From Platanthera guangdongensis (Eukaryota > Streptophyta > Magnoliopsida > Asparagales > Orchidaceae), in assembly GCA_039583875.1 (NCBI GenBank), contig CM077161.1:65601885-65665884 (forward strand): a stretch of DNA of 64,000 nt, written 5' to 3'. The first letter of the stretch is position 1; the number at the start of each line of letters is the position of its first letter. Below are positions 1-64,000 of this stretch, in pieces. The position numbers and the translations under genes were made by a program. The notes beneath the pieces were generated by a model that saw only the letters and a list, made by a program, of their open reading frames with translations, was not told the DNA's origin and searched no databases.

Positions 1-129
1 GGAACTAATAAAAGAAAAGCTATGTGATATAGTAAAAGCATAATTGTTGGGCATTCCATAAAGTCGAAAATACCAAACTTAATAGTCAAATGAAAAACTT
101 ATTTAAATTAATTAAATCCACTTATTAAA

Positions 130-138
130 TATATAAAG
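130..138 (+). promoter_or_regulatory. TATA-box-like element upstream of a broken reading frame
   Basis: The string TATATAAAG lies about 95 bases before the ATG at 231, in AT-rich DNA that becomes a C/T-rich leader. Spacing and composition fit a plant core promoter. Whether it is an element or host promoter cannot be told, because the DNA to its left is outside the window. Confidence 0.35.
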
Positions 139-230
139 ACGGCAAGAAACAAAAAACCACTTCACTCTCCAAAGCCTGAACTCTAGCCGTCGAGATTGAA
201 ACCGACTCAGCGTCTTGCCGCTCTGTTTCA

Positions 231-2519
231 ATGGCGCCAAATGTCATCAAGGAGATTCAGGATGGATACAAAATAGTGAGGGATGGATTCAATCATGCCT
301 CTCCTGAGATTAAGGCTTATTAAGGATGATTGAGGTTGCTGGCCTAGAATATACCCTTTCCGAACACTCCACTATTCTTAAAAATGAGGTTGTGGAATTC
401 TTCTCAAACATTAAGATGTCGCCATCTCAAAACTCTCTCAGGTCTAAGATTGAAGACATCAAAATCAATGTAAACCCTAAGAGGTTAGGAAAAGCACTTC
501 ATTTCCCCTCCGTCAACCCTTGCGAGGAAGAAGAGCTCGCCGACACGGACAAAGATAGTGCTCTCTTATGGTGTGGATACTCGGAGGCCAAATTTGGGTC
601 TCTGAAAATGAAATTCTTCAATTAAAGAGGGAAATTGCTAGCAGACATTGTAGGGAAAGCCCTCATCTATAACCTAGATCACATGACACCATCTCCAGGT
701 TCATGTTTGTAGTCATGACCAGAATTATACTAAATAAAAAGACCTCATGGACCTCTCTCATATATCAGAGAATAGTAGACTACATATCCTCTCCAAATAT
801 GGGTAGAATCATTTCCTTGTACCTATTGAACACCTATCCTGATTCTTTCACACAAGAACAGGGGGTGAAGATTCAGTACCTAAAAAAATGGACATAAAAA
901 ATTTGGATAGATTCTCTAGAGTCCTACCTATGGGCCAACCTACAGGAATAAAAGATTCCTTCAACGGCACAAGGAAGAAACCCTCTGAGGAAGAAAGACC
1001 TTCCATCCTTGAACCAGTACTTGATTCATCCTCTCCAGCTGATGGTGGTATGCTGGTTGACTTATCCCTCCGTCAATCTTCTGTAAACATTCAACTTCAG
1101 GATGTTGTTGTGCATTTTGATAAAATCTATGCCAGCTCTAGGTCAGGAGAAATCTCTAAGAATGTTGCTGAAAAAGGTAATGTTGAAAAGGATGGGGCAG
1201 ACATGAATATTACTGATGAAGCTGTAGCAGTTGATGATATGGCAGCTGCAGAAGATAACTGGGAGACTCTTTAGACATTAGACACTTATCTTGATAAGTC
1301 CAGCCCAGAGAAAAATGCTCAGTCTGAGGGGGAGCATGAATAGTTGGATGTGACGAACTTGGATCAAGTTATCAATAAGATAGTTGTGTCTGCACCTATT
1401 ACAGGTAAAACTCGATCCCTCTTGACTTATAATACTACTACAACTTTAGCTAAGGAAATACTTTCCACTATAGATGTTGTAGTTGAGGGGGAGCCATCTC
1501 AGATCCCTACTCAGAATGTTACACCTCCTCCCTTGAGCCTTACCTCACCTAACGCCATCTCCAATGAGGGATTCCTGAACTAAATCAAAGCAATGATGGA
1601 TGCTCAGACAATAACCCTCAAGGAGTATATTGACCACTTTGTTGCCAAGCTGAGGGATGAGCTATTAAGTGAAGTCAAGGAATGCAAAGACGAAACCTCT
1701 CACCTAAATAAACAGGTCACTACATGGTTTGACATGGCTGGAACTGCTGGCATAAAGCTGTCTACCCTCATGAAGTCCATAGAAACAAGCCAGAAATTCT
1801 CTGCAATTGACATTGGATATGTCAAAAATTTTGTGAGTGCAATTGATGAAGTAATCAAGGGTCCAGCAGATCATATAAATCAGCATGTGACCAATGCAGC
1901 TTTCCACTCTATGGAGCAGGCAATGCTAATGAAAAATGAGCTCCTTACTGACAATGAGAGAATACTTCAGTAGTTATTACATCAAACTGAAGCTACCACC
2001 ACATTACTGCAAAAGACTATATCTGAAGAAGGCAAAAAGGTGGAGAGCAGCCATGCTAAGACTGCAGGACTCATTGAAGATTATGCTTTCAAAGTAATTC
2101 AAGGCACTAGGGTTGCACTGCATCTGCCTCTACTGGATAAACAAAGGCCAGAGACTTTAGACTTCCCAGCTCATGCTAGACTTGCACAGGATGCACAACT
2201 TGTTGCCAGAAGAAAATGGGAAGGGATTTAGATGACTGACGAGTTCATGGCCAAGAGAAGAGCTGAAAATAGAAATGATCCTGATTATGAACAACTAAGT
2301 GATGCCTCTGAGTATATCATCATAAATGCTTGGATCAGCCATGGACAAATTCTAAAGAACATTGATAGTGTTTATCCCTCAGAGGAAAGGTTAAAACATC
2401 TGGAAAGAAACTCGTTAAGAGAAAGAGTATTTAAAGAAAATCTGGTAAGGAGAAGCAATACTAAGAGAATGCCTTCAAGATACATCCCAAAGCCATTCCT
2501 CTACTTCAAGAGGCAGTAG
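231..2519 (+). pseudogene. Degenerate reading frame of an unclassified retroelement-like gene
   Basis: A frame opens at ATG 231 (MAPNVIKEI...). It shifts near 320 into a 99-codon frame (326-625) and again before 703-897. From 888 one frame continues to 2519, broken by stops at 1272, 1341, 1581, 1971 and 2229. The first third is globular-looking, the middle (about 950-1580) is acidic and Ser/Pro-rich, and 1593-2500 is charged and probably coiled coil. I see no protease, reverse transcriptase, integrase or zinc-knuckle motif. A polypurine tract and an LTR-like start follow about 500 bases downstream. My inference is therefore a decayed gene of a large non-autonomous LTR element, but a decayed host-type gene is possible. 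The family is not recognised. Confidence 0.5.
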
Positions 2520-3032
2520 GACAAAGATAAACCTTGAAGAAGACTGCTGCAACCATGGATGCTGGTGCAAGTTCATCAAGGAATAACTGTTAGAATGCTG
2601 CTAGCTTAAGATTGTTTAAATTATCACATCTTGTCTTGTAATGTATACCAACAATGTAAAAATTTCAAAACTATATCAATGAAATTAATATGATTTGGCC
2701 TTCAATTCATTGTTGTGTCTAATGTACTTAAACTTCTCACTTGTATATCTATGGTTGGTAAATATGCTATTTCTTGACAGATTTCTTAATTTCCTATTGT
2801 TATCTTTCTAACTCAATGATTAGATAGACCTTAATCATATTATTACACTGTTAATAATTGATAATTCAGAACTCACAATCATAGTGTTAAGTCATCTCAT
2901 TTAGGGGGAGTTTTCCAGTACTGAGATGGCTAGTGGTCATAACAATATGTTCATCAGATCTATTTTTATATTTCTTATGTTGATGCATCTTAGCATGGAT
3001 ATATGTTCTGCCTTCTTCAAATAGAGGGAGAT
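2520..3032 (+). other. AT-rich 3' untranslated stretch ending in a polypurine tract
   Basis: No coding potential is visible. A purine block AGGGGGAG occurs near 2903, and a second, ATAGAGGGAGATT (3021-3032 region), abuts the TG at 3033. A purine tract directly before TG is the usual arrangement at the 5' edge of a 3' LTR. Confidence 0.45.
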
Positions 3033-4275
3033 TGTTGGGCATTGTTCCCTATAATGTTCTTTAGGATTTGAAGAAGAATCACTATTCATGATAAGGGGCA
3101 TATTGTATTTGTTGTATTCTTTAGTTCATGAATGCAGGTAGTCCATGATTAGACAAGTAAAGAAAAATGAGTTGAGCAGTAAACTCAAATTTCGTCAAAC
3201 TCAGCTCAACGTTCGTCGAAATCAGTTGACTGATCGTCGAGCTCAACTCAGCATAAGCTTAAGAAATCAGGATACTAAATTCGTCGAACTCAGATCGACG
3301 TTCGTCGAGCTAAAGTTACAGATCATCGAGCTCAGCCCAACGCTTGTCAAGCTGATGCAAGAGAAAAATAGACTAAGGCAAAAATACTGAGAGCACTGAG
3401 AATATCAAGTTCATAGAGCTCAGGTTGTGGTTTGTCGAACTGAGCTCAAAGCATATCATGTTAAAGCCAGAAAATCTGTCTAAGGCATAAGCGCTGAGTC
3501 CGCTGAGAAGAAGGCGTTGAGACTGCTAAGATAGTTGAGACAGCTGAGAGGATGGCGTTGAGATAGTTGAGACAGCTGAGAAGATGGCATTGAGACAGCC
3601 GAGAAAGCATAGACAAAGTGAGCTGGAAACTTTCTAAGCCTAGAAGCGTTGAGTGAAGCAAGTTCACTCAATGCTTCTAAATAAAGCAGGAAGCACTGAG
3701 ACAGTCAAAAGGTGAATAGCTGAGAACTACATTACCTAGAATTTTTCTAAGTCCAGAAGCGTTGAGTGAAGCAGGTTTACTCAACACTTCCAATGAAGAG
3801 GAAAGATCTGAAACTAAGAATGTCTCAGCTGATAAATAAAAAACCGCTGAGACCGCTGAGATAAATCCCCTGAGACAGTTAAAGTAAAGAAACTGCTGAG
3901 ACAACAGATAAGAGGAAAGCGCCGAGATAAAGGCTTGTCTCAGTTAATAATGGAAAACTGCTGAGACCGCTAAGACCACTGACACAAAACCGCTGAGACA
4001 AAGCCAGGAAATTTTCTAAGTCCAGAAGCGCTGAGAGTTAAGGCTAATGGAATTGAGTGTCTCAACATCACTCAACAGTTGATGGGATTCAGGAAATTTT
4101 ATAAGTCCAGATGTTGATGACCACTGCTAACATCATCAAAGTCAACTCTGCAGAAAGCCGTTACGTGAGAGCTGCTACAGCGTCAAAAGTTGTTTTGTCC
4201 CTTTCTGATGGAGTTGGTGCTCAACAATCCTTGGTGGGCCCACATACTATGTTGTCGTTGATTCAAATCAACGCA

Positions 4276-4283
4276 TATAAAAG
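4276..4283 (+). promoter_or_regulatory. TATA box in the LTR-like sequence
   Basis: TATAAAAG is followed by GGGGACAC and a short leader. This is the position expected of an LTR core promoter. Confidence 0.45.
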
Positions 4284-4506
4284 GGGACACAGTAAAGGGT
4301 TAGGGTTAACCTATACCTGCGCATCAAACGCAAAAAGAAGAAAAAGAAAAAGTAAGAGGCGGCTAGACATTTATTCTGATCAAGCTTGAAAGCTGAAGTC
4401 CAGCCAAGATAGCCAAAAAGGCAAGAAGAAGATAACTGGAGCACTTCCTGCTCATCAACTTGGTTTTCTCAAGAACAAAGCAAGCTGGTTGATCCACTCA
4501 ATAGTA

Positions 4507-4990
4507 GATACTTGCAAGTTATTTTCATTTATATCTGCTTCTTACACTTCTTCTTGCACATTTTAGCAGATGTTTACAAGTTCCCCACATGTACTTGCAA
4601 GTTATTTTTCTTTCATATCTGCTTCCTACTCTTCTTTTTGCAAAGATTAGCAGATGTTTGCAAGTTCCCTTTATGTACTTGCAAGTTATTTTTCTTTCAT
4701 ATCTACTTCTTACTTTTCTTTTTATAGAGATTAACAGATGTTTGCAAGTTTCTCTCAGGTAATTACAAGTTATTTTTCTATCATATCTTCTTCTTACACA
4801 TCTTTTTTCAGAGATTAGCAGATGTTTGCAAGTTCCACTAAGGTACTTGCAAGTTATTATTCTTTCATATCCGCCCCTTCCTCTTCTTCTTGCAGAGATT
4901 AGTATGTGTTTACAAGTTCACTTCTGATACATGCAAGTTATTATTTTACTATACCCCTCCTACCTTTGTTTTGCAGATCTCAGTAGAAGG
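4507..4990 (+). repeat. 84-bp tandem repeat, about 5.7 copies
   Basis: Units begin at about 4509, 4592, 4676, 4760, 4844 and 4928, with spacing 83, 84, 84, 84 and 84. Each unit starts near GTACTTGCAAG, runs through a long pyrimidine tract and ends TTTTGCAGAGATTAG...CAAGTT. Because 84 is a multiple of three, a 28-residue repeat can be read through part of it (4512-4727), but its hydrophobic Phe/Cys-rich product is not credible as a protein. Confidence 0.85.
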
Positions 4991-5695
4991 CATACACAAG
5001 TCTTCTTCACTTTGTTGGAACAATTCAGGCACACACAGGGTGTACTTTTCTTCACTTATAATAACTTTTCCTTCGTAGGAGAGAAATTAGTATTTTCGGA
5101 CCTTCCTAAGAAGATACATCAGGTTCTATCTCTTCCTGTCCCTTATCTTTTCTACTATATTTCTGAGGAGCGGATTGCGATTTTAGGGGATACCTCTACT
5201 TTTTCGAAGTTTCCTGTAAACTTAAAAAGTGCGGGGATTATGTCTACCCAGTAATCAGCGGTCCTCTCCTAAGGTAGCTAGCTCGCAAGTCGTGAACTGC
5301 TCCAAGTTCCCCCAGGAGGTTGCGGCCTATATCAGCGCTCCTTTGGGTTGGGCAGATAGACTTCTCTATACGCTCGGCACGCGCGGCTAGGGTGGTCTCC
5401 TCTGTCTGTCCACCTAGGTCGTGCAACATCTATGTCTTGTTCACACAGCCTGTCCCCACAGACCGCGCAGTTAGTTTATCTAACCGTGCAGTAGTTCTCC
5501 CTATTCCAACAGGTGCGGACTGCCCAGATAGGCAGTGGACTCAGACCTACATGCAGTAACTGCAGACATGTATTCCAGGAATCCTCCCTGTCCGCAGAGT
5601 CCCATCTAATTAATGGAGGTAAGCTTTAGCTCACCGTGTCTGCCCAGCAGTAGGCACAACTTGCCCATCTCTATTCGACATAAGCAGTTTCAAGG
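4991..5695. other. Unclassified DNA left of Gypsy-1
   Basis: No gene is recognised. One frame (4931-5254, 107 codons) is open but matches nothing I know. The right part is GC-richer, with CCCAG(C/T)AG-type words that recur on the far side of Gypsy-1 (22448-22825). Both sides therefore belong to one sequence split by the insertion. Confidence 0.5.
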
Positions 5696-5700
5696 TCTGT

Positions 5701-8013
5701 TGTAACGCCCCGAAACTCAAAGGAGCAAAGGGAGACATTTTGGGCCAGTTTGGGTTCTGGCTGCAGGCACACGGCCTGGGACACGGGCATGTCCCAGGGC
5801 ATGTCGAGCCTGTGTCGACACTGAGACGGGAAGTCGACACTTTGGTCTCGACATTGTGTCGAGACTGGGCACACGGCCTGCGACACGGGCGTGTCGCAGG
5901 GCGTGTCGACCCGTGTCGACACATAGCCGCGAAGTCGACACTCTGCATTCGACGAAGTGTCGAGACATGGCACACAGCCTGCAACACGGGCGTGTCGCAG
6001 GGCGTGTCAACCCGTGTCGACACTCGTCCCGGGAGGTCGACACTTTGGTCTCGACATTGTGTCGAGACAAGACACACGGCCTAGGACACGGGCGTGTCCA
6101 AGGCTGTGTTAGTAGGTTGACAATCTTCGCTCGACGAAGTGTCGAGTGTCGAGACCGTGTTCACGGCCTGGGGTCCAGGCGTGTTGAGGTGACATGGGTA
6201 AGGACACGGGCGTGTCCTAGAACCCGTGCAGTGCTCGGGTTGATTTTGGGGAAAAATGATAGGGGTACACGGCCGGCCACACGGCCGTGTCACATGGAAG
6301 ACGGGCGTGTCAGCTCGAACACGGGCGTGTTCGATACCCGTGTGAGGTTCCAGGCGAGCCGATTTTGACGGCGAATGAGGCACACGGCCCTGGACACGGG
6401 CGTGTGCCAGGCCGTGTTCGGTCCAGATTGGGCATTTCAATCCCGAATCAAAGCCGTTCATTTCCTTATTTTGAGATCCAACGGCTGGGGGTTGTTCCTG
6501 AAGGGATATACCCGGGATTGGACTTAGAAACCCTCACTTTTCATGAGTGGTTAGCTTTCTAAAACCTTAGAGAAAGTAGAGAGCCAAGGGAGGAAGAAGG
6601 AGCTAGATCCCGCCATTGGAGGAGCTTCAAAGCTCCAAATCGCGAGCCGACTCCAGATCCACGGAGGCAAAGCTAGTGCGGTACTTTTCATCCGATTACT
6701 TTTCAATGGCGCCAAAGAGGAACGCTAGGGTAACGATCCTCATCTTGTGCATGAGTAGCTCTCTTTGTTTGCATAGGAAGCCCGCTCTCGCGAGTTTGTA
6801 GAGAGTTGGAGGCGTTCCTTCGGGTAGATATGTGAAGTCCCCGTTGTTTAGAGTCCGTAAGCGAGAACGGACATGGGCATGATGTGCGGAGCCTACCCGA
6901 ACATGTTGGTCTGGATCGGTGATGTTGCATTGCATAATGCTGGAGAAGACTCCGTGCTATTGGTTGTTTTTCGGGTTTTCTACGCGGTAGATTGCAGCAG
7001 GGAGCCTTGGGGACTAACCCAAAGGTGCACCCGGAAAACTGGGCGGATACGAGATCTTGCCAACTTGGTGGCCTGAGAGCCAACTTGAACATAACCGGGT
7101 TATGTGAATTGTGATGGAAATGGGACTCGGTGGAAGTTTGACCCGCGCAAATGGCTTAAATTGTCGTTGCGATGTGAGCACGGGTTAGATGGAACCGTAC
7201 CCGTTCTATGTCGTTCGGTTAAAGAGACCTAAAGGCACGTGGCACTTGCCGTTGGCATAGATTAGGGTCTTCGGCGGTCAATGGCTTAAATTGTCGAGAC
7301 CCAGGCCAGGAAGACAAATTGCTCATAGGTTTGGCCGTCCAAAATGTCGGTGGTGAGTCCGGAATGTCTATGGCTTTAATTGACGTGACATCGACCGGTT
7401 CACCGAGAATGTGCCCTGAGAGCACGGGGCGTGTGGCCATGAGAGCCAACGTCTGTGATGAAATGGCTAATTATATATTGCTCGCTTATGCTAATGAAAT
7501 GCAGGGAAGGAGCATCGCCGCCCCGAGTTTGGGGCAGGATCGTTATAATTTGGTCAGCATTGCTGACCGTTGCCTTGTTTTGCCACCGTGCAGTGGTATG
7601 TTGCTTGCAGGTGCAGCTGAACCAAGCGGTCAATAGCGGGCTAAAGCCCGAATGCGAAGCCGGCCCTTGAAGGCCTAATTGGAAGTGTTTACTGCTTTAT
7701 TCATGTGTGACCGGCCTGCGTGCCGTGGTTTGTAAAACATGTAATTTGAAGAGAAATATTTTGTAAGGCCTTAAGGCTCATTTTGGGTATTTTGTATAAC
7801 ATTCCTATTTTATATTAGTGGACATTCATGCTCTAATGCTGGGTTCTTTATTGCAACTTTTATAAAATACTTCCGCTAGAATGCTCTGTATAGGACGTTT
7901 GAGATTGGTTGGATGGTTTCCATAAGTAACCACCCGGTCTGTCTGTAGTATATGGCGTCGGGCCCCGGCCAGACCTACTGTTATATACTATGCGACGGAT
8001 AGGGGGTGTTACA
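5701..8013 (+). repeat. Gypsy-1 5' LTR
   Basis: About 2.3 kb, TGTAACGCCC...GTGTTACA. The first 0.75 kb is a dense array of short palindromes (5768-6421). The rest has the conserved CTTCCGCTAGAATGCTCTG and TATGGCGTCGGGCCCCGGCC blocks, which recur inverted in Gypsy-2, Gypsy-3 and the solitary LTR. The 3' LTR start differs by one extra G (TGGTAATGCCC at 12900). Confidence 0.93.
5768..6421. repeat. Palindromic-word array in Gypsy-1 5' LTR
   Basis: Tens of copies of ACACGGGCGTGT and ACACGGCC...GGCCGTGT are nested as larger inverted repeats, for example ACACGGGCGTGTC flanked by GGCCTGGG and CCCAGGCC. They alternate with TCGACACT and GTGTCGAG words. The array is repeated in the 3' LTR at 12968-13621. 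Confidence 0.9.
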
Positions 8014-8236
8014 ATTTTGTATCAGACTACTGGTTTTGGTCGGGCTTAAAGTGAATTCGTGGCCGAATTCTTTTAAGGGGTGGTGAGCACGTTGTGTGCG
8101 TCATCGTTATAACAGTAAAAGAACCCATGAATGTCCACTTAGGAATGAAAATACATGTGTTTGAGGAACCTGCGTGCTCCTATAATTACTGTTTGCAATT
8201 TATTTGGTCGCTTAACGGTGTTTTGTACCACTATAG
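8014..8236 (+). promoter_or_regulatory. Gypsy-1 primer-binding site and 5' leader with hairpin
   Basis: Right after the LTR, TTTTGTATCAGAC (from 8016) is a mutated initiator-Met primer site (canonical TGGTATCAGAG). A hairpin GAATTCG-TGGC-CGAATTC lies at 8053-8070, followed by TTTTAAGGGGTGG, which resembles the 3' polypurine tract at 12882-12899. The leader ends in a pyrimidine-rich stretch and TATAG at 8232-8236, directly before gag codon 1. That TAG is an in-frame stop and also looks like a 3' splice site. Confidence 0.75.
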
Positions 8237-9391
8237 GTGACCAGAAGTGTTGTTGGGCCGTTAGAACGCCGAGTTTCTGAGGATAATAGTGCACCGGATG
8301 TTGCTCCTGCAACACCTCTGTCGGCTGAGAATATTCGATTGGTGGCTGAAGTGGTGTTGGCCGTGATAAATGCGCAGCCTGCAAGGCAAACACAGCAGCC
8401 CGCTCCTGTGATGGAGCAAGAACCTCTTCAAGAGGCTGAGCCGAGGAGAGTGGAGCAAGTGGTTGTGGAACCGGTGGTGCCGAGGAGGGCAACTGAGAGG
8501 CAGCTTAAGCATGTAATGAGCTTTAACCCTCCGTTATTCTCGGGGTTGGGAACCCCATCTCAGGCTGAAGACTGGCTCTCCAGGGTGAAGAGAGTCATGA
8601 CAGCGATGGAGACGGAGGAGTGGCAAATGACCACCATCGCTACGTTCCTTCTGGACGGGGAAGCGAGAATGTGGTGGGAAGGATTGGAGCTGCACTTATT
8701 GAGAGGTAGGCAACTTGGTGATGTCTCGATGGAAGAGTTCTCGAGATTGTTCTTGGCTAGATACCTCCCTTCGACGCAGAAGATAGCGTTGGAAAACGAA
8801 TTTTTGAAGTTGGTTCAGGGTGATAAGAGCGTGGATGAATATCTCCACGAGTTCACTCGTTTGAGTCGATACGCTAGCTCCACCATCGTGGATGAGGAGC
8901 GCAAGACTAATCGCTTCTATGAAGGCTTGAGAGATGAGTTGAGATTACAACTCTCGGGGCCGATGACGCAGGGTTTCTTAACCTTGGTCAATACTGCCCG
9001 GTCCTTGGAAAAGGACATGAAGAATGTACAAGCAAAGAAAAGCTTGGGTGAGAAGAAATCTGAATTTAAAGTGCCAACTACTTCAAAGTTCGGCTATCGG
9101 AGGTCTTTCAAGAAGCATAGGACTTCGGGTCCAGCTCCTTCTGGTGCTTCTGGGACGACTACGAGTCGGACCCCGAGCGCGTGTTTTACTTGTGGAAAGA
9201 CGGGGCACTTCGCCCGTGACTGTTGGAGCGGACGTCCTAAGTCCGAGAGGAAGCTGGGAGCTACTTATGAGGAGAAGGGAAAGGTGGTGGAGTCGACTGC
9301 ATCCCATTATGCTCCGGCCCAACCAAGGGTCTACAATCTTGGCCAACAGGAGGACATCAAACAGGCTGATGTGGTGACAGGTACGGTTTAA
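8237..9391 (+). CDS. gag: Gypsy-1 Gag (capsid/nucleocapsid precursor)
   Basis: An unbroken frame of 384 codons encodes the structural protein that packages element RNA into cytoplasmic particles. Residues about 100-250 form a retrotransposon gag domain with Trp-rich helices (MWWEGLELHLL, EEFSRLFLARYLP). A basic linker and a CCHC zinc knuckle, CFTCGKTGHFARDC, follow at residues about 315-328. The frame starts with GTG right after an in-frame TAG. The first ATG codon is only at residue 59, yet residues 1-40 are conserved in Gypsy-2, so the true start probably lies in an upstream exon. Translation of unspliced RNA stops at 9389-9391, inside the candidate gag-pol intron. Confidence 0.93.
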   Translation: MTRSVVGPLERRVSEDNSAPDVAPATPLSAENIRLVAEVVLAVINAQPARQTQQPAPVMEQEPLQEAEPRRVEQVVVEPVVPRRATERQLKHVMSFNPPLFSGLGTPSQAEDWLSRVKRVMTAMETEEWQMTTIATFLLDGEARMWWEGLELHLLRGRQLGDVSMEEFSRLFLARYLPSTQKIALENEFLKLVQGDKSVDEYLHEFTRLSRYASSTIVDEERKTNRFYEGLRDELRLQLSGPMTQGFLTLVNTARSLEKDMKNVQAKKSLGEKKSEFKVPTTSKFGYRRSFKKHRTSGPAPSGASGTTTSRTPSACFTCGKTGHFARDCWSGRPKSERKLGATYEEKGKVVESTASHYAPAQPRVYNLGQQEDIKQADVVTGTV

Positions 9392-9456
9392 TTTATAGCA
9401 AGTCAATTTCTTTAAATACTTGTTATGCACATGTTACCTTACCACTGCTTGTTTAG
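9381..9456 (+). other. Candidate spliceosomal intron between gag and pol, Gypsy-1 (76 nt)
   Basis: The donor context is GTGACAG|GTACGG and the acceptor GTTTAG|GATTTG. It is 76 nt (76 mod 3 = 1) and contains the gag stop. Joining 9380 to 9457 completes a Gly codon and moves from the gag frame into the pol frame, which needs that shift. Equivalent segments lie at 30319-30409 and 51139-51216. Splicing is inferred; no transcript data are available here. Confidence 0.55.
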
Positions 9457-12400
9457 GATTTGTATTGATTTGTGAAAATCCGACACGAGCACTCTTCGAT
9501 ACGGGGGCTTCACACTCCTTCTTGTCCGAAGGATTTATATCACGCATCGGAGTCCCTTCTTCGATGGCAAAGGATAAGTTGGATGTGTTGTTGCCCAATG
9601 GGTGTTCGATGCGAGCGGATAGGATCTGCATTGTTAAGATTCGTATTGGGGAGCAGGAGTTCGACCTGCGGGAGTCTTTACTTCCGTTGGTGGAGTTCGA
9701 CGTCATATTTGTCATGGACTGGCTCTCGGAGCATCAAGCCCATATAGATTGCGGTAGCAAGGAAGTCAAGCTGGGAGCAAGTCGTGAGACGACTTTTACG
9801 GGCTTAAAGGGGTCGAGCATGACGTTGATGTCTGCTCTTCAGGTGGTGAAGGCGGTTCGTGCCGGAGCAGAACTGTTCTTTACACTAGTGGAGGTTGCAA
9901 AGCTGAAGCCCATGTTGGATTGTATTTCAGTGGTATCGGAATACCCTGATGTGTTCCCCGCAGATCTTCCTAGAGCCCCACCGCAGAGGGAGATAGATTT
10001 TACGATTGAGCTAGTGCTAGGTGCAAAGCCTGTGTCACGATCTCCTTATCGGCTGGCGCCTAAGGAAATGGCGGAGCTGAAAGTTCAACTGCAAGAGTTG
10101 TTGGAGCAAGGGTATGTGCGCCCGAGTTCTTCGCCTTGGAGCGCACCGGTCCTCTTTGTTAAGAAGAAGGACGGAAGCTTGAGGCTATGTATTGATTATC
10201 GGTAGCTCAACAAGCTGACGGAGAAGAACAAGTACCCGATCCCACGGATTGATGATCTTTTTGAACAGTTAGTCGGGTCGACGGTGTACTCGAAGTTGGA
10301 TCTCAAGGCTGGGTACTATCAGCTGCGAATAAGGGAGAGTGATATCCCGAAGACAGCGTTTAGTACGAGATACAGGCATTATGAGTTTACGGTCATGCCG
10401 TTTGGGCTGACTAATGCGCCGTCAGTGTTCATGAATTTGATGAACAGGACTTTCAGGGAGTACTTGGACTATTTCGTGATCGTCTTCATCGACGATATTT
10501 TGGTGCACTCGCAAACTGAGGAAGATCACTTCAAGCATCTTCATTTGGTGTTGGAGACGCTAAGGAGAAATCAGTTGTATGCCAAGTTCTCGAAGTACGA
10601 GTTTTGGCTATCCTCAGTGGCGTTCCTCGGGCATATAGTAAGTGGAGAGGGTATTGCTGTGGATCCGGCGAAGATTATTGCGATACAGGAGTGGCCTGAG
10701 CTTGTTACGGTAGCGGATGTCCGGAGTTTTCTGGGGCTTGCCGGCTATTATAGGCGCTTCGTAGAGAACTTCTCGCGGATAGCGTTACCTCTCACTACAT
10801 TGACGAGGAAGGAGCATAAGTTCGTTTGGACGCCTGAGTGCGCGGGAGCTTTTGAGGGGTTGAAGTGTCGGTTGACCACGGCGCCTGTGCTGAGTTCGAC
10901 ATGTGGGACCGAAGGCTATGAGATTTATAGCGATGCTTCGGGCAGCGGTTTGGGTTGCGTGCTACTACAACACGGAAGTGTAATAGCTTTTGGCTCGAGA
11001 CAGCTAAAAGTGCATGAAAGGAACTATCCGGTCCATGACTTGGAGTTAGCGGCCGTGATTTTTGCCTTGAAGCTGTGGAGACACTATTTGTACGGTGTGA
11101 AGATTGATATCTACACCGATCACAAGAGCCTGAAGTATCTTATTGATCAGAAGGATCTGAATATACGGCAGCGTAGATGGATGGAGTTCCTGGGGGACTA
11201 TACATTCAAGATCCATTACGTGTCAGGTAAAGGGAATGCGGTTGCGGACACGCTGAGTCGCCGAGCCCCAGCTCAAGCCAATTGGCTATCGGTGCATGAC
11301 GAGCGGTTGGTGCGAGAGTTGGAGGCATTGGAGATTGTTTGTGTGGACAAGCAATCAAGTGCTGAAGCAGTTCTGAATTGGACTGAAGTCCAATATGACC
11401 TGGCTGATCGTATTCGGCAGGCTTTGGATATGGATGCTCATATGAAGCAGTTCATGGTAGAGGCTCTGGATGGGTCAAATTCCCAATTCGTCGTGGAGGA
11501 CGGATTGCTTTGGAAAGACGGTCGTCTGTGCGTCCCAAGTGTGGGCAATTTACGAGTGGAGTTGTTGTACGAGGCACATAATACCAAGTACTCGATTCAC
11601 CCGGGGAGCACGAAGATGTACCGTGATGTGAAGAAACTGTTTTGGTGGCCGGGTTTGAAAAAGGATGTGGCGCTATACGTAGCGAAGTGCCAAACTTGCG
11701 CCTTGGTAAAGGCGGAGTGCCAAAAGCCGGGAGGATTTCTTAAGTCCTTGCCTATTCCGGAGTGGAAATTCGACGACATCTCTATGGACTTTGTGCACGG
11801 TTTGCCAAGGTCGCAGAAGGGGAATGACGCCATTTGGGTGGTTGTTGATCGATTAACGAAGGTGTCGCATTTTATTCCGCATATGAAGGATGATCCGGTG
11901 GAGAAGTTGGCAAAACTTTATGTGGATAACATAGTACGGCTTCATGGTGTGCCCCGCTGCATCGTGAGTGACCGAGATGGGCGGTTCATGTCCAATGATT
12001 GGAGGCTTGTGCAGCAAATGTTGGGAACAAAGCTGAAATTCAGCACAGCCTTCCATCCGCAAACGGATGGGCAGACCGAGAGGGTCAATAGAACTATGGA
12101 AGACATGCTCCGCATGTGTGTCTTGGATTTCGGAAAGCAATGGGAAGACCACCTTTATTTGGTGGAGTTCGCATACAATAATAACTACCAAGCGAGTATT
12201 CAGATGGCGCCTTTCGAGGCCCTATATGGTAGAAAATGTCACACGCCGTTGTCTTGGTTAGAAACGGGTGAGTCAAAGTTGTATAAGTGATCGGAAGTGG
12301 AGGGTGCTACTTCTTTGGTGCGAACCATTCGGGAGAGGTTGCTTATCGCTCAGGACCGGCAAGCGAAATACCATAATGCCAAGCACAGGAAAGTGGAGTT

Positions 12401-12820
12401 TGCTGTGGGTGATTATGTGTACCTAAAGATCAAGCCGTTCAAGGGTGTCTCGCGGGTGCGGCGATTGAAAAAGCTAAGCCCGAGGTACCTTGGACCGTTT
12501 GAGGTTCTGGAGCGAGTTGGTGAAGCGGCCTATCGGTTGAAGCTTTCAGTGGAGCTTAGTGGTTTACATGATGTATTCCACATTTCGGTGATTCGGAAGG
12601 CGGTGCAAGAGCCTACGCAAGTGATCGCGGTTGATCAAGTGCCGATGGATAGTGGGCTAACGACAAAGGTCAAGCCCATGCGGATTGAGGACTCTGAGGT
12701 CAAGCGGCTACGCAATAAAGAGATCAGGATGGTCAAGGTCCGGTGGGACAATTGCGGTCGTGAGGAGCTCTCTTGGGAGCGATAGCAGACTATGCTTGAC
12801 GAGTATCCGGAGTTGTTCTG
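9457..12820 (+). pseudogene. pol: Gypsy-1 Pol: protease, reverse transcriptase, RNase H, integrase, chromodomain-like tail (broken)
   Basis: This is the replication polyprotein. The protease motif DTGAS is at 9498-9512. The reverse transcriptase active site FIDD is at 10485-10496. The RNase H Asp (SDAS) is at 10932. Integrase has an HHCC zinc finger about 11590-11700, catalytic Asp at 11788 and 11970, and Glu at 12078. The GPF module is about 12490 and a chromodomain-like tail about 12660-12815. Stops TAG (10203), TGA (12288) and TAG (12783) interrupt one otherwise continuous frame. The first and last replace Glu codons seen in related copies. No ATG precedes the protease in this frame outside the candidate intron, so Pol is probably made as a Gag fusion. 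Confidence 0.93.
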
Positions 12821-12863
12821 CTCAGGTACAAATTTTGGTTTCGTACATGTCTTTCCTTTATAT

Positions 12864-12899
12864 AATTTCGTGGACGAAATTCTTTTAAGAGTGGGAGAG
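12864..12899 (+). promoter_or_regulatory. Gypsy-1 3' hairpin and polypurine tract
   Basis: The perfect hairpin AATTTCG-TGGA-CGAAATT (12864-12881) is followed by CTTTTAAGAGTGGGAGAG, which abuts the 3' LTR at 12900. The purine tract primes plus-strand DNA synthesis. The hairpin is also found before the tract in Gypsy-2 and, imperfectly, in Gypsy-3. Confidence 0.85.
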
Positions 12900-13811
12900 T
12901 GGTAATGCCCTGAAACTCAAAGGAGCAAAGGGGGACATTTTAGGCCAGTTTGGGTTCTGGCTGCAGGCACACGACCTGGGACACGGGCGTGTCCCAAGGC
13001 GTGTCGAGCCTGTGTCGACATTGAGACGGGAAGTCGACACTTTGGTCTTGACATTGTGTCGAGACTGGGCACACGGCCTGCGATACGGGCGTGTCACAGG
13101 GCGTGTCGACCCGTGTCGACACTTAGCCGCGAAGTCGACACTCTGCATTCGACGAAGTGTCGAGACATGGCACATGGCCTGCGACACGGGCGTGTTGTAG
13201 GGCGTGTCAACCCGTGTCGACACTCGTCCCGAGAGGTCGACACTTTGGTCTCGACATTGTGTCGAGACAAGGCACACGGCCTAGGACACGGGCGTGTCCA
13301 AGGCCGTGTCAGTAGGTCGACGATCTTCGCTCGACGAAGTGTCGAGTGTCGAGACCGTGTTCACGGCCTGGGGTCCAGGCGTGTTGAGGTGACACGGGTA
13401 AGGACACGGGCGTGTCCTAGAACCCGTGCAGTGCTCGGGTTGATTTTGGGGAAAAATGATAGGGGTACACGGCCGGCCACACGACCGTGTCACATGGAAC
13501 ACAGGCGTGTCAGCTCGAACACGGGCGTGTTCGATACCCGTGTGAGGTTCCAGGCGAGCCGATTTTTACGGCGAATGAGGCACACGGCCCTGGACACGGG
13601 CGTGTGCCAGGCCGTGTTCGGTCCAGATTGGGCATTTCAGTCACGAATCAAAGCCGTTCGTTTCCTTATTTTGAGATCCAACGGCTGGGGGTTGTTCCTG
13701 AAGGGATATACCCGGGATTGGACTTAGAAACCCTCACTTTTCATGAGTGGTTAGCTTTCTAAAACCTTAGAGAAAGTAGAGAGCCAAGGGAGGAAGAAGG
13801 AGCTAGATCCC
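12900..13811 (+). repeat. Gypsy-1 3' LTR, first part
   Basis: Homologous to 5701-6608 of the 5' LTR, including the palindrome array (12968-13621). It is interrupted after AGCTAGATCCC by the copia element. ATCCC at 13807-13811 is the left copy of the copia target duplication. Confidence 0.92.
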
Positions 13812-15204
13812 TGTTAAATTTTCTCAACGTGGTCAGCAAGGTAGCCCAAACGCCAAATTAATATCTTCGGCACTACCCAGTTCGCACGTTGAACCAGCGG
13901 AAACCAAGGACTAGAGGTACAAAGGTAAATCCCAACAAACAATGGAAGCACAAGCAGGTCTATTATCATTCACTTCTTTACAATGCGAGGCATACATAGC
14001 GAGACATGATTTCGCTAGTATCACAACTGTAAACAGAAAGCACCAAAAAACAAGCCGGGCGGACAGCACCGGAGTCCGCCGAGACCGCTAGGTCACCGAG
14101 GTCGCTGAGACCGCTGAGCTCGCCCGAGCTATGCTGCAATCCGCCGAATAGACCCGGAGTCCGCAGAAGCCGCGAGGCCGCGCGGACACACCGTTATTCG
14201 CCTCCTGTTGAACTTGAACTGAGGAACACCCGTACCAGCCTGAAGCCGGCGGACAGGTTATTGAAGCTGGCAAAAATGAAACAGAACTGACAAGCCGCAG
14301 AGCGACCTCCTGCTGAGTCCGCAGAGACCGCACACTTCTAAGTACTGACCGAAGTCACAGCCAAACTCCTGGCTCCTTGAAGCTATCCGCGCGACCTGCA
14401 CACAGCAAACCGTCAGCCTGAAACAATCCGCGCGGACTGACAAACACAGACCGCAGCTCCTTGCACACCCCAACTTACTGTTCACTCAAGTTATTGTAGA
14501 TGTTCCACGGGGGTCCTATTTATAGGCAAGGTGAGGAGTGTGGTCACCGCCCAGGAGATAGCGACACCACCCCAGCCCGCGCGATAGCAAAAACACCGTC
14601 CGCCGAGTCCGCATGGACTTAGCCGGATACCAAGGAAAACCGCCAGGAGCTAGGCAACCATTGGCGAACCCTCTCCAGTCCGCCCAAGCTGTGCGAACAA
14701 GACATCAGCCCGCAAAGCTCCAACCACTGCAAGACAGCAACCCCCTTCAATGGCAGTCCGCACCAACCCGAGGCATTCCGCAAGACTCACACCTCAATCC
14801 GCCACAAGTCCACGACCAAAGGAAGACAGCAACAGTCCGCCCGGTCACAGCGGACTTGGCGGATACCGCGGACACCAGTCCGCAAGCTTTTCCGCGGACA
14901 TGAGCCAACCCGCCTATCAGCACAAGCTTTCACCCGCGGCCACTGAGCAATGCACCAGTCCGCAACCTCCATCCGCTCAGGCCGCTCCTTGGCAAAGCCA
15001 ATCAGCACACCCTATCCGCAGAATCCAGGCCGCATAGTCCGCGGACTCCATGCAACAACCCGCTCAGAAGACAGCCGGCTTCTCACTAGACTTTCCACCA
15101 GGCCGCACATCACAGTCCGCCCAGTCCGCCTAGTGCGCCAAACCTGTCCGCCCCAGGCCGCCCGGCCTGTCCCGTCACCCACTTCCACTTCACAAATTTC
15201 AACA
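13812..15204 (-). repeat. Copia 3' LTR (left copy, 1393 bp)
   Basis: It matches the right LTR except that about 277 bp are absent, corresponding to right-LTR sequence between two ACCGCGGACAC repeats (20429 and 20704). It is rich in AGTCCGC/GCGGACT words. The minus-strand TATA box TATAAATA lies at 14517-14524. Confidence 0.92.
14517..14524 (-). promoter_or_regulatory. TATA box in copia 3' LTR
   Basis: TATTTATA on the + strand reads TATAAATA on the coding strand, inside GCCTATAAATAGGA. This is a canonical plant TATA box in the orientation of the element. Confidence 0.7.
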
Positions 15205-17546
15205 CTCCCCCTTGAAGTGGGAAGTGGTGACCAAGCCCAGCAAGCTGCGCAAGCGTTCAAAGGGCCCCTTCGACAGTGGCTTCGTGAAGATGTCAGCAAG
15301 ATTATCTTCACTTCGAACATGCCCGACCAGCAGAGACCCCTCCAACACCTTCTCCCTGATGAAGTGGTGATCAATCTCTATATGCTTGGTCCTAGCGTGA
15401 CACACTAGATTATTAACCAGTTTGAGAGCACTCTCATTGTCACCCCGGAGTAAAGTAGGCCCTTGCACTTCTTCATGAACATCCTATATAAGCCTCCTCA
15501 ACCAAACGGCTTCCCGAGCAGCCAAGGCCGAAGCCTTATACTCTGCCTCCGTGATTGAAACCGACACCGAGTCCTGCTTCTTGCTACACCACGAGATGCT
15601 AGCTGAACCGCAAGTGAACACATAACCAGAAGTAGACCTTCGATCATCCGAGTCACCGCCATAGTCAGCATCCGTGTACCCGAGCAACGCAACCTCCGCG
15701 TCCCTTCTATAGAGGAGTCCCATGTCAGAAGAAGCCTTGACATACTTCAGAATTCCTTTCGCCGCCACTAGATGAGATTGCCTTGGTTCAGCCATATACC
15801 GACTTACTCGGCCAACAGCATAAGCGATATCCGGCCTTGTAATCGTCAGATAAATCAAGCTCCCAACAAGAGCCCTGAACACCAAGGGATCATGAAGAAC
15901 CCTTCCCTCATCTCGTCGAAGCTTTAGCCCAGATTCCAGTGGAGTAGAGCACTTCTTCCCTTCGCCCATGCCAAACCGCTTCACAATGCGATCAGCATAT
16001 CCTTTCTGGCTAATGAGAACCCCGCACTCCTTCCTCTCCACTTCCAGACTGAGAAAGTGATGCAACTCTCCCAAGTCTTTCATCTCGAAGCGTATAGAAA
16101 GCTCAGCCCTGAGCCTTGCTACTTCCCCCTCTGAATTCCCTGTGATGATCATTTCATCCACATATAGCAGGACCAAGACTCGTAGCTCCCCCTTCTTCTT
16201 GACGAACAAGCTTGAATCCGAGTTGGAAGCAAGGTATCCACAGAATTGCAAGTACTCTGCAATCTTCCCATACCAAGCTCTAGGAGCTTGCTTCAACCCA
16301 TAGAGAGCTTTCCTGAGTTTGCAGACATAGTCCGGATGCTTTTCAGAGACAAAACCAAGCGGCTGATCCATGAAGATGTCCTTGTCAATTTCTCCGTAAA
16401 GAAAGGCATTCTTCACATCGAGTTGCCACAACCTCCATCCCTTGCTAGCAGCCAAGGCGATCACCACTCTTACAGAAGTCATCTTCGCAACTGGACTGAA
16501 TGTCTCCTCATAGTCTTCTCCATACTGCTGTGAGAATCCTCTAGCGACCAGGCGAGCCTTGAATCGATCAATGCTCCCATCAGCCTTCTTCTTCAACTTA
16601 TACACCCACTTGCAAGTAACCGGAGTAACGCCATCAACCTTGGGCACAAGGTCCCAGGTTTCATTCTTCTTCAGAGCATCAATCTCTTCTTTCATGGCAT
16701 CATCCCACTCCTTTACTCCAGTGGGCTCGTTGAAGTTTGCAGGCTCTCGCTCATCCAGAGGACCTGCAAAGAAGTAGGAGACAAAGCTCACTGCATTCCC
16801 ATCACAGTACCGAGCCGGTGGCTTAACCACCCTCTTTGATCTCCGAAGACATGGCTCCTTGCTCACGGCTTCCGTTGCTTCTTCGGGCTCCACTCCTAGC
16901 TGGGGCAAGCATTGAGCAGTGCTCCCCCTGCTTCCTGAGCCAGAAGGCTCAGCCTCGGAGTTCGAAGCAACAGGAGCTGCTGGTGAAACAGCAAGCTCCT
17001 CTTCCAAGCCTTCAGCACCCACCACCGGTGCTTCATCAACCTTGCTACTTCCGGTTAGCTCCACTGAGCCACCTCCATATGATGTCAGCTCGTCAAAGAC
17101 AATGTCTCTTGACACCACGAACTTCTTCGTCACAGGGTCCATGCATTTCCATCCCTTCTTCCGCTCATCATAGCCAACAAAGACAAGTTTCCTTGCCTTC
17201 GCATCCAGCTTTGTCCGTGAAGCATCCGGGACATGCACGTAGCAAGTTGAACCGAACACCCTAAGGTGTCCAACACCCGGCTTCTCCTTCAGCAACAGCT
17301 CAACATGAGTCTTCATGTTGATAGGGCTGAGTGGCATCCGGTTGATAACATAAGCAGCACAAGACATTCTCTCCGCCCAAAAGGACCTTGGGATATCTTT
17401 CGCATGAAGCCAGCATTTGCAGGTCTCCGTCAAATGACGGATCTTCCGCTCCGCTACTCCATTTTGTTGTGGAGTGTGGGCACATGTAAGCTCCCGTTGG
17501 ATCCCGTGCTTCCTGCAGAAGTTAGAAAACTCGGAGGAGACAAACT
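15199..17546 (-). pseudogene. pol: Copia integrase C-terminus, reverse transcriptase and RNase H (broken)
   Basis: From the frameshift at 17547-17552 the frame runs through the integrase tail and a Ser/Glu-rich linker. It continues through a copia reverse transcriptase (KARLVARGFSQ; LDVKNAFLYG; YGLKQAPRAWY) and RNase H (DADYGGD, then DNESALKL). The polymerase motif reads YVDE (16153-16164) instead of YVDD, so the second catalytic Asp is Glu. A TAG stop at 15484-15486 breaks RNase H. The remaining 89 codons end at the polypurine tract, which is the normal end for copia pol. Confidence 0.93.
15205..15217 (-). promoter_or_regulatory. Copia polypurine tract
   Basis: The coding-strand sequence CTTCAAGGGGGAG directly precedes the 3' LTR. 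It overlaps the last codons of the pol frame. Confidence 0.85.
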
Positions 17547-17552
17547 CCCCCC

Positions 17553-18479
17553 GTTGTCAGTTCTAAGCTTCTTAATCCGCAAGCCAAGCCGGCCTTCTAC
17601 CAACTCCTTAAACTCCACAAACAAACGGAAGGCTTCCGACTTCTACTTTAAGAAGTACACCCAAGTATACCTTGAGTAGTCATCAACCAAGACAAGCATG
17701 TATTTGCTTCCACCAAGGCTGGCAGTAACCGTTGGTCCCATCAGGTCGCCATGAATACACTCCAGTGGTTTCTTGCTCCTTGTTTGTGATTTATCAAACG
17801 GAAGGCGATGTGCCTTACCGTTTTGACAGCCCGCACAAACATGCCCATCACAAAAGGAGGACAACTTCGGCAACCCCCTCACCAAACTTCTACTCGCCAT
17901 CGCCTTCAGCTTGTCCATGCCAACATGCCCCAGCCTCTCATGCCAGATAGCAGCGCTATCATTGGCCCTCATCTTATCAACATAAGCATTGGTGGAAAGA
18001 ACAAACAAGTTCTTCACCCTCCTCCCAACATGAGCAACATCAGCCTTCACCGCTGATACGTTGCGAAGGAACCTCACGTCTGTTGGCCCAAACAGAACGT
18101 GATACCCAGCGCCCACCGTATTGGTCACCGAGAAGAGGTTTTTCTTCATGCCCGGCACGTGATACACACTCCTTAACGTGAGTGGCCCCTGATCACTACC
18201 CAATGACACCACCCCCTCTTTCTCTACTGCATAAACAGTATTATCAGCAGTGATAATAGCTTCATTACCTGAGTAAGACTGCATGGAGGTGAACTTTTAT
18301 TTGTCTCCGGTGAGGTGATGACCACACCCAGAGTCCACGATCCACTCGCTGTTGAAGTGCTCAGCAGACAAGGCCCGGACACAAGTGCCCGTCATGAAAG
18401 CTCCGCCCCATTATGCTTCTTCACTTCTCGAGCAAGCCTCCTCCTTTCTCGCAGCATGCCCAGGCTACAATTTGACCTT
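17553..18479 (-). pseudogene. pol: Copia protease and integrase (broken)
   Basis: The protease motif is DSGCGHH (Asp codon at 18333-18335). The integrase zinc finger HERLGHVGMD...CAGCQNGK lies in 17643-18284, and the core begins HGDLMGP and VDDYSRYTWVYF. Breaks: a TAA stop at 18297-18299, a TAG stop at 17643-17645 in the integrase core, and loss of one base in the C-run at 17547-17552. The last shifts the frame just after the second catalytic Asp (RTDNGG). Function is lost in this copy. Confidence 0.9.
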
Positions 18480-19243
18480 GCAGTCCCGCTTGAAGTGCCC
18501 TCGCTGATGACACCGGTAGCACTTCATATTCTTCTTCCAGTCCTTAGGAGCATTGCGGCCTGCACCTTCTTCTTCTTCTTCCCTTCCCATCCTTTCTTCT
18601 TGCCTGAGAAGAGAGCTTCGTTGCCTTCCTGATTCAGGTTCACTCCAGCCATCTGCCTTGCTAAGCTCTCCTGCGAGGCAAGCAGATTCTCCAGCTCAAG
18701 CAACGACGGCTGAGTAGCCCACCCTTAAACAGATGTAACAAAGGCCACATTCTCATTCCGCAAGCCGCGGACAATGTGCCTTTTCATCTTTGCCTCAGAG
18801 ATAGGCTCATCAGGATCCAGTGCCGACAGCTCAGCACACAAGCTCTTCATCTTTAAGAAGTACTTGGAGATGGAAAGGTCTCCCTGAGTTGCCCTGGCCA
18901 ACTCATTCTCCAGGAACTGAAGCCGTGCCACATTCTTCCTATTGAACAACTCATCAATGGTTGTCCAAATATCAGCAGCCGACTCACATCCAATGATGTG
19001 ATCAAACAGTTCCGGAGACACGGCTCTCTTCAGAATGAACTCCGCCTTAGCATTTGTCCTTCTCCAGAGCCTAACCTGCTCAGCAGTACCGAAAGCAGCA
19101 GTGACTTCCTGCCTGTCGTCACCGCCGACGACTTCCCACAGCTCCTCGCAAAGAAGATAACTCTTCATGCACGACTTCCACTTCTTGAAGTTAGTCGGCG
19201 TTAAGAGTTCAATGCCCAGACCCCTTGCAAAACTCCCTTCCAT
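18480..19243 (-). pseudogene. gag: Copia Gag (broken)
   Basis: The likely start is ATG at 19241-19243 (MEGSFARGLGIELL), which matches the usual start of copia Gag; the open frame extends upstream to 19306 without an ATG. The capsid-like domain runs to 18728, where a TAG stop (18725-18727) interrupts it. Beyond this a frameshift lies in an AAG-repeat tract at about 18570-18595. The zinc knuckle CYRCHQRGHFKRDC is at 18480-18521. The protein would coat element RNA in cytoplasmic particles. Confidence 0.9.
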
Positions 19244-19364
19244 TGCAACACCTGTTGGCAACCTTTCAGCAGCTCCGAGCAACAACACAGGTTGATCACC
19301 ACTCAATCACAGAGTAACAACACTGGCTGACTTCCGCTCACGCAACTGAACCTCAGAAACCTCC

Positions 19365-19375
19365 CTCTGATACCA
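19365..19375 (-). promoter_or_regulatory. Copia primer-binding site (initiator tRNA-Met)
   Basis: The coding-strand sequence TGGTATCAGAG abuts the 5' LTR edge at 19376. It is a perfect match to the usual initiator-Met primer site of copia elements. Confidence 0.92.
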
Positions 19376-21045
19376 TGTTAAATTTTCTCAACGTGGTCAG
19401 CAAGGTAGCCCAAACGCCAAATTAATATCTTCGGCACTACCCAGTTCGCACGTTGAACCAGCGGAAACCAAGGACTAGAGGTACAAAGGTAAATCCCAAC
19501 AAACAATGGAAGCACAAGCAGGTCTATTATCATTCACTTCTTTACAATGCAAGGCATACATAACGAGACATGATTTTGCTAGTATCACAGCTGTAAACAG
19601 AAAGCACCAAAAAACAAGCCGGGCGGACAGCACCGGAGTCCGCCGAGACCGCGAGGTCGCCGAGGTCGCCGAGACCGCTGAGCTCGCCCGAGCTATGCAG
19701 CAATCCGCCGAATAGACACGGAGTCCGCCGAAGCCGCGAGGCCGCGCGGACACACCGTTATTCGCCTCCTGCTGAACTTGAACTGAGGAACACCCCTACC
19801 CGCCTGAAGCCGGCGGACAGGTTATTGAAGCTGGCAAAGATAAAACAGAACTGACAAGCCGCAGAGCGACCTCCTGCTGAGTCCGCAGAGACCGCACACT
19901 TCCAAGTACTGACCGAAGTCACAGCCAAACTCCTGGCTCCTTGAAGCTATCCGCGCGACCTGCACACAGCAAACCGTCAGCCTGAAACAATCCACGCGGA
20001 CTGACAAACACACACCGCAGCTCCTTGCACACCTCAACTTACTGTTCACTCAAGTTACTGTAGATGTGCCAGGGGGGTCCTATTTATAGGCAAGGTGAGG
20101 AGTGTGGTCACCGCCCAGGAGATAGCGACACCACCCCAGCCCGCGCGATAGCAAAAACACCGTCCGCCGAGTCCGCATGGACTTAGCCGGATACCAAGGA
20201 AAACCTCTAGGAGCTAGGCAACCATTGGCGAACCCTCTCCAGTCCGCCCAAGCTGTGCGGACAAGACATCAGCCCGCAAAGCTCCAACCACTGCAAGACA
20301 GCAACCCCCTTCAATGGCAGTCCGCACCAACCCGAGGCAGTCCGCAAGACTCACACCTCAATCCACCACAAGTCCACGACCAAAGTAAGACAGCAACAGT
20401 CCGCCCGGTCACAGCGGACTTGGCGGATACCGCGGACACCATGGCCTGGCACAAAGTGTGACCAAGTCCAAAAACCAACAAGGGCCAATGCGAGCATGGC
20501 GGACTCAAATTCCCGTCCGCCAAACACCCTGGCACAGACCGTCATCAGTCCGCCAACTCCTCACACTTCTGTCCAAAGCAGCAGCCAACCGCGGACTCCA
20601 AAATCACAGTCCGCCAAACGACCTCCACAGCAAATCGCCTGCTGTGCCAGCAGAGCTCGACAAGGCCTTATCCAAGCTCTAAGCTCAGTCCGCAACAGCC
20701 CACACCGCGGACACACCAGTCCGCAAGCTTTTCCGCGGACATGAGCCAACCCGCCTATCAGCACAAGCTTGCACCCACGGCCACTGAGCAATGCACCAGT
20801 CCGCAACCTCCATCCGCTCAGGCCGCTCCTTGGCAAAGCCAATCAGCACACCCTATCCGCAGAATCCAGGTCGCATAGTCCGTGGACTCCATGCAACAAC
20901 CCGCTCAGAAGACAGTCGGCTTCTCACTAGACTTTCCACCAGGCAGCACATCACAGTCCTCCCAGTCCGCCTAGTCCGCCAAACCTGTCCACCCCAGGCC
21001 GCCCGGCCTGTCCCGTCACCCACTTCCACTTCACAAATTTCAACA
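19376..21045 (-). repeat. Copia 5' LTR (right copy, 1670 bp)
   Basis: Starts TGTTAAATTTTCTCAACG and ends CAACA, like the left copy. It keeps the segment 20441-20714 that is missing from the left copy. TATA box on the coding strand at 20081-20088. Confidence 0.93.
20081..20088 (-). promoter_or_regulatory. TATA box in copia 5' LTR
   Basis: TATTTATA on the + strand (TATAAATA on the coding strand), in the same context as the left LTR copy. Confidence 0.72.
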
Positions 21046-22447
21046 ATCCTGCCATTGGAGGAGCTTCGAAGCTCCAAATCGCGAGCCGACTCCGGATCCA
21101 CGGAGGCAAAGCTAGTGCGGTGCTTTTCATCTGATTACTTTTCAATGGCACCAAAGAGGAACGCTAGGGTAACGATCCTCATCTTGAGCATGAGTAGCTC
21201 TCTTTCTTTGCATAGGAAGCCCGCTCTTGCGAGTTTGAGGAGAGTTGGAGGCGTTCCTTCGGGTAGATATGTGAAGTCCCCGTTGTTTAGAGTCCGTAAG
21301 CGAGAACGGACATAGGCATGATGTGTGAAGCCTACCCGGACATGTTGGTCTGGATCGGTGATGTTGCATTGCATAATGCCGGAGAATACTCCGTGCTATT
21401 GGTTGTTTTTCGGGTTTTCTATGCGGTAGATTGCAGCAGGGAGCCTTGGGGACTAACCCAAAGGTGCACCCGGAAAACTAGGCGGATACGAGATCTTGCC
21501 AACTTTGTGGCCTGAGAGCCAACTTGAACATAACCGGGTTATGTGAATTGTGATGGAAATGGGACTCGGTAGAAGTTTGACCCGCGCAAATGGCTTAAAT
21601 TATCGTTGCGATGTGAGCACGGGTTAGATGGAACCGTACCCGTTCTATGTCGTTCGGTTAAAGAGACCTAAAGGCACGTGGCAATTGCCGTTGGCATAGA
21701 TTAGGGTCTTCGGCGGTCAATGGCTTAAATTGTCGTGACCCAGGCCAGGAAGACAAATTGCTCATATGTTTGGCCGTCTAAAATGGCGGTGGTGAGTTCG
21801 GAATGTCTATGGCTTTAATTGACGTGACATCGACCGGTTCACCGAGAATGTGCCCTGAGAGCACGGGGCGTGTGGCCGTGAGAGCCAACGTCTGTGATGA
21901 AATGGCTAATTATATATTGCTCGCTTATGCTAATGAAATGCAGGGAAGGAGCATCGCCGCCCCGAGTTGGGGGCGGGATCGTTATAATTTGGTCAGCATT
22001 GCTGACCGTTGCCTTGTTTTGCCACCGTGCGGTGGTATGTTGCTTGCAGGTGCAGCTGGACGGTCAATAGCGGGCTAAAGCACGAATGCGAAGCCGACCC
22101 TTGAAGGCCTAATTGGAAGTGTTTACTGCTTTATTCATGTGTGACCAGCCTGCGTGCCTTGGTTTGTAAAACATGTAATTTGAAGTGAAACATTTTGTAA
22201 GTCCTTAAGGCTCATTTTGGGTATTTTGTATAACATTCCTATTTTGTATTAGTGGACATTCATGCTCTAATGCTGAGTTCTTTATTGCAACTTTTATAAA
22301 ATGCTTCCGCTAGAATGCTCTGTGTTGGACGTTTGAGATTGGTTGGATGGTTTCCATAAGTAACCACCCGGTCTGTCTATAGTATATGGCGTCGGGCCCC
22401 GGCCGGACCTACTGTTATATGCTATGCGACGGATATGGGGTGTTACA
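21046..22447 (+). repeat. Gypsy-1 3' LTR, second part
   Basis: Continues the LTR interrupted at 13811 and ends GGGGTGTTACA at 22447. It is followed by the target duplication TCTGT. Confidence 0.92.
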
Positions 22448-22825
22448 TCTGTGTCCTCCTAGCAGTGGCGAACTACTCCTCTGTCTGCACAACGAAAGGC
22501 GGATTGTACTCTAGAAAAACCAATATGTGAACCCTCCAGGTTGCCCAGTAGCAGGGGCGACCTGCCCCTTCTGTCAGCCTGCTCCCCAAGCGATATCGGC
22601 GACATGCCATCTATCCGCAAGCACGTTGCATACTCAGACTCAGTCCGCCTAAGGGTGGTAAACTTGCTTCTCCTCCCAGTAGTAGGCAGGCTCTCCGTCA
22701 AGCCGCACAGCACATCGCGGACTCAACTTCAGTACGCTAGAAGGTGGTGGACTACTCATCCAGCAGCGGAGGCAGATTCACTAAATCGGTATTGTACCAA
22801 GCGTACTCTTCACGCGATTCGCCAG
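22448..22825. other. Unclassified DNA between Gypsy-1 and the solitary LTR
   Basis: About 380 bp that continue the sequence left of 5696. It holds CCCAGTAGCAGGGG-type words and scattered GCGGACT words like those of the copia LTR. No gene is recognised. Confidence 0.5.
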
Positions 22826-23981
22826 TGTAACACCCCCATTCATCACATGATATATAACAGAGGTCCGGCAGGGTCCCCGCGCCATATTCACAGACAGTTA
22901 GCTAAGTTACATATTAATACCAAATTACTATGAAATATTATAGAAACCTAACACAGAGCATTCTATCGGAAGTTTTTAGGTACGTTAGAAGAACACATAA
23001 ACCTAACCTGAATGTCCCCTATAGCCACAACAGGAATGAAATAACATACACAAAAGACTTGACCATATGGCCTTACAACATTCAACTTGAATTAAAGTGT
23101 TTAACATACATCGGCTCGCAGGCCGGCCATACGTGATAGTATTAAAATAGAAACACTTCACCTTGGCCTTCAAGGGCCAGCACAGCAATAAGGGCTTCAG
23201 CCCGCTATTTGCCACTAGGCTCACATGTTCCTACATAAGAACAATCCACCCCACTGTGCCAAAACAAAGCAATAGTCAGCTAAAGCTGACCAAATTATAA
23301 CGACCCCACCCCTTACTCCGGGCGGCGGTGCTCATTCCCCGCAATTGTATTAGCAAAATCCAACATATAAATGAAAGTACAATTTTAGAACACTTCACCA
23401 CAAGCGCAGGCACGATCGTCCACACACCCCGTGCTCTCAAGGCACATTCTCGGTGAATCCGGTCCAAGCTGAGGCTTCACCATCACCCCCACGACGGCAA
23501 CCATCATGAGCATTTGACTCTTTTCGCCCGAAGACTAAGACTCGCCCTCTATGACAACGGTAAGTGCCACATACCTTAGGTCTCTTTAACTGAATCACAT
23601 ACAGTGGGTACGGTTCCACTCAACCCGTTGCTCACACCGTCATGTTATTTAAGTCATCGGCGTGGACCAAGCTTCCTCTAGGCCCATCGTATCGATCATA
23701 CAACAATACATAACCCGATTATGCACGAGATTGGCTCTCAGGCTACCAAGCTAGGCTCCCATAGCACGCAACCCCACACACTGGTCCCCAAGTCTCCGCA
23801 AGACATGCCTCACAACAACTCTTTCACAGAGCTACCGCCGGCGGTAACACTTCCGCCACGCGGTGCCTGGCAGAAATGCGTTGCTACCCAGTTTTTCGGG
23901 TGCTCCTTAGGGTTAGTCCCCAAAGTTCCTTGCTGCAACCTACTGCGTAAAAACCCGAAAACATTCAACATGGAGTCTTCT
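22826..23981 (-). repeat. Solitary chromovirus LTR, segment 1
   Basis: Begins TGTAACACCCCC and matches the inverted distal part of the Gypsy-1 and Gypsy-3 LTRs block by block. It is cut by the Athila-type element after CTTCT (23977-23981) and continues at 45323 and 54556. The three segments total about 1.95 kb, the length of a Gypsy-3 LTR, and no internal region follows, so this is a solo LTR. Confidence 0.8.
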
Positions 23982-24371
23982 TGATAATACGGTTTGCAGT
24001 CAATTTTATTAGGATATTTTCGGGGTTTTAAAGCAAATCATGTCTTGTAAAGTACTTGTTTTGATTCCCCTTTGTATATATTTTTGTCGCTAATGCATTT
24101 TTTCTGCTTTTTGCAGGTTTTCACGGCTTTCAGCCGAATTTTGCTGTGACACGCCCCAAGGTCACGCCCTACCAGGGCGTGTACCTAGGGCGTGTACCCA
24201 GAGGAATGGAGCAATTGGTCCGAAACTGCATTCTGTGGAAATCTAGTGTACAAGCCCTCGGTCACGCCCGTGTCACATCCGACACGGGCGTGTACTAGAG
24301 GCGTGTCCCCAGGTTCCGAGGAATCGCCGCAGCGCGCTCGTTTTTCCCGCTCCACCGTCGCACCGAAAGTG
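23982..24371 (+). repeat. Athila-type 5' LTR, first part
   Basis: Starts TGATAATACGGTTTGC and matches 43516 onward. It contains CACGCCC/GGGCGTG palindromes from 24148, and ends AAGTG (24367-24371), the left target duplication of Gypsy-2. Confidence 0.93.
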
Positions 24372-26835
24372 TGTAACAACCCCATCCGTTCATATGATAT
24401 ATTCTAGAAGGTCCGGCCGGGGCCCCACAGGATATACCACAAAACAGTCGGTGAAGGTACAGGATGATACCAGAGTAGCGCATCGTACCTATCACAAGCA
24501 TTCTAGCGGAAGCCTAAACTACTTGAACTCCTCATGAATGTCCAAATATAAACTCCACATTTTATATATAGATAGGAATGTCTTACAGCATCAAAAGTAT
24601 TGGCCTTAGGGCCTTACAGGGCTTTCACACAGTGGCCTAAAACAAATTGGCGCGCAGGCCGGCCACAAAAGAAAACACTCAAAAGAACATTAGCCTTCGA
24701 GGGCTAGCAGCAGCAGCAACACCAGCAGGAGCATCAACCTCTATGCGACCCGCTCGGCTCTCCAGCACCTGTGCAAGAACAATCCACCCAACGGTGGCAA
24801 ACAAAAGCAACGGTCAGCGTTCAGCTGACCAAATTATAACGACCCTACCCCTTCTCTCGGGCAGCGGTATTTTTCCCTGCAGGCATATCATATCACAAGT
24901 ATGGCAATATATCAAAATGTGCTTTCACGCACACAAGCCATCACAACCGTTCGCCGCCCGGCCCAACGGTCCGTGCACTCAGGGCACATTCTTGGTGTTC
25001 TGGCAACCTCTTGCCCACCACCGTATCAGGGTTATCACCCAACGGTAAATCTCTTGAGCATTTACTCCATGGCATGCAGCCGGAGTTAGTCCTCGGACAC
25101 CGGGATGGCCCGTAGCCCCCCATTGTGTCATGGCGCGCAGGCCGAAGACTCTTGCTATGCGCTCCAACAGACCGTACCTTTGGTCTCACATCGGACGGAC
25201 ATAGCGCAGGTCGGATCCTCCACCCCCCGTTGCTCAAATCGCCTTGCCTTCTCCGAGTACAGCGGACTCATGGCTATATCAAAGGCGCGGGTCGGTCTCA
25301 CCAATCCTGTTCCTGGCATTTAAGCCTGGGCATAAGCCTTACACCCATTTTCTCACAACAACAGCGGGTCTTTCCTGGGCACACCAGTACTTCCTGTTAC
25401 TCTCTTCACAGGTGGACACCGCACAAGCACAAATGTCAGGGGTCTTTCCTGGGCATACCAGTACTTCCTGTGACTCGCTTCACAGGTGGACACCCTATGA
25501 CATCAAGCATCACAAAAAGGGCTTTTCCTGGTCCCACCAGGACTACCTGTGCCTCATTCACAGGCTGGACCCAAAACCATCACAAGGCTATTTTCCTGGG
25601 CTACCACCCCAGTACTTCCTGCTACTCCTTTTCGCAGGTATAACCCGAGACTCCTTACACTACACGTTATCACGGAGTCTTCTCCGGTTCGTATGCAACA
25701 TCACCAATCCAGACCAACCTGTCCAGATGGGCTTCACACAGCATGCCTATTCCGTACTCATTTCCGGATCTATATGCACAACAAAAGGGGATTTCAAGAA
25801 TCACCCAAATGACTCCCAAAAGCAGCCACCTCTTGGTGGGGGAATCAAAAGATATGCCAAAACAGAAGCCTTCACATGGCTAGGAAGAAAAGTCGTTACC
25901 CTTGACGATCGCTTCGGTGCCATGGCTTGAAAGCTTGCTTGCAAGACTCGCAAGAGCGTTTCCTCCGCAACGCTGGCTTCGGATCTCTCGTCGGTAAACC
26001 GCAGCACCACCAACAGCAGCCCCCTTCCCTTCTTCCTCCTCCTTTCTCTCACTCTTTCTCTCTCTCTTGAAGAAAGATGAAGGCCAATTCAAAGTGAGGA
26101 TTCTTTTCTGAATTCGGCCCTTAAGGAAAAAGAAGAAGAGCTTTCAGCCCTTGGATCCAGACTGAAGAAATGGACGGCCACGATTCTGCCAAAAACACAC
26201 ATTTTGACCCGACACGGCTTCGAACACGGCCGTGTTCCTGGCCGTGTGCCTCAAGCGGTGGTCAACCGACCTATCCAAACCAGTGACACGCCCATGGGAC
26301 ACGCCCGTGTCATGGGCCGTGTGACCAACACGCCTTCAGACACGCCCGTGTCTGTGGCCGTGTACCTGGGTGAAAAAAATCCCAAATCATCCCGAGACTT
26401 CACACGGCCTGGGACACGCCCGTGTCCCCGGCCGTGTGCCCAGACACGGCACCCAGACACGCCCTGTCAAAATCATTTGGCGGGCTGAGCTCGTCGTTCC
26501 GATTTGACACGCCCTGTGACACGCCCGTGTCACAGGCCGTGTCACCTATCTCGACACTCGACACTCGACACTCGACGATCTCGACACTCGACGATCTCGA
26601 CACTCGACACTCAACGACACGGCCATGGACACGCCCGTGTCCTAGGCCGTGTGCCTCCTCTCGACGATCGTCGAGCGAAAATCGTCGACACCTAAGTCGA
26701 CTGTCGACACTGCCTTGACACGCCCTGCGACACGCCCGTGTCGCAGGCCGTGTCCACCTGTCACGCCCTAGGACACGCCCGTGTCCCAGGCCGTGTCACC
26801 CAAATTTTCCCGTTTCAGAACTTTGGGCTGTTACA
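24372..26835 (-). repeat. Gypsy-2 3' LTR (left copy)
   Basis: TGTAACAACCCC...GGGCTGTTACA. It holds a palindrome array at 26212-26800, including a run of CGACACTCGACACT words at 26550-26616. Confidence 0.95.
26212..26800. repeat. Palindromic-word array in Gypsy-2 LTR
   Basis: Repeated GACACGCCCGTGTC inside GGCC/GGCC arms, the same word as in Gypsy-1, with TCGACACTCGAC and TCGACGATC words. The right LTR repeats it at 33593-34181. Confidence 0.9.
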
Positions 26836-26873
26836 ATCCTCCCCTCCTACAGGAAATTTCGTTCTCGAAATTT
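26836..26873 (-). promoter_or_regulatory. Gypsy-2 3' hairpin and polypurine tract
   Basis: On the coding strand the perfect hairpin AAATTTCG-AGAA-CGAAATTT (26873-26854) is followed by CCTGTAGGAGGGGAGGAT, which abuts the LTR at 26835. Confidence 0.85.
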
Positions 26874-26953
26874 GGAGACAGGAAAGCAACAGAAATCAGC
26901 AAGAAAAAGGTTACAACATATAAAATTTAATGTTACAACTTTTTCGCTCCAAT

Positions 26954-29900
26954 TTACACAAACAGCTCAGGGAACTCTTCTCGCATGGTCTGCTCACGCT
27001 CCCATGTCAGTTCTTCACGGCCGCAGTTGTCCCACCGGACTTTTACCATATCGACCGTCTTGTTCCGCAACTGTTTCTCGGCTCGATCTTCGATCTGAAT
27101 GGGTCTAACTCTCGTTGTTAGCCCATACTCCACCGGCACACGATCATCCGCGATCACTTGAGCTGGATCTTTCACGGCTTTCCGCAGTACCGAGATGTGA
27201 AAAACATCATGTAATCCACCCAAGTCCGTCGACAGAGCTAGCCGATACGCCGCTTCGCCAATTCGCTCAACCACTTCAAAAGGACCTAAATATCTTGGAC
27301 TCAACTTTTTCAATCGTCGAATCCTGGAGACACCTTTGAATGGCTTGATCTTCAAGTAGACCCAATCGCCAACCGCAAATGCAACGTTCCGGTGCTTGGC
27401 GTTGTAGTACTTCGCTTGTCGATCTTGAGCAATCAGCAATCTCTCTCGAATAGTCCGAATGGTTGAGTTTGCTTCATCCACCTCATTTGGTTTAACAACC
27501 CGGGCTTCACCCGCTTCTACCCAAGCCAAGGGAGTACGACACTTCCTTCCATATAGAGCTTCATATGGTGCCATCCCAATGCTTGCCTGGTAGCTATTAT
27601 TATATGCAAACTCGACCATATAGAGATGATCTTCCCATTTCTTTCCGAAGTCAAGGGCGCACATTCGGAGCATGTCCTCCATTGTTCTGTTGGTACGTTC
27701 AGTTTGGCCATCCGTTTGGGGATGAAAGGCCATACTGAAAGTCAATTTCGTGCCCAACAGTCGGTGAACTAGCCTCCAATCATTTGACGTAAACCGCCCA
27801 TCTCGATCACTTACGATGCTCCGAGGAACACCGTGAAGCCGCACAATCTGGTCCACATATACCTTTGCCAAACTTTCAACTGAATCATCCCGCCTGTTCG
27901 GAAGGAAATGTGCTACTTTGGTTAGCCGGTCAACTATCACCCAAATGGAATCATTTCCTCGCTGCGATCTTGGCAACCCATGCACAAAATCCATGGAAAT
28001 ATCATCAAATTTCCACACTGGGATCGGTAGTGACTTCAAATATCCGCCCGGCTTTTGGCATTCCGCCTTCACCATCGCACATGTTTGGCATTTGGCCACG
28101 TAAAGGGCAACATCTTTCTTAAGCCCTGGCCACCAGAAAAGCTTCTTCATATCGTTGAACATCTTTGTGCTCCCGGGGTGAATGGAATACTTCGTATAAT
28201 GTGCTTCATACATCAGTTCTTCCCTCAGTTTCCCCACATTTGGGACGCACAAACGGCCATCTTTTCGAACAAGACCGTCATTCCAGGTGAATTTGCCCTC
28301 TGGCCCTTCATTCACATAGCGTAAGAGATCTTCATCCAACTCCGTTGCCCGTCGAACTCGGTCCGCAAGGTCACATTGCACCTCGATCCAGTTCAAACAT
28401 GCAGTGGTAGTGGAATTCTTGTCAACACAATAGATCTCCAATGCTTCCAACTCCTGGATAAGACGTTCATCATGCCTTTGTAACCAATTTGCTCTAGCCG
28501 GAACTCGCCGACTCAACGCATCCGCGACAACATTTCCCTTCCCGGGTGTATAGTGAATCTCGAAAGTGTAATCCCCAAGGAACTCCAACCACCTTCGTTG
28601 TCGCATGTTCAACTCTTTCTGCTCCAAAAGGTACTTGAGGCTCTTATGATCCGTATAGATCTCCACCTTCACGCCATAAAGGTAGTGTCGCCACAGCTTC
28701 AGTGCAAAAATCACCGCTGCTAGTTCCAAATCATGGACGGGATAATTTCGCTCGTGCACCTTCAGTTGGCGTGAGCCATAAGCAATAACCGTTCCATTCT
28801 GCAGAAGAACGCAGCCTAAGCCGCTCCCTGAGGCATCACTATAAATAACAAAACCATCGGTCCCACATGGCGAAGACAACACCGGCGCCGTGGTTAACCG
28901 AATCATCAGCTCTTCAAAAGCTCGTGCACACTCTGGCGTCCAAACGAACTTCTGATCCTTTCGCGTCAGTGTGGTTAGCGGCAAAGCGATCCGCGAGAAG
29001 TTTTCAACAAATCTTCTATAGTAGCCCGCAAGTCCAAGGAAACTCCTGACCTCGGCCACGGAAGATAACATTGGCCACTCCTGTATGGCCCTTATCTTCG
29101 CTGGATCCACTGCAATGCCCGCTCCACTCACCACATGGCCCAAAAATGCCACTGACGATAGCCAAAACTCGCACTTCGAGAACTTGGCATAAAGTTGATT
29201 TTGCCTCAACGTATTCAACACCAACCGCAAGTGAATCTCATGTTCAGCTTTGGACTTCGAGTACACCAGGATATCATCGATAAATACAATCACAAACAGA
29301 TCCAGGTACTCGCGAAAAATACGGTGCATCAAATCCATAAACACTGAGGGCGCATTACACAATCCAAAGGGCATGACTATGAACTCATAGTGCCCATAAC
29401 GCGTTCCAAATGCGGTTTTGGGAATATCACCTTCCCGAATCTTTAACTGGTAATAACCAGACTTCAGGTCCAACTTCGAATAGACGGTAGAACCTACCAG
29501 CTGATCAAATAACTCATCAATCCGGGGGATCGGATATTTATTCTTCTCGGTCAGCTTATTCAGTTCACGGTAGTCGATGCACAATCGCAATCCACCGTCT
29601 TTCTTCTTTACAAAAAGCACAGGCGCGCTCCAAGGTGACATACTTGGGCGTATATACCCTTGCTCTAGCATTTCTTGCAGTTGAATCTTCAATTCCGCCA
29701 TCTCTTTTGGCGCGACGCGATATGGCGAGCGGGCCACAGGTTTCGCACCTGGCACCAACTCGATCGTGAAGTCAATCTCCCGCTGGGGTGGTAGCCCAGG
29801 GAGATCCGTGGGAAACACATCTGTAAATTCTGCCACAATCGGAACCTCGCACACACTGGCCTTAGGCTCAACAGCCTGAATTAGTGCAAAGTAACACTCC

Positions 29901-30355
29901 GCACCCTTCCGAACAGCCTTGACTACCTGGAGTGCAGACATCAATGTCCCGCCCACTCCTCGCATACCCGCAAACTTTGTCTCCTGTTCGGTATTCTGGC
30001 CCAACGTGATTTCTTTGGACTGACAATCAATCATAGCATGCTGTTCCGCAAGCCAATCCATCCCAAAAATCACATCGAATTCCGATATTGGCAAAACAAA
30101 TGCGGTTAAACAAAAATCCCGACTTCCTAGCTGAACCGCCACATCGCAAGCTTGATCCGCAAGCATCCAACAGCCATTCGGCAACACCACTCTGACATTA
30201 TCTGTCTTTGCACGACTGGGTATCCCAAGCCGCGTTATAAACTCACAAGACAGAAAAGAATGCGATGCACCTGTATCAAATAGTGCTCGCGCCAGCGTGT
30301 CCCGAATCATCACAAAACCTATGACAACCATGTCACACATACAAATCGCAAACAA
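26954..30355 (-). CDS. pol: Gypsy-2 Pol: protease, reverse transcriptase, RNase H, integrase, chromodomain-like tail (unbroken)
   Basis: A single frame of 1133 codons. Protease DTGAS is at residues 27-31, reverse transcriptase FIDDIL about 357, RNase H SDAS about 505. The integrase zinc finger is about 720-757. The catalytic Asp, Asp and Glu are about 790 (SMDF), 850 (VSDRDG) and 888 (QTER). GPF module about 1015; chromodomain-like tail about 1080-1125 ([18 protein letters not shown]). It would process particle proteins, copy RNA to DNA and insert the DNA; chromodomain tails can steer insertion to chromatin. The frame has no ATG at its upstream end (first codon TTG at 30355). If the candidate intron is spliced the coding exon begins at 30318, fused to Gag. 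Confidence 0.96.
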
Positions 30356-30409
30356 AGAGGTACGAAGCTAAGCATACAAACATTAGCATAAGCAAAACTA
30401 AACTCATAC
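30319..30409 (-). other. Candidate gag-pol intron, Gypsy-2 (91 nt)
   Basis: Donor GTCACAG|GTATGAG at 30410/30409 and acceptor GTCATAG|GTTTTG at 30319/30318. At 91 nt (91 mod 3 = 1) its removal completes a Gly codon and shifts from the gag to the pol frame. The gag stop lies inside it (30333-30335), and a branch-point-like GCTAATG is present. Confidence 0.6.
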
Positions 30410-31533
30410 CTGTGACCACGTCACTCTGCTTGATGGCCTCCTGCAGGCCAAGATTGTAGACCCGGGGTTGCGCTTGTGAGGCAGAGGAATCCACCACCGC
30501 CTTTCCTTTCTCCGCATAAGATGCTCCCGCCTTCTTTTCACTCTTCGGCGGCATCCGACAATCTCGTGCAATATGCCCCATGCGGCCACAATTGTAGCAG
30601 ACCCGAGTATCTGGCTTGGAAGTAGCCCCTGACGTTGCTCCCGTTGCAACTGATGAAGGAGCTTGTCCACTCGGCTTGGACTTCTTACCCCATTTCTTCT
30701 TATAGAATGGTTTCCCAGCTCGGGGCGCCTTCCACTCCGGTTGCGTCACAGTCAAAGCTCTCTTTCCTTGCACCCTTTTTCATATCCTTTTCCAACGCGG
30801 TTGCAGTGTCAACCAATGCTTGGAAACCTTGGTTCACAGAACTTGACACAAGGAACCTCAACTCGTCCCTCAGGCCTTCATAGAACCTATTGGTCTTCCG
30901 CTGCTCATCAGCAAATATCGACCCCGCATACCGCCCCAAGCGCGTAAATTCATGCAGGTACGCGTCAACACTGCCCTCACCTTGAGTCAACCGTTGGAAT
31001 TCATTTTCCATGGCTATCCGCTGAGCCACAGGAAGGTGCTTTGCTAGGAATAATCGAGAGAATTCATCCATGGAGACTTGAGCTAACGGACGACCCGCCA
31101 AATGATGTAACTCTATCTCATCCCACCACAAGCGAGCTTCTCCTTCAAGCAAGAATGTAGCTAAGGTAACCTTCTGACGCTCCGCCGTGCCAATCGCCGC
31201 CATAACTCTCTTGACGCGCGATAACCAATCCTCTGCCTGCGTCAGAGTACCCGCTCCCGAAAATGTAGGCGGATGGAAACTCATGAACCGTGTTAGTTGC
31301 TTCTCAGCTGCTCGAGGAGCCACATCCACTACAGGTTCCGGCCTTGCCTCCACCTGTTCTGGCCTAACATCCACTTGTTCCTGCCTAAGTGGCTGGCCTT
31401 GGATCATGGTAAATAATGCCTCCGCAACTAACCGCACATGCTCTGCAGACGGTGGAGGTGTAGGCACCTCAGCTGGTGCCCTACTCTCATCAGAATGCTG
31501 GGACGCAGACGGCCCAGCTCCACTTCGTGTCAC
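30333..31533 (-). pseudogene. gag: Gypsy-2 Gag (one frameshift)
   Basis: Codon 1 (GTG at 31533) follows an in-frame TAG that doubles as a 3' splice-site-like sequence (CTTTAG). The first ATG codon is at residue 43. The gag domain (residues about 85-200, with LWWDEIELHHLAG and DEFSRLFLAKHLP) is intact. An extra G in the GGG at 30773-30775 throws the frame off, and the original frame resumes as the 146-codon frame ending at 30333. That second part has the zinc knuckle CYNCGRMGHIARDC at 30558-30599. The role is capsid and RNA packaging. A sequencing or assembly error in the short homopolymer is possible. Confidence 0.92.
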
Positions 31534-31752
31534 CTAAAGGTGGACAAGACACATACATTAGCGGTCGTACCCAAGCAAACAACACAAAATAGGAACACAC
31601 AGGTTCCCCAAACAAACAAATTTGCATTCCTATCATGGACATTCAGGAGTTCAATCGTAGACTTTGGTTTGCACAAACACGTGCTCGCCACCCCACAAAA
31701 GAAGTCGACCACGACTTCGAGAGGGAAAGACCAAAACAACCGATACCAAAAA
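31534..31752 (-). promoter_or_regulatory. Gypsy-2 primer-binding site and leader with hairpin
   Basis: The coding-strand TTTTTGGTATCGG next to the LTR edge (31740-31752) is an initiator-Met-type primer site. The leader hairpin GAAGTCG-TGGT-CGACTTC (31718-31701) is followed by TTTTGTGGGGTGGCGAGCAC, matching Gypsy-1 TTTTAAGGGGTGGTGAGCAC. The leader ends CCACCTTTAG at 31534. Confidence 0.8.
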
Positions 31753-34216
31753 TGTAACAACCCCATCCGTTCATATGATATATTCTAGAAGGTCCGGCCG
31801 GGGCCCACAGGATATACCACAAAACAGTCGGTGAAGGTACAGGATGATACCAGAGTAGCGCATCGTACCTATCACAAGCATTCTAGCGGAAGCCTAAACT
31901 ACTTGAACTCCTCATGAATGTCCAAATATAAACTCCACATTTTATATATATATAGGAATGTCTTACAGCATCAAAAGTATTGGCCTTAGGGCCTTACAGG
32001 GCTTTCACACAGTGGCCTAAAACAAATTGGCGCGCAGGCCGGCCACAAAAGAAAACACTCAAAAGAACATTAGCCTTCGAGGGCTAGCAGCAGCAGCAAC
32101 ACCAGCAGGAGCATCAACCTCTATGCGACCCGCTCGGCTCTCCAGCACCTGTGCAAGAACAATCCACCCAACGGTGGCAAACAAAAGCAACGGTCAGCGT
32201 TCAGCTGACCAAATTATAACGACCCTACCCCTTCTCTCGGGGCAGCGGTATTTTTCCCTGCAGGCATATCATATCACAAGTATGGCAATATATCAAAATG
32301 TGCTTTCACGCACACAAGCCATCACAACCGTTCGCCGCCCGGCCCAACGGTCCGTGCACTCAGGGCACATTCTTGGTGTTCTGGCAACCTCTTGCCCACC
32401 ACCGTATCAGGGTTATCACCCAACGGTAAATCTCTTGAGCATTTACTCCATGGCGTGCAGCCGGAGTTAGTCCTCGGACACCGGGATGGCCCGTAGCCCC
32501 CCATTATGTCATGGCGCGCAGGCCGAAGACTCTTGCTATGCGCTCCAACAGACCGTACCTTTGGTCTCACATCGGACGGACATAGCGCAGGTCGGATCCT
32601 CCACCCCCCGTTGCTCAAATCGCCTTGCCTTCTCCGAGTACAGCGGACTCATGGCTATATCAAAGGCGCGGGTCGGTCTCACCAATCCTGTTCCTGGCAT
32701 TTAAGCCTGGGCATAAGCCTTACACCCATTTTCTCACAACAACAGCGGGTCTTTCCTGGGCACACCAGTACTTCCTGTTACTCTCTTCACAGGTGGACAC
32801 CGCACAAGCACAAATGTCAGGGGTCTTTCCTGGGCATACCAGTACTTCCTGTGACTCGCTTCACAGGTGGAAACCCTATGACATCAAGCATCACAAAAAG
32901 GGCTTTTCCTGGTCCCACCAGGACTACCTGTGCCTCATTCACAGGTTGGACCCAAAACCATCACAAGGCTATTTTCCTGGGCTACCACCCCAGTACTTCC
33001 TGCTACTCCTTTTCGCAGGTATAACCCGAGACTCCTTACACTACACGTTATCACGGAGTCTTCTCCGGTTCGTATGCAACATCACCAATCCAGACCAACC
33101 TGTCCAGATGGGCTTCACACAGCATGCCTATTCCGTACTCATTTCCGGATCTATATGCACAACAAAAGGGGATTTCAAGAATCACCCAAATGACTCCCAA
33201 AAGCAGCCACCTCTTGGTGGGGGAATCAAAAGATATGCCAAAACAGAAGCCTTCACATGGCTAGGAAGAAAAGTCGTTACCCTTGACGATCGCTTCGGTG
33301 CCATGGCTTGAAAGCTTGCTTGCAAGACTCGCAAGAGCGTTTCCTCCGCAACGCTGGCTTCGGATCTCTCGCCGGTAAACCGCAGCACCACCAACAGCAG
33401 CCCCCTTCCCTTCTTCCTCCTCCTTTCTCTCACTCTTTCTCTCTCTCTTGAAGAAAGATGAAGGCCAATTCAAAGTGAGGATCCTTTTCTGAATTCGGCC
33501 CTTAAGGAAAAAGAAGAAGAGCTTTCAGCCCTTGGATCCAGACTGAAGAAATGGACGGCCACGATTCTGCCAAAAACACACATTTTGACCCGACACGGCT
33601 TCGAACACGGCCGTGTTCCTGGCCGTGTGCCTCAAGCGGCGGTCAACCGACCTATCCAAACCAGTGACACGCCCATGGGACACGCCCGTGTCATGGGCCG
33701 TGTGACCAACACGCCTTCAGACACGCCCGTGTCTGTGGCCGTGTACCTGGGTGAAAAAAATCCCAAATCATCCCGAGACTTCACACGGCCTGGGACACGC
33801 CCGTGTCCCCGGCCGTGTGCCCAGACACGGTACCCAGACACGCCCTGTCAAAATCATTCGGCGGGCTGAGCTCGTCGTTCCGATTTGACACGCCCTGTGA
33901 CACGCCCGTGTCACAGGCCGTGTCACCTATCTCGACACTCGACACTCGACACTCGACGATCTCGACACTCGACGATCTCGACACTCGACACTCAATGACA
34001 CGGCCATGGACACGCCCGTGTCCTAGGCCGTGTGCCTCCTCTCGACGATCGTCGAGCGAAAATCGTCGACACCTAAGTCGACTGTCGACACTGCCTTAAC
34101 ACGCCCTGCGACACGCCCGTGTCGCAGGCCGTGTCCACCTGACACGCCCTGGGACACGCCCGTGTCCCAGGCCGTGTCACCCAAATTTTCCCGTTTCAGA
34201 ACTTTGGGCTGTTACA
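31753..34216 (-). repeat. Gypsy-2 5' LTR (right copy)
   Basis: Nearly identical to the left LTR, same length, and followed by the target duplication AAGTG. Visible differences include two compensating one-base indels (near 31803 and 32239) and mostly C/T or G/A changes. Confidence 0.95.
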
Positions 34217-35624
34217 AAGTGTCACGCCCCAGGGTCACGCCTGACCCGGGCGTGACATATGGGCGTGTACTTCAGCAATTCCGCCCGTCACCTCCAGCAT
34301 TCAATTTCAGCTCAACAAAGTCACGCCGCAAAGAACACGCCCCAGGTACACGCCCCACCAGGGCGTGACTTGTGGGCGTGTACCTCAACTACTTCGTCAG
34401 AATTCAATTCTTGCCCGAAAAAGTCGCACCGAATGTGTCACGCCCCAGGGTCACGCCCGACCAGGGCGTGATAGGGGGGCGTGACCCGACCCAAAAAATT
34501 CTATAAATAGAGCCCAACTCTAAGGGTTCAGGGACACCTTTTGCTTTAAGAGGGGAGGTTCTGTCCTTTGTATTTCTGAACTTTTTAAGCATGTCTTTCC
34601 ATTTTTAGTTCTTAGCTATAGCTTTATGCTTTCCCTGTAGTAGTTCCTAGCTTCGTTCTGTAGTATAATGTTAATGATAGCGTAGTTTACCTTTCCATGC
34701 ACTTGTAATCTCTGGTTTTCAAGCTGTAAGATCTCTGTTTCTATTAATAAAAATTGTTGTTTTCTTTTACGTTTCTGCTCTGTTTTCATTTTCTTCTTCT
34801 ACTCATCCCCCCTCTTCCATCTCACCATGATTAACTAATCCTCCATGTACTCGATGTTAATGATCCGAGGTTCGAGTGATTAGGTTATGATGCTTTGAAT
34901 CTTACCTTTTCTTTTTAGGGTTTAGCTTTGAATTACTCTTGATTTATCATGGGTTTGAGGTATATCATCGATATATACTCTCCACCTTTGCTTTCATTCT
35001 GGGCAAGCCGAGAGGCCGAAAGTTTGAAATGAGCACTCAAGAGTAAAGGGAGTTGTTCGCACCCCTCGAGAGAGGCAGACGTTCAAATCTCCCGGATTGG
35101 AGTAAAATCCATTAGAGGGGTTCACCGCGTAAAGCGAGTTTTAGGCCTCCAATTTAGGCGAAAGTCGGTCGGACCTTCCTAAACTCAGTTAGGCACGGCC
35201 TTCGAGAGAAGCGTGTCAATATTCATGGAACCTCCACGGTCAAGGACCTTTACCCTAATTAGCTTAGGTTTATTTATCGTATTTTTCTAACCACTCTTGC
35301 CGAGGTGATTTCTGATCGAGTGCATTTTCCCTTTCATCGTTACTAAGCTTAAGTTAATCGCTCTTTTAGCTCTCTTTAACTTTTCATGCAAGTAGCCCTC
35401 TTTCATTGCAAGTAGTTCTTTTCCTTTAGCACGTTTAACTTTCTTCTAAAAAACTTAATTTTTCCGTCGATAAAATAATAGATTTCGTGTGAATAAGCTT
35501 ACTCAACTGTTCCCGGATTTCAATACGACACTTGTGTCCCATAGCTGCATTTCGATAGGTATACTTGCCTTGATGAATTGTTAGTTTGGTTATTTTCTCC
35601 TTGCAGATATCTAAGAGACAATCA
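34217..35624 (+). repeat. Athila-type 5' LTR, second part
   Basis: Resumes after Gypsy-2 (34217-34221 is the duplicated AAGTG) and ends GAGACAATCA at 35624. It contains CACGCCC palindromes to 34486, a TATA box at 34502 and an AATAAA at 34746. Confidence 0.93.
34502..34509 (+). promoter_or_regulatory. TATA box of Athila-type 5' LTR
   Basis: TATAAATA within TTCTATAAATAGAG. It is present at the same place in the 3' LTR (44199-44206). AATAAA at 34746-34751 (44443-44448 in the 3' LTR) is a plausible poly(A) signal. Confidence 0.75.
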
Positions 35625-35630
35625 AGTTTT

Positions 35631-35648
35631 TGGCGCCGTTGTCGGGGA
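35631..35648 (+). promoter_or_regulatory. Athila-type primer-binding site (tRNA-Asp type)
   Basis: TGGCGCCGTTGTCGGGGA lies six bases after the LTR end. Athila/Tat elements commonly use a tRNA-Asp primer site of this form. Confidence 0.9.
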
Positions 35649-36242
35649 TGCAACGCTCGTTGATAAATTGAAAATGCGAATATATTAATTTTATCACTTC
35701 TCTTTCTCAGCCTCCTTCTTAAATTTTTCCGCCTACTCACTTGAGTTAAATGGCTGGATTTTGTTAAGTGTGCGTATTTTTAATTTTTTCGCCTACTCAC
35801 TTGAGTTAATTGGCTGGATTTATTTCAAGCAAGTGTGCGTATTTTTATTTTTCCGCCTACTCACTTGAGTTAATTGGCAGGCTTTATTTCAGTAGAGTGT
35901 GTTTACTTTCTGTAGAGTGGGTGTGTTTTAATTTTCTGTCGAGTGCGTGAGTGTAGCTTTTACTTTCCGCCTACTCACTCGGAGTTAAATGGCTGGATTT
36001 TAATTACCGCCCACTTAATAGAAACCCACATCACAAATTTTTCTACACCACCTAATTCTCTCGAAAAGGGAAAAGTGGCTCTAAATGCCACTATCTTGTC
36101 TAGTACCTTGCGAACCCTTCACCGGGTAGCCCTTGGGAAGTTCGGGAGTTAAAACATAAAAAATCTATTTCAAAAAAAAAATTTTCGAACTTCATTAGCT
36201 CTTTTATTTTCTAGTCTTTCTTCTCCTCTCTTCTTCTAGTGT
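35649..36242 (+). other. Athila-type 5' leader with hairpin-forming repeats
   Basis: Four imperfect repeats of GCCTACTCACTTGAGTTAA start at 35731, 35791, 35855 and 35969. Each pairs CTACTC or ACTCA with TGAGT, and they are separated by AAGTGTGCGTATTTTTA-type spacers. An unstructured AT-rich stretch leads to gag. Confidence 0.75.
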
Positions 36243-39119
36243 ATGACCCGCGGTAGTCCGTCGGTTACTTTGGACCTGGACCACGAAATTGAGCGTACTC
36301 TTCGGAGAAGATCGCGATTTCAAGGCCCTACTACCCAAGTGCCGGTTGAGGATTCCGAGTCATTTTCTACCTTAAGAATGGCAGAACCCAACGTGGAGGA
36401 AGTCGTGCATAGGCCTATGTCCTATTATGCACGACCAAATCTCGAGGGTACAGAAACTAGTATAGTTCGCCCTGCAATAAATAATAATAATTTCGAACTG
36501 AAGCCTAGCATAATTCAAATGGTGCAGCAGTATTTGCAATTTGACGGGCTTCAAGATGAAGACCCGAACGCACACATAGCCAGCTTTCTTGAGATTTGTG
36601 ACACCTTCAAGATAAATGGTGTCACAAATGATGCTATTAGGCTAAGATTATTTCCTTTCTCTCTTAGAATTAAGGCTAAGCAGTGGCTGAACACCCTTCC
36701 TAAAAATAGCATAACTACTTGGACGCAATTAACTGAAAAATGTTTGGCCAAGTATTTTCCGCCTGCTAAAACTGCTAAACTTAGGAATGACATTTCTGCC
36801 TTTGGACAAATAGACTCAGAGACCCTTTACGAAACCTGGGAAAGATTTAAAGAATTATTAAGACGATGCCCACATCACGCTCTGCCTGTATGGTTGCAGG
36901 TGCAGACGTTTTATAATGGGCTAAATCAAAGCACGAAGCAAATGATAGACGCAGCTTCTGGCGGTACTTTAAACCATAAGACCCCGGAAGCAGCTCTTGA
37001 GCTGTTTGAAGACATGGCCATGAACACTTACCAGTGGAATGTGCCTAGGTCCCGCCCAAACAAACCTGCAGGTCTCTTTGAAGTGGACAATGTCTCCCAA
37101 CTCGCACTGCAAGTTGAAATATTAAGCAAAAAAATTACGGAGATGACTACTGCCTCCGCCCCTCAGGTATGGGAATCTGCAACTCCTCCCGCCGAACATT
37201 TGGATTATGTAAATAATATGCCTAGAACTGCTTTTAATAATTTTTCTGCTGCGAATTATCATCCTCCTGGTTTTAATTTTCCGAATAGTTATAATCCTGC
37301 GTTAAGAAATCATCTGAATTTTTCGTGGAGCAATCCATCGAATGGTGTGCGCCCGCCACCGCAAAGTGATTTTTCTGCACCACCACCACCTCCTCAAAGT
37401 TTTCCAAAACCTCCAAATTTGGAGGAAGTGTTTACAAAATACATGAATGCTAATGACGCTACGATTAGGACCTTAACCGGAAGTGTTAAAAATTTAGAAA
37501 ATCTGGTAGGACAGCTCGCTAAAATAATTTTTGAGCGACCCGTAGGGACTCTTCCTTCCAATACCGAGCCCAACCCGAGAGAGCAAGCGAAAGCTATAAC
37601 TCTTCGGAGTGGGAAGAAAGTTCCTGGTATGGTAAGTGAAGAACCCGAGGCAAGCTCCGCTCCCGTTTTAAAAAATCAAAGCTTCGTTCCCGTTTTAAAA
37701 ATTCCACCCTCTGCCGAAGAAATTATGACCCCTATCTTAGAAAAAGAACTCACTCCACCACCCACCTTTAAAAATAATCCATCCCCGCCATACCCTTCCG
37801 AACTTAATAAACAACGACAGGATGATCAATACACCCGTTTTTTGGAAATGTTTAAACAAATCTACGTAAATCTGCCTTTCCACGAAGCCATATCCCAGAT
37901 GCCGAAGTACGCAAAATACCTTAAGGACCTCCTAACTAACAAGAAGAAGTTAGAAAACCTTTCGCATGTCACGTTAAATGTCGAATGCTCGGTGGTTTTG
38001 ACAAACGGATTACCGAAGAAAATCAGTGACCCGGGTAGTTTCTCTATCCCGTGTGTCTTTGGTGATCTCTTTGTCAAACACGCTTTAGCCGACTTAGGTG
38101 CGAGTATTAATCTTATGCCCTTCTCGTTGTTTAAAAAGTTAGGAATTGGTAGTCTCAACCCCACACGCATGAGTATCCAGCTAGCCGACAGGTCAGTCAA
38201 ATACCCGTTAGGAATAGTGGAGGACGTCCTAGTCAAAGTTGACAAGTTCATCTTCCTGGTGTACTTTGTCATTTTGGATATCGAAGAAGACGTTGAGGTT
38301 CCCCTGATCCTTGGCCGACCCTTCCTTGCCACCTCCCGAGCTATCATTGACGTAAGTAATGGTAAGCTCTTCCTTCTAGTGGGCTACGATGAGGTAACTT
38401 TCTCTATCACCCCCTCGATGAAGAACACACTAGCTAATGATGACTCCTGTTTTTTCATGGATACCGTAAGTGAAGAATCCTTCTCTCACACCTCTGCTTT
38501 TGAAGAAGAATTTTCCAATTTTTGTTCCTCTCCTCCTCCTCCAACTGAATCTCTACACCTAAGTGAAGAATCCTCCACTCGCCTTTCTGATTTTGAAAAA
38601 GAATTTTTTGATTTCTGTTCCTCTTCTACGTTTCCAACTGAATCGCTGCACGAAGCCGCCATGGCCGCTAGCAACACCCCTTTTAATTTTACATATAAAA
38701 AAGTGTACGAGGACATAGTTTTTGAAAAAGAACAAATTTCCAAAACCTCGTATGATGACCCCCCTACCTTGGAACTGAAAGAACTACCAGAGCACCTTCA
38801 ATACGCTTTCTTAGAAAAGGACTCCAAGCTACCTGTCATAGTTTCGGCCTACCTCACGGATGCACAAAAGGATAAACTTCTTTCAATTTTACAAAAGCAT
38901 CGCCAAGCTATTGCTTGGCAGATATCTGATATTAAGGGCATAAGCCCATCTTTCTGCACTCATAAAATCTTAATGGAAGATAATTCACGTAACTCTATAC
39001 AACCTCAGCGCCGTGTAAACCCAAACATGAAAGACGTAGTTAAGGGCGAGGTTATGAAATTGTTAGATGCAGGAATTATCTATCCTATATCCGACAGTAA
39101 GTGGGTTAGCCCAGTATAG
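36243..39119 (+). CDS. gag-pro: Athila-type Gag-protease, with the start of the reverse transcriptase region (frame ends at a premature stop)
   Basis: ATG 36243 opens a frame of 958 codons. Residues about 80-270 are an Athila-type gag domain (YLQFDGLQDEDPNAH, IKAKQWLNTLP). A proline-rich, disordered stretch follows at about 320-400, with no CCHC knuckle. The aspartic protease has DLGASINLMP at residues about 619-628 and LGRPFL about 686. The frame then enters the connection to reverse transcriptase and stops at TAG 39117-39119, at a position consistent with a CAG to TAG change. The same frame stays open after this stop. Confidence 0.92.
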   Translation: MTRGSPSVTLDLDHEIERTLRRRSRFQGPTTQVPVEDSESFSTLRMAEPNVEEVVHRPMSYYARPNLEGTETSIVRPAINNNNFELKPSIIQMVQQYLQFDGLQDEDPNAHIASFLEICDTFKINGVTNDAIRLRLFPFSLRIKAKQWLNTLPKNSITTWTQLTEKCLAKYFPPAKTAKLRNDISAFGQIDSETLYETWERFKELLRRCPHHALPVWLQVQTFYNGLNQSTKQMIDAASGGTLNHKTPEAALELFEDMAMNTYQWNVPRSRPNKPAGLFEVDNVSQLALQVEILSKKITEMTTASAPQVWESATPPAEHLDYVNNMPRTAFNNFSAANYHPPGFNFPNSYNPALRNHLNFSWSNPSNGVRPPPQSDFSAPPPPPQSFPKPPNLEEVFTKYMNANDATIRTLTGSVKNLENLVGQLAKIIFERPVGTLPSNTEPNPREQAKAITLRSGKKVPGMVSEEPEASSAPVLKNQSFVPVLKIPPSAEEIMTPILEKELTPPPTFKNNPSPPYPSELNKQRQDDQYTRFLEMFKQIYVNLPFHEAISQMPKYAKYLKDLLTNKKKLENLSHVTLNVECSVVLTNGLPKKISDPGSFSIPCVFGDLFVKHALADLGASINLMPFSLFKKLGIGSLNPTRMSIQLADRSVKYPLGIVEDVLVKVDKFIFLVYFVILDIEEDVEVPLILGRPFLATSRAIIDVSNGKLFLLVGYDEVTFSITPSMKNTLANDDSCFFMDTVSEESFSHTSAFEEEFSNFCSSPPPPTESLHLSEESSTRLSDFEKEFFDFCSSSTFPTESLHEAAMAASNTPFNFTYKKVYEDIVFEKEQISKTSYDDPPTLELKELPEHLQYAFLEKDSKLPVIVSAYLTDAQKDKLLSILQKHRQAIAWQISDIKGISPSFCTHKILMEDNSRNSIQPQRRVNPNMKDVVKGEVMKLLDAGIIYPISDSKWVSPV

Positions 39120-41678
39120 GTAGTACCAAAGAAGGGAGGGATAACGGTCGTAAGTAATGAAAATAATGAATTAATCCCGACTCGGACGGTGACTGGATGG
39201 CGAATGTGTATAGATTACCGTAAGTTGAACAACGCCACCCGCAAGGATCACTTCCCCTTGCCGTTCATTGATCAGATTTTAGAACGACTTTCCGGACATA
39301 GCTTTTATTGTTTTCTCGATGGCCTCTCGGGGTATCTTCAAATCCCCATCTCCCCCGAGGACCAGGAGAAAACTACGTTTACTTGTCCCTTCGGCACCTT
39401 CGCCTACAGAAGAATGCCGTTTGGATTGTGCAATGCGCCGGCTACATTCCAACGATGTATGCTCGCCATCTTTGACAAGTATGTAGAAAGCATTATGGAA
39501 GTCTTTATGGATGATTTCTCCGTCTTTGGGAATTCCTTCGATAGTTGCTTAGAGAACCTTGAAAAAGTCTTAGAGCGATGCGAAGAAACTAACCTCGCCT
39601 TAAATTGGGAAAAATGTCATTTTATGGTAAGGGAAGGGTTAGTTTTGGGACATAAAATTTCTGAAAGGGGTATTGAAGTAGACGTTGCGAAAATAGAAGT
39701 TATCGAGAAACTGCCGCCACCTACGAACATAAAAGCCATAAGAAGTTTCCTGGGTCATGCGGGTTTCTACCGCCGCTTCATAAAGGACTTTTCCAAAATC
39801 ACCAAGCCCCTTACCCATCTCTTAGAAAAAGACGCCCCATTCATCTTTGATGACCTCTGTCTAGCTGCCTTCAATTTAATAAAAGAAAAATTAGTTAATG
39901 CGCCAATCATGATAGCTCCGGTGTGGGATCTTCCATTTGAAATAATGTGTGATGCGAGTAGTTATGCGGTGGGAGCCGTACTAGGTCAACGTATTTCCAA
40001 AAACTTCCACCCCATTTATTAGGCTAGTAAAACACTCACATCTGCACAGGAAAATTACACCACAACCGAGAAAGAGCTCTTAGCTGTAGTATTCGCATTT
40101 GACAAATTTCGCCCTTATATTACTCTTTCGAAAATTATTGTTTTTACGGACCACTCGGCCCTCAAATATCTTCTCTCTAAAATAGATGCCAAGCCTCGCT
40201 TGATTCGCTGGGTCTTACTCCTGCAGGAGTTTGACTTAGAGATCCGTGATAAGCGAGGTGCCGAGAACTTGGCCGCGGACCACCTTTTGCGCCTAGATAA
40301 CCCGTTTATAGAGCAATTAGACGAAAATTCTTTTCATTACTATTTCCCTGATGAGAAGCTGTTCATAATTAACACATCTACTTCTCCTTGGTTTGCCCGA
40401 ATCGCCAACTATCTAGTGGCTCGTGTGCTCCCAAAAGAGTTCTCTTCTCAGGAAAAGAAGAAATTCTTTTCTGAGTTGAAGAACTACTTTTGGGAGGACC
40501 CGCATCTTTTTAAAGTCTGTGCAGACCAAGTGATCAGGAGGTGTGTTTCCTTTGATGAAGGATTAGATATTATTAAACATTTGCATGAAGGACCGATAGG
40601 TGGGCACTATCAAGCTGCTCGCACCGCTCACAAAGTGTTAAGCGCGGGTTTTTACTGGCCCACCCTGTTTAAAGACGTGCATGCCTTTGTGAGTAGGTGT
40701 GATAGTTGCCAACGGTCGGGGAATATTTCGAATAAAAATGAAATGCCACAAAATTATTTCCTAGAGTGCGAAGTTTTCGACCTCTGGGGAATTGATTTTG
40801 TCGGCCCTTTTCCTTCTAGCTTCAGGAATAAATACATTTTAGTTGCCGTTGATTATGTTTCGCGTTGGGCCGAAGCCCAAGCCCTTCCTACAAATGACGC
40901 CCGAGTTGTAGTTAATTTCCTAAAAAAATTATTATCTCGATTCGGTACGCCGCGCGCTATCGTCAGTGATAGGGGTTCTCATTTCTGTAACGCACAATTT
41001 TCAAAAATCCTAACTAAATATGACGTTACTCATAAGCTTTCCACTGCCTACCACCCCCAAACTAAAAGACAAGTCGAAGTAGTGAATAGAGAAATAAAAA
41101 GAATTTTAGAAAAGACTGTTTAAATATCTAGAAAAGACTGGTCCGCCAAATTAGACGATGGTCTATGGGCCTACCGAACAGCGTACAAAAACGCCCTCGG
41201 ATGTACGCCATATCGGTTGGTTTATGGAAAATCGTGTCATTTACCAGTAGAGTTAGAGCACCGCGCCTTTTGGGCCTTGCGATTTTTAAACTTCGATCCC
41301 CACTCCGTCGGCGATTTTAGAAAATTTCAACTTAACGAAATCGACGAGTGGCGCTCTTACGCGTATGAAAATAACAGACTTTATAAAGAGCGGACGAAGC
41401 GTTTACACGACCGACATCTTAGGCACCCAAAAATCTTTAAGCCGGGCGACCAAGTGCTTCTTTATAATTCTCGTTTACGTTTATTCCCGGGTAAATTAAA
41501 ATCACGTTGGTCTGGGCCTTTTACTGTTTTAGAAGTCTTTTCTTATGGTACTGTTTTAATTTCTCACCCTGATAAGGGTACTTTCAAAGTGAATGGTCAG
41601 CGTCTTAAACTATATTTCTGTGATGATGTCAGTCTAAATCCTGTTAACTCTATCTTTCCGGTCCTGACATTTGATTAA
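39120..41678 (+). pseudogene. pol: Athila-type Pol: reverse transcriptase, RNase H, integrase (two further stops)
   Basis: It continues in the same frame as gag-protease. Reverse transcriptase has the conserved WRMCIDYRKLN and the active site FMDDF (about 39507). RNase H starts at MCDASS (about 39946). A TAG at 40020-40022 falls inside it, with the downstream frame intact. The integrase zinc finger is about 40600-40720 ([17 protein letters not shown]). Catalytic Asp in GIDFVGPF and VSDRGS and Glu in VEVVNRE are present. A TAA at 41121-41123 ends the core early, and the C-terminal part runs to 41678. No chromodomain follows, as expected for Athila/Tat. Confidence 0.92.
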
Positions 41679-43499
41679 ACTTAACTTTCTTTTTCTCATA
41701 AACTTTGAACTTTATTCGAACTTTAGTTTTGAACAATATTTGGGACAATTTTATTTTGATGCGTCGAGCTCAAACGACGCTTTAAACAAAGGGCGCTCTT
41801 GGGAGGCAACCCAAGTTATCTTTTTCTTTTTTCTTTATTTTACAATTTTTGCCCCGAATGGCTCCGGCAAGCTGAAACTTCTGCGATCGCCTGCTCCACC
41901 GGTTCTAATTCCATGACAAAGTCCATAAGACGACGTTTCCTGAAGATCCACAGCGCACGCATGGAGGAATGGCATCACTCAGCTTTCCCTGCCACATAAA
42001 ACCGGGGAAGTACCTGTTTTTCAATTTTGTCTTTCATTTCTGTACTTTACTTTTCTCTCGTTCTCCGACCTCCTTCTCCATTGAGGACAATATAGATTTT
42101 TAGCTTGTGGGATGAGTTCCTCCTTTTTGCTTTTTGTAAATATCCAAAAATCCAAAACAAAATATGTATATATATAGCTGCATTTTGGTATTTCAATAAG
42201 TACCCCATGTTTATGTTTTGTTTTTCTCAAACTTCTTTATAAACAACGTAGTTAATTATAATTTTTCTAATCATTTTTTTTAATCATATCTCACAAGTAA
42301 AATGTTGGTCATGCTGTGTTTCTAATTCATGGTAGCATGTTAAGGTAAAATATTTCTCTAAACCGTGCATTTCTATTATGGTTTTCCGTTCTTTATTTTC
42401 TTTACTTTCTCTAAAAATTTATCATCCACTATTTTCCTTTTCGTCTTTAGATGATTTTTGTAAGAACATATTTTGAATAACGTAGTAGATATGAACGATC
42501 CAAGTGACATATTATTTTTATTTTCAAGATAATTTCATCAATCTTTTTTTATTATCTCGAACTTGCTTTTTGAAATTTATCGACTCTATGTTTTAAATAA
42601 ATTTAAAAAAAGCGTGAAAATGATTTAGACCATTTTTGTTTACGTTTGAGCTTTCTTGCCAACCTAAACTCTTTTACCACTAGTTAGCCGCTTTTGAGCA
42701 TTTTTTCCAAATTCATTTGATAACTACACACAGCATTTCATTTTCACCAAAGCCCAAATTCCTACCTATCTAATCACGCTAATTTTTTTTGATAGGAAAT
42801 TTTGTGTTATCTTTGGAGAAATTGTTGAAAAAGGTGTACTCAAAAGCAATAAATTGAAAAAAAAAGAGAAAAAAAAATGAAAAAATAAAAATGAATGAAA
42901 ATAATAAAAAAAAGAGATAAATAATCATAAAGAGAAAAAAATAAATTTGTTTATACATATTTTGTTTAAAATAAATTTATTTTTTTTTTTAAAAAACTCG
43001 TTGTTTTGGTTTAGTGTGATTTTTAAGCCTCCATGTTTATATTTGAATTCCACTCCTATTCATATTCCTAAACCAAACGTTTCGGTCCTATTAAGTCCTT
43101 TTGATTCACGCCCTTTTTTTTAATTTTATTTAACAACTAAGAAAAGAAAAAAAGTAAATCAGTTTTAGTTTTGGATTTAAACTTAGATTTTTGTTATTTA
43201 ATTGATATAATTACAATGCGTTGCTTGGATCTAGTAATAACTCAATACGTTCTTTTCATTTTCATTGCCTTGCTCAAATCTATTTAAAGAATTTCGTCAA
43301 AATTCTGGATGATTTATTTTTATTAAGTAAAGTTTATAAAAGTTAAACCATACCTAAATAATTGTTTTAGATTTACGTTTTACATTCTCCCTACCTTGAA
43401 TTTCGCATAGTACTTGTGTAAGTATGATTAAAACTTTTTGAATTAGTCACTCTTATGATTAGCTAGTCTTTATATATTTGCTTGGGGACAAGCAAAACT
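41679..43499 (+). other. Athila-type 3' non-coding region
   Basis: 1.8 kb, very AT-rich, with no credible env-like frame. Conserved marks of this group are the hairpin CTTGGG-AGGCAA-CCCAAG (41798-41815) and TTGAGGACAATATAGATTTT near 42080. Between 42840 and 42960 lies an A-rich simple-sequence tract. Confidence 0.75.
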
Positions 43500-43515
43500 T
43501 AAGCTTGGGGGAATT
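43500..43515 (+). promoter_or_regulatory. Athila-type polypurine tract
   Basis: AAGCTTGGGGGAATTT directly precedes the 3' LTR start TGATAATACGG at 43516. Confidence 0.88.
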
Positions 43516-45322
43516 TGATAATACGGTTTGCAGTCAATTTTATTAGGATATTTTCGGGATTTTAAAGCAAATCATGTCTTGTAAAGTACTTGTTTTGATT
43601 CCCCTTTGTATATATTTTTGTCGCTAATGCATTTTTTCTGCTTTTTGCAGGTTTTCACGGCTTTCAACCGAATTTTGCTGTGACACGCCCCAAGGTCATG
43701 CCCTACCAGGGCGTGTACCTAGGGCGTGTACCTAGGGCGTGTACCAAGAGGAATGAAGCAATTGGTCCGAAACTGCATTCCGTGGAAACCCAGTGTACAC
43801 GCCCTCGGTCACGCCCGTGTCACATCCGACACGGGCGTGTACTAGAGGCGTTTCCCCAGGTTCCGAGGAATCGCCGCAGCGCGCTCGTTTTTCCCGCACC
43901 ACCGTCGCACCGAAAGTGTCACGCCCCAGGGTCACGCCTGACCCGGGCGTGACATATGGGCGTGTACTTCAGCAATTCCGCCCGTCACATCCAGCATTCA
44001 ATTTCAGCTCAACAAAGTCACGCCGCAAAGAACACGCCCCAGGTACACGCCCCACCAGGGCGTGACTTGTGGGCGTGTACCTCAACTACTTCGTCAGAAT
44101 TCAATTCCTGCCCGAAAAAGTCGCGCTGAATGTGTCACGCCCCAGGGTCACGCCCGACCAGGGCGTGATAGGGGGGCGTGACCCGACCCGAAAAATTCTA
44201 TAAATAGAGCTCAACTCTAAGGGTTCAGGGACACCTTTTGCTTTGAGAGGGGAGGTTCTGTCCTTTGTATTTCTGAACTTTTTAAGCATGTCTTTCCATT
44301 TTTAGTTCTTAGCTGTAGCTTTATGCTTTCCCTGTAGTAGTTCCTAGCTTCGTTCTGTAGTATAATGTTAATGATAGCGTAGTTTACCTTTCCATGCACT
44401 TGTAATCTCTGGTTTTCAAGCTGTAAGATCTCTGTTTCTATTAATAAAAATTGTTGTTTTCTTTCACGTTTCTGCTCTGTTTTCATTTTCTTCTTCTACT
44501 CATCCCCCCTCTTCCATCTCACCATGATTAACTAATCCTCCATGTACTCGATCTTAATGATCCGAGGTTCGAGTGATTAGGTTATGATGCTTTGAATCTT
44601 ACCTTTTCTTTTTAGGGTTTAGCTTTGAATTACTCTTGATTTATCACGGGTTGGAGGTATATCATCGATATATACTCTCCACCTTTGCTTTCATTCTGGG
44701 CTAGCCGAGAGGCCGAAAGTTTGAAATGAGCACTCAAGAGTAAAGGGACTTGTTCGCACCCCTCGAGAGAGGCAGACGTTCAAATCTCCTGGATTAGAGT
44801 AAAATCCATTAGAGGGGTTCACCGCGTAAAGCGAGTTTTAGGCCTCCGATTTAGGCGAAAGTCGGTCGGACCTTTCTAAACTCAGTTAGGCACGGCCTTC
44901 GAGAGAAGCGTGTCAATATTCATGGAACCTCCACGGTCAAGGACCTTTACCCTAGTTAGCTTAGGTTTATTTATCGTATTTTTCTAACCACTCTTGCCGA
45001 GGTGATTTCTGATCGAGTGCATTTTCCCTTTCATCGTTACTAAGCTTAAGTTAATCGCTCTTTTAGCTCTCTTTAACTTTTCATGCAAGTAGCCCTCTTT
45101 CATTGCAAGTAGTTCTCTTCCTTTAGCACGTTTAACTTTCTTCTAAAAAAACTTAATTTTTCCGTCGATAAAATAATAGATTTCGTGTGAGTAAGCTTAC
45201 TCAACTGTTCCCGGATTTCAATACGACACTTGTGTCCCCTAGCTGCATTTCGATAGGTATACTTGCCTTGATGAATTGTTAGTTTGGTTATTTTCTCCTT
45301 GCAGATATCTAAGAGACAATCA
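43516..45322 (+). repeat. Athila-type 3' LTR
   Basis: 1807 bp against about 1793 bp for the 5' LTR without its insertion. The difference is explained by a tandem duplication of the CCTAGGGCGTGTA segment at 43715-43745. TATA box at 44199-44206, poly(A) signal at 44443. Confidence 0.93.
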
Positions 45323-45722
45323 CTTCTCTAGCAATTCATGCATAATGAAAACATCACCAATCTAGACTAACCCGTCCGGATGGGCTTCACACACCATGCC
45401 AATGTCCATACTTTGATTCCGAACTGTATATGCAAAACTATGGGGATAATCCATATCTACCCGAAGGAATACCTCACGCTCACCGCACACTCGCGGGAGA
45501 GGGTTTCCTATGCAAAAGTAAGATGACTTCACATGTCCAAGTAGAGAATCATTACCCTTTGAGATTTCTTCGGTGTCATGCCCAAGATCTAGATGGATGG
45601 ACGCGACCGCAACAACCTTGCCACCATAAATCTGGGCTCGGCTTGCAAATCAGAGCTTCTGAACTCCTATGGCGGTGGGATCTCTCCCTTCTTCTTCCTT
45701 CATCACTCTACCTTCTCTCTAG
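45323..45722 (-). repeat. Solitary chromovirus LTR, segment 2
   Basis: Starts with the duplicated CTTCT and continues the LTR cut at 23981 (AACATCACCAATC... GGGCTTCACACACCATGCC). It matches Gypsy-3 LTR positions about 46770 onward. It ends TCTAG (45718-45722), the left target duplication of Gypsy-3. Confidence 0.8.
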
Positions 45723-47680
45723 TGTAACATCCCCATCCGTCGTATGCAATGTAACAGAAGGTCCAGCTGGAACCCGACGTCATATACCACGGACAATAAG
45801 AAGGGTTACATTAGAATACCAAAACCATACAACTGTAACTACTCGTCCTACACAGAGCATTCTAGCGGAAGCTTTTAAACAGTTATAAAGAACCCATAAT
45901 TGACATATCAACAAACATGAATGTCTACAACTACCACATGAATGAAATAACCACTACACTGAAAGAACTTGGCCTTATTGGCCTTACAAGAATTTCACTT
46001 AACAAAGTAGTGTTTTCCATACATCGGCTTGTAGGCCGGCCACACATGACAAAACAAAATACAACTATTCGCTTTGGCCTTCGAGGGACAGCTCAGAAAC
46101 TTGTGCTTCAGCCCGCTATTTAGCACTCGGCTCCGCAGCACCTGCAAGCAACATTCCACCGCATGGTGGCAAACAAAGCAACGGTCAGCCAAAGCCGACC
46201 AAATTATAACAACCCCACCCCTTACTCGGGACGGCGGTGCTCCTTCCCTGTATTTCATAGCCCAGCTAAACAATAAATATGCGAATATATTACGCCACAT
46301 GTGTAGTCTCTCACGGCCAAACACCCTGTGCACTCAGGGCACATTATCGGTGAATCCGGTCAATTCCGTGGCTTCACCACCATCCCCAGATGGCAACAAC
46401 GTGAGCATTTTTGCCTTTCTGACCACTGTCTAAGGCTCCCGACAATGCCAATGGCCAGTCCCTCTTTGGGTCTCTCGCACCGAACCACATAGCCCGGGTC
46501 CGATTCCACTTGCCCATTGCACACAACGCGTAGTTCACCTTAAGACGTACGCACGAGCCAAGCTTCTCTTGGATCCCGCAACAATCCAAACAACACATAA
46601 TCCAGTTATGTACAAGGCCGACTCCCAGGACGCCAAATTAGCAGAAATACGTTTCTGCTCAGATTTTCGGGTGCGCCTTGTAGTTAATCCCCAAGGATCC
46701 CTACTGCAATCTACCGTGTTGAAACCTGAAAACACAAAACACGGAGTCTTCTCCGGCAAATCAAACAAAATGCAACATCACCGATCCAGACCAACATGTC
46801 TCGGTAGGCTTCACATATAATGTCTATTTCTGTACTTCGCTTCCGAACTCTATATGCAACACAAGGGGGACTATTCCTGTCAACTCCAAGGAACACCGCA
46901 CACTCGCGGGAGCGGGTTTCCTTATGCAAAATAAGGAGAGCTTCACATGCACAAGTAGAGAATCGTTACCCTTTTAGTACGCTTCTACGCCATGGAAAAA
47001 CTATACGGATAGAAAGCTTTGCAATGGAATTTCCTACACGGATCCGCTCTCAGTTCTCAAAACCGTGCTCCGATGCTGCGCCAGCGGCCAGAATCCTCCC
47101 TCTCCTTCCTCCACTCTCCAACACCTTAGAAAGAGAAAGGTAAAGAGCGAATGAGGAGTTAAACCTCCGTTCCCAGTCTTAACAGAGCAGGAACACATCT
47201 GGGACGTTGGATCTTAATTAAAGAAAACGAACGGCTCAGATCCGCCCAAAAATCAACAAATCTGGGCCGAACACGGCCTCACACACGGCCTTGTCCCAGG
47301 TCGTGTGCCTCAATCCAGGCACGATCGTCGAGCACAGAAACTGATACGGGTCGAGACACACCCGTGTCTCAACCTGACACGCTCGTGTCGGTTTCCGACA
47401 CGCTCGTGCACTAGGGCCGTGTCACCAGTAACCCACACGCCAACCGACACGACTCTTGGGAACACAGGTAGTGACACGGGTATGCACACTCCCGTATTGT
47501 TGGACACGATCATGTCACGCTGCCATGTTTCTTGTCGTGTCCTTCTCTGGACACAGCCGGCCAACACAAAGAACCACATAGCCTTGGACATACCCGTGTC
47601 CTAGGCCGTGTACCCCTATACAGGCACCAAAAAAATACTCTTGGACACGACCAGCTCGATACGATTTTCGGGGCGTTACA
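45723..47680 (-). repeat. Gypsy-3 3' LTR (left copy)
   Basis: Contains a palindrome array at 47268-47665 with the CACACCCGTGTC and CACGCTCGTG variants; many words are eroded compared with the right copy. Confidence 0.92.
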
Positions 47681-47715
47681 AATCTCGCCCACTTAAAGAA
47701 TTTCATCCCGAAATT
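47681..47715 (-). promoter_or_regulatory. Gypsy-3 hairpin and polypurine-tract remnant
   Basis: The coding-strand stem AATTTC...GAAATT (47715-47699) is followed by CTTTAAGTGGGCGAGATT, abutting the LTR at 47680. Stem and purine tract are both weaker than in Gypsy-1 and Gypsy-2. Confidence 0.7.
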
Positions 47716-47739
47716 ATGTAAAGGTATACAAAGATCTAA

Positions 47740-50700
47740 ATGTTAGCTGAGTGGAATAACTCGGGGTATTCTTCCATCATAGTCTGCTCTCGCTCCCAAG
47801 AAATCTCCTAACGTCTGCAGTTATCCCAACGGACTTTAACCTTTCGAATTTCCTTATTGCAGAGTCGCTTAACCTCCAAGTCTTCAATGCGTACTTGCTT
47901 GACCTTCATCGTCAACCCGTAATCAACCGGCACTTGATCGACCGCAATGACCTGCGAAGGCTCTTGCACCGCCTTCCGCAACACTGATATGTGGAACACA
48001 TCATGTAGCCCACTCAACTCCACTGACAGCTTCAATCGGTACATGGCCTCACCAACACGCTCCAGGATTTCAAACGGTCGAAGGTATCTCTGACTCAGCT
48101 TCTTCAAGCGTCGAACCCAAGAGACACCCTTGAACGGCTTGATTTTCAAATACACACAGTCGCCAACACCGAACTCCACGTTTCTATGCTTGGAGTTATA
48201 GTATTTTGCCTGCCTGTCCTGAGCGATCTTCAACCTTTCCTGAACTGTACGTATCATTGAAGTGGAATCTTCTACCGCTTGACGTTTGTATAGCTTCAAT
48301 TCGCCTTTCTCCAACCTAGACAACAGCGTGCAACACGTTTTCCCATACAAGGCCTCGAAAGGTGCCATTCCAATACTCACCTTATAACTGTTGTTATATG
48401 TAAACTACACCATGTACAGGTGATCTTCCCATTGATTTCCGAAATCCAAGACGCACATATGGAGCATGTCCTCCATCGTCCGTTTGACCCTCTCGGTTTG
48501 ACCATCCATCTGCGGATGAAAGGCTGTTCCTAAACTCAACTTAGTTCCCAACAGACTATGCACCAGCCTCCAGTCGTTCGACGTGTAGAGTCCATTTCGG
48601 TCACTAACTATACTGCGTGGCACACCATGCAATCGTATAATATTATCCACATAGAGTTTGGCTAACTTCTCCACCGGATCTTCCTTCCTGTTTTGAATGA
48701 AATGCGACACCTTTGTCAGTCTACCTACGACCGCCCAGATGACGTCGTTTCCCCTCTGTGACTTTGACAAACCGTGCATAAAATCCATATAAATGTTGTC
48801 GAATTTTCACTCCCGGGTAGGTAGGGACTTCAAGAAACCTCCGGGCTTCTGACACTCCGCCTTTACCAAGGCACACGTCTGGCACTTGGCCACATAAAGT
48901 GCTACATCCTTCTTAATCCTGGCCACCAGAACAACTTCTTCATGTCTCTATACATCTTCGAGCTCCCCAGGTGGATTGAGTACTTGGTATGATATACCTC
49001 GTACAACAACTCCTCCCGAAGATTACTCGCACTAGGAATGCATAGGCGACCGTGCCTCCTTAGCAGTCCATCCTCAACAGCAAATTGGGAATTTGACCCA
49101 TCCAAAGATTCATCCAAGATCAGCTTCATGCTTTTATCCTGAACCAATGCCCGCCAAACTCTATCAGCTAGGTCATACTGCACCTCTGTCAAAAACAATT
49201 TCGCCTCGGTACAAGACTGCTTGTCGATGCAAGTTATCTCCAATGCCTCCAATTCATGGACCAAACTCTCATCATGTACCAACAAACAGATGGCTCATAC
49301 AGGAACCCTGCGACTCAACGCATCCGCCACTGCATTTCCTTTCTCAGGCACATAATGTATCCCGAAGGTGTAGTCCCCCAGGAATTCCAACCACCTCCAC
49401 TGCCTCATGTTCACGTCCTTCTGATCCAACAGGTATTTCAGGCTCTTATGATCGGTGTAGATGTCGACATTCACAACGTATAGATAGTGTCTCCACAGCT
49501 TTAGAGCAAATATCACGGCCGCTAACTTTAAGTCATGGACCGGATAATTCCGCTCATGAACCTTTAGTTGTCGTGAACCATAGGTTAAACCTTCACGCTC
49601 TCATGAACCTTCACGCTCCCATGTTGTAGCAGAACACAGCACAAACCATTGCCCGAAGCATCAATATAGATTTCTAACCCTTTAGTCCCACTCGACGAAC
49701 ATAAGATAGGCGTCGTGGTCAACCGCATCTTCAATTCTTCAAAAACCTGCTCGCACTCCAACGACCACACAAACTTTTGATCCTTCCTTATCAACGTCGT
49801 GAGTGGCAGCACTATCTGTGAGAAGTTCTCTACGAAGCGCCTGTAGTAGCCGGCAAGCCCCAGAAAGCTCCGGACTTCCGCCACTGTAGTCAGTACAGGC
49901 CACTCCCGTATCGCCACTATCTTCGCCAGATCCACTGCTATCCCTTCACCACTAACAACATGACCAAGGAACGCTACCAAGGATAGCCAGAACTCACACT
50001 TGGAGAACCTAGTATACAACTGATTTCTTCTCAACGTCTCCAACACCATGTGCATATGCATGTAGTGATCTTCCTCACACTACGAGTACACCAGAATATC
50101 ATCGATAAATACTATCACGAAACGATCCAGATACTCTCTGAACGTCCTGTTCATCAGATCCATAAACACGGATGACGCATTGGTCAACAAAAACGGCATG
50201 TCCGTAAAGTTTTAATGCCCAAACCGCATGCTAAACGCTGTCTTTGGGATGTCGCTCTCCCTTATCCTTAATTGGTAGTAACCAGATTTCAGATCTAATT
50301 TCGAATATACTATAGACCCAACTAACTGATCAAATAGATCGTCAATCCTTGGGATCGGATACTTATTCTTCTCCGTAAGCTTGTTCAACTCCCGATAGTC
50401 GAAAGTCGCAAGCTCCCATCTTTCTTCTTAACGAAGAGGACTGGTGCACTCCAAGGCGACGAACTTGGACGTATATACCCTTTCTCCAACAACTCTTGCA
50501 GTTGCACCTTCAACTCCGCCATCTCTCATAGCGCTATCCGATACGGATAGCGTGACACCGGTTTGGCACCCGGCACCAACTCAATAGTAAAATCAATCTC
50601 CTACTGAGTAGGGGCTCCTAGGAGATCTTCCGGAAACACATCAGGATATTCAGACACAACTGGAATACTGCTCAAACTTGGCTTAGGCATTGAAGTCTTC

Positions 50701-51138
50701 ACTAATGTGACAAACAGTTTTTCTCCAGACCGGACTGCCTTGATAACCTATATGTCCGACATCAAAACCTTACCCGACCCGTTCATGCCCGCGAACGTAG
50801 TCTTCCGATCAGTATCCAGTCCCAACTTAACCTCTTTCAGGTTGCAATCAATACATGCTCGCTGCTCCGAGAGCCAGTCCATACCGAAATTACGTCGGAC
50901 TCCACTTACGGTAGTACCGACTCTTGCAAGTCAAACTCCTGATCCCCAATCCAAATCTTAACCACATAGACTCTATGTGCGCGCATTGAGCACCCATTAG
51001 GCAACAACACAGCCAACTTGTCTTTAGCCATCGAGGAAGGGACTCCAATGCACAATACGAATTGTTCGGATAAGAAGGAATGTGAAGCCCCCGTATCAAA
51101 CAGGGCTCTCGCCGGACAATCAAAAATCAACACGAAGT
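47740..51138 (-). pseudogene. pol: Gypsy-3 Pol remnant: protease, reverse transcriptase, RNase H, integrase, tail
   Basis: Recognisable order: protease DTGAS ([15 protein letters not shown], about 51100), reverse transcriptase with FIDDI intact near 50100 but a stop right after VYS, and RNase H (IDASGNG, about 49660). A roughly 20-bp tandem duplication lies within RNase H near 49590-49620. Integrase follows in 48380-49285 with broken joins near 48890 and 48395, then the GPF module and a chromodomain-like tail ending near 47745 with a TAG at 47808-47810. Multiple stops and shifts mean no function. Confidence 0.9.
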
Positions 51139-51216
51139 CTAGCACAAACAAATGTAAGCTAACATATAAAAAGGTAACAACTACATAAAGTTAAACTACT
51201 ATAATTTAACTCATAC
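51139..51216 (-). other. Candidate gag-pol intron, Gypsy-3 (78 nt)
   Basis: Donor GTGACAG|GTATGAG at 51217/51216 and acceptor GTGCTAG|ACTTCG at 51139/51138. Its removal would give an Asp codon before FVLIF, at the place where Gypsy-1 and Gypsy-2 have Gly. At 78 nt it keeps the frame, but an in-frame TAA lies inside it. Confidence 0.5.
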
Positions 51217-52360
51217 CTGTCACCACATCATCTTATTTTATGGCCTCTTGCAGACTAAGGTTATAAACTCTAGGCTAGGCTGGAGCATGGTGGGACGTGG
51301 TTGACTCCACCGCCTTCCCTTTTTCTTCATAGGTTGCTCCAGGCTTCCTCTCTGACTTTGCACGTCTGCTCCAACACTCACGAGCAAAATGCCCCATCTT
51401 TTCGCAGTTATAACACGCTCTTGGGACTCGACTTGTGGTTGCCCCCGCCGCACCAGACGAAGGGGCTGAGTTCGAAGTCTTCGACTTCTTGTTTCATCTG
51501 CGGAAACCCGACTTTGCATTCGGCACTTTGAACTCTGACTTCTTTTCCCGTGGATCATTCTTCTCTTGCACTTTCTTCATGACCTTTTCTAATGACCGGG
51601 CCGAATTGACCAAGGCTAGGAAGCCCTGCGCCTTAGGCCCAACAAGGAGAAGTTGTAGGTCGCCACGTAGACCCTCATAGAATCGGTTGGTATTTCGCTC
51701 CTCTTCAGTAAACATAGCACCAGCATAAAAACCCTACCGCGTAAACTCATGGAGATACTCATACATGCTTCTGCCTCCCTGAGTCAGACCAAGGTACTGA
51801 TTCTCCATCTCAAGCTTCTGAACAGAGGGTAGATATTTGGCCAAGAACAACCTTGAGAATTCCTTAATAGGAACATCCGCAAGTTGCCTTCCCACTAAGA
51901 GATGAACCTCCAACTTGTCTAACCACAGCCTCGTCTTTCCCGATAAAAGGAAGGTCGCAATGGTGGTCTTCTGCAACTCAACAGTTTTTGTGGCTGTCAA
52001 GAGCCTCTTTATCGTAGAGAGCCAATCCTAAGCTTGAGTTGGCGTTCTAACCCCATCAAACCTCGGAGGATTAAAGCTCATTACATGCTTGAGCTGCTTC
52101 TCTATAGCTCTCCTTGTTGCTACCTGATCAATTGTCGCGCGCTCTACCACTCCCGGCTCTGCCGCCCTAATCGGTTCTTGCTCATTAACATGTGGTACTT
52201 GGTTCATTTTCTCTGCAGGTTGGGCATTAATCATAGCAAAGACTGCTTCAACAAACAATCTGATGGTTTCCGTTGAAGGAGGTGTTGTAGGCACGTATCT
52301 CGGTGCACTACTTTCTGTCGATTACGGGCATTTCGATTGCCCAGCACCGCTCCTAGCCGC
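51217..52360 (-). pseudogene. gag: Gypsy-3 Gag remnant
   Basis: Codon 1 is GCG at 52360, directly after TATTATAG. The gag domain survives in three pieces (52294-52028, 52000-51734, 51715-51494), separated by stops. The zinc knuckle CYNCEKMGHFAREC is at 51374-51415 after a frameshift. A TAA lies at about 51232 just before DDVVTG. Confidence 0.88.
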
Positions 52361-52583
52361 CTATAATAGAAAAGACACTTGATTAGACGACAAATAGATT
52401 GCTAAAAACAACCATTGGAACACTCAGATTCCTCAAAACGAGAGCATTTTTCATTCCTAAGTGGACATTCAAGGGTTATTTTTGATGTTATAACGATGAC
52501 GCACACATGTGCCAACCACCTCTTAAAAGAATTTGTCCACGAATTCATTCAAGTTGATCGGAACCAAAAGTCTAATACCAAAT
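52361..52583 (-). promoter_or_regulatory. Gypsy-3 primer-binding site and leader
   Basis: TGGTATTAGA (52580-52571) is a one-base variant of the initiator-Met primer site. The leader hairpin GAATTCG-TGGA-CAAATTC (52546-52529) has one mismatched pair and is followed by TTTTAAGAGGTGG, as in Gypsy-1. Confidence 0.75.
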
Positions 52584-54555
52584 TGTAACACCCCCATCTG
52601 TCGTATGGCATATAACAGAAGGTCCAGCTGGAACCCGACGCCATATACCAAGGACAGTCGGAAGGGTTACATAAAAATACCAAAACCATACAACTATAAC
52701 TACTCGTCCTACACAGAGCATTCTAGCGGAAGCTTTTAAATAGTTATAAAGAACACATAATTGATATATCAATAAACATGAATGTCCATAACTACCACAG
52801 GAATGAAATAACCACTACACTGAAAGGACTTGGCCTTATGGCCTTACAAGAGTTTCTCTTAACAAAGTAGTGTTTTCCATACATCGGCTCGCAGGCCGGC
52901 CACACATGACAAAACAAAATACAGTTATTCTCTTTGGCCTTCAGGGACAGCTCAGCAACTTGGGCTTCGGCCCGCTATTTAGCACTCGGCTCTACAGCAC
53001 CTGCAAACAACATTCCACCGCACGGTGGCAAACAAAGCAACAGTAAGCCAAAGCCGATCAAATTATAACGACCCCGCCACTTACTCGGGACAGCGGTGCT
53101 CCTTCCCTGCATTTTGTTAGCCCAGCTAAACAATAAAAATGCAAATATACTACGCCAGAGGTGTAGGCTCTCACGGCCCAAACACCATGTGCACTCAGGG
53201 CACATTATCGGTGAATCCGGTCAATTCCGTGGCTTCACCACCATCCCCAAGTTTGCAATAACGTGAGCATTTTTTCCTTTATGACCACTGTCTAAGGCTC
53301 TCGACTATGCTAACAGCCAGTCCCTCTTTGGGTCTCTTGCACCGAACCACATAGCTCGTGTCCGATTCCACTTGCCCGTTGCACACAACGCGTAGTTCAC
53401 CTTAAGACATACGCATGAGCCAAGCATAGTTATGTACAAGGCCGGCTCCCAGGCCACCAAATTAGCAGAATTATGTTTCCGCTCAGATTTTCGGGTGCGC
53501 CTTAGAGTTAATCCCCAAGGATCCCTGCTACAATCTACCGTGTAGAAACCCGCAAACACAAAACACAGAGTCTTCTCCGGCAAATCATACAAAATGCAAC
53601 ATCACCGATCCAGATCAACATGTCTGGGTAGGTTTCACACACAATGCTTATGTCCAAACTTCCCTTCCGGACTCTATAGGCAACACAAGGGGGACTATTC
53701 CTGTCAACCCCAAGGAACACCGCACACTGACCGCACACTCGCGGGAGCGGGTTTCCTTATGCAAAATAAGGAGAGCTTCACATGCTCAAGTAGATAATCG
53801 TTACCCTTATACTATGCTTCTGAGCCATGGAAAAAACTATACATATAGAAGGCTTCACAATGGAATTTCCTTCGCGGATCCACTCTCTATTCTCAAAATG
53901 GTGCTCTGATACTCCGCCGGCGGCCGGAATACTCCCTCTCCTTCCTCCACTCTTCAACTCCTTAGAAAGAGAATGATAAAGAGCAAATGAGGAGTTAAAC
54001 CTCCATTCCTGCCCTTAACAGAGCAGGAACACATCTAGGCCGTTGGATCTTAATTAAAGAAAATGAACGGCTCAGATCTGCCCAAAAATAAAAAAATCTG
54101 GGCCGAACACGGCCTCGCACACGGTCGTGTCACAGGCCGTGTGCCTCGATCCAGGCACGATTGTCGAGCACAGAAACTGACACGGGTCGAGACACGCCCG
54201 TGTCTCGAGACACACCCGTGTCTCAACCTGACACGCGCGTGTCGGTTTCCAACACGCCCGTGTCAGTTTTCGACAGGCCCGTGCACTATGGCTGTGTCAC
54301 CAGTAACTGCCATGCCAACCGACACGACACTTGGGAACACGGGTGGTGACACGGGTATGCACACGCCTCTATTATTGGACACTCTCGTGTTACACTGCTA
54401 TGTTTCCTATCGTGTCCTTCTCTGGACACAGCCGGCCAACACAAAGAACCACACGGCCTTGGACACGCCCGTATACTAGGTCGTGTACCCCTATACAGAC
54501 AACAAAAAAATACTCTTGGACACGACCAGCTCGATACGATTTTTGGGGCGTTACA
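52584..54555 (-). repeat. Gypsy-3 5' LTR (right copy)
   Basis: Matches the left LTR with many substitutions and small indels, so the insertion is clearly older than Gypsy-2. Palindrome array at 54106-54545. Confidence 0.92.
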
Positions 54556-54944
54556 TCTAGTACTTAGAAAGAGAGTGCCAATGAAGAAATAATTTGGGAA
54601 AATATAACTCCCAGCTATTTACCCGTAGAGGCATGCACCAGCCGTCGGATCTCCAAATAAAACCAGTGGACAGTCCTGATTCCTCCAAGAATTCAGTTTA
54701 CGAGAGCTACCGCCGCGCGGTAGGAAGTTACCGTCGTACGGTAGCCCAATCGTTCGGATTCTCGAGGACACCATCATTTAGAAATCCAATTGGGTGGTGA
54801 CACGTGGACATGTCATAACTGCTACGCTACCACTACGCAGTAGAAAACTATCGCCGCTCAGAAACAACAAAACTATGCTACCGCCTGTAGTAGGGTTAAC
54901 GCCACGCGGGAACAACCTGAGAGCTCTAACAAATAAATCGTCCA
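54556..54944 (-). repeat. Solitary chromovirus LTR, segment 3 (end uncertain)
   Basis: Continues from 45722 (CTTAGAAAGAGAGTGCCAATG... CCGTCGGATCTCC). Instead of CACGGGCGTG words it has CTACCGC-CGC-GCGGTAG (54707-54723) and TACCGT-CGT-ACGGTA (54729-54743). A possible end is 54944: GCCAC at 54945-54949 resembles GCCAG at 22821-22825, the bases before the LTR start. This duplication is imperfect and the end lacks the usual GTTACA. Confidence 0.5.
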
Positions 54945-56419
54945 GCCACCGTATGGATACGTTCTTGGTACACATCTACACAATACCCCACTAAGTCGTA
55001 GTACACATATAAGCTTTGTGGTGTGATCTTAGCGTTGAAGCGTACGAGGGCCTAGGCTTGGTAGTGTGGATTTCTGCCTAGTAGTGGAAAGCATGTTTCA
55101 TTGTCACCGTCTAGCCACGGCGGTTGGCACCTGAGAGGTTAGCTACCTGCTCGAAAAGTTGGAACTACAAGTCTGTGTTGACATAACAATTGCATGTTCG
55201 TGATCATGGGTGAGTCATTGCATTGAATTCATATCATTACATTTCATTGCATACACAAGATCCTTATCGTATAGGTTTAAATATGCACTCTTATACGATG
55301 AGTTACTTTTATGCTGAGCCGATCCTTAACTTATATGTCTTTATGGGCTTTCATATAAGTTAAGTTATTTATTTACGTAGATTTACACTATTTAATGATG
55401 CTGATGATAGAACTGTTAAAGCACAATTACATACTCATTTATTGTAAATACTGATATACTCTGATGTTGATCGATTCCATTCCACATGTTTGTACTACTG
55501 TTTATATAATTATATTGTACCATTGATCCTTTCACCGCTCGGTGCCGAGGATTCACTGGTGGAGCGGGTGTGATAGCCACTTAGTCTTTTAACGAACATT
55601 TTCTACATCTTCCTTTTTAGAAGGAAACCCCGCAGATAGAGAAGCAGCATGTTACGCAGGTGGACAGCAAGGCCATGGCGATACGGCCTGATGTGACGGT
55701 GTCCTCATTGACGTTAGTGACTGATGTGAGTCTGCGAGAGATTCATATTGTATCCTTATGGGATCTTATACTCTGACATTAAATAAGCTTTAGTTGCTTC
55801 TTTTATTTGATGTATCATTTGGACGTATATACTAGCTTGCATTTGACTTCAATTTATTCTTTATGATGGGTTGGAATGAATGATATGTTTATCCGACAGG
55901 ATAGACATCTTGTAGTATAGGTTAACCTGTGTGCTAGTGCTACCGCAACTGAGAAATTATGTTTCCGCTCAGTTTTGGGCATAAGACTCCCCTCGACCGT
56001 GTCTTGTGTTCCAGGAGGGGGGCTTATATGTAGTGGATCTGAGAAATTGGCTAAGTCCATAACTGATGACGTCAGCCATAGTCAACAAATGTCAAAAGAG
56101 TTTAAATTAGTTGCGGGAAAAGCTACAGAACATGACAAAAAGCGCGAGCACTCTACTGTACATCTTCTTCCGTTAAAGCAAGTTGCTGCTATCAACTGTA
56201 CGTGGTTGAACTTCATCTTCCTCTCCATTTCTGTCGAGCTTGAAGCTTGAAGTCGATCCAGCTGATCTAAAAGTTCATTCAAGATAGTGGTAGCAATTTC
56301 TTCTGCTATAACGGGGTCAGTTAAGATACTTATAAAGAAGAATAAGCAGAGCTTTCAGTTTTTTGCATGTTCAAGTTAGCTGTTTGATGAACTCATGATC
56401 TGTCAAGCTTCAGTCTTCT
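54945..56419. other. Unclassified DNA
   Basis: No gene is recognised. The block CACCGCTCGGTGCCGAGGAT (55535-55554), with GGAGCGGGTGTGATAGCC after it, resembles the transcribed end of a gypsy LTR to my eye. No partner copy is in the window. Confidence 0.35.
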
Positions 56420-59162
56420 TGATGAGTTGTAAATATTCATATTTTTGCGTACTTTATTTAGGTCATTTCAGTTTATTTTCATAATTTTTAGTTATTGTTG
56501 TTCATTAAAATGTTCTTTTTTTGTATATACTCCTCGAACTTAGTCTTAATTTTGTTTTCTGAAATTTTACAAATAAAGTTGAAACAACCAAAGTACATTC
56601 TCGTGACCTCCTTGTCACGCCCATAACCTTGGCGTGTCTCTTTGATTCTAGTAGAAAGATGCCACCTGCAATTCCAAAGTCAAGTCACGCCTGTGTCCCT
56701 TCTAACATGCCTGTATTCAGTCCGACACACCCATGTCACGCCAGTTTACTCGACGTTCATTGAACACGATTCAATGACTGTCAACTTGACTGAATGCCAG
56801 TAAACACTCAATTCCAGTCAACACTCAACACCAGTCAACAATCAATGCCACTCAACACTCAATGTCAGTCAACTCGACTCAACGCTAGTCAACTGTACTC
56901 AATGCCATTAAACACTCAACGCCTCCTACAAGTCGACACTCAATGCCCAAGACACGCCAGTGTCTAGTCCGACACGCTCATGTCCACCACTCGACGCTCA
57001 ATGCCTCCAGATCGACGATCGATGTTCGACGATTTATCTAACACGCCCATATCGATTTGGTCATGCCCATGACCACCCCAGCTGTTCTAGACAAGACGTC
57101 GCCAGGGAGGCAAGGACTCGACTTCTTCGCCAGATAAACCTTCCAGGACACGCCCATGTCATTCGGCGCATGCCCGTGACTGCCTCAATTTTCCAGACAA
57201 GACGCTGCCAGCGAGGCAAGGATTCGACGCTCTGCTAGTCACGCCCATGCTACACGAAGGTGACCGCATGAATGCTTAGGTGATTTTCCATGCAATGTAA
57301 GGTCCATGGGTTCCCTTTTTTAAACAAGTTGCTTATGGTCGGGGATGCTTAGGTGATTTTCCATGTAATGTAAGTAGAATTTTCTCCCTCACTCTTTAGT
57401 TTTCGCTTTAGCTTTCTTTGTAACTCCTTTTTAACTTAATAAAATTTGTAGATTTTCTCTCTTTACATTGTATTGGAATGCATCTGAGTGCCCCTCCTTA
57501 AGTGATTTTTTTGTCTTTTCATTTTCTTTTCAATAAGGGGGTGTGTGTAGGAGAATAATTTTCTGATTTTATGCTTTTATTCTTTATTTTACTTAGTTTT
57601 TTTAGCTTTTATGCTTTTCAAATCACTTTGTATTCATTCGTATATGTTTATAAAAGTGTTTTTAAAGTGTTTTTATTTCTCTATAACTCAGATTTTCCTT
57701 TTTAATTTGTAAAACATTATGTTCTTTTTAATTTTATTTCAACTTTCTAAACACTTTTATGAAGTTATAAGAATGGATTCATAATCATTTTAATTTTTTG
57801 AACACTTTAATTTTGCTTTTATTTGAAAATCTTTTTTCTTTTTTAACTTCTATTTTTTCTTTTTATGCATTTTCATCAAGTTCTAACTGTAGAAATATAT
57901 TTGTTTTAATTTTCCAATCAATTCATTTTTCTCTTTTTTTTGTATGTGTGCGTGAGTGTATGAGCTATGTTTTTATTGTCATTTCTTCCTTCAAGTAGAG
58001 TGTGTGCGTTTATGAGTTAGCTTTTACTGCGATAATTTCGCGCCTACTCAGCTGAGTAAGACTCTCAATTTACAGCTTTAATTTTCCGCCTACACGTTTG
58101 AATAGGACTTGTCATTTTAATGCTTTCATTTCTCGCCTGCTCGTTTGAATAGGACTTGCACTTTACTTCTTTCTTTACAGCTTTCATTTCCCTCCTACTC
58201 ATTTGAGTAGGGCTTGTCATTTTATAGCTTTCATTTCCCACCTACTCGTTTGAGTAGAACTTGCAATTTTAAGGCTTTCCTTACTGCTTTAATTTCCCGC
58301 CTACTCGTTTGAGTAGAACTTGTATTTTCAATTATGTAATATTTTCAATAGTCGTCCCCATTCCGATGAGTGGCTAATCGCTCTTAGCCCTCATTATAGA
58401 ACAACACTAGGACAGATAAAATCACTTTAAATAATTAAAGGTCCTCTTTTTCTAATTAATTAAAATTACTTAAGGTTTACCCCGTGTATACGACACGTAG
58501 AACCACATATCGATGTGTGGGTTCTATTTCTATTATTCATAACCTAGCTACCTGAGTGGTCGTGTGTATGGACCGATCACCCTTGGGCAATGGAGTTCCG
58601 CACTAACCCTCAAGAGAGGAGGTGCGAAATTCTATCGGTCTGGGTTCCCCACCCAATAGCGGGGTTTTTAGCGTAATGCGGGCATTGAGAGGAATCCTTC
58701 ATCGAATGAGAGCTCGGTCGAATAGTCTTAATGTTTAAGTGAGCGATTGTCCTTGAGATAGGTGAGCTCATTTTTATGGAACCTCCACGGCTAAGTCGCC
58801 ACCTTAATTAATTTGAAATTTAGGATCTTTAGTAATTAAAAGTTATTTTAGTTCAAATATGATTTGGTACCGATGCGTTATTTCTTCATCGGCTTTTTCA
58901 AGTATATTTTCTGTTTTTATATAACCGTGTTGTATCGTTAATCACCACACAATTTATTTTCGATAAAGTAATAGTCCCTCCACGAAAGATTAGAAATAAT
59001 CAACACATCCCCGAGAACAATATGACCTCGATATTCCCCACCAGAATATCATGTACTACACGTGATAGGTGAACTTGCCTCCTTTTGTTAAAACTCGATT
59101 TCAACTTTTATATCAAATATATCTGCGCGCCCCATCCATCCAAAACAAATAAATAAACCATC
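56420..59162 (+). repeat. 5' LTR of the Athila-derived element
   Basis: About 2.7 kb. Contains CACGCCC(A/G)TG words at 56617-57255, a degenerate AGTCAACACTCAATGCC array about 56810-56940, AATAAA at 57438, and CTACTC...GAGTAG hairpin repeats at 58044-58330. The TATA box of the other LTR is missing here. The end is uncertain because the terminal ACCATCA recurs in the 42-bp repeats that follow. Confidence 0.75.
58044..58330. repeat. CTACTCGTTTGAGTAG hairpin repeats
   Basis: Six imperfect units of about 45-60 bp, each with a stem CTACTC/GAGTAG and loop GTTT or a variant. The second LTR carries seven at about 63277-63555. Confidence 0.85.
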
Positions 59163-59198
59163 AAATAAATAAATATGGCCCGGGGTGCCGAAAGTTTT

Positions 59199-59324
59199 AA
59201 CCATCATGTTTTTGGCACAGTTACCGGGGATCGGTCCATTAACCATCAAGTTTTTGGCGCCGTTTCTGGTGATTTGTCCACTAACCATCATGTTTTTGGT
59301 GCAGTTGCCGGGCAATTCTGTGTT
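59199..59324 (+). repeat. Triplicated LTR-end/primer-site junction (3 x 42 bp)
   Basis: AACCATCA starts at 59199, 59241 and 59283, an exact 42-bp period. Each unit holds the putative LTR end and a variant primer site: TGGCACAGTTACCGGGGA (59213), TGGCGCCGTTTCTGGTGA (59255) and TGGTGCAGTTGCCGGGCA (59297). All approximate the tRNA-Asp site at 35631. Confidence 0.85.
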
Positions 59325-61539
59325 ATTTTGAACTTCTGGAGCCTATTACTTTTACCTTTTTTTATTATTTCGTATATATTATATTGATCTATAAAAAATT
59401 GAAATGCTGATGTTTCTTAAAAAAAATCTCAAAAAATACTAACAAAAAAACCAAAAAAACTAAAAACCCTAAAAAATATCTAAAAAACTAAAGAACAACC
59501 CAAAAAAGAGAAGTTTTTTTTGCTTTAACCTTTTTTATTTTCATTTCAAATAAAACCATTTTTTTACTTTAAAAAAACACAAAAATTACCATATATATTT
59601 TATTTTTACTTTTTATTTTTTTTCGAAAACCAAAAAAAAATTTAACCTTTAAAAAATTTATTAGTATTATTATTAAAAAATTATATATATATTTTCTAGC
59701 TTCGGCCCGCCTCACGTTATTCTACGCGATTGGGGAATGCATTTCTATTGCGCTCATATAGCTAAGACGTTAGCTAATTACGTATCACACACACACTTAC
59801 CACCCCGACAACCCGAACACATATGGCCAGGTCAAGTTAGTAAATAGATAAATAAGACGAATAATAGAAATAAAACCCCCGCGCCACCAAATAAATTCCA
59901 TATAAGCAGAATTGTTCTATTTTCTTATTTCTTATTAATACAAGGTTTCTAAAACGCCCCCCCCCCCCCCCCCCCCCCGAACACGTTCCAGGGAAGTTCC
60001 TACCCCTTGCTCTTTATTTAATAATTCATTTTATTTCTTATCGTTCCTCACACTTACACTGTAATATTGGGGATAATGTTGGAATTAAGTATGAGGGTGT
60101 TTTCCTATTTTTTATACATTCATTTTCTGCACTTCTATTTTCTGCACCTCTTTAAAAACAAAAAAACAAAAAAAGAAAACAAAACAAAAAAATTTTAAAA
60201 AATGAAAACTTAAAATAAAATTATTTTTGGGTATCCATCATAAAAAAATCAAACAAATTATGAAACAAAATTTCCAAAAAAATTTACTTTACCAATATTT
60301 TTGTAAATATTCTCTTTCTCATCTACCTTTCTCTTCCATCTTTTTAAACAATTTGTCTTCCTCTTCTTGTAAGTATGTTCGTAAATGAAAATAAAGATCA
60401 TAACACAAAAAATTTCAAAAAAAAAAGAGAATAACCCTAAAAATATAAAAAAGATCATAACTCTAAAAAAAATCAAAAAACATTTAATATGAAATAAATA
60501 AATCGAATAAAACATTCTTAACCTCCTTGCATTTCAAAATTTTGTTTCGAGTTTATTTATAAGTGAATTTTAGTAATTCGTTTTTAAAATTCGTTTATTA
60601 ATTAGAGATTGATTGATTTAAATATTTGGGGTTAAGTTTTAAAAAATATCTTATGCTTTTATTTTTTTATTTAGATAAGGGACTTGTTTTTAACACTACT
60701 TCTAATTTATCTAAATAGTTGCACGTGTATTTTGTTTGAAAATAACAACGTCGGAATTCTATTATGTTTACTCCATATTTTTTTTGAAATACAGGAACGT
60801 TCAATTTATCAAAGTAGCTCTCAAATTGTTTTTTATTAAATTCTAGTTTTCTTTTTGAAAAAACCTATCTCCCTATTTTTTCATGTCTTACCTGGCATGA
60901 TTAATTTTGATCCTTAAAAGAACCTATGTCAATGGGAATAAGATTTCATTTCGTAAATATAGGCAACCGATATTTTAAAAAATTATATGTTATGGAGTAA
61001 GAGAAAAAAATTCATTAGTCTTATACATATACATTGGGTTATATGAAGTTATTCAAAAAAAATTATATGTTATGGAAAATAAGATTTTGTTTTCCTAAAC
61101 ATCCACATTCATTCAAAAAATTTTAATAGAGGTTTGAGCAAAAAAATATAACTCAGCTCTAAAATCAAAGCCCTCTTCATAAACCAAAACAACCCCCTCA
61201 GCCATATTCAAATGTTTCAAGAATTAAATTAAAATATTTTTGAGAGCATAATTTTTAAATTGCATTAATTCCTATAATTCGAGTCTATTTTTGTTAACGT
61301 GACAAAAGAAAATTTTGCTTTCTATTTGATTATATCGAGATGTCTTTTATAGCCGGAACTCTTCCTCTATTTAAATTTTTATCATAATTTAGGACTTAAC
61401 TCTTATACTCCTGATAATTATTTTGATCTCTCTTTATATTAATTTAAGCGGTAGCTAAATTTAGGATTTCTTTTAATTCCTTATAAGTATATCTCCAACT
61501 TTTGCTCTACAATAACAAAAGCTTAAGTATGTGAGTATT
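59325..61539 (+). other. Internal non-coding region of the Athila-derived element
   Basis: Extremely AT-rich, with A-runs and T-runs and no gag or pol remnant on either strand. It includes a 22-C homopolymer (59957-59978). It ends in TTAAGTATGTGAGTATT, which I read as a decayed form of the Athila polypurine tract (TTAAGCTTGGGGGAATTT). Confidence 0.7.
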
Positions 61540-63870
61540 TGATAAGTTATAAATATTTGTATTTTCACGTACTTTATTTAGGTCGTTTCAGTTTATTTTC
61601 ATTATTTTTGGTTTTTTTTGTTTAATAAAATGTTCATTTTTTGTATATACTCCTTTAACTTAGCCTTAATTTTGTTTTATGAAATTTTATAGAAAAAGTT
61701 GAAAAAACCAATATACAAGCCCGTAACATCCTTGTCATGCCCGTGACCTGGGCATGTCACTTTGATTCCAGTAAAAAGTTACCTCCTGCAATGCCAAAGT
61801 CAAGTCATGCCTGTGTCCCGTCTTACACGCTTGTGTTCAGTCTGACACACGCATATCATGCTGCTGACTCGACGTTCGTCGAACTCGACATAGGTCCAGT
61901 CCACTCAACTCAACGCAAGTCAATACACAATGCCTGTGAACACTCAAAGCAGTCAACACTCAACGTCAGTCAACACTCAATGCCAGTCAACTCGACTCAA
62001 CGCCATTCAACACTCAACGCCTCCTGCAATTCGACACTTAACTCCCTAGATACGCCCGTATCGATTCTGACATGCCCAAATCATGCGACTCGACACTCAA
62101 TGCCTCCAGTTTGATGATCGACATTCGATGATTTGTCCGGCATGCCCGTGTCGATTTGGTCACGCCCGTGACCACCCCACATATTCCAGAGAATTCTTCG
62201 CCAGTGAGGCAAGGACTCGACGCCTTCGCCAGAAAAATCTTCCTGGACACGCTCGTGTCATTCGGCGCACGCCCGTGATTGCCTCAATTTTCCCGACAAG
62301 ACGTCGCTAACAAGGAAAGGATTCGACGTTCTGCCAATCACGGCCATGATACGCGCGCCTGTGACCGCAGGAACATGCCCGTGACCTCCACATGGAAAGC
62401 CCCGAAGTCAACCGCCAATAGATTTTTGCCTTAACCTCATCGCTAGTACCGACATGCCCCCCCCCCCAACACACCCGTGACCAGGGCGTGTATTTCAGGG
62501 TTTTTTCATATAAATAGATGTTTGCTGTAAGGTCCAAGGTTTCCCTTTTTTGAACCATTTTTCTTTGGATAGCGGCTGCTTAGGTGATTTTTCATGCAAT
62601 GTAAGGAGAATTTTCTTACACTCCTTTTAGTTTTTGCATTAGCTTTCTTTGTAACTCCTTTTAAACTTAATAAAATTTGTAGATTTTCTCTCTTTACAAT
62701 GTATTGGAATACATCTGAGTGCCCCTCATTAAGTGATCTTTTTGTCTTCTGATTTTCTTTTCAATTTGTGTGTGTGTGTGTGTGTATGGGAATAATTTGT
62801 TGATTTTTTGCTTTTCTTCTTTGTTTTACTTAGACTTTTTAGATTTTATGCTTTTCAAATCACTTTGTATTCATTATTATAGGTTTATAAAAGAGTTTTT
62901 AAAGTGTTTTTATTTCTCTTTAACTTAGATTTTCCTTTTTAGTTTGTAAAACTTTATGTTATTTTTAATTTTATTTCCACTTTCTAAACACTTTTCTGAA
63001 GTTATAAGAATGGATTTATAATCGCTTTAATTTTTTGAACACTTTGTCATTGTTTTTATTTTAAAATCTTTTCCTTCTTTAACTTTTATTTTCTCTTTCT
63101 ATGCATTTTCATTAAGTTTTAACACTAGAAATATAGTTGTTTTAATTTTCTGATGACTTCATTTTTCAGTTTTTTTATATATGTGCATGAGTGTATGAAT
63201 TAGGTTTTTATTATCATTTTTTCCTTCAAGTAGAGTGTGTGCATTTATGAGTTAGCTTTTACTGCTTTAATTTACCGCCTACTCGTTTGAGTACGACTCG
63301 CAATTTACAACTTTAATTTCCCGCCTACTTGTTTGAGTAGGACTTGTCATTTTAATGCTTTCATTTCCCACCTACTCATTTGAGTAGGACTTGCACTTTA
63401 CTGCTTTTTTTATAGCTTTCATTTCCCGCCTACTCGTTTGAGTAGGACTTGTCATTTTACAGTTTTCATTTCCCTCCTACTCGTTTTAGTAGGACTTGCA
63501 ATTTTACTGCTTTCTTTACTGCTTTAATTTCCAGCCTACTCGTTTGAGTATGACTAGTATTTTAAATTATGCAATCTTTTCAATATTCATCCCCATTCCG
63601 ATGAGTGTCTTATCACAGTTAGCCCTCAGTATTGAAGATCATTGTGGCAGATAAAATCACTTTAAATAATTAAAGGTCCTCTTATCTCTTTAATTAAATT
63701 TACTTATGTTTTAACCCGGGTATACGACGCGTAGAACCACATATCGATATGTGTGCTTTATTTTTTTTATCCATACACTAGCTAGCCGAGCGGCCATGTA
63801 TATGGACCAATCACCCTTGGGTGAATAGAGTTCCGCACTAACCCTCGAGAGAGGAGGCACTGAATTCTAC
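61540..63870 (+). repeat. Second LTR of the Athila-derived element (truncated)
   Basis: Follows the first LTR from TGATAAGTT through CACGCCCGTG words (61733-62493), a TATA box (62509), AATAAA (62669), a TG repeat (62768-62785) and seven CTACTC/GAGTAG hairpins. It loses similarity after CTGAATTCTACCG near 63870, about 0.3-0.4 kb short of a full LTR. Confidence 0.78.
62509..62516 (+). promoter_or_regulatory. TATA box in the second LTR
   Basis: TATAAATA in TTTTCATATAAATAGATG. The corresponding stretch of the first LTR (about 57265-57300) has been replaced by a copied AATGCTTAGGTGATTTTCC segment. Confidence 0.7.
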
Positions 63871-64000
63871 CGAGAGACCAAGAAAACACAAGTTTGAAAA
63901 AGGCTCATGAATATCGGACCTAGAAAAATAACATGGACAGCCAAAAACATGAGCTGATTCTTCAACCACTAAGGTCCTCTTATTGTAGATCTTTGAGTAG
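63871..64000. other. Unclassified DNA at the window end
   Basis: 130 bp with no similarity to the first LTR. It could be a further insertion or the flank of a deletion. Nothing else is recognisable. Confidence 0.5.

Follow-up and report, generated by a model that had tools for sequence, protein, structure and literature searches.

A probable spliceosomal intron at the Gag/protease border of orchid chromoviruses that may separate Gag from Gag-Pol

Three Ty3/gypsy elements with paired LTRs in a 64,000-nucleotide stretch of the orchid Platanthera guangdongensis (the window) carry a short GT...AG segment between gag and protease at the identical phase-1 position, and judging from its sequence this segment is almost certainly a spliceosomal intron. 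Retention of the intron would end translation soon after Gag, its removal would open the way to Gag-Pol, and it probably works as a switch between the two products. We infer that the two RNAs occur side by side and in this way would set the ratio of Gag to Gag-Pol by their own proportions; as a whole, we consider this the best explanation and a rather likely one. Retroelements need more Gag than Pol, and how most plant Ty3/gypsy lineages with a single ORF manage this is unclear. The chromovirus clade described here offers a testable answer and poses an evolutionary question, namely why an intron persists through rounds of a process that should erase it. Published sources are cited by PMC number.

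Results

The elements Gypsy-1 (plus strand), Gypsy-2 and Gypsy-3 (both minus strand), hereafter G1, G2 and G3, presumably belong to the Tekay/Del type. Their features are as follows.

5699..8013, plus: G1 5' LTR; 3' LTR in two parts, 12899-13811 and 21046-22447, around a nested element; identity about 96%
8237..9391, plus: G1 unspliced Gag frame with Retrotrans_gag and zf-CCHC; GTG start, first ATG at codon 59
9381..9456, plus: G1 candidate intron, 76 nt, phase 1, CAG/GTACGG...TTTAG/GA; in-frame TAA at 9389-9391
9457..12821, plus: G1 protease-to-chromodomain region, broken by stops, one of them in RT
31753..34217, minus: G2 5' LTR; 3' LTR at 24372-26836; 99.35% identical
30410..31533, minus: G2 gag region; the frame shifts between 30808 and 30779
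30319..30409, minus: G2 candidate intron, 91 nt, phase 1, CAG/GTATGA...CATAG/GT; in-frame TGA near the 3' end
26954..30318, minus: G2 pol exon, open; RVP_2, RVT_1, RNase H, Integrase_H2C2, rve, SH3_Tf2-1 and a weak chromodomain (Pfam)
52584..54555, minus: G3 5' LTR; 3' LTR at 45723-47680; 86% identical
51217..52360, minus: G3 gag region with stops, two further ones near the gag end
51139..51216, minus: G3 candidate intron, 78 nt, phase 1, CAG/GTATGA...GCTAG/AC; in-frame TAA
47754..51138, minus: G3 pol region, broken

None of the three copies is clean: G2 has a frameshift in gag, G1 a pol stop in RT and G3 stops in gag. The chromodomain of the G2 pol exon scored below the Pfam cut-off (Chromo, E 2.4e-4, 21.4 bits against 25.1), and for RNase H the general Pfam scan of this exon reported only the RT-linked models. 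Other repeats share the window. The G1 3' LTR is interrupted at 13809-21049 by a minus-strand element of the Ty1/copia type (RVT_2), whose LTR pieces are about 97% identical. A long Ty3/gypsy element occupies 34216-45322 between LTRs at 34216-35624 and 43913-45322 (98.4% identical) and has a single frame of 958 aa that matches Gag and, weakly, protease, followed by RT and integrase. At 4522-4941 lies a tandem 84-nt repeat of at least four overlapping copies with 80-85% identity.

The intron candidate precedes the protease in all three elements. The donor splits the last VVTG codon behind its first base, and the acceptor supplies the two remaining bases; the next residues are FVLI in G1 and G3 and FVMI in G2. 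AG stands at each of the two borders of the segment. Five more protease places were found in the 200 kb adjoining the window, two of a divergent family (O1 and O2) and three of the FV type, all of which carry the segment (77 nt in N1 and N3, 78 nt in N2). An earlier note on this DNA had described the segment as a candidate intron, and on re-reading the sequence we recovered the same coordinates, lengths (76, 91 and 78 nt) and frames, the GT and AG ends, and the stops within the segments. The pyrimidine it placed before ACAG is in fact G, C and G in the three elements. It also saw a TAG just before the FV(L/M)I block: the TAG is present, but the two remaining bases of the split codon stand between. 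This codon is Gly, as claimed, in G1 and G2 but Asp in the window copy of G3; in N2, a close neighbour copy of G3, it is Gly.

Left unspliced, the gag frame runs into the segment and ends there after GTV in G1, after GMS in G3 and after 25 residues in G2, so that retention stops translation within about 25 codons. Removal, as had been proposed, joins Gag to the protease, and VVTG and LFD(T/S)GA are then 11 residues apart. This spacing is exact in 67 of the 74 motif-bearing proteins among 149 database proteins (75 had no motif match); six of the other seven have an 11-spaced copy further along, and one, P0022, does not. Furthermore, the RVP_2 match of the database protein P0009 (residues 407-535, profile 4-133) crosses the junction point without a break, whereas in the G2 pol exon alone the match begins at profile position 19.

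Translation might also arrive at Pol through ribosomal frameshifting, readthrough of stops or re-initiation, and gag-pol frameshifting is a common retroelement strategy (PMC3735527). The layout of G2 would suit such recoding, as its gag and pol frames overlap within the segment, where the pol frame also contains ATGs. In G1, however, the gag frame ends at 9391 and a pol-frame stop lies at 9396-9398; the frames do not overlap, and therefore a frameshift could not join gag and pol. In G3, more than one stop would have to be read through, and no pol-frame ATG occurs in the G1 or G3 segment. We rejected recoding because no layout for frameshifting, readthrough or re-initiation is common to the three elements, and we rate it as highly improbable.

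Plant introns are U-rich and GC-poor compared with exons (PMC3735527), and the three segments follow this norm. Their T content is 0.42-0.50 and their GC content 0.26-0.36. Over the 150 nt upstream T is 0.16-0.18 and GC is 0.49-0.58, and over the 150 nt downstream T is 0.31-0.35 and GC is 0.46-0.48. Each segment is the most T-rich and GC-poor stretch of its own gag-pol region: of the sense-strand windows as long as the segment, 4510 in G1, 4487 in G2 and 4410 in G3, only 29, 16 and 8 are at least as extreme in both respects, and these start at 9379-9408, 30411-30395 and 51218-51209, that is, at the segment itself. The donor motif CAGGTAYG by itself is not rare (5 in the window against 2.28 expected, with at least 5 in 9 of 100 shuffles). 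The gag-pol regions contain 8, 15 and 9 AG/GTR donors, of which one each, the segment donor, pairs with a suitable acceptor when an AG 60-110 nt downstream, T of at least 0.40 and GC of at most 0.40 in between are demanded, thresholds that were chosen after the segments had been seen; in G3 another AG, at 109 nt, could also serve as acceptor. A branch-point-like CTTAC lies 16-17 nt before the 3' end in G1 and G3. In G2 no YTNAY branch-point motif was found near the acceptor, where GTGAC stands at 15 nt instead.

The exon flanks have changed mostly at third codon positions right up to both borders. Between G1 and G3, changes at the three positions number 10, 10 and 39 of 80 each upstream and 12, 9 and 32 downstream. 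For G1-G3 the segments are 59% identical and the flanks 75-78%; for G1-G2 the segment value is 46% and the flank values are 66% and 56%, and for G2-G3 the segment value is 61% and the flank values are 62% and 54%. The interior has diverged, as the earlier note stated, but for G2-G3 not faster than the flanks. We also considered whether the interior of the intron is specially constrained among G1 copies. Counted per copy, non-deamination changes showed an apparent 9-fold deficit (3/2052 in the intron against 53/3909 in the exon); by alignment columns the figures are 8/76 and 20/144 (p 0.53), and the idea was dropped.

We scanned the genome of P. guangdongensis (4.25 Gb, 274 contigs) for further copies. 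In 39 siblings of G1, a set biased towards keeping the segment by a query that contained it, GT is kept in 38, AG in all, the length of 76 nt in 38 and the in-frame TAA in all. The conservation of GT and AG that had been expected of family members is thus found here as well as in G1-G3 and N1-N3, and the expectation that retention stops translation soon after Gag is borne out by the frames of G1-G3, N1-N3 and, with the same TAA, all 39 siblings. For G2 the query was exon 2 only, and the best 40 of 2,449 first-look candidates were scored, all about 100% identical over 309 nt; these numbers point to a very recent burst of the G2 family. Among the 39 best matches besides the window copy, 37 keep the segment, including L113 with an inner deletion. 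Of the other two, L072 is broken upstream but retains the 3' part of the segment, and L073 lacks exactly the segment. Since 37 of these 39 youngest matches keep it, most templates appear to have been unspliced RNA. The genome would in this way record how often spliced RNA was copied, namely once among these 39.

Copies without the segment are nevertheless numerous. A 24-nt exon-exon junction pattern with at most 2 mismatches matched 638 + 654 = 1,292 times genome-wide, against 1 + 2 = 3 matches of the reversed pattern. From 100 listed matches we retrieved 20, all exact and hand-chosen for variety. L073, L074 and L075 match G2 at 98.3-99.7% identity across 300 nt in both directions and are short of precisely the 91 nt of its segment; L076 matches G2 at about 93%. 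Seven copies share 90.7-95.7% identity with G1 on either side and two, L081 and L087, share 85-88% with G3; the rest are more distant, L079 lacking a matching upstream flank. Ten of the 20 have no stop over about 200 codons as they stand. Of six intronless copies whose leader was retrieved, four have it intact, including a primer-binding-site-like sequence, as a template requires; of the other two, one was covered only in part and one gave no match.

An exon-only tree of 60 rows, 40 with the segment and 20 without, places the intronless copies within the G1, N1/N3, G2 and G3 groups (its intron-bearing rows were chosen for closeness to G1, the bootstrap is not quite settled, and five intron-bearing siblings, L011, L014, L027, L039 and L040, remain unplaced outside it). 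On this tree the intronless label changes 10 times, with at least four changes forced by starred branches; shuffles average 17.1 changes, so the label is still clustered. The scattered positions indicate more than one loss of the exact segment, in families whose segment sequences differ, and such repeated exact loss points to splicing followed by reverse transcription, whereas repeated exact deletion hardly explains it.

A reading without splicing would take the intronless copies for an older continuous lineage or for repeated chance deletions, and the segment for something inserted or left by decay. A continuous ORF is indeed found in relatives, beet chromoviruses among them (PMC3605345), and AG at both borders is a 2-nt match that could guide a deletion. 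However, L073-L075 are nearly identical to G2 and the intronless copies are interleaved with intron-bearing ones in four groups. The loss is exact in families that differ in segment sequence and length, the G1 and G3 segments are related (59%), and a segment stands at the same place in O2. We therefore judge an origin without splicing to be very improbable. Exact absence from reverse-transcribed copies, as expected of a spliceosomal intron, was found in G1-, G2- and G3-like families and supports the intron reading of the earlier note. That note would have counted continuous siblings without the segment as evidence against splicing; such siblings exist, yet they are near-identical and interleaved and so argue for it. 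As far as these DNA copies can tell, they show spliced RNA leaking into new copies.

The divergent family, which shares only about 36-40% of its protease residues with the nearest query, bears on the age of the intron. O2 (L055, near 9160-9320) has a 96-nt, phase-1 segment in the same Gly codon (CAG/GTATGT...ACTTAG/GC) with T 0.42 and GC 0.31 against flanks of T 0.21 and GC 0.58, and its removal regains the spacing of 11. The shared position suggests that the intron is older than the three families of the window. In O1 (136138 of the 200 kb in L041-L060), GC replaces GT and a TAA is present. The O2 segment is a multiple of three without an in-frame stop; its retention would add residues and give a longer Gag-Pol rather than end Gag, so a stop on retention may not be universal.

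Related proteins fit the joined and the unspliced reading. The P. zijinensis models P0009, P0011, P0015, P0024, P0033 and P0058 read VVTGF(V/F), the joined form, and the Gag-only model P0121 ends in VVTGTV like unspliced G1. The annotation of P. zijinensis was made with MAKER and RNA-seq (PMC9023349). We rejected the joined gene models as proof of splicing, because intronless DNA gives the same protein and the models could stem from intronless copies. In an RT tree of database proteins only, read with one very long row set aside, nine FV-type rows and three truncated relatives fall on one side of a branch with a support of 93/90 that is not starred; counted strictly, the FV label changes five times, since the truncated rows carry no label. 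In viral_contigs and genome_contigs, 4 and 38 stretches matched the pattern for relatives and none was confirmed.

The region before gag shows features of its own. Gag begins with GTG or GCG at 8237 (plus), 31533 (minus) and 52360 (minus), directly after TATAG or TTTAG, with a YTNAY motif 22-25 nt before these starts and the first in-frame ATG at codons 59, 43 and 43. Six of seven LTR copies contain GTAAGG and the seventh GTAAGT, and P0009, P0011 and P0015 have different first exons joined to the same V-TRS. The arrangement resembles a leader intron that extends across the primer-binding site; a search for a conserved start codon in a leader exon found none.

Discussion

We propose that a clade of chromodomain-type Ty3/gypsy elements carries a short spliceosomal intron at the Gag/protease border, within the Gly codon of V(V/I)TG. 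Unspliced RNA would yield Gag plus a few residues, ending at the intron stop, and spliced RNA would yield Gag-Pol. The main template for new copies would be unspliced RNA, which would let the intron survive retrotransposition, and a small share of spliced RNA would also be reverse-transcribed and leave scattered intronless copies. With 1,292 junction matches and half of the 20 retrieved copies free of stops, copies encoding Gag-Pol only may function or be helped.

The intron could be real and still be a passenger that is nearly always spliced or has no regulatory use, with the ratio of Gag to Pol set otherwise. The O2 segment without a stop and the open frames of ten intronless copies would agree with this, as would the single ORF of most plant groups, which needs no intron (PMC6317226). 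On the other hand, copying of spliced RNA should erase the intron, yet nearly all of the youngest G2 matches keep it, and the retention stop is kept in G1, G2, G3, N1-N3 and every G1 sibling. We regard the passenger role as unlikely and favour the switch between Gag and Gag-Pol.

A wider scheme would let two introns sort orchid chromovirus RNA. The gag-pol intron would be the Gag/Gag-Pol switch, and a leader intron, running from the LTR across the primer-binding site to TAG/GTG, would supply the Gag start codon from an LTR exon. Fully spliced mRNA could then not prime reverse transcription, intron-retaining RNA would be the genome, and intronless copies would come from RNA with only the gag-pol intron cut. 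We put this forward very tentatively and consider it distinctly unlikely.

In the open-licence PMC literature covered by our searches, no chromovirus with an intron between gag and protease came to light. A 2025 review describes plant LTR elements as generally without introns and names Ogre and EVADE (PMC12786077). In sunflower, two elements with spliced isoforms have been described, and the expressed set of that study contains no Tekay members (PMC7730604). Our elements resemble Tekay/Del-type plant chromoviruses in domain order, in the VVTG...LFDTGA start of the protease and in LTRs of 2-2.5 kb. However, beet elements of the Tekay clade are described with a single uninterrupted ORF (PMC3605345). 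The rice centromeric chromovirus CRR also has spliced transcripts, but splicing there removes rt and makes two ORFs (PMC3735527). The Ty1/copia elements BARE1 and EVADE share with our elements a short U-rich intron in the gag/pol border region and a control of Gag output by splicing (PMC3735527, PMC12786077), and BARE1 has a CAG/GTAT donor and an intron of 104 nt (PMC3735527). The sense is opposite, though: in both elements spliced RNA serves for Gag only, as described for BARE1 (PMC3735527), and Gag-Pol comes from unspliced RNA, whereas here splicing would give Gag-Pol. Two-ORF layouts with a separating stretch are described for Bianca and Ogre, and a subset of Ogre transcripts is spliced between GAG-PROT and RT (PMC6317226). 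The Ogre intron works similarly to the one proposed here, but Ogre belongs to the non-chromovirus Tat lineage of Ty3/gypsy, and the segments of G1-G3 do not lie between protease and RT. What appears to be new is the proposed Ogre-like intron function in a chromovirus host, with an intron of 76-96 nt placed before the protease at the border with Gag.
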